Shown here piece by piece: positions 1-43,570 of a DNA stretch of 43,570 bases (its first letter is position 1; every line of letters starts with the position of its first letter). The stretch is from a virus. A program made the position numbers and the translations under genes. The stretch is taken from positions 1 through 43,570 of the IMG/VR virus record IMGVR_UViG_3300025168_000172; one strand, 5' to 3'. The notes below the pieces were generated by a model that had not been told where the DNA came from, ran no database searches, and was given only the letters and a program-made list of their open reading frames with translations.

Positions 1-262
1 TTTCTGTATTGTTATTGAACATAGCACCTACAGTGTCTTGTATTACTTCTGTTAAATCTATATTAGCAGTACCATCGAATGATACTCCATGAATTGTTCT
101 TGCTGTGGCTAATGCTGTAGCAGTAGGAGCTAAGAATCCTGATGCTGTAGTAATAGTAACATTAGCAGTACCATTATCAAATTTTAGGACGCCATCTTCC
201 ACAAACACTAGTTTAGTGTAGACGTCTTTAATTAAATTAGGTTTGCTTAAACTACCGCCCAT
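1..262 (-). CDS. Tail-fibre-like protein, N-terminal part (runs off left edge)
   Basis: The gene starts at 262 and reads leftward off the window, leaving 87 codons. The visible product begins MGGSLSKPNLIKDVYTKL and later contains ATARTIHGVSFDGTANIDL. This resembles the 'ARTI..VSFDGTANI' segment that recurs in phage tail-fibre and other receptor-binding structural proteins. It is the last gene seen in the leftward head/tail operon, overlapping the stop of the upstream repeat protein by one base. The role in host binding is inferred from this motif and from position. The missing C-terminus, which would carry the receptor-binding part, prevents a firmer call. Confidence 0.6.
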   Translation of the reverse strand, partial: MGGSLSKPNLIKDVYTKLVFVEDGVLKFDNGTANVTITTASGFLAPTATALATARTIHGVSFDGTANIDLTEVIQDTVGAMFNNNTE

Positions 263-561
263 TATGAATTTATCTCTATGTTAGTGTAATTAGGATTACC
301 TGGTTGATCTTTATCTATAAAACTTGCATCGCTTGGTATACCTGTATCAGTGTAAGAAGGATTGCTAGGTAAATTTATATCTGTAAAACTTGCATTGCTT
401 GGTATAGAAGTATCTATAAAATTAGCATCAGATGGTATGTCAGTATTATTATAATTAGCTGATAAATTATCACCAAATGATACATCCAAAGAATTAAACG
501 AAACGTTAACTCCTTCTATTGGTTCTAAACCAAAGTGTCCTTTTAACCAAGTATTAGCCAC
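262..561 (-). CDS. Small virion-associated protein with tandem 11-residue repeats
   Basis: This is a 99-residue protein of unknown family. From about residue 37 to the end it consists of about five imperfect 11-residue repeats of the form (N/S)(F/Y)xDxxxPSxA, for example SFTDINLPSNP then SYTDTGIPSDA. Such short Ser/Asn/Pro-rich repeats with a regularly spaced aromatic residue suggest a beta-structured, perhaps elongated or decorating, protein. It sits between a putative head-tail joining protein and a tail-fibre gene, with one-base overlap to the latter, so a tail or fibre accessory role is inferred. No enzymatic motif is visible. Confidence 0.65.
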   Translation of the reverse strand: MANTWLKGHFGLEPIEGVNVSFNSLDVSFGDNLSANYNNTDIPSDANFIDTSIPSNASFTDINLPSNPSYTDTGIPSDASFIDKDQPGNPNYTNIEINS

Positions 562-563
562 GA

Positions 564-974
564 TTAAAAGCTATGTTGTTTAATTGTAGTTGCACCTGAA
601 ACCCTACCTCTGCTCTTAAAGGTTTTACCTTCTTTTACTCCTCTTTCAAATTTATTTTCAAAATATAAAGCTTTTGCTATTTCATCTGGGTTTTGTTCAT
701 ACCCTAACTGTATAGCTTTATCTACTATATATTGATGAAACTGACTAGGTAACTCACTTTGTTCTGTCATACTACTTTGTGCAGAATCTAATGTATTAAA
801 ATGATCTGCTTTTTTATGATAAAATAAAGTAACTGTTTTTACTTCACTAGAAGATGTAAATTGTTTTGATTCTTCTTGCATTGGATCATATAAAGCAATT
901 CCAATAGAATCACGTTCTATCCACCAAACATCTTGTTTAGAAGTTCTGTCATATACTGAATTATAATTAGGCAT
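564..974 (-). CDS. Putative head-tail joining / virion structural protein
   Basis: This is a 136-residue protein. It has an N-terminal WWIERDSIGIALYDP segment and a C-terminal part with FHQYIVDKAIQLGYEQNP, then ALYFENKFERGVKEGK and a TIKQHSF ending. The pattern 'fH..iv..Ai..gyE...a.yF...y..gv..gK' is one I associate with small structural proteins in marine podovirus-like head-tail modules. The assignment rests on this resemblance and on its position between capsid/connector genes and the fibre gene. The gene is almost contiguous with its neighbours, with its start directly abutting the stop of the basic protein upstream. Confidence 0.5.
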   Translation of the reverse strand: MPNYNSVYDRTSKQDVWWIERDSIGIALYDPMQEESKQFTSSSEVKTVTLFYHKKADHFNTLDSAQSSMTEQSELPSQFHQYIVDKAIQLGYEQNPDEIAKALYFENKFERGVKEGKTFKSRGRVSGATTIKQHSF

Positions 975-1244
975 CTAACATCTCCACTTTCTTAATGATT
1001 TATTAATTCTAGAATTAGGGTCATTCTGTTTCTTTACTCCAGTTAATTTTCTTTTCATACCTCTCATACGAGCACAAAATGATTTTTTTCTAGACTTTGC
1101 TTTACCCTTAGGTTTTTTAGAAGTTACGGGAGCTGCTAACTTACTACCTGGGTTATTCTTTTTATAAGAAGCTCTGCCTTTAGCATTCAATCCCCCGCTT
1201 GGATTTTTACCTTCTTTTCTTTGCCACGCTGCTGACTTAGCCAT
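975..1244 (-). CDS. DUF6321-like small basic phage protein
   Basis: This is an 89-residue protein, rich in Lys, Arg and Ser. It starts with AAWQRKEGKNPSGGLNAKGR and later contains KSFCARMRGMKRKL and a terminal SLRKWRC. The blocks 'aWQRkEGKNPsGGLNakGR..Y' and 'RrkSFCaRM.GM' followed by 'LRkWkC' are the hallmarks of a small family common in marine phages (recalled here as DUF6321) of unknown function. The strong positive charge suggests nucleic acid contact or packing inside the virion. It lies in a run of small basic genes between the connector and fibre genes. Confidence 0.7.
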   Translation of the reverse strand: MAKSAAWQRKEGKNPSGGLNAKGRASYKKNNPGSKLAAPVTSKKPKGKAKSRKKSFCARMRGMKRKLTGVKKQNDPNSRINKSLRKWRC

Positions 1245-1375
1245 TACTTTTTACCTTTTTTTACAATCTTTTTAATTTTTCCATTATGAGTTCTAGCAAA
1301 TTTATGTTTTTTAGTTTCTCTAATTAAAGTTCCACTATAGCGTTTACTACCCCACATCCAACTTACTTTAGCCAT
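1244..1375 (-). CDS. Tiny basic protein (43 aa)
   Basis: An ORF from the ATG at 1375 to a TAA at 1244 encodes 43 residues, beginning MAKVSWMWGSKRYSG and ending in a Lys-rich tail (KIKKIVKKGKK). The start overlaps the stop of the upstream gene and the stop overlaps the start of the downstream gene, which is the coupling seen throughout this operon and supports it being real. Composition resembles the other Lys-rich small virion-module proteins here. Function unknown. Confidence 0.6.
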   Translation of the reverse strand: MAKVSWMWGSKRYSGTLIRETKKHKFARTHNGKIKKIVKKGKK

Positions 1376-1653
1376 TATGTTAAGTCTCTATATACTGGTC
1401 TACCAGTTAATCGTTTAATTTGCTTAGTATTGCCATCACTATCTACCATATCTACTGATTTAATTTCTAATATACTTTCTTTTAATCCATAATATCTTTG
1501 ATTTACAACTGTACTAAATTGGGTTGCTTCATCTAACATTAATGTTCTAGAACAAAATTCATCAGATGAAGTGTTAAGTAAATGAATAATTTCATTAGTT
1601 CCTAAATCTGGATGATGCTTTTTAACTTGTTCAATCATCTGTTGAAGTTTCAT
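1375..1653 (-). CDS. Short head-tail adaptor-like protein
   Basis: This is a 92-residue protein. The order 'hhPdlg..eIi.lLN.a.de' at the N-terminus, then QRYYGLKESILEIKSVDMVDSDG, resembles the core of phage head-tail adaptor proteins, in which a helical N-terminus is followed by 'yy.lp..il.i..V.....'. It is much shorter than the usual adaptor, so it may be a reduced form or only a partial match. It overlaps the end of the upstream coiled-coil protein by 23 bases. Call made by pattern and position. Confidence 0.4.
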   Translation of the reverse strand: MKLQQMIEQVKKHHPDLGTNEIIHLLNTSSDEFCSRTLMLDEATQFSTVVNQRYYGLKESILEIKSVDMVDSDGNTKQIKRLTGRPVYRDLT

Positions 1654-3301
1654 CTTGTTCCTCCATGCTTGGCATTAATATGTAATAACTTAAGAATTCC
1701 TGTAAATCTCTTTGCACTATTTGATATTGCTGTGCATACCAATTATAATCCGTTGTAAGTTTTTGTAATTTAGCAGTAAAGTTTTGTACTTCTTTTGCTA
1801 TTTGTTGACCATAAGATTCTACTTCAGCTTGATAATTTTGTATTTCCATTGCTTCTTTTTGTGAGCTTACACCAGCTTGTTCAATTTTTTGTTGTAAGTC
1901 TGCTTGATATATAGAAAGTTCTTTTTGAAATTCATTTAATTCATCTTGTATATCATTGCTATGTTTTTGTAATTCTGTATTTCTTATAGTATTAAATAAA
2001 CCTAATTCTTTTTCTAAATTTGCTTCATACTGTTGAACTTCGTCATTTACTTGAGCTTGATATGTTTGCACTCTAGCACTATAGTCTGATACTAAGTCTC
2101 TATTATTAGCCATTATAGCTTCCATATCTTTAGCTCTATTTTCTAAACTTAGTTGTAAATCTTTTTGTTTATTTGCTACAGCAACTTCAGTTGTTTGTTG
2201 TGCAGTTTGTTGTGCATCTGCTGCTGCTATTTGTGCATTAGTTATAGCTACTTGCAAATCTGTATTATGTTTAGCTAATTCAGCTTGTATATTTGCTTCG
2301 TAAATTGCGTTACTTTTATTAAAACTATTTAATTTGTTTTGTATATCCAATTGATAATCTTGTAATTGTTGTGCTTGTTTCTCTAATGCTACTGCTGCCA
2401 TTTCTGGATCTTCGTCTAATATAAAATCATCTACTCCAGTACTTCCAGCTCCGTAATCTACCGATGAACTTGATTCAGTATATGTAGGATTGCTACCACT
2501 AATATCAGGTTTTGATGGAGGAGAAGAAACAGTAACATCTCCCACTGCAGCTGCACTAGCGTCTCCAGCCTCTGGATCTACATAAGTAACAGTACCTAAT
2601 GATATTGCAGAAGGAGCACTTGCTTGTATATTTAATGCATTTATATTTGGAGCTGATGTTAAAGACAATGATGTTTTGCTATAAGCAGGTGCACTTCCTA
2701 AAGAACCTACAGTAACAGTAGCTACTGACGCAGAACTTGGTGTGCTTGGTATAGTCATATCAGCTGGTAATGATGCATTTTTACTACTTAAAAATTTTCT
2801 TAATAATTCCTTAGATGCATATAAAACAATACCTCTTTCTAATTCTTCGGGAAAGTTTGTTATACTGCTATCTGTTACTGCAACACTACTATCTGGTTGT
2901 ATTTTTTTAACTATAGCTGTTTGTGATGATGTAGGTGTTGGTATAACATTCAATGCATCATTTTCAATATAATATTTAGGATCAAATTTACTTGTGTAAT
3001 ATATACTGTTAACATCTGTGTAGTCCGCAGAATCATCTGATGCAATTTCAGTTGCTTTTCTATTACGTGCTCCATCTCCTCTTACAACACTATGTATATG
3101 TAATATAGCATTCATTGCCAATGTAGGACTAGAATTATTTAAAGTAGAAGAAGATGTTAATCTTTCTGCCATATCAGGGTCTCGCATAACATATTTAGTT
3201 ATATATTTAACTCCATCTACCAAATAAATACCAGCTTGTGCTGTGTAATCAGGACTATCTATATCGCCTACTATTGCTTCTATCTCTGTTTTAAAACTCA
3301 T
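1631..3301 (-). CDS. Large virion structural protein with long coiled coil (connector-like N-terminus)
   Basis: This is a 556-residue protein. Residues 1-175 look globular (SFKTEIEAIVGDIDSPDYTA start; GIVLYASKELLRKFLSS near 165-175). Residues about 180-290 are Ser/Thr/Ala/Pro-rich and low in complexity. Residues about 300-540 form a long Gln/Glu/Asn-rich coiled coil with many 'YxAxLQxELxxF' units. The N-terminal part resembles ring-forming connector-type proteins that carry a similar YASKELLRK-like segment, and the coiled coil may form a tail spike stem or internal rod. It lies two genes downstream of the major capsid gene. No catalytic motif is seen. A virion role is inferred from position and architecture. 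Confidence 0.6.
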   Translation of the reverse strand: MSFKTEIEAIVGDIDSPDYTAQAGIYLVDGVKYITKYVMRDPDMAERLTSSSTLNNSSPTLAMNAILHIHSVVRGDGARNRKATEIASDDSADYTDVNSIYYTSKFDPKYYIENDALNVIPTPTSSQTAIVKKIQPDSSVAVTDSSITNFPEELERGIVLYASKELLRKFLSSKNASLPADMTIPSTPSSASVATVTVGSLGSAPAYSKTSLSLTSAPNINALNIQASAPSAISLGTVTYVDPEAGDASAAAVGDVTVSSPPSKPDISGSNPTYTESSSSVDYGAGSTGVDDFILDEDPEMAAVALEKQAQQLQDYQLDIQNKLNSFNKSNAIYEANIQAELAKHNTDLQVAITNAQIAAADAQQTAQQTTEVAVANKQKDLQLSLENRAKDMEAIMANNRDLVSDYSARVQTYQAQVNDEVQQYEANLEKELGLFNTIRNTELQKHSNDIQDELNEFQKELSIYQADLQQKIEQAGVSSQKEAMEIQNYQAEVESYGQQIAKEVQNFTAKLQKLTTDYNWYAQQYQIVQRDLQEFLSYYILMPSMEEQDETSTDD

Positions 3302-3757
3302 TTATCTTTTCTTTCTTTTTAGTCTTCTTAATCTTGCATTTCCAGTTACTCTGTTTTTAGCTGCTCTAGCTCCTTGATACAAAGAAGCAGCTCCTACAAC
3401 CTGAACTCCATAAGCACTATTCATACTATTTTTACCTACAGCTTTTGCTACTTTAGCACCTGCTAAATTTGCTTTACCCATAAGAGTAGGCTTAGTACCT
3501 ATTTGAGTAGTTTTTTTAATTGAACCGTATTTTTTGCTAGGACTTTTTGCTTTAGAAATTTTTCCAGTTTTAGTTTTATATAAAGTTTTAGTTTCAAAAA
3601 CTGGTTTCTTTTTTGCAAATGTTCCACCTACTTTTTTACTTTTAATCATTTTATTGCTTAAATTTTTAGCTGCTTTCATAACGGCTTTTTTACCCGTTTT
3701 TCTTAAAACATATGATCCTGCTATTTTTGCTGCTGCAAATAATGCTGGTATTGCCAT
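3302..3757 (-). CDS. Lys-rich basic virion-module protein
   Basis: This is a 151-residue, strongly basic protein (many KK, KKK and SKK clusters) with a hydrophobic, Ala-rich N-terminus (AIPALFAAAKIAGSYVLRK) and a C-terminus ending in RLRRLKRKKR. It is the first gene after the major capsid gene and probably acts in the virion, perhaps contacting DNA. Family not recognised. Its ribosome binding site (AAAGGGGGATATT then ATG, minus strand) lies inside the inverted-repeat element at 3763-3798, so its translation may be structure-controlled. Confidence 0.6.
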   Translation of the reverse strand: MAIPALFAAAKIAGSYVLRKTGKKAVMKAAKNLSNKMIKSKKVGGTFAKKKPVFETKTLYKTKTGKISKAKSPSKKYGSIKKTTQIGTKPTLMGKANLAGAKVAKAVGKNSMNSAYGVQVVGAASLYQGARAAKNRVTGNARLRRLKRKKR

Positions 3758-3762
3758 AATAT

Positions 3763-3798
3763 CCCCCTTTAAATGGGGGAGTATATTTCAACTCCCCC
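3763..3798 (-). promoter_or_regulatory. Two mutually exclusive hairpins between capsid gene and next gene
   Basis: Read on the minus strand, segment 1 is GGGGGAGT (3798-3791), segment 2 is ACTCCCCC (3782-3775) and segment 3 is GGGGG (3767-3763). Segments 1 and 2 form a perfect 8-bp hairpin with an 8-nt loop just after the capsid stop codon. Segment 2 can instead pair with segment 3, which is the Shine-Dalgarno sequence of the next gene (start 3757). Pairing 1-2 frees the ribosome site; pairing 2-3 hides it. The 1-2 hairpin could also act in termination or RNA protection. The pairing is visible in the sequence; the regulatory role is inference. Confidence 0.5.
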
Positions 3799-3805
3799 GA
3801 TTAAC

Positions 3806-5248
3806 TTAACTAAATTGCAACACAGTATGTGTTTCTGGTAATTGAATTTCTAGACCTGCTTCTGTAAGAACCATGTCTTTTCTACCGTCAACGTTTCTGT
3901 TTTGTACATTAGTAATGATTTGAGTATCACGTGATACACCGTTACCCATTAAAGGACGGTATGCTACGTTATTCAAATCAATCATGATCGCTGTATTTTC
4001 ATGAATACCTCTAAATAGCGGTTCCATAACAAAGTTAAGGTTACCGTAAATAGTTGATACTCTTGTTACAGCATGACCAAAGCTACCTTGAACATTTTGT
4101 ACGTCTAATCCGTAAGGGTTAGAACCACCTGATGTAGTAGCTGTATGACCTAAGGCCATTGTATTACCTAAGAATGAAGAACCACCAAGTTTATTCAACC
4201 ATGATAATACTTTTCTTGAAGCTAATACTAATTTCTCTCCACTGTTTCCAGATTCTGGTGAGAACACGTCTTCCATAGAATCAATAAAGTGATCGTATGT
4301 TGCTGAAGCGTAAGCAAATGTTTTAATTTTACCATAAGCTTCAGTGTAAGGTACGATACCCCATGTTCTACGTATTGGACCTGACGCACTAGAGTCGTCT
4401 GTTCCTATACCAAATAACATAGCGTGTTCAAGATCCATCTTATGTTCCATAAGTTTTTCTTGATACACTCTCATGTATTCGTTAGAAATTCCACGATATC
4501 TTGTAGCTAGAGCTGTACCAGAGAATAGAGGTACTGATGTTTTAAAAATTTGACAGTATCCTTCTCTGTTATAAAACTCGTCACTCCAACCTTCTGGGTC
4601 AGTTCCACCTTCAGCAAATGCTGAACCTACAACTTGACCTTTCATGTTGTCGTCAAAACGTAGCTTAGAACCACTTACAGGTGTTTGAAAACCTGAAGTT
4701 GCTGCATCTGCTCCGTCTGCTGTTCTAGTAGCCTTAAGTTTTAGCTTAAGGAAAGTAGCTGCTGTAATTTTAGCTTTAGCTGCATCTACTGCGTCTACTG
4801 TGTCGATCTTGTAATATGCGATTGCTGGTACGTCACTTCCGTCTGATCCGTCAGCGTCGTATTCACATTCTATTGCAACAATTTGCCCAGCAAGTAAGAA
4901 TTCTGGTGCTACGTTTGTTGTTACCTCTCTACCGAATTTATCATAACCGCAATCAATGTAGAAGTTATCTCCAGTTACTACTGCAAAAGCGTCAGTACCG
5001 TAAGTACCGACTTCTTTTCCTGCTTGTAATTGGAAATTACGTCTCTGCCATTGATGTCTCTGTTCTAAGAATTTGAAGACGGGATCGTCTGTTGGTTTCT
5101 TAGCAACATTTGATAAATAGGTGAAGAAAGGTGATTGTTGGGGAGCTAATTCTGCGACTCTTTCACCGAAGTTAAAGATTCGTCTATCGACGTTAATCGA
5201 TGTTCCTTGAACAGCTTCTCCTGGATTTATACTATATATGTTAGCCAT
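3806..5248 (-). CDS. Major capsid protein
   Basis: This is a 480-residue protein following the scaffold-like gene, which is the standard portal-scaffold-capsid order. It starts MANIYSINPGEAVQGTSINV and continues with RVAELAPQQSPFFTYLSNVA, typical of the N-arm region of large phage capsid proteins. Later it has GNSGEKLVLASRKVLSWLNKLG and an Ile/Asn-rich C-terminal domain ending in ETHTVLQFS. Length and order fit the HK97-fold capsid proteins of P22-like or related podoviruses. No separate decoration gene is evident. The gene uses a more GC-balanced codon set than its neighbours, consistent with high expression. Assignment by synteny and overall pattern rather than by a signature motif. Confidence 0.8.
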   Translation of the reverse strand: MANIYSINPGEAVQGTSINVDRRIFNFGERVAELAPQQSPFFTYLSNVAKKPTDDPVFKFLEQRHQWQRRNFQLQAGKEVGTYGTDAFAVVTGDNFYIDCGYDKFGREVTTNVAPEFLLAGQIVAIECEYDADGSDGSDVPAIAYYKIDTVDAVDAAKAKITAATFLKLKLKATRTADGADAATSGFQTPVSGSKLRFDDNMKGQVVGSAFAEGGTDPEGWSDEFYNREGYCQIFKTSVPLFSGTALATRYRGISNEYMRVYQEKLMEHKMDLEHAMLFGIGTDDSSASGPIRRTWGIVPYTEAYGKIKTFAYASATYDHFIDSMEDVFSPESGNSGEKLVLASRKVLSWLNKLGGSSFLGNTMALGHTATTSGGSNPYGLDVQNVQGSFGHAVTRVSTIYGNLNFVMEPLFRGIHENTAIMIDLNNVAYRPLMGNGVSRDTQIITNVQNRNVDGRKDMVLTEAGLEIQLPETHTVLQFS

Positions 5249-5267
5249 CTTATTTCACTTCTCCTAG

Positions 5268-6167
5268 TTAAAATGGATTCTTCTTTTTAAAGTTATTTAA
5301 CATAGAATCCATCATTTTGTTTTCTGATGTTTTAGATGACTGCATATTGACTCCAGCCTGTATCCCTATAGGTCTTGGTATTGACAGTTTTGACTTTTGC
5401 TGCATCATATTAGCTTGTTTACGCAAAGCATCATCATTAACCTGTGTAATCGTTTGATTACCAGCAGGTTCTTGATTTAGTTTATGTAATTTTACTAAAT
5501 TGTCTAACGACATTGATTCAGGTGCTGTCATTTTTACTAAAAAGTCATTAGCTGAAGCTTGATCGTATCCATAATTACGTTGTAAGTCAGATACTAATTG
5601 AGCTTCTTGAGCTTGTTTCTTAGTCTGTTCTTCCATTGCACGTAAAGATGAAATACGTTTTTCTTCTAATGACGATGTGTAGTCTGTCATATCCTCCATG
5701 TATTCAGTTGATTTTGCTAAATACTTGGCACTTTTACTATCTGGGTCGGCTATTGCCTCGGAATGATCAAAATCAGCAGGCTTTATAGGTTTAACAGGTC
5801 TTTCTACCGTTTCCTCTTTAGCTGTATTTATTTCAGCAGTCTTAGGTGATTGAATAGCTTTCATCATTTCTGACATTTGACTTTTCAATGTTTCTACTTC
5901 TACTGTTTTTTTATCTGCTTGACTTTGCCAGTACTGAAACTGGTTTGCGTCTTCCTTTGGGTCACTAGATTGTTGAACTTCTGAAGGTTCATTGCCTAAT
6001 ACATTATTAGATTCTTCAGTCTGAAATGCAAAATCAGCTGAATTATCTCCAAATATATCATTAAAAATGTCTTCTTCTGGTGATTGAGCCACTGCAGTCT
6101 CTTGTGATTCAATAACCTGTTCTTGTTCTACTTCTACTGCCTGTACTTTATCTTGAATATCACTCAT
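5268..6167 (-). CDS. Scaffolding-like protein
   Basis: This is a 299-residue, acidic, Gln/Glu/Ser-rich, mostly helical protein. Residues about 1-80 are disordered and acidic, residues about 80-110 and 160-200 are coiled-coil-like, and the C-terminus is short and basic (MLNNFKKKNPF). A basic C-terminal tail that binds capsid subunits is a known property of phage scaffolding proteins. It lies exactly between portal and capsid genes, where scaffolds are encoded. Its start overlaps the portal stop by 8 bases. No protease domain is visible. Confidence 0.7.
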   Translation of the reverse strand: MSDIQDKVQAVEVEQEQVIESQETAVAQSPEEDIFNDIFGDNSADFAFQTEESNNVLGNEPSEVQQSSDPKEDANQFQYWQSQADKKTVEVETLKSQMSEMMKAIQSPKTAEINTAKEETVERPVKPIKPADFDHSEAIADPDSKSAKYLAKSTEYMEDMTDYTSSLEEKRISSLRAMEEQTKKQAQEAQLVSDLQRNYGYDQASANDFLVKMTAPESMSLDNLVKLHKLNQEPAGNQTITQVNDDALRKQANMMQQKSKLSIPRPIGIQAGVNMQSSKTSENKMMDSMLNNFKKKNPF

Positions 6168-8475
6168 TGTCTTCTCCTCCTAACTCTCCTTCTTCTGCTT
6201 GTACAGCTCCGACTGAGTTTATTAGATTATTTTCAACATCGGCAAGTCGTGTTTGATACATCGTAGTTGCCGCTTCAGCTCTGTTTTTAACTTTGTCTAA
6301 ACCAGAGCTAAATTTTTCTACCTCTAAACGTTTCTTAGCATGTAGCTCTTCACGTGAAGCAGTTTGTAAGTCTCCTTTGACTTTTTTCAATTCTTCTTCC
6401 ATAGCCATCATTTGTTGTTGCATTTGTTTCATTTGACCAGCACGTTCTAGTACACCTTCTACGTCTACTAACTCTGATTTCTTTAACACTTCAACTTGAT
6501 CAATTAATCCAGCTTGATACATTTCTTGATAAGTAGCTAACAATGCCATTCTATTTGTAGGCAGTGTAGATCCAGCTACAACTTTAATATCATATTTACC
6601 AACACCGATGTCATGGAATCTTGTTACTTGACCGTTTTCCATTTGTTTATAAAAATTAAATCTTTCTTCTTTTTCTAAACCATTAGGTTGTACCAATCTT
6701 ATTACTTTTTCTTCTGTATATAGTTGCTGCATTAATGGAACAGCTACTTTTGCAACTTGATTTAAAAAGTTTTCTACATCATCTCTTCTAGATTTAATAC
6801 GTCTTTGACCAAACTCGTCAACAACTAATGTTCCTCTGTATGTAGATGGTGCATTTGCAGTACTTCCTTGCATTAACTCAAAAATACCAAAGCCATATTC
6901 TAAGTCATACTTAGCATCAGCTTCGTTTTTGTACAATTCGTTGGGAAGAGGTACTGGACCTGCCACAATAGGTGCACCTAATTCGGCATCAAACTCAATA
7001 ACACTGGTCCCTGCTCTTCCCCATTCTTCTTCTATCATGCGAATATCTGCTGAACCCCTAGGTATTAACAGTTTTACATTAGTGCTAGTAGAAGCATGTG
7101 CTATAATTAATGATCTAATTTTATTAATATATTCTTGTAAAGGTCTAAATATACGAACATCTGATTCTGGATATGGATTTCTGTGATGTATATTCATAAT
7201 TGGAACTATAGGGTATTCCTCTGTAGGTAAAACGCGTTCATATAACAAGTTATCACCTACTGATACATGCATAGCTATACAACATTTTTCTATTTCATTT
7301 GATACAATTTTATCTAAACCGATTAATTCTTCTACTGTTGTAGGAACGATAGTAGTAGTACTACCAGGTATAGAGTCTTCGTCTTCCATCCCAGGCACTC
7401 TAATTGGATCTTGAGGTACAATATTGCCTTCTTCGTCAATTTCTGGTTCAGGTAGCTCGAAATGAAACATTGTTCCAGATTCTTCTATAATTCTAAACAT
7501 TTCTTCTACAGCTTCAGGATCAGATATTATTACTTCTTCTCCAGTAATTTTATTTAATCTTATATAATAAGTACTTATATATTTTTCGTAATCATCTATT
7601 GTAAATAAAAACTCTTCTTGAGTAAAAGGTTCAAATACATTGTAATAACTGTGCATTTCTTTAGTATATCTTTCAATAAACTTTCTTTTAGTATGATAAG
7701 CTGTATCGTCATCACCTTTAAATATTTGACCTTCAGTATTTGCTAAATTAGTTGTAGGGTATTCTTCGTTATCAGATTGATGAGAAGAAGAATCTTCTAT
7801 TATATCCATAAAATCTGGGTAAATTTGCATAGCTTGTTCTTCAGTTAAATGTTTTGCAACAAGAATATGTGCAGCATCCCTAGCATATACATCTTTAGAA
7901 TTAGGATCTATGTACACATCTAAAGGGTTTATAGATTTCATATAAACCTCTCCTTTACCTAAATCAGCCATAGGGTCTTGATATACATTAAATACTCCCA
8001 TTCCTCCTACGTAATAATCATCAACAACTTTTTTTAACTCTTCATTTCCAGAAGATTGATCCCATATCCAAGAATATAAATCTGAAAATACACTTGCTGT
8101 TTGTCTATCGGAATCTTCTCTTGCAGTAGATCGAAATTGAGGTGAATTGTATGTTAGCAAAGATTTTGCTGTTTCGACTATTGGGTGAATACGATTTACT
8201 ACTATTGGTGCTTGACCACGAGATTCTAATACGTCTTTTTCTTCATTAGACCATTGAGCTCCTGCTCTAAATTCTAATGCTTCTTGAAATTTTACTGCCC
8301 ATAATTCTCTGGATGATGAGTACTCTCTAAATAATTCTTGCGATAGTTCTACTTCTTCGTTTATTTCTCCGTCTTCTCCCTTAATACGACCAGGGACATA
8401 ACCATAAACGTCTATAAGGTCTTTATAGTTTTGAGTTCTTGATTTCTGTGTTCTCTTTAGAATCGATTTTGACAT
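6160..8475 (-). CDS. Portal protein (P22-like)
   Basis: This is a 771-residue protein that would form the ring at the packaging vertex. Near residues 60-140 it has the portal pattern: FRAGAQWSNEEKDVLESRG, then PIVVNRIHPIVETAKSLLTYN, then VFSDLYSWIWDQS and YYVGGMGVFNVYQDP. The 'G.QW......l...g.p.iv.Nri' block and the following 'd.yv.G.G...v' match P22-type portals. Residues about 680-720 are a coiled coil (QMQQQMMAMEEELKKVK), like the C-terminal barrel of long portals. It sits between the large terminase and the scaffold. The exact start is uncertain because a small ORF overlaps the first 53 bases and the nearest purine-rich site (AGAAGGG) is rather far upstream. Confidence 0.85.
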   Translation of the reverse strand: MSKSILKRTQKSRTQNYKDLIDVYGYVPGRIKGEDGEINEEVELSQELFREYSSSRELWAVKFQEALEFRAGAQWSNEEKDVLESRGQAPIVVNRIHPIVETAKSLLTYNSPQFRSTAREDSDRQTASVFSDLYSWIWDQSSGNEELKKVVDDYYVGGMGVFNVYQDPMADLGKGEVYMKSINPLDVYIDPNSKDVYARDAAHILVAKHLTEEQAMQIYPDFMDIIEDSSSHQSDNEEYPTTNLANTEGQIFKGDDDTAYHTKRKFIERYTKEMHSYYNVFEPFTQEEFLFTIDDYEKYISTYYIRLNKITGEEVIISDPEAVEEMFRIIEESGTMFHFELPEPEIDEEGNIVPQDPIRVPGMEDEDSIPGSTTTIVPTTVEELIGLDKIVSNEIEKCCIAMHVSVGDNLLYERVLPTEEYPIVPIMNIHHRNPYPESDVRIFRPLQEYINKIRSLIIAHASTSTNVKLLIPRGSADIRMIEEEWGRAGTSVIEFDAELGAPIVAGPVPLPNELYKNEADAKYDLEYGFGIFELMQGSTANAPSTYRGTLVVDEFGQRRIKSRRDDVENFLNQVAKVAVPLMQQLYTEEKVIRLVQPNGLEKEERFNFYKQMENGQVTRFHDIGVGKYDIKVVAGSTLPTNRMALLATYQEMYQAGLIDQVEVLKKSELVDVEGVLERAGQMKQMQQQMMAMEEELKKVKGDLQTASREELHAKKRLEVEKFSSGLDKVKNRAEAATTMYQTRLADVENNLINSVGAVQAEEGELGGEDNE

Positions 8476-8578
8476 CTACTTTTACATACCCTTCTGGTAT
8501 TTTTGTATTTAGCAAGTCATTTAATTCCCTTTTAAATGTATTCAAGGTCATTATATATTTAACTAAATTTATTTGCAT
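8423..8578 (-). CDS. Small protein overlapping the portal start (51 aa)
   Basis: The ORF from ATG at 8578 to TAA at 8423 encodes 51 residues, beginning MQINLVKYIMTLNTFKREL and ending KENTEIKNSKL. It has a good ribosome site (AGGGGAG, about 7 bases upstream), which the portal start itself lacks, and it fills the gap after the large terminase. It overlaps the portal by 53 bases in another frame. This could be a coupling ORF for portal translation. No family recognised. Confidence 0.45.
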   Translation of the reverse strand: MQINLVKYIMTLNTFKRELNDLLNTKIPEGYVKVDVKIDSKENTEIKNSKL

Positions 8579-8630
8579 ACAATTACTCCCCTGAAATTAC
8601 GTTATTTTATCTGAGTTTGTCAAGCATTAT

Positions 8631-10118
8631 TTACCCTAATTTCCAATTTCTTGGCTTTATTTCGTAATATTCTTCTATATCAAGGTCCATATCTGCTCCA
8701 TCATGCTGTGGTTTGTAGCAATTTTTGTTAGCATAAAAGAATCCATCTAGTAAATCGTCATGTTTACCACGTGGATATAGTAGCAATTCATCTAAAAGAG
8801 GTTGCATAGATTTTCTTATATAAACATGCCCTTGTGCAAACAAAGGTTGTAAGCTTTCCAATCTATATGACTTAGATGTTCTAGGATTTTCTTTTATTTC
8901 AAGACCAGGTATAAACAATCCTTCTTCTGCTGATCGTTCTTTAATGTATTGACGTAACATTTCCTGATATCCTACAGATTCAATACGTGTTTTAGCACTT
9001 CTATACCTAACAAAGTTATCTATAATAGATTCTGCTAAGTCTAATGGTGTTGCTCTTTTTCTATAATAAGGAATAACAAACCTATTACCATCATAGTCAA
9101 TAGCTAAATTAAATATAACACTAAAGTCTGCTCCTCTTTTGGTACTGGATGCAGGGTCGACTCCTGTAAATATGTTTACAGGTCTAATCTCTTCTACTTC
9201 CTCACCATTTAGGTTCGTCAGGATGAGATTCGACAACCCTTGCTCATCCGTTTCTATATATCCGTCGTAGTATTTTATATGTTCTGCTCTAAATAAATTT
9301 TCTTCATCACCTACAATTTGACATAAATACTCTCTATAGAATACGGATATACGGTTAATACTTTCTAATTCTTTTTTCTTTTGTATAAGTTTTTCTATTG
9401 GCCATACATCTGGCCACAAGGATATACCTTCTTCTATATCAGGAGAAAACGTAAGGTTAGTCCATCCTACCATATCTTTTAACGTTTCAACGAGACACCG
9501 TTCATGTTGAGGAGTACCAATAACACATATTCTACCCTTCAAAGGATCTAAGGAAGGAACACCAGATTGTAACAACCAACGGAGATTTTGCTCCATTGCC
9601 TCTGCTGTTTTAGTATTTACTTCATCTTCTGGGTCATCTAGTATAATGAGGGTAGGTCGTTGATTTCCGTGCTTGATACCACGTATCTGCTGCCCTGTAC
9701 CTTTACATATAATAACGGAACCGTCTTTTAGCTCTATCTCTGCATTCGACCACTTACGTGCAGATTGCATACCCCAATAACCAAAAAAGTGTCTAAACTC
9801 TTGAGAATAGTCTAGTACATCCTTGATTGTACCTAATAGCTTAGTAGCGTGTCCCTGTGTTCTAGATACAAGTACTATTACCTTAGGACCTTTGTCAAAC
9901 ATTAAATGAAACAGGGGGTACACGCCAGCCACAATAGAAGACTTGGCGTGTCCACGAGGTGCAATAATATTTAATTGCGTTACATCTGGATCTAATAACT
10001 TTTTGGTTATATCGTAATGAAAGTTAGGAGAGTTAGAACTAAACATGTTAGGCATTACCATACGCCCAAATAACAACATATCTTGTTGCATCTTAAGTAA
10101 TAGCTTGTTTTTATCCAC
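8631..10118 (-). CDS. terL: Terminase large subunit
   Basis: This is a 495-residue packaging motor with ATPase and nuclease domains. Residues 53-61 (APRGHAKSS) are the Walker A loop and residues 157-164 (LIILDDPE) the Walker B with its catalytic acid. Residues 319-331 (GVDPASSTKRGAD) provide the first nuclease aspartates (D321, D331) and residues 453-460 (HDDLLDGF) the last ones. IIAPRGHAKSSI is the TerL variant with His in the P-loop. The nuclease acids are all present, so the protein looks active. It follows the small terminase and precedes the portal, the usual packaging order. Confidence 0.95.
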   Translation of the reverse strand: MDKNKLLLKMQQDMLLFGRMVMPNMFSSNSPNFHYDITKKLLDPDVTQLNIIAPRGHAKSSIVAGVYPLFHLMFDKGPKVIVLVSRTQGHATKLLGTIKDVLDYSQEFRHFFGYWGMQSARKWSNAEIELKDGSVIICKGTGQQIRGIKHGNQRPTLIILDDPEDEVNTKTAEAMEQNLRWLLQSGVPSLDPLKGRICVIGTPQHERCLVETLKDMVGWTNLTFSPDIEEGISLWPDVWPIEKLIQKKKELESINRISVFYREYLCQIVGDEENLFRAEHIKYYDGYIETDEQGLSNLILTNLNGEEVEEIRPVNIFTGVDPASSTKRGADFSVIFNLAIDYDGNRFVIPYYRKRATPLDLAESIIDNFVRYRSAKTRIESVGYQEMLRQYIKERSAEEGLFIPGLEIKENPRTSKSYRLESLQPLFAQGHVYIRKSMQPLLDELLLYPRGKHDDLLDGFFYANKNCYKPQHDGADMDLDIEEYYEIKPRNWKLG

Positions 10119-10227
10119 GTATTACTTTTACTTTGATTTTCATATCTTTAGCTACTTCTTTCATAGTTTCTATGAATATAACTAAAGCATCCTTATCTAG
10201 AGATTTTATTTCAACTTGCTTCTTCAT
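10111..10227 (-). CDS. Small protein between terminase subunits (38 aa)
   Basis: An ORF from ATG at 10227 to TAA at 10111 encodes 38 residues, starting MKKQVEIKSLDKDALVIFIE and ending in a basic KIKVKVIRG. It overlaps the end of the small terminase gene by 17 bases and the start of the large terminase by 8 bases, and it exactly fills the gap between them. The overlap pattern suggests translational coupling. No recognisable domain. Confidence 0.5.
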   Translation of the reverse strand: MKKQVEIKSLDKDALVIFIETMKEVAKDMKIKVKVIRG

Positions 10228-10978
10228 CTATTTCTTGTATTTTAGTAGCTTTAAGCTTTTTACGCTGTTTTTCGTAGTTATCTTGTATCTGATGAGTCAT
10301 ATCTATCTCTAAAGTGTCAGTAACTTGTTTTTGTTTAGGTGCCATATCTAAAAATACAGACAATTCTTTAGCTGCACGTATCATATCAGCACTACTTTCC
10401 TTAACCATAGCTACTTCTATAGCATTTTTCATAGTATCTAGCACAAAACCTTCATCAATTCCCTTCTCTGTAAGTATTTCTTTTAATTTTTCTTCAATCA
10501 TCTTCTTTGCCTCTTTCGTTTTAAGTAGTCTTTTTGCAGCGATAGCGGGTTCTTTTTGGTCAGGCCTGTATGTTGACCCTATTTTATCAAGATCTGGGCT
10601 TATACCTGCCAATTTGTACGTTAAATACATATCTACTGCAAGCTGTGCCCTACCAGTTCTAGCTTCTAATTCATTATATGACTTCGTAGACACTGATGAG
10701 AAGTTATTTGACTTGTAATGTGGCTCAAATTCTAGCTTTCTGTGCTTACCAAGCCATTGACGGCCATATGGATACACCATTTCAGTATTAGTAGCATAGT
10801 CATTGCGAGCAATACACTCAGAAACATAGTTATCGTTACTAAGACCAAACTCCCCAGGACTGCATTCTTGCCAATATTTATAAGATATACCCAGTTCATC
10901 AGCTTCTACATCTGTATAAACAGGATAATTCTTGGGTTTAAAGTCATTTATCTTCAGTTTCTTTGTTATCTTTATCAT
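10211..10978 (-). CDS. terS: Terminase small subunit-like protein
   Basis: This is a 255-residue protein directly upstream of the large terminase. Residues about 150-215 (IAAKRLLKTKEAKKMIEEKL, then EGFVLDTMKNAIEVAM and AAKELSVFLDM) follow the pattern of small terminase subunits of the 'Terminase_2' type, in which an 'A..LLk.peV...i...l' helix precedes an oligomerising helix. The N-terminal 100 residues include YKYWQECSPGEFGLSNDNYV, which I do not recognise. The C-terminus is basic. It would bind the packaging initiation site and load the large subunit. The start overlaps the upstream gene by 35 bases. Confidence 0.65.
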   Translation of the reverse strand: MIKITKKLKINDFKPKNYPVYTDVEADELGISYKYWQECSPGEFGLSNDNYVSECIARNDYATNTEMVYPYGRQWLGKHRKLEFEPHYKSNNFSSVSTKSYNELEARTGRAQLAVDMYLTYKLAGISPDLDKIGSTYRPDQKEPAIAAKRLLKTKEAKKMIEEKLKEILTEKGIDEGFVLDTMKNAIEVAMVKESSADMIRAAKELSVFLDMAPKQKQVTDTLEIDMTHQIQDNYEKQRKKLKATKIQEIDEEAS

Positions 10979-11171
10979 CTTCTTCTGGTTTATATTTTTC
11001 TTCTAAATATTTTTGGAAATCTTCTTTATCATCTTTCATCTTCATATACTCGTCCAGGGCCCTATCGCCGTTGAAAACATGCATCCTAAGCTGTTCTAAC
11101 TGAAAGACTACATTACCTAAGTCTTTAACAACTTGTTTTATCCCTGGTTTACTTTTCTTTGGTATTGCCAT
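10944..11171 (-). CDS. Hypothetical small charged protein
   Basis: This is a 75-residue protein with a basic N-terminus (MAIPKKSKPGIKQVVKDLGN), a middle helix (VFQLEQLRMHVFNGDRALDEYMK) and a strongly acidic C-terminus (EEDDKDNKETEDK). It lies just before the small terminase, overlapping it by 35 bases, so a packaging or structural accessory role is possible. No family recognised. Confidence 0.6.
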   Translation of the reverse strand: MAIPKKSKPGIKQVVKDLGNVVFQLEQLRMHVFNGDRALDEYMKMKDDKEDFQKYLEEKYKPEEDDKDNKETEDK

Positions 11172-11172
11172 A

Positions 11173-11517
11173 CTAATCCTCGTTACGTGTTATTAATGTG
11201 TTTTTATCTGATATACCCCTAGCTATCTCTAGTACGTCTATATAAGCATCATTAACTATCTTTTGCATATGTGCAAGATCTATCTTGTTAATAGTTAGCT
11301 TAAGCCTTTTTCTGTATACTCCAGTCAGCAAACCTTCTACTGATGTAAAATAGTCTTTGTTGTCCATAGTTAATAAACTATTCAATGTAACAGGGTTTCC
11401 ATCTTTGTTAGTCTTATTCTTAGCACATACAATAAGATTGTACTTGTCCTTAGTTACTACTACTCTGTACTTTCCCTGAATCTTATCAAATATAATATTT
11501 TCTTTTAAAGTTGCCAT
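11173..11517 (-). CDS. Hypothetical protein at head of packaging operon
   Basis: This is a 114-residue protein of mixed alpha/beta character (KIQGKYRVVVTKDKYNLIVCA, then LLTGVYRKRLKLTINKIDL) with no motif I recognise. It is preceded by the palindromic sites and promoter-like sequence at 11516-11591, and one palindrome overlaps its start codon between the ribosome site (AAAGGA) and the ATG. That location would suit an autoregulated regulator, but nothing in the protein shows a DNA-binding fold. Confidence 0.6.
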   Translation of the reverse strand: MATLKENIIFDKIQGKYRVVVTKDKYNLIVCAKNKTNKDGNPVTLNSLLTMDNKDYFTSVEGLLTGVYRKRLKLTINKIDLAHMQKIVNDAYIDVLEIARGISDKNTLITRNED

Positions 11518-11591
11518 TAACGTTAATCCTTTACGTAATTAATTATCTTAAATAATTAATGTATTATACTAACGTTACTATTAACGTTAAT
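11516..11591. repeat. Palindromic operator-like sites ATTAACGTTAAT
   Basis: Two perfect copies of the 12-bp palindrome ATTAACGTTAAT occur at 11516-11527 and 11580-11591. A half copy with the AACGTTA core lies at 11571-11577, and a near copy (TAACGTTAAT) lies at 11658-11667 inside the next gene. The perfect copies flank a promoter-like sequence; one overlaps its -35 and the other overlaps the start codon of the downstream gene. The spacing suggests binding sites for a dimeric repressor or activator. Sites are seen directly; function is inferred. Confidence 0.5.
11563..11590 (-). promoter_or_regulatory. Candidate leftward promoter
   Basis: On the minus strand there is TTAACG (11590-11585), a 16-base spacer, then TATAAT (11568-11563), about 45 bases upstream of the start codon at 11517. 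The -10 matches the sigma-70 consensus fully and the -35 matches 4 of 6. The -35 overlaps one ATTAACGTTAAT palindrome, consistent with regulation by a protein bound there. It would drive the packaging and head operon. Predicted by eye only. Confidence 0.45.
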
Positions 11592-11601
11592 ACCATACAC
11601 C

Positions 11602-11817
11602 CTAATCTAAATCCCTATCGTCTTCTTTTAAAATTTCAAGCTCTAACGCTTCTTTAGTAACGTTAATCTCTATCTCAGCAATCATCATTTCTTTTAATTT
11701 CTGTACTGCAGGAGACTTAGCGTCTACTGGGACCTTCTCCCACTCTGATCCGTTCCACTTCTCCAGATACTCAGCTTCTGCAATTTTTTTTAAAATATCT
11801 TTAGGTAACTTAGTCAT
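11602..11817 (-). CDS. Hypothetical acidic protein, first gene of the leftward operon
   Basis: This is a 71-residue acidic protein (KLPKDILKKIAEAEYLEKWNG residues near the N-terminus; ending EILKEDDRDLD). It is the gene nearest the divergent control region on the left side. The following gene is separated from it by an 84-base spacer that holds palindromes and a promoter-like sequence, so this gene may be transcribed separately. No family recognised. Confidence 0.55.
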   Translation of the reverse strand: MTKLPKDILKKIAEAEYLEKWNGSEWEKVPVDAKSPAVQKLKEMMIAEIEINVTKEALELEILKEDDRDLD

Positions 11818-12033
11818 GATATAAGTTAGGTCCGATATTTAAAAAATGCAAGTAGAATGTGTGTATGGGATATATACACAATCTACTCCCGTCAATTGTT
11901 CAATTAATTTACTCAACTTCGTTGAGAATTAATTTCCAATTGGCGATGGATACGATTGCCTGATTTTAGCCTTAACTTGCGTTAAGGTAGTGAAGTAGAC
12001 ATAAACATTAAACATAAAAGAAAAGGAAAAACA
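11818..12033. promoter_or_regulatory. Divergent control region with three inverted repeats
   Basis: This gene-free stretch separates leftward packaging genes from rightward early genes. It contains three inverted repeats. The first, at 11851-11887, has arms AGTAGA..TGTGTAT and ATACACA.TCTACT. The second, at 11893-11942, has CAATTG..AATTAATT..CTCAAC facing GTTGAG.ATTAATT..CAATTG with a 3-base apex. The third, at 11970-11987, is CCTTAAC-TTGC-GTTAAGG. Such a cluster is usual for divergent operators, terminators protecting opposing transcripts, or a replication origin. I see no convincing -35/-10 pair for the rightward direction. Confidence 0.5.
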
Positions 12034-12348
12034 ATGTCAAAATTCAATTTAAATAAAGCGGTGCAAGATAAAGATAATGGCGTAGGATTAGCTAGTAAAT
12101 CAGACACCTACATATATTCATACCTTAAAGGTGTGGAGGATTCCTCTAGAGAGATAGATAGTCCTTACACAAACATTGGTGTGGATTTAGCACAAAACAG
12201 ACAAGTTCGGTTCACCTTCAATGGTGACGAATGGTCAAATCAGCGATTTGACGACTTTGTCGCTAACGAACTCTCTGCTTATAAGGTATCTCTCACAGAA
12301 TCCCTTACAAGCAAAGGTTGGATTCGTGCTATCATTACCCTTGCATAG
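12034..12348 (+). CDS. First early gene, hypothetical
   Basis: This is a 104-residue protein beginning MSKFNLNKAVQDKDNGVGL. It contains DTYIYSYLKGVEDSSREID and RQVRFTFNGDEWSNQRFDDF. The ribosome site AAAGGAAAAACA precedes the ATG. It is the first gene after the divergent region and is followed by a strong terminator-like hairpin, so it may be expressed on its own early in infection, as host-takeover proteins often are. No domain recognised. Confidence 0.6.
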   Translation: MSKFNLNKAVQDKDNGVGLASKSDTYIYSYLKGVEDSSREIDSPYTNIGVDLAQNRQVRFTFNGDEWSNQRFDDFVANELSAYKVSLTESLTSKGWIRAIITLA

Positions 12349-12360
12349 AAATGCTAAGAA

Positions 12361-12400
12361 TGTGTCACATACAGTTTCATTGTGTGTGGCACACGCTTTT
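12361..12400 (+). terminator. Terminator-like hairpin after the first early gene
   Basis: The arms at 12361-12373 (TGTGTCACATACA) and 12381-12393 (TGTGTGTGGCACA) pair over 13 bp with two G-T wobbles and a 7-base loop, and are followed closely by TTTT. This is the form of an intrinsic terminator. It could also attenuate transcription into the next genes or stabilise the first mRNA. Confidence 0.6.
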
Positions 12401-12410
12401 ATTATAATAC
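12380..12410 (+). promoter_or_regulatory. Candidate early promoter after the hairpin
   Basis: TATAATAC at 12403-12410 lies 17 bases after TTGTGT (12380-12385), which matches a -35 only in TTG. The same TATAATAC octamer occurs at 12904-12911 on this strand and at 11568-11561 on the other strand, always upstream of genes. It could restart transcription after the terminator for the gene at 12464. The -35 sequence lies within the hairpin, so the two elements would compete. Confidence 0.35.
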
Positions 12411-12463
12411 CATACACAAAAAACAGTGTATATAAACAACAAAAAACGACGAAAGAGGTTACA

Positions 12464-12658
12464 ATGAGATATTATATACCACGCTATCGTGACGAACAAG
12501 CACAAATGATAGTAAACATTTTTAATAACAATGGCTATACTAAGACTATAGCACAAGTGTTAAATCAATACAGTAGTAAAACATCAAGGATCAACTTTAT
12601 AAGCGGTTATCGTAACGGTTATATTCAACTAACAAAGAAAAGAGGACAACATGAGTAA
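12464..12658 (+). CDS. Hypothetical small basic protein (64 aa)
   Basis: The start at 12464 was chosen because GAAAGAGG lies just upstream. The frame stays open back to 12221, but that part overlaps the previous gene and the hairpin. The product begins MRYYIPRYRDEQAQMIVNIF and is basic and Tyr/Asn-rich, with no recognised domain. It overlaps the next start by 8 bases. Confidence 0.55.
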   Translation: MRYYIPRYRDEQAQMIVNIFNNNGYTKTIAQVLNQYSSKTSRINFISGYRNGYIQLTKKRGQHE

Positions 12659-12830
12659 ATTTATGATTGAAGAAGATATAGACAAAGGACATTTAACAAA
12701 CGAACAGTTAAATACCATTGAAGCAGAAGTATGTGCTAAAGAAGATATATCAAGTAATAGAGACGACATTGTAATATTAGTAGATACACGCTTTGAAAAA
12801 AGATGTATTAGAATATCAATTAGATCATAG
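12651..12830 (+). CDS. Hypothetical small protein (59 aa)
   Basis: The ATG at 12651 is preceded by AAAGAGG, and the product begins MSKFMIEEDIDKGHLTNEQL and ends RCIRISIRS. The first four residues (MSKF) are the same as those of the gene at 12034, which could be chance. No domain seen. It is followed by the hairpin at 12862-12895. Confidence 0.55.
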   Translation: MSKFMIEEDIDKGHLTNEQLNTIEAEVCAKEDISSNRDDIVILVDTRFEKRCIRISIRS

Positions 12831-12861
12831 CAATTATTTTCGATCTAATACTATGTCGTCA

Positions 12862-12911
12862 GTGACGGTTAGGTACTACCTCACCTAATCGTCACACAAA
12901 TTTTATAATAC
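12862..12911 (+). promoter_or_regulatory. Hairpin followed by TATAATAC box
   Basis: GTGACGGTTAGG (12862-12873) pairs with CCTAATCGTCAC (12884-12895) over 12 bp with one wobble and a 10-base loop. It is followed by a T-rich stretch and TATAATAC at 12904-12911. The layout repeats that at 12361-12410: a stem, a short T-rich stretch, then TATAATAC. It may be a terminator plus a new promoter for the gene at 12943. No -35 at a good distance is visible. Confidence 0.4.
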
Positions 12912-12942
12912 AACTAACACAATAAAAAAAGGGAGCATATAA

Positions 12943-13113
12943 ATGGCTAAAAATAAAACATGGGGTTTTGATGATTACGCAGACATGATATTTGGTTGCA
13001 GACGCAAAAGAATAACAGATGAGGGTCCAATACCAAAAATAATAGAGCAAGAAGTAAAAACAGGCGTATGGAATGGTGGCACTACTAACAAGAAGAAGAA
13101 GAAAAAATCATGA
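12943..13113 (+). CDS. Hypothetical small basic protein (56 aa)
   Basis: The ORF begins MAKNKTWGFDDYADMIFGCR and ends in a run of lysines (NKKKKKKS). The ribosome site AAAGGGAG lies 7-8 bases upstream. Its TGA overlaps the next ATG (ATGA), implying coupled translation. The basic tail suggests contact with nucleic acid or a negatively charged partner. Function unknown. Confidence 0.55.
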   Translation: MAKNKTWGFDDYADMIFGCRRKRITDEGPIPKIIEQEVKTGVWNGGTTNKKKKKKS

Positions 13114-13457
13114 ATTTACACGATATAATGCATGACACAGATCATTTTCAAGATAATTGGGATAATAGACATGATTATTTGTATCCATGGACTATTACAT
13201 CTGAACAAGCAAGTAAATATAATGCTATAGTGCCTATTAAAAACATAGTTAAAGTATATCCATTTAGAGGATCAACATATGGATACAAACAAGAAGCATT
13301 ATTCTTAAGTTTTAATGATGTGTATACTTGTTACAACGATTTCACAAGAATACATAGTGATGAGTTGATAAAAATAATAAATAGGAAGAAAAAGAACCAA
13401 TTTCTTATACTTAAAAAGAGTAAAAGATACTTTTATGCCTATTTGGAGGGAAAGTAA
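13110..13457 (+). CDS. Hypothetical early protein (115 aa)
   Basis: The product begins MNLHDIMHDTDHFQDNWDNR and has a middle region (IVPIKNIVKVYPFRGSTYG) and a basic C-terminus (RKKKNQFLILKKSKRYFYAY). No motif recognised. Coupled by ATGA to the preceding gene. Confidence 0.55.
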   Translation: MNLHDIMHDTDHFQDNWDNRHDYLYPWTITSEQASKYNAIVPIKNIVKVYPFRGSTYGYKQEALFLSFNDVYTCYNDFTRIHSDELIKIINRKKKNQFLILKKSKRYFYAYLEGK

Positions 13458-13616
13458 ATGGATGACAATAGTAATATTCGTCTCAGTCGCCGTAGTCGTA
13501 ACCTGGCTACTGATGATGCTAAACGACTTATAAGGTTACAAAAAAAGAGGAAAAACAAAAGACTTGAAGACAAAGCAATAGACGATTATTGCGATCAATT
13601 GGCTTCACATCGTTAG
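13458..13616 (+). CDS. Hypothetical small basic protein (52 aa)
   Basis: The ATG directly follows the stop of the previous gene, with TTGGAGGG as ribosome site about 10 bases upstream. The product is Arg/Lys-rich in the middle (RLSRRSRNLATDDAKRLI, then KKRKNKRLEDK) and ends DDYCDQLASHR. It may bind nucleic acid, but no fold is evident. Confidence 0.55.
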   Translation: MDDNSNIRLSRRSRNLATDDAKRLIRLQKKRKNKRLEDKAIDDYCDQLASHR

Positions 13617-13670
13617 TTGTTATCTTCCTTTGATAACAAGAGTAGGGCATACAATCGTCGTGTATGCCTT
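13617..13670 (+). terminator. Double hairpin in early operon
   Basis: Two adjacent stems follow the stop at 13616. TTGTTATC/GATAACAA (13617-13624 with 13632-13639) is a perfect 8-bp stem. AGGGCATACA/TGTATGCCTT (13644-13653 with 13661-13670) is a 10-bp stem with one wobble. Both have 7-base loops. No long T-run follows, so they may be mRNA-stabilising or processing structures rather than terminators. Confidence 0.4.
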
Positions 13671-13690
13671 GCTTATAAATGGAGAAACAT

Positions 13691-13813
13691 ATGTTTTATG
13701 ACATAGATCAAGATATAGTTTATTATGCTTGCTTAACGCACATGGAATTATTATGTTTGTTAATAATAGTAATAATATTATATGAATTAATTAAAAAATA
13801 CCTTTGGAGGTGA
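13691..13813 (+). CDS. Single-pass membrane miniprotein (40 aa)
   Basis: The ORF of 40 residues starts MFYDIDQDIVYYACLTHMEL, and residues about 19-30 (ELLCLLIIVIIL) form a hydrophobic segment followed by YELIKKYLWR. It has the layout of a small inner-membrane protein with a basic cytoplasmic tail. The ribosome site is TGGAGAAAC. Early phage miniproteins of this kind often act on host membrane processes, but nothing specific can be said. Confidence 0.5.
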   Translation: MFYDIDQDIVYYACLTHMELLCLLIIVIILYELIKKYLWR

Positions 13814-13819
13814 ACAAAA

Positions 13820-14023
13820 ATGGACGATGAATATAGTGATAAAGACATTAATTCTATGATATTGTATTTAAGAATTAATAATTTAGCACAAATACAATAC
13901 ATAGATGTAGACGGTAAAGATCAAGCTACATTTTATGATTACATGTCTAATAGACATTTTAAAAGAGAACAAGTTACTGAAACATCAGTAGCTAATGGAT
14001 GGAAAAGAGGATGGAAAACATGA
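13820..14023 (+). CDS. Hypothetical early protein (67 aa)
   Basis: The product begins MDDEYSDKDINSMILYLRIN and includes IDVDGKDQATFYDYMSNRHF, ending in WKRGWKT. GGAGGTGAAC precedes the start. Its stop overlaps the next ATG (ATGA). No family recognised. Confidence 0.55.
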   Translation: MDDEYSDKDINSMILYLRINNLAQIQYIDVDGKDQATFYDYMSNRHFKREQVTETSVANGWKRGWKT

Positions 14024-14226
14024 TTATTAAATATGATAAAAATAACAACCCTAAATTAGTCCCTGAAACTAAAATAGTGCATAATGATGCATGGCGTAAA
14101 GCTATGGCAATAGAGTTTAGAAAGAAATATGGTGCATGGTGGATATTTCAAGGAGTTCCGTTAAAAAATAGTAAAAAAACATGGATTGAACAATTCAGAA
14201 AGAAGGTTATACTACATGATCAGTAA
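14020..14226 (+). CDS. Hypothetical early protein (68 aa)
   Basis: The start at 14020 (ATGA overlap with the previous stop, GAGG upstream) is preferred over an in-frame ATG at 13999. The product begins MIIKYDKNNNPKLVPETKIV and is basic and Trp-rich (RKKYGAWWIFQGVPL, then KKTWIEQFRKK). No domain recognised. It overlaps the next gene by 11 bases. Confidence 0.55.
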   Translation: MIIKYDKNNNPKLVPETKIVHNDAWRKAMAIEFRKKYGAWWIFQGVPLKNSKKTWIEQFRKKVILHDQ

Positions 14227-14728
14227 TAATGATTACATACTAAATGAAGTCAAAAATAGTATATACATGAGTGGTGAACAGCTAGAAGCAGATAATGTAT
14301 TAACATGGAATGAAATAGGTTCTTATGTAAGTACAATGCTAATAGATGTAGAAAAACGATTAGAAGTCGGTGCAAAGAAGTATGGAGAACAAGTTCCTAT
14401 ATTTAAAGCAGATAACTTAGATAGAAATAATTTAAGTGAAGCAATAGAAGAAATACAAGATTGTCTTGTTTATTGTACTGCTTTAAAAATACAAACAGCC
14501 GAATTAAGAAGTTTTAATGATAAAACACCAAAACAAGTTGGAGTATCATTAAAAAAAATGAAAGAACACAAAGAAAAGATACAGAAGAATTATGTTAATG
14601 AGTATTCTCTTAACATAGCAAGTGCGATAACTTACTTACAGCATTCTTATTTCTTATTAAAGAAAGCAGAATCGATAAAAGATCATATTAATATTAATAA
14701 TACAAATCCTAAGGAGGATACAACATGA
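14216..14728 (+). CDS. MazG-like / all-alpha NTP pyrophosphohydrolase-like protein
   Basis: This is a 170-residue helical protein, with the start at 14216 chosen for the AGAAGG site upstream. Residues about 48-90 read RLEVGAKKYGEQVPIF, then LSEAIEEIQDCLVYCTALKI. The 'GakKYGe' segment followed by 'EaiEEi.D.lvY..al' resembles the metal-binding helices (EExxD) of MazG-like or dATP/dGTP pyrophosphohydrolase-like phage proteins that clean or remodel nucleotide pools. The C-terminal 80 residues are helical and unassigned. It is directly upstream of and coupled to the ubiquitin-like gene (ATGA overlap). Confidence 0.4.
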   Translation: MISNNDYILNEVKNSIYMSGEQLEADNVLTWNEIGSYVSTMLIDVEKRLEVGAKKYGEQVPIFKADNLDRNNLSEAIEEIQDCLVYCTALKIQTAELRSFNDKTPKQVGVSLKKMKEHKEKIQKNYVNEYSLNIASAITYLQHSYFLLKKAESIKDHININNTNPKEDTT

Positions 14729-14952
14729 GTGATTCAACTCTAACCATTAGATTGATGTGGAATACTTCTGCGTTTGCAGATACAGCATTACCATCTAATG
14801 TTACTACTATAGGACATCTTAAAGATCATTTAGGTAATGTCCCAGCTAATGCATCAGTTAATTATAACGGTGTAGTAGCAACAGACGACAGTAAAGTCTT
14901 AGAAGACGGTGCTGCACTTGCTATTGTAGCAAGAGATAAAACTGGTGGATAA
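14725..14952 (+). CDS. Ubiquitin-like beta-grasp protein with C-terminal Gly-Gly
   Basis: This is a 75-residue protein matching the size of ubiquitin or ThiS/MoaD. The order of elements fits a beta-grasp fold: an N-terminal strand pair (STLTIRLMWNTS...), a short helix (IGHLKDHLG), then strands SVNYNGVV and KVLEDGAALAIVARD, ending exactly in KTGG. The 'yNG......vLeDGd.l.iv' pattern is typical of ThiS-like and bacterial ubiquitin-like proteins, and the bare di-glycine end is the form that E1 enzymes adenylate. An unusually strong ribosome site (AAGGAGGA, 7 bases upstream) implies high expression. The three genes that follow encode E2-, JAB- and E1-like proteins, which supports a modifier role. 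Fold and role are inferred; the terminal GG and context are seen directly. Confidence 0.75.
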   Translation: MSDSTLTIRLMWNTSAFADTALPSNVTTIGHLKDHLGNVPANASVNYNGVVATDDSKVLEDGAALAIVARDKTGG

Positions 14953-14968
14953 TCAGTTAACTTAAACC

Positions 14969-15061
14969 ATGAAGGGTAACAACAAATCTCTACATTATTC
15001 ACAAGTAATAATAGATAGCTCACTGTAGATCGATAGTTACCCTTCATATCTCAATGAAGGG
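14969..15061 (+). promoter_or_regulatory. Three-segment RNA switch in front of the E2-like gene
   Basis: Segment 1, ATGAAGGGTAAC (14969-14980), is perfectly complementary over 12 bp to segment 2, GTTACCCTTCAT (15036-15047). Segment 3, ATGAAGGG (15054-15061), repeats the start of segment 1 and pairs perfectly over 8 bp with segment 2 across a 6-base loop. Segment 3 contains the AGGG ribosome site for the ATG at 15068. So 1-2 pairing exposes the ribosome site and 2-3 pairing hides it. The 55-base interior of the 1-2 hairpin could be sensed by a ligand, protein or ribosome. The ubiquitin-like gene ends 16 bases before segment 1. Confidence 0.6.
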
Positions 15062-15067
15062 AAGATA

Positions 15068-16849
15068 ATGAAAATAGAAATAGAAAATAGAGAACCTAAT
15101 TACAAAGAAGTAGCAGACACAATACGATTAGGACCTCAAAAAGAAATACTTGACGACTTAGATATAATCAACAATAGGTGGATGGTTACTAATTGGTCTT
15201 ATGGCAATAGATCAGAATTACAACCATTAGAACCATTGCATGTTACTAAAACATTTAGATGGGGTGCTGGTTACAAACAAAAGATATTAGATTGTATAGA
15301 TACTAGATTTCATCAATACAATAAACCTACTAGTAGTATACAAACACTATTTAGTAGAGCTAGTAATGCTGAATGGTATAAAAAGCAATTCACAGACAAA
15401 GTATTAGATCTAGATGAAAAGCTCAAAAGATTAAGAGCTAATAACATAGGATTTGATAGCAATGAAGATGTGTTTAAAAACGCATATCAAAGTTTCTTAA
15501 AACATCTAGACACACAAAAGAATATAGCCGAAACAGTGTCTAGTAATGGTCATGTTAATGTAGAAATTGATATGTACAGAATACCTGAAGATCATATTGA
15601 TGAATTGCAAATAAGTGGTAGAAATCTAACACCAGCTGAGATAGATTGTATTAAATACGAACAAACCTATGTTTATCAAAAATACACATGGAATAAACCA
15701 GTAATGGATTTTGTTAATCGTGAAGGTAATATAGTTTATAGTCATGAATTAGAAGAACCAATACATATGACATTCTATTTTAAAGTTTCAGAAGTTATTA
15801 ACAAAATGATATTTTTAAATAATGATATCAAACAAGTAACTTCTTCAAACTTAAGTAGTACTAGTAATGTTCAAGTTAGATATCAAAATAGCCTTAGTCA
15901 CAGAACTGGAATACGAAGTTGTAGTGTATGGGGTTCAGGTGCAGGTTATGATGGTGCAATTGAAGGTAATTCTGATCCATTAAACATATCATCAAATTAC
16001 AGTAGTAGTTATACTGTAACAGCATACCCTTATATTGGAGTAAGAGAATATGTAATGCCTACTGGTGTTGGTAGATATGTTGAATACGACAAAAATCATT
16101 GGAACAATGTCTGCCATGGTGACATAACTAGTGAATTTAATACATGTTTCTTACAAATGGATGTATTTGGTGTATTGTCATTGTTTAATTCATGGAATGT
16201 TTGGCATACAACAAGATCAAATCCTTTACAAGGAATTCGTTATATGTTTCTTGAGAGAAGACCAGAAATGCAAGAAGTATGGAATCAAATAGGTTTTAGT
16301 GCTACTGATGCACATAAAAGATTATCTATTATGTATCAATGCTACTTAGGTTACTGGGATACAGATATATCATTAAAAGATAACTTTTTAAGTTTAGTTA
16401 CTATGGATTCTTTAGAAAATAAAGTAGTAGCATACTTAGAAAATGAATATCGTAATATATATGATGAAGAATATACATGTATGTGGTTAGATAAATATGA
16501 TGTCGGTGAAGTTGATTGGTATGAAGAGTTCTTAGCAGAACACCTTATCAATGCAAGACATGCAATGATGACACACTCTAGTTCACATAACTGTTTAGAA
16601 TATGCTAGTGTTACAAAAGAAGCTGATACTATGGCTTTTATAGAATGGATAAGCACAAAAGAAACACTAGATTATGTTGATGCAGATGAATTAGATGAGT
16701 TACCAGAATTTGGTGACGCACTTGAGGCATTAACTAATGAAAATACAAGAACAACTCTTGAAGCATTAGAAGATCAAGATGCAAATCAGTTAGAACGTGA
16801 AATGTCAATGTGGGTAAATGCTAATACAAGGAGGACTAATAATGGCTAA
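15068..16849 (+). CDS. Large protein with E2-like (ubiquitin-conjugating) Cys motif
   Basis: This is a 593-residue protein, family not otherwise recognised. Around residues 325-395 it reads YPYIGVREYVMPTG, then HWNNVCHGDITSEFNTCFLQ, then FGVLSLFNSWNVWH. The order of an aromatic/Pro segment, then 'N-V-C-x-G-D', then a helix ending in a Trp-containing stretch, matches bacterial E2-like enzymes, where the Cys of 'HPhv...CxG(d/n)' accepts the modifier. C349 would be the catalytic residue; C360 is an alternative. The 320-residue N-terminal part is charged and partly helical (residues 110-150), and the C-terminus is acidic (DADELDELPEFGDALEAL). Its position between the ubiquitin-like and JAB genes supports the E2 call. 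Its ribosome site lies in an RNA switch. It could instead be a substrate or E3-like protein. Confidence 0.5.
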   Translation: MKIEIENREPNYKEVADTIRLGPQKEILDDLDIINNRWMVTNWSYGNRSELQPLEPLHVTKTFRWGAGYKQKILDCIDTRFHQYNKPTSSIQTLFSRASNAEWYKKQFTDKVLDLDEKLKRLRANNIGFDSNEDVFKNAYQSFLKHLDTQKNIAETVSSNGHVNVEIDMYRIPEDHIDELQISGRNLTPAEIDCIKYEQTYVYQKYTWNKPVMDFVNREGNIVYSHELEEPIHMTFYFKVSEVINKMIFLNNDIKQVTSSNLSSTSNVQVRYQNSLSHRTGIRSCSVWGSGAGYDGAIEGNSDPLNISSNYSSSYTVTAYPYIGVREYVMPTGVGRYVEYDKNHWNNVCHGDITSEFNTCFLQMDVFGVLSLFNSWNVWHTTRSNPLQGIRYMFLERRPEMQEVWNQIGFSATDAHKRLSIMYQCYLGYWDTDISLKDNFLSLVTMDSLENKVVAYLENEYRNIYDEEYTCMWLDKYDVGEVDWYEEFLAEHLINARHAMMTHSSSHNCLEYASVTKEADTMAFIEWISTKETLDYVDADELDELPEFGDALEALTNENTRTTLEALEDQDANQLEREMSMWVNANTRRTNNG

Positions 16850-17762
16850 TTTCTACATAAGTAATAAAGACTGGAATACATTACAAAACTATGCAAGGTA
16901 TGCTTATGATGAGCATACATCAGAAATTGGTGGATTCCTAATAGCAGAACAAGATAAAGATAATAAATGGAAAATGCATAAACCAGTAATACTACAACAA
17001 GAAATAAGTGGTGGTAATACTGTATTAGATAAAGATGCATTAGCTGAATATTATGTTAAAACTGCTATGAAAATGAAAGACAAACCATTTCAATTTGTTT
17101 GGTGGCATAGTCATCATACAATGGAAGTGTTTTGGTCTGGAACAGACTTAACAGCAATAGATGAATTTAGTAATGGTTCAATGTCTATATCTTTAGTAAT
17201 TAACTTAAAACAAGAATACAAGTTAAGAGTTAATTTATGGCATCCTTATAAAATGCATGAAGATGTAGAAATGGATATTATTAATAAACCTAAAGCTAAA
17301 GTTGTCCCTAAACTTATCAGAGATACTGTTGATAAGCTGTGTGATAAACCTACTAAGTTTGTATATCCCAAAACAAATACATTATCTAGTAAAACTTATA
17401 ACCAGCTAAGTGTGTGGCAACAAAAGCCAATGGACTTAGAAATGGTTCAAGTTGAATCTAAAATAGATAATATATTAATGGACTATCTTACATCTTTAGA
17501 TTTTCAAGAATACCAAATGTCAGTTAATAAACTTAATTACGAATTAAAGAAAAATAAAAGTGAATTAAGATGTGGTTTAGTTAAAGAACAAGGACATGAA
17601 AAATTCTTGTTTGCAGCTATGGCTACATTTAACGCAGATGAATGGGTTTATAGAAAAGGATCTAAATGGTCTTTTGAAGATAAATGCATAGAATATGATA
17701 TTGAAGGTGAAGAAGATGAAATAGGATATGGAGGATACAGCAATGTTACAACAACGCTATAG
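16842..17762 (+). CDS. JAB/JAMM metalloprotease (deubiquitinase-like)
   Basis: This is a 306-residue protein. Residues 89-102 (HSHHTMEVFWSGTD) are a perfect JAMM signature H-x-H-x7-S-x2-D, and E28 in SEIGGFLI is the conserved upstream glutamate. All Zn-binding and catalytic residues are therefore present. JAMM enzymes cut after the C-terminal glycine of ubiquitin-like proteins. Since the phage modifier already ends in GG, removal from targets is more likely than maturation. Residues about 150-306 are an extension not found in minimal JAB domains, with a helical part and an acidic end (EGEEDEIGYGGYSNV). The start at 16842 has AAGGAGG upstream and overlaps the previous stop by 8 bases; an in-frame ATG at 16818 is less likely. 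Confidence 0.85.
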   Translation: MANFYISNKDWNTLQNYARYAYDEHTSEIGGFLIAEQDKDNKWKMHKPVILQQEISGGNTVLDKDALAEYYVKTAMKMKDKPFQFVWWHSHHTMEVFWSGTDLTAIDEFSNGSMSISLVINLKQEYKLRVNLWHPYKMHEDVEMDIINKPKAKVVPKLIRDTVDKLCDKPTKFVYPKTNTLSSKTYNQLSVWQQKPMDLEMVQVESKIDNILMDYLTSLDFQEYQMSVNKLNYELKKNKSELRCGLVKEQGHEKFLFAAMATFNADEWVYRKGSKWSFEDKCIEYDIEGEEDEIGYGGYSNVTTTL

Positions 17763-18384
17763 TTCAATAGTAAGTAACTTTAATGAATATACATATCATA
17801 TATTAGGTTGCGGTGCTATAGGTAGTGCCGCAGCTACTCAAATAGTTAGAATGGGTGGCAATAACTTATACTTATATGATATGGATAGAGTAAGTGAAGA
17901 AAATCTTGGTGTGTCGCAATTTAGGATTTCTGATTTAGAGCAATCTAAAACAAAAGCCTTAAGAACAATATGCCAAACAATAAGTTCAGATATAACCATT
18001 GGTTGTGTAGATGGTTTATTTGAGCATTACATACCACACGGTAATGACATTATAATCTTAGGTTTTGACTCTATGGAATCAAGACTTGATGCAGTCAAGA
18101 ATATAATGAAGCAACAAAAACCATTATATCTTATAGACGGTAGAATGGGTGCAGAACATTACCAACAGTATGTGTTTACTAATCCAACATTAGGACAATA
18201 CCTTAAAACATGGTATTCAGATAAAGATGGAAGTAGTGAACCATGTAATGCAAAAGCAACATCATATTGTAGTAATATGAGTGGTAGTTTTATAGCAAAT
18301 TCCATTAGGAAATTGATTACAGAACAACCATACAACAAGGAATTGTCGTTTCATTTTCCTACTATGATGCTAGAGACTAAGTAA
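17743..18384 (+). CDS. ThiF/E1-like activating enzyme
   Basis: This is a 213-residue protein with the Rossmann adenylation fold of E1 enzymes. Residues 22-27 (GCGAIG) are the nucleotide-binding loop, and LYLYDMDRVSEENLGVSQF (42-60) carries the acidic D46/D48 and the conserved N54. GFDSMESR (107-114) is the 'D...x.R' motif, and EPCNAKATSYCSNMSGSFIA (167-186) holds candidate catalytic C168 near the usual crossover segment. There are no CxxC pairs, so the zinc site of many ThiF proteins is absent. It would adenylate the Gly-Gly end of the 14725 protein and load it as a thioester. The start at 17743 is set by ATGGAGGAT upstream; it overlaps the JAB gene by 20 bases. Confidence 0.85.
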   Translation: MLQQRYSSIVSNFNEYTYHILGCGAIGSAAATQIVRMGGNNLYLYDMDRVSEENLGVSQFRISDLEQSKTKALRTICQTISSDITIGCVDGLFEHYIPHGNDIIILGFDSMESRLDAVKNIMKQQKPLYLIDGRMGAEHYQQYVFTNPTLGQYLKTWYSDKDGSSEPCNAKATSYCSNMSGSFIANSIRKLITEQPYNKELSFHFPTMMLETK

Positions 18385-18395
18385 TTAGTTCTTGA

Positions 18396-18433
18396 TTTAA
18401 AGCCTGTTAGTAGCTATATTAATGGGCTTTAAA
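18396..18433 (+). terminator. Hairpin after the conjugation cassette
   Basis: TTTAAAGCC (18396-18404) pairs perfectly with GGCTTTAAA (18425-18433) around a 20-base loop, starting 12 bases after the E1-like stop codon. It marks the boundary between the conjugation cassette and the recombination genes. The AT-rich sequence that follows is not a clean T-run, so partial termination or mRNA stabilisation is as likely as full termination. Confidence 0.4.
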
Positions 18434-18466
18434 AATTAAATATTAACTTAAATAGGAGAAATTAAA

Positions 18467-19075
18467 ATGGGATTCGATGTATCAAAATATACATTTGTCA
18501 AAGATCGTTTAGTAGAATATAGAAACACCTTTGAAGGATGTTCAATAAAGACTGAATTAATATCTGTGAGTAATATCGTAGATTCAAAAACAGGTGATAT
18601 GTGTAATGAGTATGTAATACAAGCTACAATAACACCAAATCCATTACAAGAACCAGAGATTTGTTTTACTGGATTAGCAGCAGAACGAGACAATGGAACT
18701 TTCATTAACAAAACTTCAGCAATGGAAAATTGTGAAACATCAGCAGTAGGTCGTGCATTAGCATTTGCAGGATTTGGTGGTGATATGGCGTTTGCAAGTG
18801 CAGAAGAAGTAGTTAATGCACAATTAAATCAAAAAACATCAGCAGTAACAGTTGATTTGCTAGGTGTTTTAGATAGAATGTTCAATTTAGCTAAAATATA
18901 TATGCCAGAAGATCATATAAGCACACATATTAAAAGACGTGGTGCTGATTATTATGATACTAAAATAAAATGGTCTAAAGCAATGGAACATTTTATGGGT
19001 GTAATAAAAATTGAGCAAGAAATTGCACAAAAAGCCAAAAATAAACCTAAAACTGTAAAAAAGGAGAAGAAATAA
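18467..19075 (+). CDS. Single-strand annealing protein-like (ERF/Rad52 type)
   Basis: This is a 202-residue protein. Residues 84-106 contain SAMENCETSAVGRALAFAGF, the signature stretch of many phage annealing proteins ('..tSA.e.cETSAvGRALA.aG.gg'). It follows a strand-rich N-terminal half (YVIQATITPNPL) and precedes a Lys-rich C-terminal tail (KAKNKPKTVKKEKK). The protein would anneal complementary single strands during replication or repair of phage DNA. It is coupled to the next gene, an SSB-like protein. The start at 18467 has AGGAGAA upstream. Confidence 0.65.
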   Translation: MGFDVSKYTFVKDRLVEYRNTFEGCSIKTELISVSNIVDSKTGDMCNEYVIQATITPNPLQEPEICFTGLAAERDNGTFINKTSAMENCETSAVGRALAFAGFGGDMAFASAEEVVNAQLNQKTSAVTVDLLGVLDRMFNLAKIYMPEDHISTHIKRRGADYYDTKIKWSKAMEHFMGVIKIEQEIAQKAKNKPKTVKKEKK

Positions 19076-19584
19076 TGGCAATTACAGGAACGAAAGTTGC
19101 TAATTCTAGCAATAATAAAAACTATTTCATTAATAAATGTAAAATTAGTGAAGTAACACAACAAGACTCACAATACAATGATACCACTTTAAAAGTTACA
19201 TTGACTGATGAAAGAAATGGCTATAGCTATACATGTTTCATTAATCAAAACTTTGAAAAAGATCTAAACGGTATTGTAACAGATCTTAAATTTCCAGATG
19301 ATGTAAATACATTGTATTTAGCAGCTGGTAAAGATCTAAACGTATCTGATGTAGGTGAAATTAATGTAGATGCTTTAAATGATGCACAAGTAGCATGTTT
19401 AAGTTATGAATCTACTGGTAAGTACAAAAGAGCAATCTGGACTACTATGTCAAGTTGGGATAATGTAGAGGACTTAGAATCTAAGTTCAAAGCACAAGTA
19501 GAAAAAGGTTATCCTAAAAACTACAAAAAAGATACTGTAGAAGTTGGCGGTAAATCAGTAGCTGTTGAAGACTTACCGTTTTAA
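19075..19584 (+). CDS. SSB-like single-stranded DNA-binding protein
   Basis: This is a 169-residue protein. It is strand-rich in the first 110 residues (KNYFINKCKISEVTQQD, TTLKVTLTDERNGYSYTCFI) and consistent with an OB-type fold. It ends in VEDLPF, like the acidic-hydrophobic C-terminal tip (DDIPF) by which SSB proteins bind partner proteins. It directly follows the annealing protein, overlapping its stop by one base, and precedes replication genes. No exact family is recognised, so the SSB call rests on tail, size and context. Confidence 0.55.
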   Translation: MAITGTKVANSSNNKNYFINKCKISEVTQQDSQYNDTTLKVTLTDERNGYSYTCFINQNFEKDLNGIVTDLKFPDDVNTLYLAAGKDLNVSDVGEINVDALNDAQVACLSYESTGKYKRAIWTTMSSWDNVEDLESKFKAQVEKGYPKNYKKDTVEVGGKSVAVEDLPF

Positions 19585-19847
19585 TGACAGCTAAGAAAAT
19601 AGTTCTTTATTGGATAGAAAATCAAATGAAGAACAGATCTAAAGTCTTCTATAGTTACGATTTTGAAACACAAATAGGTAATTATGGAAGACTTGCTCAT
19701 CAGAAAGTACATACGCCAAGTACATATTCTAGAGCATTTAGAACAATCCGTTCAAGTGATAATTTATCTAGAATGGGAATTAAACTAATAGAAATTAAAG
19801 ACGTGAAAGGAAAAGCAAAAGGATGGAAAATAGAGAAGCTATCGTAG
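19584..19847 (+). CDS. Small winged-helix-like protein
   Basis: This is an 87-residue protein starting at the TAATG overlap with the previous stop. It begins MTAKKIVLYWIENQMKNRSK, then has RLAHQKVHTPSTYSRAFRTI and GIKLIEIKDVKGKAKGW. The layout of helices followed by a basic pair of strands would suit a winged-helix DNA-binding domain. Its place beside helicase and SSB genes fits a DNA-associated role. Family not recognised. Confidence 0.5.
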   Translation: MTAKKIVLYWIENQMKNRSKVFYSYDFETQIGNYGRLAHQKVHTPSTYSRAFRTIRSSDNLSRMGIKLIEIKDVKGKAKGWKIEKLS

Positions 19848-21628
19848 AAATAGTAGAAGGTTCTATCAATAACAGAAATGTTACTGGTAATATAAATATC
19901 TACAATGATATGGTACAAAAAAATGCATTTAAAAAAGAAATGTATCGTTCTTATTACCATTTTGATGAATCATTTACTGAACACGTAGATAAAGAAGGAT
20001 CTGTAAAAGGATTTAACGGGTTAGTTTATTTAAATTACATACATTTAGACATTGATAAAGGTGATATAGACGACAAATCATTTAATCCCTATGTTATGAA
20101 TTGTTTATCTGAAGTATTAGATAAAGGAGTTATGGCAGAAGATATTAATATATGGTTTAGTGGTAGTGGTTATCATATTAAAATAAAGAATGTATTTGGT
20201 TTGCAACCAAGTAAAGAATTACATACAAAATTAAAATTTACATTAGAAAAACATTTTAGTTTTGGTGATTCTATATATGATAAAACAAGAATAATACGTA
20301 GTGAATGGGCTTTAAATACCAAAACAGGTTTATATAAAGTCTTTATTCCTATGAATTTATTACAGGATTATTCATATAATGATATTAAAAAGTTTGCTAA
20401 CAGTAAAACAGCATACACTAAATGGTCAAAGAAATATCCAGGTTTTTATGATAATATGTTTAAATCTGAAGATATACAATTTGATCCATACTTACAATCA
20501 ATGGTAGTTGCATCGCCAACAATAGCTGCTGTCACTAACGGTGATAGTAGAAAAGGTGATGTGTCTAATGTAGTATCGTGCATGCAACACATATTTAATG
20601 AAGGACCAATAAAAGGTTCTCGTAATATGAAATTAATGCGTATGGCAAGCTCGTACAAACGTTCTGGTGTTCCATACTTAGTAGCTTTAAACGGTTTACT
20701 AACATGGAGTGATGGAACATTACCAGAAAATGAAGTCATAAGATCTGTAAACAATACATATGAAGGAAATTATGTGTATAGTTGCAAAGATCATATTATG
20801 GCTGAGTACTGTGACCCTAAGTGTATTTACTTTAAAAATAAAGACTATGTATTAGAAATTAATAGTATTGATGCATTAGAAAAGAATCTTCGTGAATATA
20901 TAAGTGAAGATTTAACTAAACGTTCAATAGATGTAGGTGCTTTATTTAATACACATAAATATACATTTAAACCAGGTGAACTAATTGTTTTCTCTGGTGA
21001 CACAGGTATGGGTAAATCAGCATTTGTACAATACTTAGTAACAAAGGCATTGAAAGAAGTACTGTATCTATCTTTAGAAATGAAAGAAGAATTAACTTTC
21101 AGACGCTTTGGTCAAATGGCTATAGGTAAAAGTCAAGATTGGATTAATAATGAATATAAAACTAATCCAGACTTTACGCTTAAAGACGAATTAGGACACG
21201 TTAAACTAATGACTATAGCACCAAGAATAGATTCAGTAAAGAAAATCGTTGCAGAATATCAACCAAATGTATTAGTAGTAGATACTGCTGATGAAGTGCA
21301 AGTAGACTTTAATAGAGGTGAAATAGAAAAACAAAATATGGTTATTGACGGGCTAAAACAAATAGCACAGAAAAACAATATAATCATTATTGCTATATCA
21401 CATTTAAATAAAGCTAGTGCAGCTAGTAATGTAGTTGCATTGCATTCATTAAAAGGTTCATCTAATCTAGTACAAAAAGCTGACAAAGTGTTAGTTATTA
21501 AAGGTGAAAGATCAGAAAAAGTAAGACAAGTCGTATCTGAGAAATCAAGAGACGAAGATAGGTTTGAAATGACTGTATTCTTTAACACAGATGACTTTAC
21601 TTTTAAGCAATTAAATGAAAGTAGTTAA
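19823..21628 (+). CDS. Primase-helicase (AEP-type primase fused to DnaB/RecA-like ATPase)
   Basis: This is a 601-residue replication protein. The N-terminal part has features of archaeo-eukaryotic primases: IHLDIDKGD (D76-x-D78), WFSGSGYHI (113-119, motif II S-x-G-x-H) and IYDKTRIIRS (D153 with the following Arg pair). A middle region with C253, C321, C330 and C334 looks like a metal-binding primase C-terminal module. The C-terminal part has a P-loop, FSGDTGMGKSAF (390-401), SLEM (417-420) and Walker B VLVVD (483-487), as in DnaB/RecA-like helicases. It would prime and unwind DNA. No DNA polymerase follows, so the phage probably uses that of the host. It overlaps the previous gene by 25 bases. 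Confidence 0.8.
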   Translation: MENREAIVEIVEGSINNRNVTGNINIYNDMVQKNAFKKEMYRSYYHFDESFTEHVDKEGSVKGFNGLVYLNYIHLDIDKGDIDDKSFNPYVMNCLSEVLDKGVMAEDINIWFSGSGYHIKIKNVFGLQPSKELHTKLKFTLEKHFSFGDSIYDKTRIIRSEWALNTKTGLYKVFIPMNLLQDYSYNDIKKFANSKTAYTKWSKKYPGFYDNMFKSEDIQFDPYLQSMVVASPTIAAVTNGDSRKGDVSNVVSCMQHIFNEGPIKGSRNMKLMRMASSYKRSGVPYLVALNGLLTWSDGTLPENEVIRSVNNTYEGNYVYSCKDHIMAEYCDPKCIYFKNKDYVLEINSIDALEKNLREYISEDLTKRSIDVGALFNTHKYTFKPGELIVFSGDTGMGKSAFVQYLVTKALKEVLYLSLEMKEELTFRRFGQMAIGKSQDWINNEYKTNPDFTLKDELGHVKLMTIAPRIDSVKKIVAEYQPNVLVVDTADEVQVDFNRGEIEKQNMVIDGLKQIAQKNNIIIIAISHLNKASAASNVVALHSLKGSSNLVQKADKVLVIKGERSEKVRQVVSEKSRDEDRFEMTVFFNTDDFTFKQLNESS

Positions 21629-21630
21629 AT

Positions 21631-21855
21631 ATGTTTAGATTAATTAATGATAATAGTAAAAGTATGAATACTGATATTTACGGAATACAACTATGGATAT
21701 TTAAAATATTACTTAGACATAGTAAATTCGCAGGACGTGCTTTTACAATTGCATTATACATATATACATTTAAAATCGTTATTACTTTAGGTAAAGATGA
21801 TCACTTTACTTTAAATAAAAATACGTTTCAAAATGGACCGATGTATGACGCATAG
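21631..21855 (+). CDS. Hypothetical protein, possibly membrane associated
   Basis: This is a 74-residue ORF starting MFRLINDNSKSMNTDIYGIQ. Residues about 38-53 (FAGRAFTIALYIYTFK) are hydrophobic and could associate with a membrane. It lies 2 bases after the primase-helicase stop and overlaps the next gene by 23 bases, with no clear ribosome site, so translation is likely coupled. No family recognised. Confidence 0.5.
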   Translation: MFRLINDNSKSMNTDIYGIQLWIFKILLRHSKFAGRAFTIALYIYTFKIVITLGKDDHFTLNKNTFQNGPMYDA

Positions 21856-22183
21856 AAATAAAATACGTGGTAACAATCTTGAAAGAGAATGTGTTAACAT
21901 TGCTAAAGAGGAAGGGCTCTCTGCTGAGAGGGCCTATGCCTCCAATGGTAAGGCATTAGGTAAGTCTGAACAAGTTGATTGTTTAGTAGAAGGATATGCA
22001 GTCCAAGCTAAAATGAAAAAGAAGATTGCACAATGGTTATATCCTAAGCATCATGCAGATGATGTAGACTTAGTAGTTACACGTATGGATCGCAAAGAAG
22101 CGTTAGCAGTAATACCATATGTAGAATGGATAAGATTAATTAAAATAGAAAAGGAAATGAAAAATGGTAAACATAAACCTTAG
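21833..22183 (+). CDS. Holliday junction resolvase-like PD-(D/E)xK nuclease
   Basis: This is a 116-residue protein. RGNNLERECVNIAKEEGL (12-29, candidate E17) is followed by ERAYASNGKALGKSEQVDCL (D49) and YAVQAK (55-60, Q58-x-K60). The arrangement 'G...Er......G.....R...S.g.......vD......iQaK' matches small archaeal-Hjc-like and related PD-(D/E)xK nucleases, with Gln in place of the second acid, as in some family members. It would resolve branched DNA left by replication and recombination, which suits its neighbours. An in-frame ATG at 21845 (MTHRNKIRG) is an alternative start. Confidence 0.6.
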   Translation: MDRCMTHRNKIRGNNLERECVNIAKEEGLSAERAYASNGKALGKSEQVDCLVEGYAVQAKMKKKIAQWLYPKHHADDVDLVVTRMDRKEALAVIPYVEWIRLIKIEKEMKNGKHKP

Positions 22184-22361
22184 TTCAAAAGAAGTTGAGT
22201 TGTTAGTCTCTATATCAAAGAAAATTATAATTGCACTTGATGAAAGAGATGAAAACAAAAGAGATAAAGATAAAGATTATGCATTAGATAATATGACTAA
22301 TGATGCAAATCATGATAAAGTGTTAAGAAAATCGGAAGATCAAGGAGATAGTTATGGCTAA
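22164..22361 (+). CDS. Hypothetical small charged protein (65 aa)
   Basis: The product begins MVNINLSSKEVELLVSISKK and is rich in Asp, Lys and Asn after residue 26 (DERDENKRDKDKDYALDN). It is preceded by AAAAGGAAATG. Its start overlaps the nuclease stop by 20 bases. A short helix followed by a charged tail is all that can be seen. Confidence 0.5.
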   Translation: MVNINLSSKEVELLVSISKKIIIALDERDENKRDKDKDYALDNMTNDANHDKVLRKSEDQGDSYG

Positions 22362-22512
22362 GAAAAAAGACAATTATTTAGATTTCTATAATCCAGCAGA
22401 ATTAATGATTGTTAAAGCTGCATTACTTAATTATAGAAAAGCACCTTTTGTTGGTGAAACAGAAAAAGAAATGATTGAAGAAATACTTAAAAGAATTAAT
22501 CAAGATAATTAG
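22354..22512 (+). CDS. Hypothetical small protein (52 aa)
   Basis: The ORF from the ATG at 22354 to TAG at 22512 begins MAKKKDNYLDFYNPAELMIV and ends MIEEILKRINQDN. The ribosome site CAAGGAGA lies 8 bases upstream and the start overlaps the previous stop. Its helical, charged composition gives no clear function. Confidence 0.55.
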   Translation: MAKKKDNYLDFYNPAELMIVKAALLNYRKAPFVGETEKEMIEEILKRINQDN

Positions 22513-22517
22513 ATAAT

Positions 22518-22639
22518 TATCCCCCCTATAAATCAACGTGCTTTAAAAGGAAGCAAGTGGTGAAAATCCACCTAACCCTTAAAAGCAAATACACTTGGTT
22601 GGCACTGATGTATATGATATATTAACGAAAGGGGGGATA
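22518..22639 (+). ncRNA. Structured RNA leader, riboswitch-like (loop resembles cobalamin type)
   Basis: The 122-base element is closed by a perfect 10-bp helix, TATCCCCCCT (22518-22527) with AGGGGGGATA (22630-22639). Inside, GCTTTAAAAGG and CCTTAAAAGC can form an imperfect stem around the hairpin GTGG-TGAAAAT-CCAC, and ATACA...TGTAT form a second arm, so a three-way junction is likely. The segment GGAA...GGTGAAAATCC resembles the conserved P3/L5 part of cobalamin riboswitches, but the usual CCCGC.ACTGT part is not present. A ribosome site and the start of a 47-residue gene follow within 14 bases, so it could control that gene. Could also be a stand-alone RNA. Confidence 0.55.
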
Positions 22640-22652
22640 GTAAAGGAGAAAT

Positions 22653-22796
22653 ATGGAATGTACAATTTGTACTAATGGAGTACCAGCATCTGAACCGATA
22701 GAGACAGGTGATCCAGGACATTACATTGCTTTATGCACTGGATGTAACGATTGGGGTGAATTTGAAGATGAAGAAGAAATCGAAGAAGATATATAA
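22653..22796 (+). CDS. Zinc-ribbon-like miniprotein (47 aa)
   Basis: The ORF begins MECTICTNGV and later has ALCTGCNDWG, giving two CxxC knuckles (C3/C6 and C28/C31) spaced as in a zinc ribbon. The C-terminal third is highly acidic (EFEDEEEIEEDI), as in DNA mimics or RNA polymerase-binding proteins. A strong ribosome site (AAAGGAGAA) precedes it, and it lies 13 bases after the structured RNA. It is the last gene of the rightward block. Function unknown. Confidence 0.65.
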   Translation: MECTICTNGVPASEPIETGDPGHYIALCTGCNDWGEFEDEEEIEEDI

Positions 22797-22807
22797 AGGG
22801 AAAGAAG

Positions 22808-22844
22808 GCTAGATCACGTTTAATGACATTGTACGTGATTTAGC
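22808..22844. terminator. Hairpin between convergent operons
   Basis: GCTAGATCACGT (22808-22819) pairs with ACGTGATTTAGC (22833-22844) over 12 bp with one wobble and a 13-base loop, between the end of the early operon and the end of the giant late gene. An AAAAAATTTTTT tract lies at about 22874-22885. A bidirectional terminator is the natural reading, although the T-run is not immediately after the stem. Nothing else is seen between 22797 and 22938. Confidence 0.5.
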
Positions 22845-22938
22845 ACCCCTAATATAAGGTATAGTAGTAATAAAAAATTTTTTAAGGGTTACAACCAGTC
22901 TAAAACAATAAAATCGATTCTAGATATATATACGGGCC

Positions 22939-25900
22939 TTATTCGGTTGTTTCGCCTTCTTCAGGCTCTTTTTCAGGTTTATTCCCTAATCTACCTATAG
23001 CATGTATAGGAATACCAAACATAAACTCTCCAAACATAGGTAAAGTGTCTGCAGTTCTTAATAAATCTCTACCAACTCTACCAAACGGTAATGCTGTAGC
23101 AGCAGTATATTTCCAAAATGGTTCCCAGTCATTGTTTATTAATGCTGTCATAGGAGACAATACAAATCTACCAGCAGGTGGCGTAACAATCCCTAATGGT
23201 GCTAATAGTGGATGACCATATTGATTATAAAAAGCTCTTTCTCTTTCTTTTTGATCACCAAACATTAAGTGAGAAAAATCTACAGCCCAGTTCATAGGTG
23301 GTGATAATGCATATTCAAATATACTAGCAGCAAACACCGATCCTAAGGCTGATACCATAAGGTCTGCACTCATTTGATTTTCAAATCTTCTGTTAGCTTC
23401 AAAATCACCATATCCTTCAGTTATCATATAATCAGATATAATATTAGCTCTTCTTCTAATACTATTCCAACTATAAGGATGGAAACGTGTCATCATTCTT
23501 CCAAAAGAAGTATTACTAAATCCAGGTCTATTTGTAGCATGGTAAATAAATTGCGTAGCTTCTATTCCTTTTTGTGCATAATCTAACAGAAATTTTTCGT
23601 TAACTTCTACATTACCTCTACTGTCTGTAAATAAATCTTTAGCTTTAACATAATGTGCTATTGCAGTTTTCATACGTAAATGTCTTTCAGTTACACGCAT
23701 AAACGACGCACCATATTCAACCATTTTTTTATTAATACCAAATTCTGTACCAGCTTCAAACAAGGTAAGTTTAACTTCTTTGTCTCTTTCAGCTTTATTT
23801 TTTTTATTAACTTCTGAGTCTTTTGTATATATAGGTAATTTTTTAAATTTTCTTCCCAATATTTTACCTGCCTCATTAGAAAAAGCTTTCCAATCTGTAT
23901 CTCCTGGTGGTTTCATTTGTACTAATTCGTTTTGAATGTTAGAATCTAAAAATCCTCTTTGTTCAAAATACATATGAACGTCACCCTTAGTTTTAATAGG
24001 CTCATCTATAAATTTTCTTAATTTAGAATCATACAATTTATAAGTTTTACCTTTAAATACATCATTAACTAAGTAAGCTTCATCTAATGATTTTAAATAA
24101 TAATCAAATCCTACGTCCGTAATAAGGTTTGTAGTACCACCATAAGCATTTGCCATAGCTGATTTAGGGTGTGCTAATAAAGCCATCATCTCAAACTTAC
24201 CTTCCATGTCTGATATCCAATTTAATTTAGCTACCATAGCTTTATGCCTACTAGCTGGGTCTTTTGGTAAATCTTTAAACATTTGTATTTTATTGTTAGT
24301 TAATTTTCCTAACAACTTATTAGCTCGTTGTTCTAGTTTTAACATAACATTACCAACAGTTTCCTCACTATAAAAAGATCTAAACGATTTACGCATATGT
24401 GTTATATCTATATTTCTTTTATTAATAATATTTGTATTTATTTCTCCAGTTTCTGGATTTCTACTATATATAAAATCATCTCTGTATTCGTTAGTTTTGT
24501 TTCTTAACATACCTAATTTACTTTTAGATGTATCGTATTCTAACGTTATTTCGAAACGACCTTTACCAGATTTTTTAATAATTTGATTTTCTGCATAATC
24601 AATAAATAAAATTGAATTTCTAGGTATTAACGTTCCTTCTAAATCATAAAACTTTCCATATAAGTCGTCTCTCATTTGTTGTTTTGTTTTATTCATCATA
24701 CGCGTATGAGATGCTTTCTTTTTAGCTACAAGTTTAGCTTTATTTTTTATAGTTTTACTATTGCTTATTTTATCTAATCCTATTTTATGAGATAATTTTT
24801 TGTCTTCTACTTTATATTTTGCTAACAACTCTTTTTGCATAGATCTTTCTTCTGCTTTATTGGGTCTTGTAAACATTTTAAAATCATTTATAAGTTTTTT
24901 GTCTACAATGTCTTTGGGTGTATAGTGAATAGAATATCCAGTTTCCGCATAATCTTTTAACATATTCATATCTTTTTCAGTCACACCATACAATTCAAAA
25001 TTACGTACACTTGGCATATTCATATAACCTCTAGCTATATCTACTAACTTATGATGCCATGCTCTACCTACATCAGGGTCAATATTTTTATTACCAATTA
25101 TAGTACCATTCTTAAAGTTTCTTAAATATAATCTTATAGCCAATGATGCACGTTGATTTGTTACTCCTAATGCACCTGATTTTAAATATTTTCTATAAGC
25201 GTTTAAAGAAACATCGTATCCTTCTACTGGTATTGCAGCTTTAGATCGAGCGTTAACTGCAACCCCTCCACCTACTTTTTCTTTTTTATTACTTCTTTTA
25301 GCAAGGTTGTTAACTCTATTTTCTGCTACCTCGTCATACATTGGATTATTAAATCTTTCTGGATTGTTTAATAATTTTTCTGTCATATTATCATATAATA
25401 TTTCAGCTGCTTCTTTTTCTGTTTTAAATCCACTTTCTATTTGTTCATATAAATCTGGATTTTCTAATCTAATTTGATTTTTTTTAATACCTGTTTTAGA
25501 GTTGTATCTACCCGAAATATCTCCATTCAAATAATCTTTAATAGGTATATCTTTATATTCTGTATATATTTCTCCAGTTTTTTTATTAACTAATTCTCCA
25601 AAATATCTTAAAGCTTCTTGCGGTACATGTTCTTTTTGTATACGTTCAGCTTTTTGTTTAGTAGCGTCTTGCCCTCCTAATGGATGATATAAATTACTAA
25701 ACCTTGTACCGTCTATTTCTTGAGTACCTTGAAATCCAGTTTTCATTTCATTTATTTTATCTCTATTAGAATTTTTAACAAACTCTGTCATTTCAAACAA
25801 CAATGTTTTTTTAGTTTTTTTGTTTTTCTTTTTAGCTAAATCTTTATAATTCAAACCATAATTACCATTAGGTAGTACAGAACCATACTTGCCTTCTACT

Positions 25901-28900
25901 ATATCTAATAAATCTAATTGGTATTCAGCCCATTTCATATCATCTGTATGTAAATGTTTACGTACAGTATTTTTACCTTCATGTAAATTTTTATCCATTA
26001 AATTTATATCTTCTATAAACTTTAAACGTTCAGGTACAATAATACCGTGTTTGTTTAAAAGAGTTTCTGATAATACTTTGTTAGAAAAATGTGAATCTCC
26101 TGGGACAGGTTTTTCTTTAGGATTATAAAATTTATTAAAATCTAAAATACCTTCTTTAGCCATACCCATTTGTTTCAAACGACTCGGTGTTAACATCTTT
26201 GATATTTCTTTATAATTACTTTCATGTAAAAGTTTGTATGCTTCTGTCATACTTTCTGTTTGAATATTATCTTTGATCCATTCAACTAAATCTCTAGGCG
26301 TTGCTTCAAAGGTTCTATCTGTACCACGTTGTTTTATTTTAAATGTTACATCCTTAGGTATGTTAGCTAATTTTTTTCTAGATTCTATAACATTTTTAGT
26401 TAAATTTTCTATAGAAATTGGGTGTTCCGTAGGTCTAGGTCCTTGATTATTAGGAGCTTCATCTCCCTTTAGTCCCATTTGTCTTTCATATGAAGCTACC
26501 GCTTCAATAGTAGATTTATATTTATTATACAATTCTTTTTGTTCTGTAGTTCTAATTACATCTAACTTACCATTAAATTCTGTTTCTAACGCTTTATATA
26601 GTGCTTCACCAGCTTGATGTGCCTTACCTACGCTTTCAGCCATAAGCTCTACTGTTGCTGTAGGATATTTAATTCCTTCTTCTACAAATTTTCCATTTTT
26701 TTTAGTAGCAATAGCTTCTATTTTAAAAGCAGCTTTTTCTACTTTTTGCATAACTTTAGCTTGTTGTGAAGGAAATTGTAAATCTGTTACCCAGCTTGGA
26801 GGCATAAGTTTTTTACCAGTAATTTTTTCTATACCTTCTATTTCTTTAACATATTTTTTATGCAATGAATTTCTAGTTGCATATTCTACCCAAGTATCTG
26901 TATACATGTTTTGTAAAAAATTATTAAAAACTCTTAAATGAGTGTAATCAATTTCTGTAATACCAGACTTTGAAACTACATCTAACTGTTGAAAAGCTTT
27001 TAAATATATACTTGAAAGTTCAATTACGTTTGGAGTATTTCCATTTTTTATCATTGTGTATATAATATCTGAAAACCTGTCTAATTGTCTTTGAGCTTCA
27101 TTAGAACTCATTTTATATTTTTCTATTTGTTTATTTAAGGGCAACAAAGTTTTATCTATCTCTTTTGATATGTTATCTACCTTAGATAAAGTTTCCCATG
27201 GTATTAGATCGTTTGTAAACTTTCCAGTATTTTTTACATGATTGTCTATTAATCTACCAGGTCCATCTACATCTGTATGGTTAGTAGGTTCTGGTTCTCC
27301 TATCATTTTGTAAAATTTCTTATCTCTAGCAAGTGGTTCAACTGGATTTAACGCACCTAATACCTTTGTTTCAAATTTAGCTATATCTGTTTTAACTTTC
27401 TCAGAAATAGCAGCATTACGCATCATATTATCTGGTCCTTCAGGAGCAAATCTTCTTGCTTCGTATTCTAAAGCACTTAACTGACTACGTAATTTATTAT
27501 GTAGTCTCCTATCATCTTTACTCCAAAGATTTATATCGTTTCTAGATTTCCAATTGTTAGGTCTTGGATTTCCTTTAGTATTACCTTTGTAATATTGTTT
27601 TAAATTTGTTAATTTGTTTGATACACCTATCATCAAATTTTTTCTTTGTTCCATAAACTTCTTTTGAGCACCAGTCATGGTATTAAAATCTAACTCCATA
27701 AACGGATTAGCTTCGTGCCAATACTCAAACAATTCTACTACTCTTTTATTAATTTTTTGTTGAACTTTAGGAGGTAGTTCTCCACGTGTTCCTTGAGTAT
27801 AAATTCTTTCTAATTCTTTTTTTAACATTTCTTTGCTTGTAAAAACAACTTCTGGATAACTCATTTGATTAGCATTGTTCCTAGAATCAGATTTATATTT
27901 TTTTATAGCAGCTAAAGGTTCTCCACTGTGCATAAACTTTTGTTGTTGTGCTACATGTATAAGCTCTCTTACAAAACTATCTAATTGTTTTACATTCATT
28001 CCTAAGTAATTGTCAAACTCAGATTTAACATCTGTAATAAATTTATTAGTTTCTTGAACTGCTTTAACAACTCTAAATACATGCATTTTGTTATATAAAA
28101 AATGTGTGTTATTTTTAATTACGTCAATTTCTGACTGCGTCATTCCTCTTTCATTAAAAAATACATTGTCAAACATTTTTTCGTTTTGTATACCAAATGC
28201 TTGTGCGTAAGGATCGTTTGCTAAAAATCTATTAGCATTTCTCACTAATTGAAATACATTGTCTTTGCTATATCCATACAATGGATCTATAGTTAAGTTT
28301 AAATCTTTAGTGTAACTAGCCATTTCTTTCATGTAAGACTCTACTCCACCCTGCAATTCTAACATCTTATTAGAAACTACTTCATATGAACTTCCTTTTA
28401 AATCTTGTTTTATAGTAGCACTATGGTAGTCTTGAATAGTTTTTTCATATTTAGATATATCTATTTTGTATTTATTTTTTATTTTATCTTTAACTTTAGT
28501 CATAACAGAAAAAGCGTCATCAATACTTTTTGTTTCCATAGCATCTATATATCTATTACCAATAGACTTATTCAATCTTACAACGTCTTGGTATATTAAT
28601 CTTTTGTCTTTCATAGATATGTCATTTCTTTCACGCAATGCTAAATCTACTGCAGTTTTTATACGTGTAAACTCATTAAATATAACACCAATAGATGTTT
28701 TACCATACCTAGCTGCTCTTGCTGCTGATTGTTTTTGACCTAATAATAATATACCAAAAGGATTTTTATCTGCTAATTGCATATCAACTACATCTTTTAT
28801 AAAATTGTCATCTTTAATATCATAATTTTCAGTATTTTTAGTCATGTCTTTTGACATTTCGTATTGTACATGCTCTTGTCTAAATCCCTTTACAATATCC

Positions 28901-31900
28901 TTAGGCATCCCCCAAGACAAGTGAGCAGAGTCAATATCTTTATCAGCACCACCCATCATTTCATCGTTTTTAGCATTAGTGTACAAACTCATACCTTTCT
29001 TACTTTGTCCTCGAACAAATCCTACAAATTTTAAAGCTCTCATATCACCAGCTGTCATAACTGGAGATCGATTTATTAAACTATATTGAGAATCTAACCA
29101 GTCATTTAATTGTTCTGCTGAAAATTTATCTAAAGTAGGATGCAATCTATTATCATTGTACATCTTTCTATCTAGTATTTTAGACATAGTTTTCCACCAA
29201 GTGCCAAGTTTTATTTCTTTACCTGTTACTGGGTCTTGTATACGCATTATATCGGCAGCACCTTCTGCTAACATAAATTCGTTATCAGCTAAACCTGCTT
29301 CTGCTTCACTATATTTTTGTTTTTTTAATGAAATTTTCCAATCATAAGAACCTAATATAGTAGAATATGAATTGCTAACTTCTGGTCTAACCATACGTGT
29401 CATAGCATAATTTCTTAATGTTTTTTGTAAGAAGGCAGAACCACCTCTAGATTGCAATGCTGAAGCTTCGAATCCACTAGATGCCCAATGTTGACCAAAG
29501 TGTTTAGATGTAATTTCTTGCATAGAAGAAGTTTCTGTATCTAAAAATTGTCCATGTTTATTCTCAAAATAAAAATGTTTAGCTATATCTTTATACGCTT
29601 TTTTTCTAGTTTTTGCTGTCATAATATCATCAACTAATTTTAAACTAATTTTATCTATATCTAAACCTTTTAATGATTGATTTTTATTTCCTTTTATTCT
29701 CGATTCAACTTCTTTGTTTACTTTAGGATCACCCATAACATTGTCAAATAACAATTTGCTCCATGCTTTATGTGCTTTTCTACCAACTTCAGTATTTCTA
29801 TCAAACTGTATACCGTTCATATTTAAATACATTTGTTGCATAATGTTTAATTTGCCATTCTGATTTACTTTTTCATATACAGATGTATTCCAATGGAAAT
29901 GATCACTTTTAACTGTAAATACACCTAAATCATTTTTTAGGTCTGGATATATACCCTTTTGATCTCTTATTTTTAAAGATTTATCATAAGCGTCTCTATT
30001 TAATTCTAAAGGTCTTATATTAATATGTGATTTAGCACCACTTTCATATATCATAAACTGAAGATCGTTGTCTTTCATATATTTTGCATCTACTTCATCT
30101 GCACGAACATAAGCAAACTTACCTAAAACTAATCCTCTTTTACTGTTTGATGGAGAATTTAAAGATCCTTTAGCATTTATAGCTTTAGAACTGTCTCCCA
30201 TATATTTAATAATAATATCAAAAACTTCAGGAGATAATTTTATAGTACCATCTGTTTCAGAGTTATTATTTAAATCTTTTAATACAATACCTCTCATGTC
30301 ATTGCTTTTTAAACCTAATTTTTCACCTGGTAAAAACGGTATTTCATCTTTATCAAACAAGTTTAAATACTTTTGAGACTTAGCAGCACTACGAGGTCCG
30401 TATACTCCTCTTTCCATATTAATATATTTAGGTATTAATTTTCTAATATTAGCATAAGTAATATTTTTTTGTTCAGTTATTAAACCAAAATCTTTCATTC
30501 TATATATCATTGTAGCTACAGCATTTTCTCTTACCTTACTGTTAATATCTTTTTTATATTCAGCTGAGTTAATAAATTGTTTTGCAATAGGATCTACTTT
30601 TTCATATACAGTTTTAATTATGTTATATAAAGCAGCAACAGATTTTTTTTCTCCCGTTAATGGAATATGACCTTTTTTACCTTCAGATCCCCAAGGATAT
30701 GTTCTAACTTCTATTCTACCAGTGTCTGCTATCCCACCATATATAAATTCATTTTTTTTATTTAATTCTTTTTCAAAGTTATACCATTGTTTATCGCTTA
30801 CAGCTATCCTAGCTTTACCTTCACCTTGTGCAAAATCAACTATACGATCATTTGGTTTTACATAAACATTACCTTCACCTGTTTTTACTTCCATGTTATC
30901 TATAACTTTGACTTTCATATTATCAAAATTTTCAAAATTGTCTCTTCTCCCAGATGTTAACTTACTAATAGGATTACCTTTGGGGTCTACATTTTTTGCA
31001 GTTATCATCATACTAGGTCTTTTCATATCTTTTCTTGATAATCCTTCTCCTGGAACCATATTTATTAGATAATGATCTTTTACAGGAGAATTAAATTCAA
31101 AATTTAAAGCAACTTTTCTTATGTATCCCATTTCAGTTTCACTTAAAGTCCCTTTTTTTCCAAGTCCATATTTATCTACAAATTTTTGAACAAAAACATC
31201 TACATCTACACGTTTTTCTCCCTTTCTATCTACATACGAAGCTTCTTTTTTTGTTTTTTTATACAAAGAATTTACATCTAAATGAAAAGTTTCTTTTGAA
31301 ATCGGATTTTGCCCTTTAATAGCAGCTATTTCTTGTATTTTATTTCCTATCTCAGTTAAACTATGTACTGGAAAATCTGATTCATTACCAGTTGTTTGTT
31401 CGTTTTTAAAGTTTTTAACATTATTAAGAAGACTCAAGTCTATAAAGTCATTGGTATTATAACTTTCAATATTTCTTTTTTCATTGTAGTTAGGATCAGA
31501 AATTCTTTTATTAATACCTATTAATTCTTGTATTACAGCAACAGTACCTTCTGCGTCACTTCTTCCTTCCATAATATTTTTTATAACACTTTTATCTAAC
31601 AACCCATCTTTGTCTGCTTGTTTAATAGTTTTCAATAAAGCTTGTTGTGCTTGAGGAGTAATATTTATAACAGACTCTAGCTGTTGTTTCATTATAGAAT
31701 CTATATGATTTTCCCAATATTGTTTATATTCACTTGTTTCTTTTTGAAACCATTTTTGAGATTTTAAATTAGCAAGATTCTCTTCTTTTGTTTTAGTCAT
31801 CTCAAATATGTTTGCATGCCTATTTATATCTTTAGTAGCTCTATTCTCATATGTAGGCCTACCGTTGACAGAAAAGAATACCCCCATCAATGTCTCATAT

Positions 31901-33003
31901 ATCTGCTCTTCTACTGGTAAATCATGCAATAAGGACGTCCCTAAGCCATATCCTGCACCAGCTGTAGCTCTTACCATTGTATTTACAAATTGTGTAGCTT
32001 CCATATCATTTCTAGTAACTAAACTTTTAGCTGTTTTTCTTACTACATTTTTACCAGCTTGTACTAAAGCTGGATTAGTAGAATTAACTAACTTAGATAC
32101 GTTTGCATACTGTCCAATACTACCAAATATACCACCAGCAATAGCTCCATGCATACCAGCCATAGCCATACCTTTAATACCGTCTTCGTTTCTAGTAGCT
32201 AATGGTTGATTAGAAAAAGCCATTAACAAACCAACGTGACCAGCTTCATGTAAAATTCTAGCTACGCCCTCTTCACTAAATTTGTTACGTAATAACCCCT
32301 GTGTGATAAATGTCATACCCTTAGCTTTGTTATCACCTAGATAACTTAAACCCTGTTGTTGTATAACTTCTGCTATTTTACCAGGTATAGATTTTAACTC
32401 GTATATAGCTTTACCATTTCTAGGATCTACCATTGTTGGTTTACCACTACGTAATCCAAATACTAATTTATTGTTTTTGTCAACAAAAGATGCTGAACCT
32501 GCTAATCTTCCTACGCCTCTAGTTAATGCATCATTACTTTTCTTTAGATTTCTTGATTTATCTTTAAGTTTATTACCTAAATCTACAAGTTTTTTATTTT
32601 TTTCTAAACCACCTCTACGTATTAATGCGTTACCTACAGTCTTAGCAGCACCACCTAGCATTCTACCACCACCTAGCATAACACCAGGAGCCAATCCTAT
32701 CAAATGAGATACATTGTTAACTATTTTTTCTGTAGGAGTATCGGGTGTGTCAGCAAAACCAAAGGTAGTAAATCCCTCTAATAGACCAGAAACAGCTTGC
32801 TTTACAATACCATCCGAAGTAGATGGACTGCTTAAAGGAAGCTCCATTTCAGTTAGTTTAGTTTCTAAAAAGTCTGTAGTTTCTTTATCTAACATTCCAT
32901 CATTGCCATCATAATAAGTTTTAATTAACCTACCATAGGCATTTTGAGTTAGACGACCTTCGGCTAAACGTTTATTTAGCGTATTTATATACGGATTTAC
33001 CAT
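22939..33003 (-). CDS. Giant internal/polyvalent virion protein (3354 aa) with zincin motif
   Basis: This protein takes up nearly a quarter of the window. Near the N-terminus are hydrophobic Gly-rich segments (IGLAPGVMLGGGRMLGGAAK). LHEAGHVGLLMA then carries an HExxH zinc-protease motif at H252-H256. The long centre is charged and helical with no motif I can name. The C-terminus has RFHPYSWNSIRRRANIISDY and hydrophobic stretches (SALGSVFAASIFEYALSPP, PPAGRFVLSPMTALI). Position after the lysozyme and small ejection-type genes, and size, suggest a protein carried in the capsid and injected with DNA, like the large ejection proteins of podoviruses. An N4-type virion RNA polymerase was considered because of length, but no polymerase motifs were found. 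Confidence 0.7.
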   Translation of the reverse strand: MVNPYINTLNKRLAEGRLTQNAYGRLIKTYYDGNDGMLDKETTDFLETKLTEMELPLSSPSTSDGIVKQAVSGLLEGFTTFGFADTPDTPTEKIVNNVSHLIGLAPGVMLGGGRMLGGAAKTVGNALIRRGGLEKNKKLVDLGNKLKDKSRNLKKSNDALTRGVGRLAGSASFVDKNNKLVFGLRSGKPTMVDPRNGKAIYELKSIPGKIAEVIQQQGLSYLGDNKAKGMTFITQGLLRNKFSEEGVARILHEAGHVGLLMAFSNQPLATRNEDGIKGMAMAGMHGAIAGGIFGSIGQYANVSKLVNSTNPALVQAGKNVVRKTAKSLVTRNDMEATQFVNTMVRATAGAGYGLGTSLLHDLPVEEQIYETLMGVFFSVNGRPTYENRATKDINRHANIFEMTKTKEENLANLKSQKWFQKETSEYKQYWENHIDSIMKQQLESVINITPQAQQALLKTIKQADKDGLLDKSVIKNIMEGRSDAEGTVAVIQELIGINKRISDPNYNEKRNIESYNTNDFIDLSLLNNVKNFKNEQTTGNESDFPVHSLTEIGNKIQEIAAIKGQNPISKETFHLDVNSLYKKTKKEASYVDRKGEKRVDVDVFVQKFVDKYGLGKKGTLSETEMGYIRKVALNFEFNSPVKDHYLINMVPGEGLSRKDMKRPSMMITAKNVDPKGNPISKLTSGRRDNFENFDNMKVKVIDNMEVKTGEGNVYVKPNDRIVDFAQGEGKARIAVSDKQWYNFEKELNKKNEFIYGGIADTGRIEVRTYPWGSEGKKGHIPLTGEKKSVAALYNIIKTVYEKVDPIAKQFINSAEYKKDINSKVRENAVATMIYRMKDFGLITEQKNITYANIRKLIPKYINMERGVYGPRSAAKSQKYLNLFDKDEIPFLPGEKLGLKSNDMRGIVLKDLNNNSETDGTIKLSPEVFDIIIKYMGDSSKAINAKGSLNSPSNSKRGLVLGKFAYVRADEVDAKYMKDNDLQFMIYESGAKSHINIRPLELNRDAYDKSLKIRDQKGIYPDLKNDLGVFTVKSDHFHWNTSVYEKVNQNGKLNIMQQMYLNMNGIQFDRNTEVGRKAHKAWSKLLFDNVMGDPKVNKEVESRIKGNKNQSLKGLDIDKISLKLVDDIMTAKTRKKAYKDIAKHFYFENKHGQFLDTETSSMQEITSKHFGQHWASSGFEASALQSRGGSAFLQKTLRNYAMTRMVRPEVSNSYSTILGSYDWKISLKKQKYSEAEAGLADNEFMLAEGAADIMRIQDPVTGKEIKLGTWWKTMSKILDRKMYNDNRLHPTLDKFSAEQLNDWLDSQYSLINRSPVMTAGDMRALKFVGFVRGQSKKGMSLYTNAKNDEMMGGADKDIDSAHLSWGMPKDIVKGFRQEHVQYEMSKDMTKNTENYDIKDDNFIKDVVDMQLADKNPFGILLLGQKQSAARAARYGKTSIGVIFNEFTRIKTAVDLALRERNDISMKDKRLIYQDVVRLNKSIGNRYIDAMETKSIDDAFSVMTKVKDKIKNKYKIDISKYEKTIQDYHSATIKQDLKGSSYEVVSNKMLELQGGVESYMKEMASYTKDLNLTIDPLYGYSKDNVFQLVRNANRFLANDPYAQAFGIQNEKMFDNVFFNERGMTQSEIDVIKNNTHFLYNKMHVFRVVKAVQETNKFITDVKSEFDNYLGMNVKQLDSFVRELIHVAQQQKFMHSGEPLAAIKKYKSDSRNNANQMSYPEVVFTSKEMLKKELERIYTQGTRGELPPKVQQKINKRVVELFEYWHEANPFMELDFNTMTGAQKKFMEQRKNLMIGVSNKLTNLKQYYKGNTKGNPRPNNWKSRNDINLWSKDDRRLHNKLRSQLSALEYEARRFAPEGPDNMMRNAAISEKVKTDIAKFETKVLGALNPVEPLARDKKFYKMIGEPEPTNHTDVDGPGRLIDNHVKNTGKFTNDLIPWETLSKVDNISKEIDKTLLPLNKQIEKYKMSSNEAQRQLDRFSDIIYTMIKNGNTPNVIELSSIYLKAFQQLDVVSKSGITEIDYTHLRVFNNFLQNMYTDTWVEYATRNSLHKKYVKEIEGIEKITGKKLMPPSWVTDLQFPSQQAKVMQKVEKAAFKIEAIATKKNGKFVEEGIKYPTATVELMAESVGKAHQAGEALYKALETEFNGKLDVIRTTEQKELYNKYKSTIEAVASYERQMGLKGDEAPNNQGPRPTEHPISIENLTKNVIESRKKLANIPKDVTFKIKQRGTDRTFEATPRDLVEWIKDNIQTESMTEAYKLLHESNYKEISKMLTPSRLKQMGMAKEGILDFNKFYNPKEKPVPGDSHFSNKVLSETLLNKHGIIVPERLKFIEDINLMDKNLHEGKNTVRKHLHTDDMKWAEYQLDLLDIVEGKYGSVLPNGNYGLNYKDLAKKKNKKTKKTLLFEMTEFVKNSNRDKINEMKTGFQGTQEIDGTRFSNLYHPLGGQDATKQKAERIQKEHVPQEALRYFGELVNKKTGEIYTEYKDIPIKDYLNGDISGRYNSKTGIKKNQIRLENPDLYEQIESGFKTEKEAAEILYDNMTEKLLNNPERFNNPMYDEVAENRVNNLAKRSNKKEKVGGGVAVNARSKAAIPVEGYDVSLNAYRKYLKSGALGVTNQRASLAIRLYLRNFKNGTIIGNKNIDPDVGRAWHHKLVDIARGYMNMPSVRNFELYGVTEKDMNMLKDYAETGYSIHYTPKDIVDKKLINDFKMFTRPNKAEERSMQKELLAKYKVEDKKLSHKIGLDKISNSKTIKNKAKLVAKKKASHTRMMNKTKQQMRDDLYGKFYDLEGTLIPRNSILFIDYAENQIIKKSGKGRFEITLEYDTSKSKLGMLRNKTNEYRDDFIYSRNPETGEINTNIINKRNIDITHMRKSFRSFYSEETVGNVMLKLEQRANKLLGKLTNNKIQMFKDLPKDPASRHKAMVAKLNWISDMEGKFEMMALLAHPKSAMANAYGGTTNLITDVGFDYYLKSLDEAYLVNDVFKGKTYKLYDSKLRKFIDEPIKTKGDVHMYFEQRGFLDSNIQNELVQMKPPGDTDWKAFSNEAGKILGRKFKKLPIYTKDSEVNKKNKAERDKEVKLTLFEAGTEFGINKKMVEYGASFMRVTERHLRMKTAIAHYVKAKDLFTDSRGNVEVNEKFLLDYAQKGIEATQFIYHATNRPGFSNTSFGRMMTRFHPYSWNSIRRRANIISDYMITEGYGDFEANRRFENQMSADLMVSALGSVFAASIFEYALSPPMNWAVDFSHLMFGDQKERERAFYNQYGHPLLAPLGIVTPPAGRFVLSPMTALINNDWEPFWKYTAATALPFGRVGRDLLRTADTLPMFGEFMFGIPIHAIGRLGNKPEKEPEEGETTE

Positions 33004-33006
33004 TAT

Positions 33007-33780
33007 TTATTTATCTAAAGCTTGTTTTAAATTTAATAAAGATTCTATTCTTCCGTAATAATAATCTGCATCATCTCCAAGATTTTGAAAGTTAGCATTT
33101 TTATATAACTTTTCTGCTGTTTCCAAAGCAATATCTATTTGACCTAAAGCTTCTTGAACAGGCACCCCATCAGGATTCACTGCTGAAGATCTTAATACAT
33201 CTCCTACTCCAGCTTGTAACAATCCTAATTGTGCTGCAAATTCTTGTCTAGATTTTGTAGCTCTACCTGAATCTGAAGCAAAAAATCTCCAATGAGTCAT
33301 GGGATTAAGCAAACCTAATGAACTACCAAGTAAACCTTCTCCTAAATTTTCTTCTGGATTACTTACTGATGCAAAATCAACTGCACCCATAGTTATTAAT
33401 GAATCATATCCAGCAGTTTCTGCATCAACAGCTACTTTTTCACCTATCTGTGCTAAAGCTTGATCTCCTGATATCTTTAACATATTTAATTTATTTACTT
33501 CTCTCATAGCTGCAATTTCATATTCACTTGTTAAACCCATTTCAGTTAATGCTTTATCATATCCATATTTTTGCAACAAAGCATCTCTATTGATATTACC
33601 TTTTTTATCCATTAACATACCTTCTAACTCTGCATTGTATCCAGCTAAATCCTTATTTGCGTCTGTTTCCATTTCAAGTTTTTCACCAAAAGTAGGTTCT
33701 TTAATTTGTTGCATCAAATCCCCTACACTAGAACTTGCTCTAGACAATGCATCTAAAAAAGCTTCACTATAACTTGCCAT
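33007..33780 (-). CDS. Putative internal virion (ejection-type) protein
   Basis: This is a 257-residue helical protein (MASYSEAFLDALSRASSSVG start; NRDALLQKYGYDKALTEMGL middle). It contains a Gly/Leu-rich stretch GLLGSSLGLLNPMTHW that may insert in membranes. No family recognised. It lies between a Gly-zipper protein and the giant protein, starting on the last base of the former gene. This suggests a role in the internal core or the injection channel. Confidence 0.5.
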   Translation of the reverse strand: MASYSEAFLDALSRASSSVGDLMQQIKEPTFGEKLEMETDANKDLAGYNAELEGMLMDKKGNINRDALLQKYGYDKALTEMGLTSEYEIAAMREVNKLNMLKISGDQALAQIGEKVAVDAETAGYDSLITMGAVDFASVSNPEENLGEGLLGSSLGLLNPMTHWRFFASDSGRATKSRQEFAAQLGLLQAGVGDVLRSSAVNPDGVPVQEALGQIDIALETAEKLYKNANFQNLGDDADYYYGRIESLLNLKQALDK

Positions 33781-34310
33781 TATACTATTCCTCCTAACCC
33801 GCTTGGGTTTGTATTAAAGTTAGCACCCATTTTAGGTAAAGAATAACCTCTTTCAGATGCTGTTCTTTCTAAATTTAATAATCCTACCTGGGTATCTCTT
33901 AATTCACCTTCAAATCCTCTAGATAAAGATGACATTCTTTCAGTAGCTGCCAATCTTTCTGCTTTTAATTGATTACCAAAAGCTTCATCTACAGAATTAC
34001 CTTTGTTTTCTGCACCAGCACCATAAGCTAAACCAGTACTACCTATTAACTCATCTACAGATTCTCTTTCTATTCCATAACCTTGTAATGCACTTTGCTG
34101 TCTTAAACCAAACTCTTGTCTAGCAAACCCTGCACGTTCTTGGTATTCTTCACGCAATCCACTTATACTTCCTATCAAAGATTTTTGTGCTTGTAACCCT
34201 AAACGTTTTTCTGCTTTTCTTCTTTTTCTTTCTTCACGTCTTCTTTTACGCATACCTATTTTACCTAAAATAGCTCCGCCTATTGTCATACCTATTGTAA
34301 ATGGTTCCAT
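33780..34310 (-). CDS. Putative ejection-channel protein with N-terminal Gly-rich membrane segment
   Basis: This is a 176-residue protein that opens MEPFTIGMTIGGAILGKIGM, a glycine-rich hydrophobic segment, followed by a very basic stretch (RKRRREERKRRKAEKR). The rest is helical, with RAGFARQEFGLRQQSALQGY and an NTNPSGLGGIV end. A short hydrophobic segment plus basic and helical body is common in podoviral internal core proteins such as T7 gp14, but similarity here is only in layout. One-base overlaps connect it to both neighbours. Confidence 0.5.
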   Translation of the reverse strand: MEPFTIGMTIGGAILGKIGMRKRRREERKRRKAEKRLGLQAQKSLIGSISGLREEYQERAGFARQEFGLRQQSALQGYGIERESVDELIGSTGLAYGAGAENKGNSVDEAFGNQLKAERLAATERMSSLSRGFEGELRDTQVGLLNLERTASERGYSLPKMGANFNTNPSGLGGIV

Positions 34311-34696
34311 TATTCCTCCTCTAATTTTTTAGCCATTATACTTGGTGAAAAAGGTTTAAGTTCTATATCGGAACTAATAGACCTTAACCAAAACATTCCA
34401 CTAAACATAGGAGCTATTTTTTTTGAAGCTTCACGTTTAGCTTCATCGTATTTCTGTTCTTGCATAGTAGGACCCTCAGGAGCTCCATATAGTTCTCCTG
34501 GTTGCCCTGTACCATCTAATGCAGGGTCTTGTGGCACTCCAGTTTTTTCTTCTTCCATATCCTCTAATAACTGTTCACTAGGTTTGTCTGGTGCACCATA
34601 TAAATCACCAGGTTGTCCCGTTACAGGATCTATAGCTATACTATCTAAAGCTTTATCAGCTTTCATATTTTCTTTTTTTATTTTATCTTGAGCCAT
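34310..34696 (-). CDS. Acidic protein with duplicated TGQPG-LYGAP unit
   Basis: This is a 128-residue protein containing TGQPGDLYGAP at about residues 26-36 and TGQPGELYGAP at about 63-73, each flanked by acidic or Pro-rich sequence. This is a clear internal duplication. The C-terminus has a hydrophobic patch (APMFSGMFWLRSISSD). No family recognised. It lies between lysozyme and ejection-type genes and overlaps the lysozyme by 14 bases. Confidence 0.55.
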   Translation of the reverse strand: MAQDKIKKENMKADKALDSIAIDPVTGQPGDLYGAPDKPSEQLLEDMEEEKTGVPQDPALDGTGQPGELYGAPEGPTMQEQKYDEAKREASKKIAPMFSGMFWLRSISSDIELKPFSPSIMAKKLEEE

Positions 34697-35213
34697 TATT
34701 AATCTCCTTTAACAATTCAATAGTTTTTATAAAATCTTTTACTCTAACAGGTGTTTGTTCTATCCAGTTAGAAGGTTCTTTGTCTGGTGGATTTTTATAC
34801 AATACCTCTTGTATTGCTTTATCATATTCTCTGTGTGCTAAATGTTTCCATGTTTTAGGAAACTTCCTACTCCAGCTAGTACCTAATTGATAATTAAGAG
34901 ACACTAAACCTATTATAACATCATCGTTGTTTGTAGAAAATATTTTAGCATCTCTTTTTCCAGCTTTTAACGCCGTATCTACATCTTCTTTAAACCATTT
35001 ATCAATAATATGATTTGGTACTAAACATTTAACAGGATATTTTTCTTTTTCTTCTTTAGTTAAAAGATGTCCAATACCACAAGTAGGTTTACCTAGTACG
35101 TCTAAATAAACACTTTGTTTAAACCCTTCACGATCTTTTAAATGTTCAAATAGCTTATCCATAAACTTATGATTATTATATTTTTTTAATCTCTCTGGTA
35201 TTAAGCCCCACAT
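34683..35213 (-). CDS. T4-type lysozyme (GH24 endolysin or virion muralytic enzyme)
   Basis: This is a 176-residue protein. HLKDREGFKQSVYLDVLGKP followed by TCGIGHLLTKEE gives the T4 lysozyme catalytic triad E29, D38 and T44, with the same spacing (9 and 6) as E11, D20 and T26 of T4. It would cut the peptidoglycan glycan chain. No signal peptide or SAR segment is visible at the N-terminus, so export for lysis would rely on a holin, and one is encoded at 40514-40885. Its place among tail and ejection genes also allows a virion role during entry. Confidence 0.88.
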   Translation of the reverse strand: MWGLIPERLKKYNNHKFMDKLFEHLKDREGFKQSVYLDVLGKPTCGIGHLLTKEEKEKYPVKCLVPNHIIDKWFKEDVDTALKAGKRDAKIFSTNNDDVIIGLVSLNYQLGTSWSRKFPKTWKHLAHREYDKAIQEVLYKNPPDKEPSNWIEQTPVRVKDFIKTIELLKEINNGSR

Positions 35214-35776
35214 TAGTTAAATTTTCCTTTAATAAAACCTAAAACATTAGCTATTCCTTTACCTACAGTTACTCCTCTTCTAATATCACTCCCAGTACCA
35301 AAAGCTGGATATTGATTTAGGTTTGTTACTTTATCCGATTCTTTATCGTCAGTAGTTTCTAATTCACCTTTTGCATTCATACTTTGTTTAGTAACATTAA
35401 CTCCTTCTAAATACATACTAACTAAAGTTCCTTTATCTAGGTCGTCTTCTTCAAAAGCCTTAGCCATTTCTTTATAACCTTTTTTACCTTGAGGGTCTTT
35501 ACGCCATTCTTTTTTAGTCATACCTTCTTTTCTAATAAACCCAGCTTTAGCTTCCTTACGCATTTTAAATTTTTGACGCATACCTTTTATCCCTGTGTAC
35601 ATTTCCGTAGCAGCAGTTCCTAATTCTTGTCCCATACTTGCACCTTCTGCCATAGCAGTAATATTGTCTAACGAACGTATAGTAGTGCTATCTTCTATAC
35701 GTTTTTGCATTTTTCTTTCTTCTTCGGCTACACCTGTTTCAAATTGTGCCATAACTACATCTTTTCTACTTGCCAC
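35213..35776 (-). CDS. Hypothetical structural-module protein
   Basis: This is a 187-residue helical, basic protein beginning MASRKDVVMAQFETGVAEEE, with TEMYTGIKGMRQKFKMRKEA and a C-terminal ANVLGFIKGKFN. No recognised domain. It is translationally coupled (single-base overlaps) between a fibre-like protein and the lysozyme, so it is probably virion-associated. Confidence 0.5.
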   Translation of the reverse strand: MASRKDVVMAQFETGVAEEERKMQKRIEDSTTIRSLDNITAMAEGASMGQELGTAATEMYTGIKGMRQKFKMRKEAKAGFIRKEGMTKKEWRKDPQGKKGYKEMAKAFEEDDLDKGTLVSMYLEGVNVTKQSMNAKGELETTDDKESDKVTNLNQYPAFGTGSDIRRGVTVGKGIANVLGFIKGKFN

Positions 35777-37203
35777 TATTGACCTCCCCCTACGTTTGTC
35801 ATTGTTATATCTAATGCAGTGTTATCTGCTAAACTACCTGAAGTGTTTGCAAAGGTAACACTTATATTTGCATCTTGACCAATAAAATTTTCCCTAAATT
35901 GATGTCTAAACCTCATATATAAAGTTCCTGTTCCTAAATTTACAGACTTACTAGTACCATATCCAGTACCACTGTTTACTTCTCCACTTATTCCTGGATC
36001 TCCTACAGTGCTTAAAGCTACTCCAAAATTAAGTGCACTTCCAGAATCTTTAACTAAACTTACTGTAGTGCTATTACTTGCTGAAGTACCCTCATTAATA
36101 GTTATTGTTTTAGGTACAGTTGTATATTCACCTATTGCATTACCTGCCTCATTACCAAATCCAGTAGCACTCAAGGTAAAATCAGTTGGGACATTAGACC
36201 AAGCTGCACTAGAACCTGGTGTTGTTACTTCTATCTCACTGCTATCTGCACTTGTAGTATTTTGTGTAGCAGTATTACGTGCTTGTACTTTAAAATCGTA
36301 AGCAGTAGAAGCAACTGGATCTAAACCAGCATTAGCTGATGTAAAGTCATGTGTAAAACTATGGTTAGATACTTGATTGTTTGTTGCTACTGCAACATCT
36401 ACATAATCACTACCACCATAACTACCAGCACTAGCTAACTTCCAGTATATTCTAACTGATTCTGTTATTTCCATATTACCACTTATTGTAAGTCTAATAG
36501 ATGTTGATGATAAATGATTACCAGATAAATTTAATGTATTTGGTACTCTAGATCTTACACCAGAAATTATACCTGCCCAATTTACAATAAACAGCCACGC
36601 TCCTGGCGATGAATCACTAGCAAAATATTGAAAGTTAGGACTTGTACTTTCTACTAATTGATAGGGAACCCAAGTTGTACTTCCAACAGAACTAGTTTTC
36701 ATAGTTGATCCATTGGATAAAGAAGGAAAAGCGTTTTTAGTATGTGTTAAAGTTGTATGATTATTTAATTCTGTTTCTTTAGAAGCTATTAAAAAACTAG
36801 TATAACCTATTAAGTTGCCAGAGTTTGAACCATCTACAAACTGTGAACCAAAAGTTACTGCTTGATTAGTGCTAGGAGTAGTAGTAGTGCTAGTTGTAGA
36901 TTCTGTACTAGCTTCAGATACAGTGTTAGTGTTAACACCATCTTGACTTACTTCTGTTTTTAACCAAGAGCCAAACATTTTTACATATAAAAACTTTTTT
37001 AAACCTTCTGATACCAATCTTTTATCTCCGTCTGCACCTTCTTTACTAGTTGGTTTTTTACCTACCTTAGTAGGCATAGCAGTTTCGTTTCTAACATTAC
37101 CAGGGGTTGTAGATGTGTGAGTTATATTGCTTGATGCACCTCTTACACCTATTACTCCGTGTATATCCTGAGAACCTTTAAATGTTTTTGCTTGTTTCGC
37201 CAT
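35776..37203 (-). CDS. Fibre-like protein with fibronectin III / Ig-like domains
   Basis: This is a 475-residue protein, Ser/Thr-rich. Residues about 220-325 form an FN3-like domain (NMEITESVRIYWKLASAG start; YDFKVQARNTA strand; SSEIEVTTPGS end). The following 140 residues look like a second beta-sandwich domain (TFTL-like strands, INEGTSASNSTTVSLVKDSG). The N-terminal 100 residues are variable, with a KKFLYVKMFGSWLKTEV stretch. FN3 and Ig-like domains are common add-ons in phage tail and surface proteins that contact carbohydrate or cells. It follows the 808-residue tail protein. Confidence 0.6.
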   Translation of the reverse strand: MAKQAKTFKGSQDIHGVIGVRGASSNITHTSTTPGNVRNETAMPTKVGKKPTSKEGADGDKRLVSEGLKKFLYVKMFGSWLKTEVSQDGVNTNTVSEASTESTTSTTTTPSTNQAVTFGSQFVDGSNSGNLIGYTSFLIASKETELNNHTTLTHTKNAFPSLSNGSTMKTSSVGSTTWVPYQLVESTSPNFQYFASDSSPGAWLFIVNWAGIISGVRSRVPNTLNLSGNHLSSTSIRLTISGNMEITESVRIYWKLASAGSYGGSDYVDVAVATNNQVSNHSFTHDFTSANAGLDPVASTAYDFKVQARNTATQNTTSADSSEIEVTTPGSSAAWSNVPTDFTLSATGFGNEAGNAIGEYTTVPKTITINEGTSASNSTTVSLVKDSGSALNFGVALSTVGDPGISGEVNSGTGYGTSKSVNLGTGTLYMRFRHQFRENFIGQDANISVTFANTSGSLADNTALDITMTNVGGGQ

Positions 37204-39629
37204 TATTTTCTACTCTTATTTCTATAAATTATTTGTATATCATTAATTTCTGTTTCATCATCTATAGGATTTGTTCCATTAGCTGCTATTTGCAATGAAA
37301 CAGATTTTACATTCTTAAATGCTGCTGGCATAGGTAATTTATGAGTTTGCATATATGAATGCTGTGGTAACAAACCTACGTCTTGTACGGCACCATTATC
37401 TGCTTTTGCTCTTAATTGTATTCTATCAGCAGTATTAGGTTGTTTATAATTAATATATACCGTATGTATTTTTTTATTTAAATCTGGAGAATCTAAAGTA
37501 AAATCTTTTGTTTCCATAAATACTTGATTGTCGCCCGTAGGTGTTAATGCTGCTGCAGTATCATTCCATCTATGTATTTTTAAAGTACTACTATCTTTTT
37601 CATACCATACTAGATTACCGTCATTAATATTTACCATATTAGTAATATCATTACCAGGGAATTTATTATTTGAATACATCCATCCACTAGATTTTAAATC
37701 AAACATTAAAATTTTATTGTTTTTATTAGCAATAAATAAAGTTTGTTTATGTGGTAAATATCCTATAACATTATTTTCGTGATAATATGATGTGCTCCAA
37801 TTAACTAATTTTTTTTGCCCCATTTCATTGTATAATAAATTTGTAATTTTTTCTCCATCATATATAAAAGCTCCGTATTGATTCATCCAAGCAACAAAAC
37901 CCTCTCCTTCTGTTACGTGATATTGTTGTGCAACACCTTTATGTTTGTAGTTGCCTTCTAAATATTCTATATCTCTAGAACAATTAATGATATATAAAGT
38001 GTTTTGTTTAAACTCTAAAAGTTTATCTCCAACAGATGCTAATTTAATTATGTCTTCACCATCGTTAATTTCTACGTCAATTCTATTTTCTATTGGAAAA
38101 TAATCAAATTCATTTACAAGAGATTTAATAACAGTGTCATTTGCTACTTTAATATAAGTACTACTATCTGTTTTTTTGTCATAGTAAGCTACGTTACCTA
38201 CATAAGCTCTCCTATTTATAATAGTAGATGTTTTATATCCAGTTCCAAATCTACCTATAACACTAACATCTTTATCTATATAAGGTTCATCTATTGGTAG
38301 TGATAATAGTTCTTGATTTAATCCACTTAAAGCATTAACAGTTCTAAGTGCAAATATATTAGATACAAACATTGCATCACCTGTTTGAATTGTTTCGTAA
38401 AACTGATTATATACTTTATCTCCACCTTTTCTAAAACCTTTTTCAAAATTAACTTCAAACAATAAATACTTTTGCCCTGCTTGACCATCTTTTCTTCTAG
38501 CCCAATAAAAATTAATACCAGTTTGAAATGGCTTATTAGGCATTCTACCTACCATACAATAATATAAAGGAACTTGTTTATCTTCTGTTTGATTTGCTAT
38601 CACATGATTAATAACTGAACCTACGTGTACAGGTACTGATTCCTGTGAATCGTATACATTAGAAGCGTATATATCATAACCATTAGGATTGTCTCCCGAT
38701 GCACTATGATAATAATTATATATTTCAGAATCAGTATTAGGTACATTTGCAGTCCATATAGCTAAATCTATTCCTCCATAATTTTGTGCCCATTCAGAAT
38801 GATTGTCTAATACAGCAGTTACTTCAGCTGCAGTTTGAGAAACTAAATATGTAAGACTGTCATTTATATCAGCTTCACCGTTAACTAAAGTTGTATTGCA
38901 TGTAGCTTCTGAATTATAGTCAGCTTTAAACCAATCAGATCCCATTACAGATTCTGTATCATATCCATATCCATCTGGTGCACCATAGTTTCTTTTAGCA
39001 GTATTATCTACAGTAGCTCTAGCTTTTATAGGTGCAATAAATGCATCTCCTGGTTTAAATATACTATTCAAAATTATTTTAGGAATGCTAACAGATGCAC
39101 CTGCATTTGGTACGCCTAAGTTTTTTATAGTATTTATAAATTTTAATTTTTTTACTTTATTTCCAGTAGGAAATGGAACAGAAGCATTTAACCAAGGACT
39201 AATTCTTATTTCACCATCTATAACCATATACTCTATTTGTGCTGAAGTATTTCCGTAATCTACTGTAGAAGCATTATTAGCAGCTATTAACGTATTATTG
39301 TTAATATCTAGCATTCTAATTTTTTGTGCAGACGGATCGTTTATAAATAAATATTGAGTATTTGCTTGATTAACACCACTATCTACCTTTCTATCTAGAT
39401 TTAAATGCAGTAATCCGTTACCATAGTACACCGTACTGCTCGCAACTTCATCGTTGGTACCAGATACCAAGGCATAGTCTTCTACAGAGCCCATAAGCCT
39501 GATTTTACCAGGTGTTTCAATGTCTAAACCATCTAATACTACTAAATTATTATCTTGTACATCTCTTTTGTTAGTATTATTATCTAGTCCACCACTAAAA
39601 TTCTCTAAATTAAGAGCTTCTTTTGGCAC
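37203..39629 (-). CDS. Large tail protein (nozzle/tubular-like)
   Basis: This is an 808-residue, strand-rich protein. The N-terminus has LENFSGGLDNNTNKRDVQDN then LDGLDIETPGKIRLMGSVED. That order of 'GGl..n......dn.lv.ldg....e.pG..r..gs' resembles T7 gp12-type nozzle proteins and related tail proteins, where it reads 'GGisqqp......nGw..E.eGl.kRP'. T7 gp12 is of nearly the same length. The rest contains many short strands consistent with a beta-propeller. I assign it to the tail with moderate confidence. Confidence 0.5.
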   Translation of the reverse strand: MPKEALNLENFSGGLDNNTNKRDVQDNNLVVLDGLDIETPGKIRLMGSVEDYALVSGTNDEVASSTVYYGNGLLHLNLDRKVDSGVNQANTQYLFINDPSAQKIRMLDINNNTLIAANNASTVDYGNTSAQIEYMVIDGEIRISPWLNASVPFPTGNKVKKLKFINTIKNLGVPNAGASVSIPKIILNSIFKPGDAFIAPIKARATVDNTAKRNYGAPDGYGYDTESVMGSDWFKADYNSEATCNTTLVNGEADINDSLTYLVSQTAAEVTAVLDNHSEWAQNYGGIDLAIWTANVPNTDSEIYNYYHSASGDNPNGYDIYASNVYDSQESVPVHVGSVINHVIANQTEDKQVPLYYCMVGRMPNKPFQTGINFYWARRKDGQAGQKYLLFEVNFEKGFRKGGDKVYNQFYETIQTGDAMFVSNIFALRTVNALSGLNQELLSLPIDEPYIDKDVSVIGRFGTGYKTSTIINRRAYVGNVAYYDKKTDSSTYIKVANDTVIKSLVNEFDYFPIENRIDVEINDGEDIIKLASVGDKLLEFKQNTLYIINCSRDIEYLEGNYKHKGVAQQYHVTEGEGFVAWMNQYGAFIYDGEKITNLLYNEMGQKKLVNWSTSYYHENNVIGYLPHKQTLFIANKNNKILMFDLKSSGWMYSNNKFPGNDITNMVNINDGNLVWYEKDSSTLKIHRWNDTAAALTPTGDNQVFMETKDFTLDSPDLNKKIHTVYINYKQPNTADRIQLRAKADNGAVQDVGLLPQHSYMQTHKLPMPAAFKNVKSVSLQIAANGTNPIDDETEINDIQIIYRNKSRK

Positions 39630-39744
39630 GTTTTGTTCCTTTAGATTTATTTACTTTGGTATTATGAGTTCTTCTATCCTTGTTCATATCAGTACCATTC
39701 CAAGGATTACCTTTAAGCTTGTTAGTTGTCATTATTTTAGTCAT
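39610..39744 (-). CDS. Small basic protein (44 aa)
   Basis: The ORF from ATG at 39744 to TAA at 39610 begins MTKIMTTNKLKGNPWNGTDM and ends in KSKGTKRAKRSS. It overlaps the phosphoesterase stop by 8 bases and the next tail gene by 20 bases. Basic Lys/Arg-rich tail, similar in kind to other small virion-module proteins here. Function unknown. An in-frame ATG at 39732 is an alternative. Confidence 0.5.
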   Translation of the reverse strand: MTKIMTTNKLKGNPWNGTDMNKDRRTHNTKVNKSKGTKRAKRSS

Positions 39745-40504
39745 TGCCGTCTATTACCTCTCCCCATAAGGATGTTATTCCATTTTTAATTTCTACAGTT
39801 TCTACTTTAAAATCACCATTGTCAAACCAATCTACTATAGCAAAAGCATGACCCCAATTATTTAGTCTACCTTTTAACCATTTATTTTTTTCATGAGTCA
39901 TATCTTTTAAACAACCCATAGACCAAGAACCAATAGTGCCGTGAAGTTTTGTCATCGTATGTCTTTGTACGTCGTGTACATGTCCATACATTACATTCTC
40001 TCCATATGTTTCAAGATGCTTTTTTGCATGATACGTAGTTGCAAAGGCACCATGAAAGAAAGTAAGGTTACCAATTTGTATAGGTAAATTATATTCACTG
40101 TAACTATATCCTCTTTCTTTTATTTTACACGCCTTAAAAAAAGAATAATCAACGAGATAGGGATACTTAGCAACAAAATTATCCAACCAGAGATCGTGGT
40201 TACCTTGTAATAAATGTTTTTCTTTACATCCAACCTCTTTAAGCACTTCATCCCAAACATCTAATCCTTCATTAACTAATCTTATATCTTCATCTACTAT
40301 TGGTAATACATACTCTAAAGGTGGTAGTTTTTTATCTTTATATTTCCATGCAGATACTGACTCCCACTCTCCAACATCACCTAAATTTACAAACACATTA
40401 GGTTTAATCTTTTTTACTGCTTTAATAACACAATTAACTGCAGCCTTATCCTCTAATGGATAGTGCTGATCGGGTATAATAATACCACGCTTCTTTATTT
40501 TCAC
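39737..40504 (-). CDS. Calcineurin-like metallophosphoesterase
   Basis: This is a 255-residue protein with all motifs of the metallophosphoesterase fold: PDQHYP (D12, H14), NLGDVGEWES (D43), LLQGNHDLW (N102, H103), FFHGAF (H151) and GHVHDV (H175, H177). It should bind two metals and hydrolyse phosphoesters, perhaps of nucleic acid ends or nucleotides, as phage members of this family do. It lies between holin and tail genes. There is no signal peptide, so it acts in the cytoplasm. Substrate cannot be told from sequence. Confidence 0.85.
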   Translation of the reverse strand: MKIKKRGIIIPDQHYPLEDKAAVNCVIKAVKKIKPNVFVNLGDVGEWESVSAWKYKDKKLPPLEYVLPIVDEDIRLVNEGLDVWDEVLKEVGCKEKHLLQGNHDLWLDNFVAKYPYLVDYSFFKACKIKERGYSYSEYNLPIQIGNLTFFHGAFATTYHAKKHLETYGENVMYGHVHDVQRHTMTKLHGTIGSWSMGCLKDMTHEKNKWLKGRLNNWGHAFAIVDWFDNGDFKVETVEIKNGITSLWGEVIDGND

Positions 40505-40513
40505 AGGTTTCTC

Positions 40514-40885
40514 CTAGTTTTTTTTCTTTACTTTTTCAAAACTACGCATTCCCCCGAGACCGAGCATCCCAAGAAGTACTGTTGTTAGTGTGCCCATGTC
40601 AAACACGGGCAACACTATTTCAACACCACGAGCATATAGCACGAAAGTAAGTAATGGTTGTAGAATAAAGTGATACGCCAATGCTATTGAGCAAACCCAG
40701 CCAGTAAATGGCCTCCAACCTGCTACAAATATTGATGTATGACCTGCTTCTACTTTATTAACTTCAAGTTGAGCTTTATTAATTTCTGCAATTAATTCAG
40801 CTTTTTCTTGTTTGTCTAAAGTGAATTTATCAACATTGCTTGACACTTTGTCAATAAGTGTACCTATTAAATTTAAGTTAGGCAT
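40514..40885 (-). CDS. Holin, three-transmembrane type
   Basis: This is a 123-residue protein (start at 40885, MPNLNLIGTLIDK; an upstream ATG at 40915 would overlap the previous gene more). An N-terminal helical, charged part with ELIAEINKAQLEVNKVEA is followed by GWRPFTGWVCSIALAYHFIL and LLTFVLYARGVEIVLP, then LTTVLLGMLGLGGMRSFEKVK. The 'aGWRPf.gWvc...l.y' and 'LlGmlGlgg.RsfEK..g' blocks are characteristic of the three-TM holin family found in many marine phages. It would permeabilise the inner membrane and release the lysozyme. Confidence 0.85.
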   Translation of the reverse strand: MPNLNLIGTLIDKVSSNVDKFTLDKQEKAELIAEINKAQLEVNKVEAGHTSIFVAGWRPFTGWVCSIALAYHFILQPLLTFVLYARGVEIVLPVFDMGTLTTVLLGMLGLGGMRSFEKVKKKN

Positions 40886-41078
40886 CCGTATCACATTGTG
40901 CGTCACAGTCTTCAAGACCTTTTAAATATCCTTGTTTCTCTAGTAACATTGATTTTACTTCAGTTAAGCGACCTTGTTGCTCTTGAACTGATTTTACTAG
41001 TTCGTTATGCTGCTCAACCAATGAATTCATTTCTTCCATTGCTTGTGCTTTTAGATCTACTTTTTTTTCTTTAGCCAT
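40878..41078 (-). CDS. Small coiled-coil protein upstream of the holin
   Basis: This is a 66-residue helical protein (MAKEKKVDLKAQAMEEMNSL, then heptad-like VKSVQEQQGRLTEVKSMLL) with two Cys near the end (DCDAQCDTDA). It overlaps the holin start by 8 bases. The position next to a holin suggests a lysis accessory such as a holin regulator, but no such family is recognised. Confidence 0.5.
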   Translation of the reverse strand: MAKEKKVDLKAQAMEEMNSLVEQHNELVKSVQEQQGRLTEVKSMLLEKQGYLKGLEDCDAQCDTDA

Positions 41079-41104
41079 TTGGGCTCTCCTATTTTGGTTA
41101 TTAA

Positions 41105-41524
41105 TTATTTCTTTTTCTTATTACGTTGTGCACGTATTTTTGCATTTTTTGCATTACGAGCTGCTTGAGCTTTTTTCATGCTAGAGTATGATGATTTTAC
41201 TTTCCCTACCACTTTTTTACCAAAAGCTTTAGCTTTACCCATTCTTGTTTTAGGTTTTACTGCTGCTTTTTTATACTTTCTACCATTCCAAGTATAAGTT
41301 GTTCCTGGTTTAGCCGCTGCGTGTGCTGCTCTATAAGACTTAGCAGTTTTACTTTTCTTTTTATATGTAGGATAGTTACCGCCTTTAGTTTTAGTAACTG
41401 ATTTTATTCCTACTTTCTTTTTACCTGTAACAGATCTACGTTGTTTAATTTTAGCAACTAAACCTTTACGTTTCTTTTTAGGTCTTCCTACCTTACTACC
41501 GTATGTACCTTTTCCTTGTGGCAT
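41105..41524 (-). CDS. Lys-rich, histone-like basic protein
   Basis: This is a 139-residue protein in which Lys, Arg, Ala, Ser and Gly make up most residues. It resembles H1-type tails (VGRPKKKRKGLVAKIKQRR; a C-terminal RAQRNKKKK). A small ordered stretch GTTYTWNGRKYKK lies in the middle. It probably binds nucleic acid, perhaps packaged DNA or the host nucleoid. It is preceded by a short basic ORF and lies upstream of the holin set. Not assigned to a family. Confidence 0.6.
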   Translation of the reverse strand: MPQGKGTYGSKVGRPKKKRKGLVAKIKQRRSVTGKKKVGIKSVTKTKGGNYPTYKKKSKTAKSYRAAHAAAKPGTTYTWNGRKYKKAAVKPKTRMGKAKAFGKKVVGKVKSSYSSMKKAQAARNAKNAKIRAQRNKKKK

Positions 41525-41637
41525 TATGCTCTCCTTCTTTTTTTATAGTACTTTTTACTTATTTTAGTACCATACTTTGTGTTGTTAGACATGCCTTGAC
41601 GTGTCTTTTTTTTACCATTACCCCTTTTAACTGTGCT
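41524..41637 (-). CDS. Possible small basic ORF without a standard start
   Basis: The frame from 41637 to the TAA at 41524 encodes STVKRGNGKKKTRQG then MSNNTKYGTKISKKYYKKRR and a final A. The composition (KRGNGKKKTRQG, KYGTKISKKYYKK) looks like small basic phage proteins, and it fills the gap between the outer-membrane gene and the next basic gene, whose ATG overlaps its stop. Upstream codons are only ATT/ATA/CTA; the first ATG is at 41592 (22 residues). Start codon unclear. Confidence 0.35.
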   Translation of the reverse strand, partial: STVKRGNGKKKTRQGMSNNTKYGTKISKKYYKKRRRA

Positions 41638-42731
41638 TAGTATATTAATAAATTAAACCCAGTTTTTGCTTCGTAGCTAGATATGTCATACATCTGAATA
41701 TACCTAGTTTCTACAAATATTCCAAACTTTTTTGTAAGTTTCCAACCATAGACCATTCCTAAGTCGTAATCTATGCCATTCTCGGCTACTTCATAGTTAA
41801 AGGCATAGTCAGACATACCTTTAGTAATTGGATACGTTGTAACCCACATATGCAGCCAATTCTTAGGTGTATATTTATAGTAATCCATACCTAAAGATAA
41901 GCTTAATTCATTCTGATATCCCTGATCTTTAGCCCATTCTTCATTGTATTCTCTTACAATTTCTCCATATACCTGTTTATAGAATTGATCATCTGTGTTT
42001 GCTACAAGTTCACCCTCTGCATTATACCACTTAAAATCAAAGTAACTATATCCATATTGTGTAAACTGTTCTACAAACTCATCTGTATAGCCATAGAAAT
42101 ATGCAAAATCCCAGAATGGTGTAGAATTTGTTGTGTCAATACCTTGTTCTGCCCACCATAAATCTATAGGTAAGAAGTCTAAATATGTAGGATGCATTCT
42201 ACCAGCTACTCCCAAAGATAAATCTAAATTACCTAAGTTCTTTCTGTATCTCATGTCTAATCCTGCAAATTCTAAATCTTCTAACCCTCTATAGTCGTAG
42301 TTAGCTTTAATAATAAACTTATCACCAAGATAACGTAACATCATTTCTTGCTCTATGAAGCTTTCTTCAAACTCGTTGTGATCAGAGTACTCTAATACGT
42401 ACTCCCATCCTTTAGCCATACCATTACCTATAGCTACTGACTGATTTATAGGTGCTTCTTTTCCAGTGTACCAAACTTCTGGTTTGTTTTCGTAACCAAA
42501 TCTTGCTAACTTTCTAATACCAAAGGTAAAAGATGTATGATCTTCTAGTTCTTCTTGTATTTCTAAGAGCTGTCCACCAGTCACTGAAAATGTTTGTTCT
42601 TTAGTAATAGGACTATTTAAACTATATGCACCATATATGGTACTAAATTTAAAAAAGTCTTGTGCTACTAAAGCTCCCATAAACAATGAACCATAAAATA
42701 ACTTTTTAAACCATTTTGCTAAATATATCAT
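41637..42731 (-). CDS. Phage-encoded outer-membrane beta-barrel-like protein
   Basis: This is a 364-residue protein. The N-terminus has a basic start, a hydrophobic core and a cleavage-like site (FYGSLFMGALVAQ). The body is rich in aromatic and alternating polar/nonpolar residues (LRYLGDKFIIKANYDYRG, NLGNLDLSLGVAGRMH, LSLSLGMDYYKYTPKNW). It ends in an aromatic residue after KTGFNLLIY, the signal used by the BAM machinery to insert outer-membrane barrels. An outer-membrane location is therefore inferred. It is coupled by ATGA overlap to the exported thioredoxin-like gene. Phage-encoded outer-membrane proteins can change the receptor surface; that role is conjecture here. Confidence 0.65.
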   Translation of the reverse strand: MIYLAKWFKKLFYGSLFMGALVAQDFFKFSTIYGAYSLNSPITKEQTFSVTGGQLLEIQEELEDHTSFTFGIRKLARFGYENKPEVWYTGKEAPINQSVAIGNGMAKGWEYVLEYSDHNEFEESFIEQEMMLRYLGDKFIIKANYDYRGLEDLEFAGLDMRYRKNLGNLDLSLGVAGRMHPTYLDFLPIDLWWAEQGIDTTNSTPFWDFAYFYGYTDEFVEQFTQYGYSYFDFKWYNAEGELVANTDDQFYKQVYGEIVREYNEEWAKDQGYQNELSLSLGMDYYKYTPKNWLHMWVTTYPITKGMSDYAFNYEVAENGIDYDLGMVYGWKLTKKFGIFVETRYIQMYDISSYEAKTGFNLLIY

Positions 42732-43129
42732 TGAAACTTCCTTAGTTGTATTTCATCAATTTCATCTTTGATTGCCTTGATGATTTTGTTTTTATCTAAA
42801 TTGAAACTTAATCCAGCTTCAAACCTTTTTACTTCTTTACCATATTCAAACATAATTATTGTTGGCACAGAAGCTATCTTCCATTCGTCTGCAATAATTG
42901 CACCATAGTTTTTATCATCTATACTAGCATTAAACCATACGCAATTATTTAAACCATTTAAATCTAACGATGCTTTAAAGTTCCAATCTGCATTTACTTG
43001 AACTATAACGCATTCATCTTGACTCAATAATTGAATTTGTTGTAAATCTTTTAAACTACTTTGAGCATATAAAGGCGATAGCGATAAACAGATACCAACT
43101 AAATATGTAAAACCATATAACCATTTCAT
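42728..43129 (-). CDS. Exported thioredoxin-fold protein lacking CxxC
   Basis: This is a 133-residue protein with a signal peptide (MKWLYGFTYLVGICLSLSPL, then YA and Q). The mature part follows a thioredoxin fold: VIVQVNADWNFKA, where the active-site CxxC should be; FNASIDDKNYGAIIADEWKI; and VPTIIMFEYGKEVKRFEAG, the cis-Pro strand and hairpin typical of thioredoxins. The CxxC is replaced by WNFK, and only C40 and C63 remain outside the signal. It is probably not a redox enzyme but a binding or chaperone-like protein in the periplasm. It overlaps the outer-membrane gene by 4 bases. Confidence 0.65.
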   Translation of the reverse strand: MKWLYGFTYLVGICLSLSPLYAQSSLKDLQQIQLLSQDECVIVQVNADWNFKASLDLNGLNNCVWFNASIDDKNYGAIIADEWKIASVPTIIMFEYGKEVKRFEAGLSFNLDKNKIIKAIKDEIDEIQLRKFQ

Positions 43130-43138
43130 CTCTGTACC

Positions 43139-43429
43139 TCACTTTTGCATTAACATACGCTCAATGTTCTTAACATCTGTACGCATTTCTTTTTGTTCTT
43201 CTTTAATCTCTTGTACGTCTTTTTCAGTTTCAATGATTGTGTTTCTAATCATCTGATCTTTTAAATCATACTCTGTTCTACCGATTGGTGGCTCAGGTAA
43301 TTCTTTCGCCTCCTGTATATCGGCTTGTAGAGTAAACCACATTGTAACAATCATTACTAAAGTTGTTCCTAATGTAATTAATGTTTCTATGCTAAATGTA
43401 AATTTACTGTCTTTACTCAGTTCTGCCAC
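43139..43429 (-). CDS. Small membrane-anchored coiled-coil protein (GTG start)
   Basis: This is a 96-residue protein starting at a GTG (43429) with AGGGGGAT upstream. Residues about 13-33 (ETLITLGTTLVMIVTMWFTL) are one transmembrane helix and residues 60-96 a charged coiled coil (EKDVQEIKEEQKEMRTDVK). It has the layout of small lysis or envelope accessory proteins (for example Rz- or holin-like), and it lies in a row with an exported protein, an outer-membrane protein and, further on, the holin. No family recognised. Confidence 0.55.
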   Translation of the reverse strand: MAELSKDSKFTFSIETLITLGTTLVMIVTMWFTLQADIQEAKELPEPPIGRTEYDLKDQMIRNTIIETEKDVQEIKEEQKEMRTDVKNIERMLMQK

Positions 43430-43446
43430 TTTATCCCCCTATTTAA

Positions 43447-43570
43447 TTAAAATCCAAAATTAATATTACCAGTTATTGCAGAGGTATCTCCCCCTCCACT
43501 TTCTAATGTAAAAGTGAAAGAACCAGAACCGTCTTTATTAGATGGTTCATGTGTCCATCCAGGTCTAATC
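43447..43570 (-). CDS. C-terminal end of a gene, probably tail fibre (runs off right edge)
   Basis: An open frame enters from the right edge and ends at a TAA at 43447-43449, giving about 40 residues: GWTHEPSNKDGSGSFTFTLE, then GGGDTSAITGNINFGF. The beta-rich, Gly/Ser-rich ending is compatible with a fibre. The gene beginning at 262 on the left edge is on the same strand and lacks its end. Joining the two edges directly puts them out of frame by one base. Confidence 0.45.
   Translation of the reverse strand, partial: IRPGWTHEPSNKDGSGSFTFTLESGGGDTSAITGNINFGF

Follow-up and report, generated by a model that had tools for sequence, protein, structure and literature searches.

Ubiquitin-like (Ubl) protein tagging is known from cells and plasmids, and studies of Ubl conjugation in bacteria have dealt with it as host defense. 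The record IMGVR_UViG_3300025168_000172 of a marine bacterial virus, of which positions 1 to 43,570 were analyzed as a single stretch of 43,570 nucleotides (hereafter the window), raises the question of whether a phage can own such a pathway and, if so, on which proteins it would act. The initial annotation, made from the letters and their open reading frames, had proposed a complete conjugation set inside a phage replication block, and four co-directional ORFs were indeed found at 14725–18384, in the order Ubl, X (the candidate E2-like protein), JAB, and E1. The features of this region are the following.

14186..14728, + strand: upstream coupled gene with weak PHROG matches; its cluster lies at the same place in 14 of the 41 marine loci compared
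14725..14952, + strand: Ubl modifier, 75 aa, predicted from its beta-grasp model, fold matches, ThiS HMM, and K-x-G-G end
14947..14949, + strand: Gly75 codon, the last of the terminal GG, predicted site of activation and conjugation (K-x-G-G in every homolog)
14953..15067, + strand: Ubl–X intergenic segment, 5' of the ribosome site of X, with a 12-bp perfect inverted repeat (14969–14980 / 15036–15047)
15068..16849, + strand: X, 593 aa, candidate E2-like conjugating enzyme with an N-terminal helical region, from its operon slot and conserved Cys
16112..16114, + strand: Cys349 codon of X, predicted thioester cysteine, invariant in 61 homologs
16842..17762, + strand: JAB/JAMM metalloprotease, 306 aa, from Prok-JAB, PADLOC JAB, and RPN11 profile matches and the JAMM residues
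17743..18384, + strand: ThiF/E1-like adenylyltransferase, 213 aa, with predicted catalytic Cys168, from Pfam ThiF, profile matches, and motif columns
18467..19075, + strand: gene right after E1, with a match to phrog_11717
19823..21628, + strand: primase/DnaB-type helicase (phrog_19, 9e-26; DnaB_C, 1.5e-11)

The run looks translationally coupled, save for the 115-nt gap between Ubl and X, with overlaps of 4 nt between the preceding gene and the Ubl start (14725–14728), 8 nt between X and JAB, and 20 nt between JAB and E1; the last of these overlaps had been claimed before and the other two are additional. The strong GGAGG-type sites attributed to Ubl (AAGGAGGATACAACATG), JAB (CAAGGAGGACTAATAATG), and E1 (ATGGAGGATACAGCAATG) are all present 5' of the respective genes, the ribosome site of X being weaker (GAAGGG). 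For JAB the GGAGG-preceded start at 16842 was chosen and an ATG further upstream at 16818 was not taken, and for E1 the GGAGG-preceded start at 17743 was chosen, an in-frame ATG at 17728 being a possible alternative. Stems exist in the Ubl–X intergenic segment, which gave no Rfam match; intergenic gaps elsewhere in these phages hold comparable stems, and because other gaps within these loci come close to it in structure (median z −2.1 vs −2.7, p 0.024), the idea of a special regulatory RNA was rejected and no special claim is made for these stems.

The first gene product had been described as beta-grasp-like and ending in GG, and structure prediction returned that fold. Its AlphaFold model (pLDDT 81.8) exhibits a ββ-α-βββ topology (β1 6–11, β2 18–22, α1 29–36, β3 44–47, β4 50–52, β5 64–68) followed by a floppy C-terminus, a flexible tail whose last residues are KTGG (K72-T-G-G75). 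The best PDB fold match was MoaD (6jbz_B, 8.5e-4), the sole one below 1e-3, with a Caldiarchaeum (archaeal) ubiquitin at 2e-3, Ubl domains, NEDD8, and ThiS among the further matches. Pfam ThiS matched the window Ubl weakly (0.022) and 13 of 40 Ubl homologs, at best with 1.9e-5, and the K, G, and G of the C-terminal motif were invariant across all 40 marine homologs. We regard the predicted assignment as a beta-grasp protein as secure.

The Ubl ends exactly at GG in 18 of 41 loci and continues for 1 to some 60 residues beyond it in the other 23, and such tails imply a processing protease; a JAMM protease is always present. The five active-site residues claimed for this protease (E28, H89, H91, S99, and D102, in the pattern E...HxHx7SxxD) are all kept and conserved among its relatives. 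It matched the PADLOC JAB model at 9.7e-6 and Pfam Prok-JAB at 7e-4, the latter below the curated cut-off, and the profile of its relatives matched RPN11 in the PDB (3.8e-5). Judged from these motifs and profiles, the JAB/JAMM identity is secure.

The same strength applies to the predicted identity of the fourth protein as a ThiF/E1 enzyme, as initially proposed. It matched Pfam ThiF at 6.9e-18, and the profile of its relatives matched UBA5 in the PDB (6.7e-14) as well as UBA6, MccB, ThiF, MoeB, and Cap2. The motifs G22xG24xxG, D46xD48, N54, K69, D109, R114, and C168 are present and conserved, and C168 is invariant. The enzyme scores best with ThiF-type models; it also scores with the PADLOC E1-E2 model, in a scan that covered the four cassette proteins and used the PADLOC release of 2023. 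Its active site is altered: the arginine of N-x-x-R-Q, kept in nearly all other E1s compared (including PRTRC, ThiF, and MoeB), is missing in every phage E1, which reads NIGVS in the marine phages and is of the N[ML]SGQ type in the crAss-like ones. An IDGR[ML] motif is common to the phage E1s, both marine and crAss-like/FpV4, and its arginine might replace the missing one.

These proteins could alternatively form a sulfur-carrier pathway, in which a ThiS/MoaD-like Ubl would be adenylated by the E1 and converted to a thiocarboxylate by a sulfur donor, JAB would open the tails, and X would serve as sulfur acceptor or synthase, for example in nucleotide or tRNA thiolation. The MoaD/ThiS character of the nearest Ubl folds and HMMs and the preference of the E1 for ThiF-type models agree with this, and precursor tails plus JAB are also compatible with it. 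However, the cassette and the scanned neighbors yielded no recognizable gene for a rhodanese, a cysteine desulfurase, a ThiG/MoaE-like protein, or a thiolase, the gene order is that of Ubl/E2/JAB/E1 conjugation operons, and X is large and bears an E2-like Cys motif in 61 of 61 homologs, so that we consider a sulfur carrier quite unlikely.

Among those 61 homologs of X, whose identity to the window copy is mostly about 14–25%, only C349 and P386 are invariant (both 61/61), followed by P321 and W376 (60/61 each). The cysteine is preceded by V/I/L (55/61) and followed by L/F/Y (49/61) and then by G/D/S (61/61). A proline located 13–70 residues N-terminal of it is preceded by H (35/61), F (21/61), or Y (5/61) and followed by Y/F and mostly I. 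The active-site signature reads HP[YF]I...[VIL]C[LFY][GDS], which is similar to the HPN...IC[LF] of E2 enzymes and also to the PL-N-V...[VI]C-x-G of PRTRC-B.

The searches assigned no E2 fold to this protein: Pfam (whole protein and core segments) and the PDB sequence-profile search gave no E2 match, a PDB fold search of the model, in which loop 306–341 is poorly modelled, found no similar structure, and a profile-profile comparison with PRTRC-B by hhalign was not significant. The model itself (pLDDT 73.7, pTM 0.69) comprises a helix, then strands, then the Cys opening a helix, with low confidence in the active-site loop 306–341. When profiles are aligned, without statistical significance, Cys349 falls on the cysteine of crAss X and on that of PRTRC-B; the PRTRC-B alignments hit the Cys-Gly motif, a weak pairing since two invariant cysteines attract each other. 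In a viral structure library the X model retrieved six close relatives at E<1e-12; the next match was a 420-aa entry (E 0.013, prob 0.91) that has the length of the FpV4 X and may be that protein, and rank 13 was a non-significant match to a 435-aa cr128_1 protein, the length of the cr128_1 X. The marine X core compared with the crAss-like X profile gave P 0.0075, and marine X is weakly alignable to crAss-like/FpV4 X in general (P about 0.008–0.02); in a full-length, low-stringency alignment of the marine and crAss-like proteins, the HPYI/HSH stretch and both cysteines are collinear. With no fold assigned, the E2 role draws on motif and context. The Cys349 of the initial proposal is confirmed, and with its E2-like signature and E2 operon slot X is best described as a probable but unproven E2.

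A pathway in which X is not an E2 has also to be weighed. Conjugation or peptide modification might run on the E1 only, in an MccB-like or SAMP/Urm1-like manner, X being the dedicated substrate or a scaffold. This would fit the outcome of the PDB fold search for X, the presence of MccB among the E1 profile matches, and the missing RQ arginine, which marks an unusual E1, but it sits poorly with a protein that diverges strongly elsewhere yet never lacks its cysteine, the flanks of which are E2-like, and we regard it as a shade less probable than the sulfur carrier.

The cassette was also followed across related phages. When IMG/VR was scanned with an alignment of the E1, 315 candidate stretches encoding a relative were returned, from which 80 loci were fetched; the counts refer to the 41 dereplicated loci in which the sequence upstream of E1 extends for 4.5 kb or more. 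Every one of them keeps Ubl, X, JAB, and E1 in this order and as a unit, and every one has a small K-x-G-G ORF upstream of X, as against 12 of the 1226 other ORFs of 55–150 aa that these loci contain. A few loci retain the Ubl at a distance of 0.5–3 kb from X. The arrangement of the four genes is more than chance, and its order is under strong selection. As to a bacterial or prophage home, one genome contig scan gave only two distant ThiF-type matches, and this origin was rejected.

Beyond the marine loci, tblastn of the E1 against a phage collection retrieved 75 records, mainly Bacteroides crAss-like and Flavobacterium phages. Eight of these phages, belonging to Crassvirales, Flavobacterium, or unclassified gut phages, were inspected (crAss001, cr85_1, cr111_1, cr128_1, frurule, DAC15, FpV4, and Dulem virus 41), and each has a Ubl-domain protein, an X with invariant Cys, JAB, and ThiF in this order. 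The genes are gp79-gp78-gp77-gp76 in crAss001 and ALN97166–ALN97163 in Flavobacterium phage FpV4, and those of the cultured phages are annotated as "thiamine biosynthesis protein", "metalloprotease", or hypothetical. Gene order, replication-block setting, and the IDGR motif are the same in crAss001/FpV4 and in the window. The E1 tree groups the marine E1s (100/99), the crAss-like/FpV4 E1s (95/94), and the two together (94/89), the deeper position of the phage E1s being unsure because of long branches. The two sets differ in the weakly alignable X and in the Ubl domain, which in the eight phages closes with a K-(x)-SG-(A/G/T) stretch and continues into a long C-terminal domain; the crAss-like Ubls mostly end in KSG before Ala or Thr, so that beyond the marine clade the GG is no universal feature. 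The initial view that the composition of this phage system was undescribed holds for the literature, where our search found no full Ubl set carried by a phage and no paper connecting ubiquitin-like conjugation with crAss-like phages or with the replication modules of phages, subscription papers and preprints not being excluded, and where those crAss-phage papers that were consulted mention neither ThiF nor ubiquitin. The composition is not unique to this genome, since crAss-like and Flavobacterium phages carry the system unrecognized.

Several known systems offer points of comparison. The Bil anti-phage operons encode BilA (Ubl), BilB (E2), BilC (DUB), and BilD (E1), in the order Ubl-E2-JAB-E1. 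The phage cassette would have the same four activities and order, a likeness by description, and whereas Bil is host-carried against phage, the present cassette is phage-carried. In type II CBASS, Cap2 is an E1-E2 fusion and Cap3 a JAB deconjugase; the E1 chemistry and the JAB deconjugase would be shared, and the phage E1 profile matches Cap2, but the phage E1 is a stand-alone 213-aa domain apart from X. The class 6d Ubl-JAB-E1-E2 operons (Iyer, Burroughs and Aravind 2006; PMC1779556) correspond to the PRTRC plasmid cassette. The PRTRC order, Ubl (C), F, E2-like (B), JAB (A), and E1 (ThiF), matches the phage order, and both cassettes have separate enzymes, C-x-G at the E2-like cysteine, a HSHxxxxAFFSxTD-like JAB motif, and a replicon-maintenance context. 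They differ in that the PRTRC Ubl has a single-G end against the KxGG of the phage, that the phage X has about double the length or more, and that the PRTRC E1s form a clade of their own (98/87) with NxxRQ, outside of which fall the phage E1s without it. The phage E1 scored 22.1 bits against the PRTRC_ThiF profile (cut-off 144.75) and the phage JAB 14.6 bits against PRTRC A (cut-off 101.8), and no cassette protein matched the PRTRC B and C profiles. By neither E1 clade nor profile scores does the phage cassette classify as a PRTRC member, and direct descent from PRTRC is not supported by the E1 tree.

Regarding the target, the genomic neighborhood is informative. As initially described, the cassette lies inside a phage replication block. 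Its neighbors are of primase/helicase and recombination type, with annealing, SSB-like, and primase-helicase genes just downstream. In 37 of 41 loci the primase/helicase cluster follows the cassette; the slot directly after E1 is held in different loci by recombination-type proteins unrelated to each other, namely ERF (3.5e-21), AAA_24 (Sak4-like; 6.3e-16), or the phrog_11717 type. Between the phrog_11717 gene and the helicase are encoded a 169-aa protein (cluster in 26 loci) and an 87-aa protein; the former matched no family, and to call it SSB-like is our guess from its position and general appearance. The crAss-like phages have the cassette flanked by primase and uracil-DNA glycosylase, near resolvase and exonuclease, and PRTRC operons adjoin ParB, a replication initiator, or SSB. 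The recurrence of Ubl cassettes beside replication genes of mobile replicons favors a replication or recombination target, and the annealing, SSB-like, and primase/helicase genes of the marine loci, as well as the primase/UDG/exonuclease block of the crAss-like phages, suggest that it is most likely a phage protein of this kind.

The same chemistry might instead be turned against the host, the Ubl disabling a defense or other protein or competing with Bil or with CBASS Cap2/Cap3. Bacterial Ubl systems act in anti-phage defense, as established for CBASS and Bil, and the E1 and JAB score with the PADLOC E1-E2 and JAB models. The cassette, however, keeps a constant position in the core replication block, not in a variable accessory region, and is present throughout the sampled members of a broad clade, as would be expected of a core function more than of a weapon against particular hosts; we think a host target unlikely. 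A virion target, with capsid or tail proteins marked during assembly, finds a parallel in Bil, which modifies virion proteins. Lambdoid phages likewise link a Ubl (TAPI) and a JAB (TAPK) to tail assembly, the JAB being fused to NlpC/P60 in a tail module with no E1 or E2 (PMC1779556). A phage-encoded Ubl and JAB are shared with the present cassette, but a lambda-type tail-assembly pair was rejected, as the module is the wrong one and no E1 is present there. The cassette is grouped with replication genes of early type, whereas the head and tail genes are on the other strand, and we hold the marking of virions to be very improbable.

Together, these observations are best read as a cassette with a secure Ubl, JAB, and E1 that would work like PRTRC or Bil-type Ubl conjugation. 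With a probability of roughly two in three, we propose that the four genes encode a phage Ubl conjugation and deconjugation system, probably acting on phage replication/recombination proteins. JAB would trim any residues after K-x-G-G; the window Ubl has none, ending at GG, but most of its relatives have them. The E1, as its motifs strongly suggest, would adenylate the terminal glycine and take the Ubl on Cys168. From there the Ubl would pass to Cys349 of X as E2-like carrier, a step for which motif and operon slot argue with moderate strength, and X, whose large extra domains may select the target, would transfer it to the target protein, from which JAB could remove it.

The fuller proposal, of a phage-owned Ubl pathway with E1 ancestry shared among marine, Flavobacterium, and Crassvirales phages that reversibly tags the phage's own replication/recombination proteins, is tentative. 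If true, it would constitute a viral counterpart of the ubiquitin/SUMO control of eukaryotic DNA replication. A Ubl/E1/JAB set with an E2 candidate in the replication module of a phage would reverse the host-defense picture and add a layer of protein modification to the phage cycle. X, if confirmed as an E2, would represent a highly divergent E2 family not seen before, and the altered active site would make the E1 a new variant. Since the operon is present in cultured phages (crAss001, DAC15, and FpV4), the idea is testable at once, and in a very abundant group of human gut phages.

The recombination-type protein encoded in the slot directly 3' of E1 differs by phage, with phrog_11717-type, ERF and AAA_24 proteins among the occupants at the following positions.

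window 18467-19075: gene directly downstream of E1
L075 (related phage locus) 8773-9321: gene in the same slot
L006 (related phage locus) 8694-9563: gene in the same slot

This slot after E1 is a site of non-orthologous swapping, adjoining a cassette that is itself fixed.

At the other end of the cassette, the protein preceding X, the 593-aa candidate E2-like protein, is annotated as 'hypothetical' in the crAss-like phages.

L001 (crAss001) 4262-4939: gp79
L002 (FpV4) 4610-5479: protein preceding X

The crAss-like protein comprises a Ubl-like domain ending in KSG(A/G), onto which a long C-terminal domain is fused, and this fusion may be cleaved by JAB. In the window, the gap between Ubl and X carries a perfect 12-bp inverted repeat, ATGAAGGGTAAC...GTTACCCTTCAT (14969-15047), and a third copy, AATGAAGGG, overlaps the ribosome site of X. 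Stems are also found in this gap in many relatives, with unrelated sequences, but other intergenic regions of these phages are almost equally structured.

Several X homologues (L010, L018, L022 and L008) exhibit a clustered C...C...C-x-Y near the C-terminal end, which is perhaps metal-binding; the window protein has only the last Cys of this motif, C509, conserved in 60 of the 61 aligned homologues.

On the minus strand of the window, a 3354-aa protein (22939-33003), whose cluster is present in 16 of the 41 dereplicated marine loci, produced no Pfam or PHROG matches. A lysozyme-type domain (34683-35213, -), matching phrog_7 endolysin (1.1e-13) and phrog_2083 internal virion lysozyme (1.2e-11), lies among the genes of this structural strand.

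A Methylocystis plasmid (L126, 2770-5157) harbors a Ubl operon of a different type, ordered multiubiquitin, E2/UBC, ThiF and DUF6527. Within the phage cassettes, the NxxRQ arginine has been lost from the E1 of the window (17743-18384, +) and from that of every marine and crAss-like locus; these E1s instead have an IDGR motif in common, possibly a new variant of the E1 active site.
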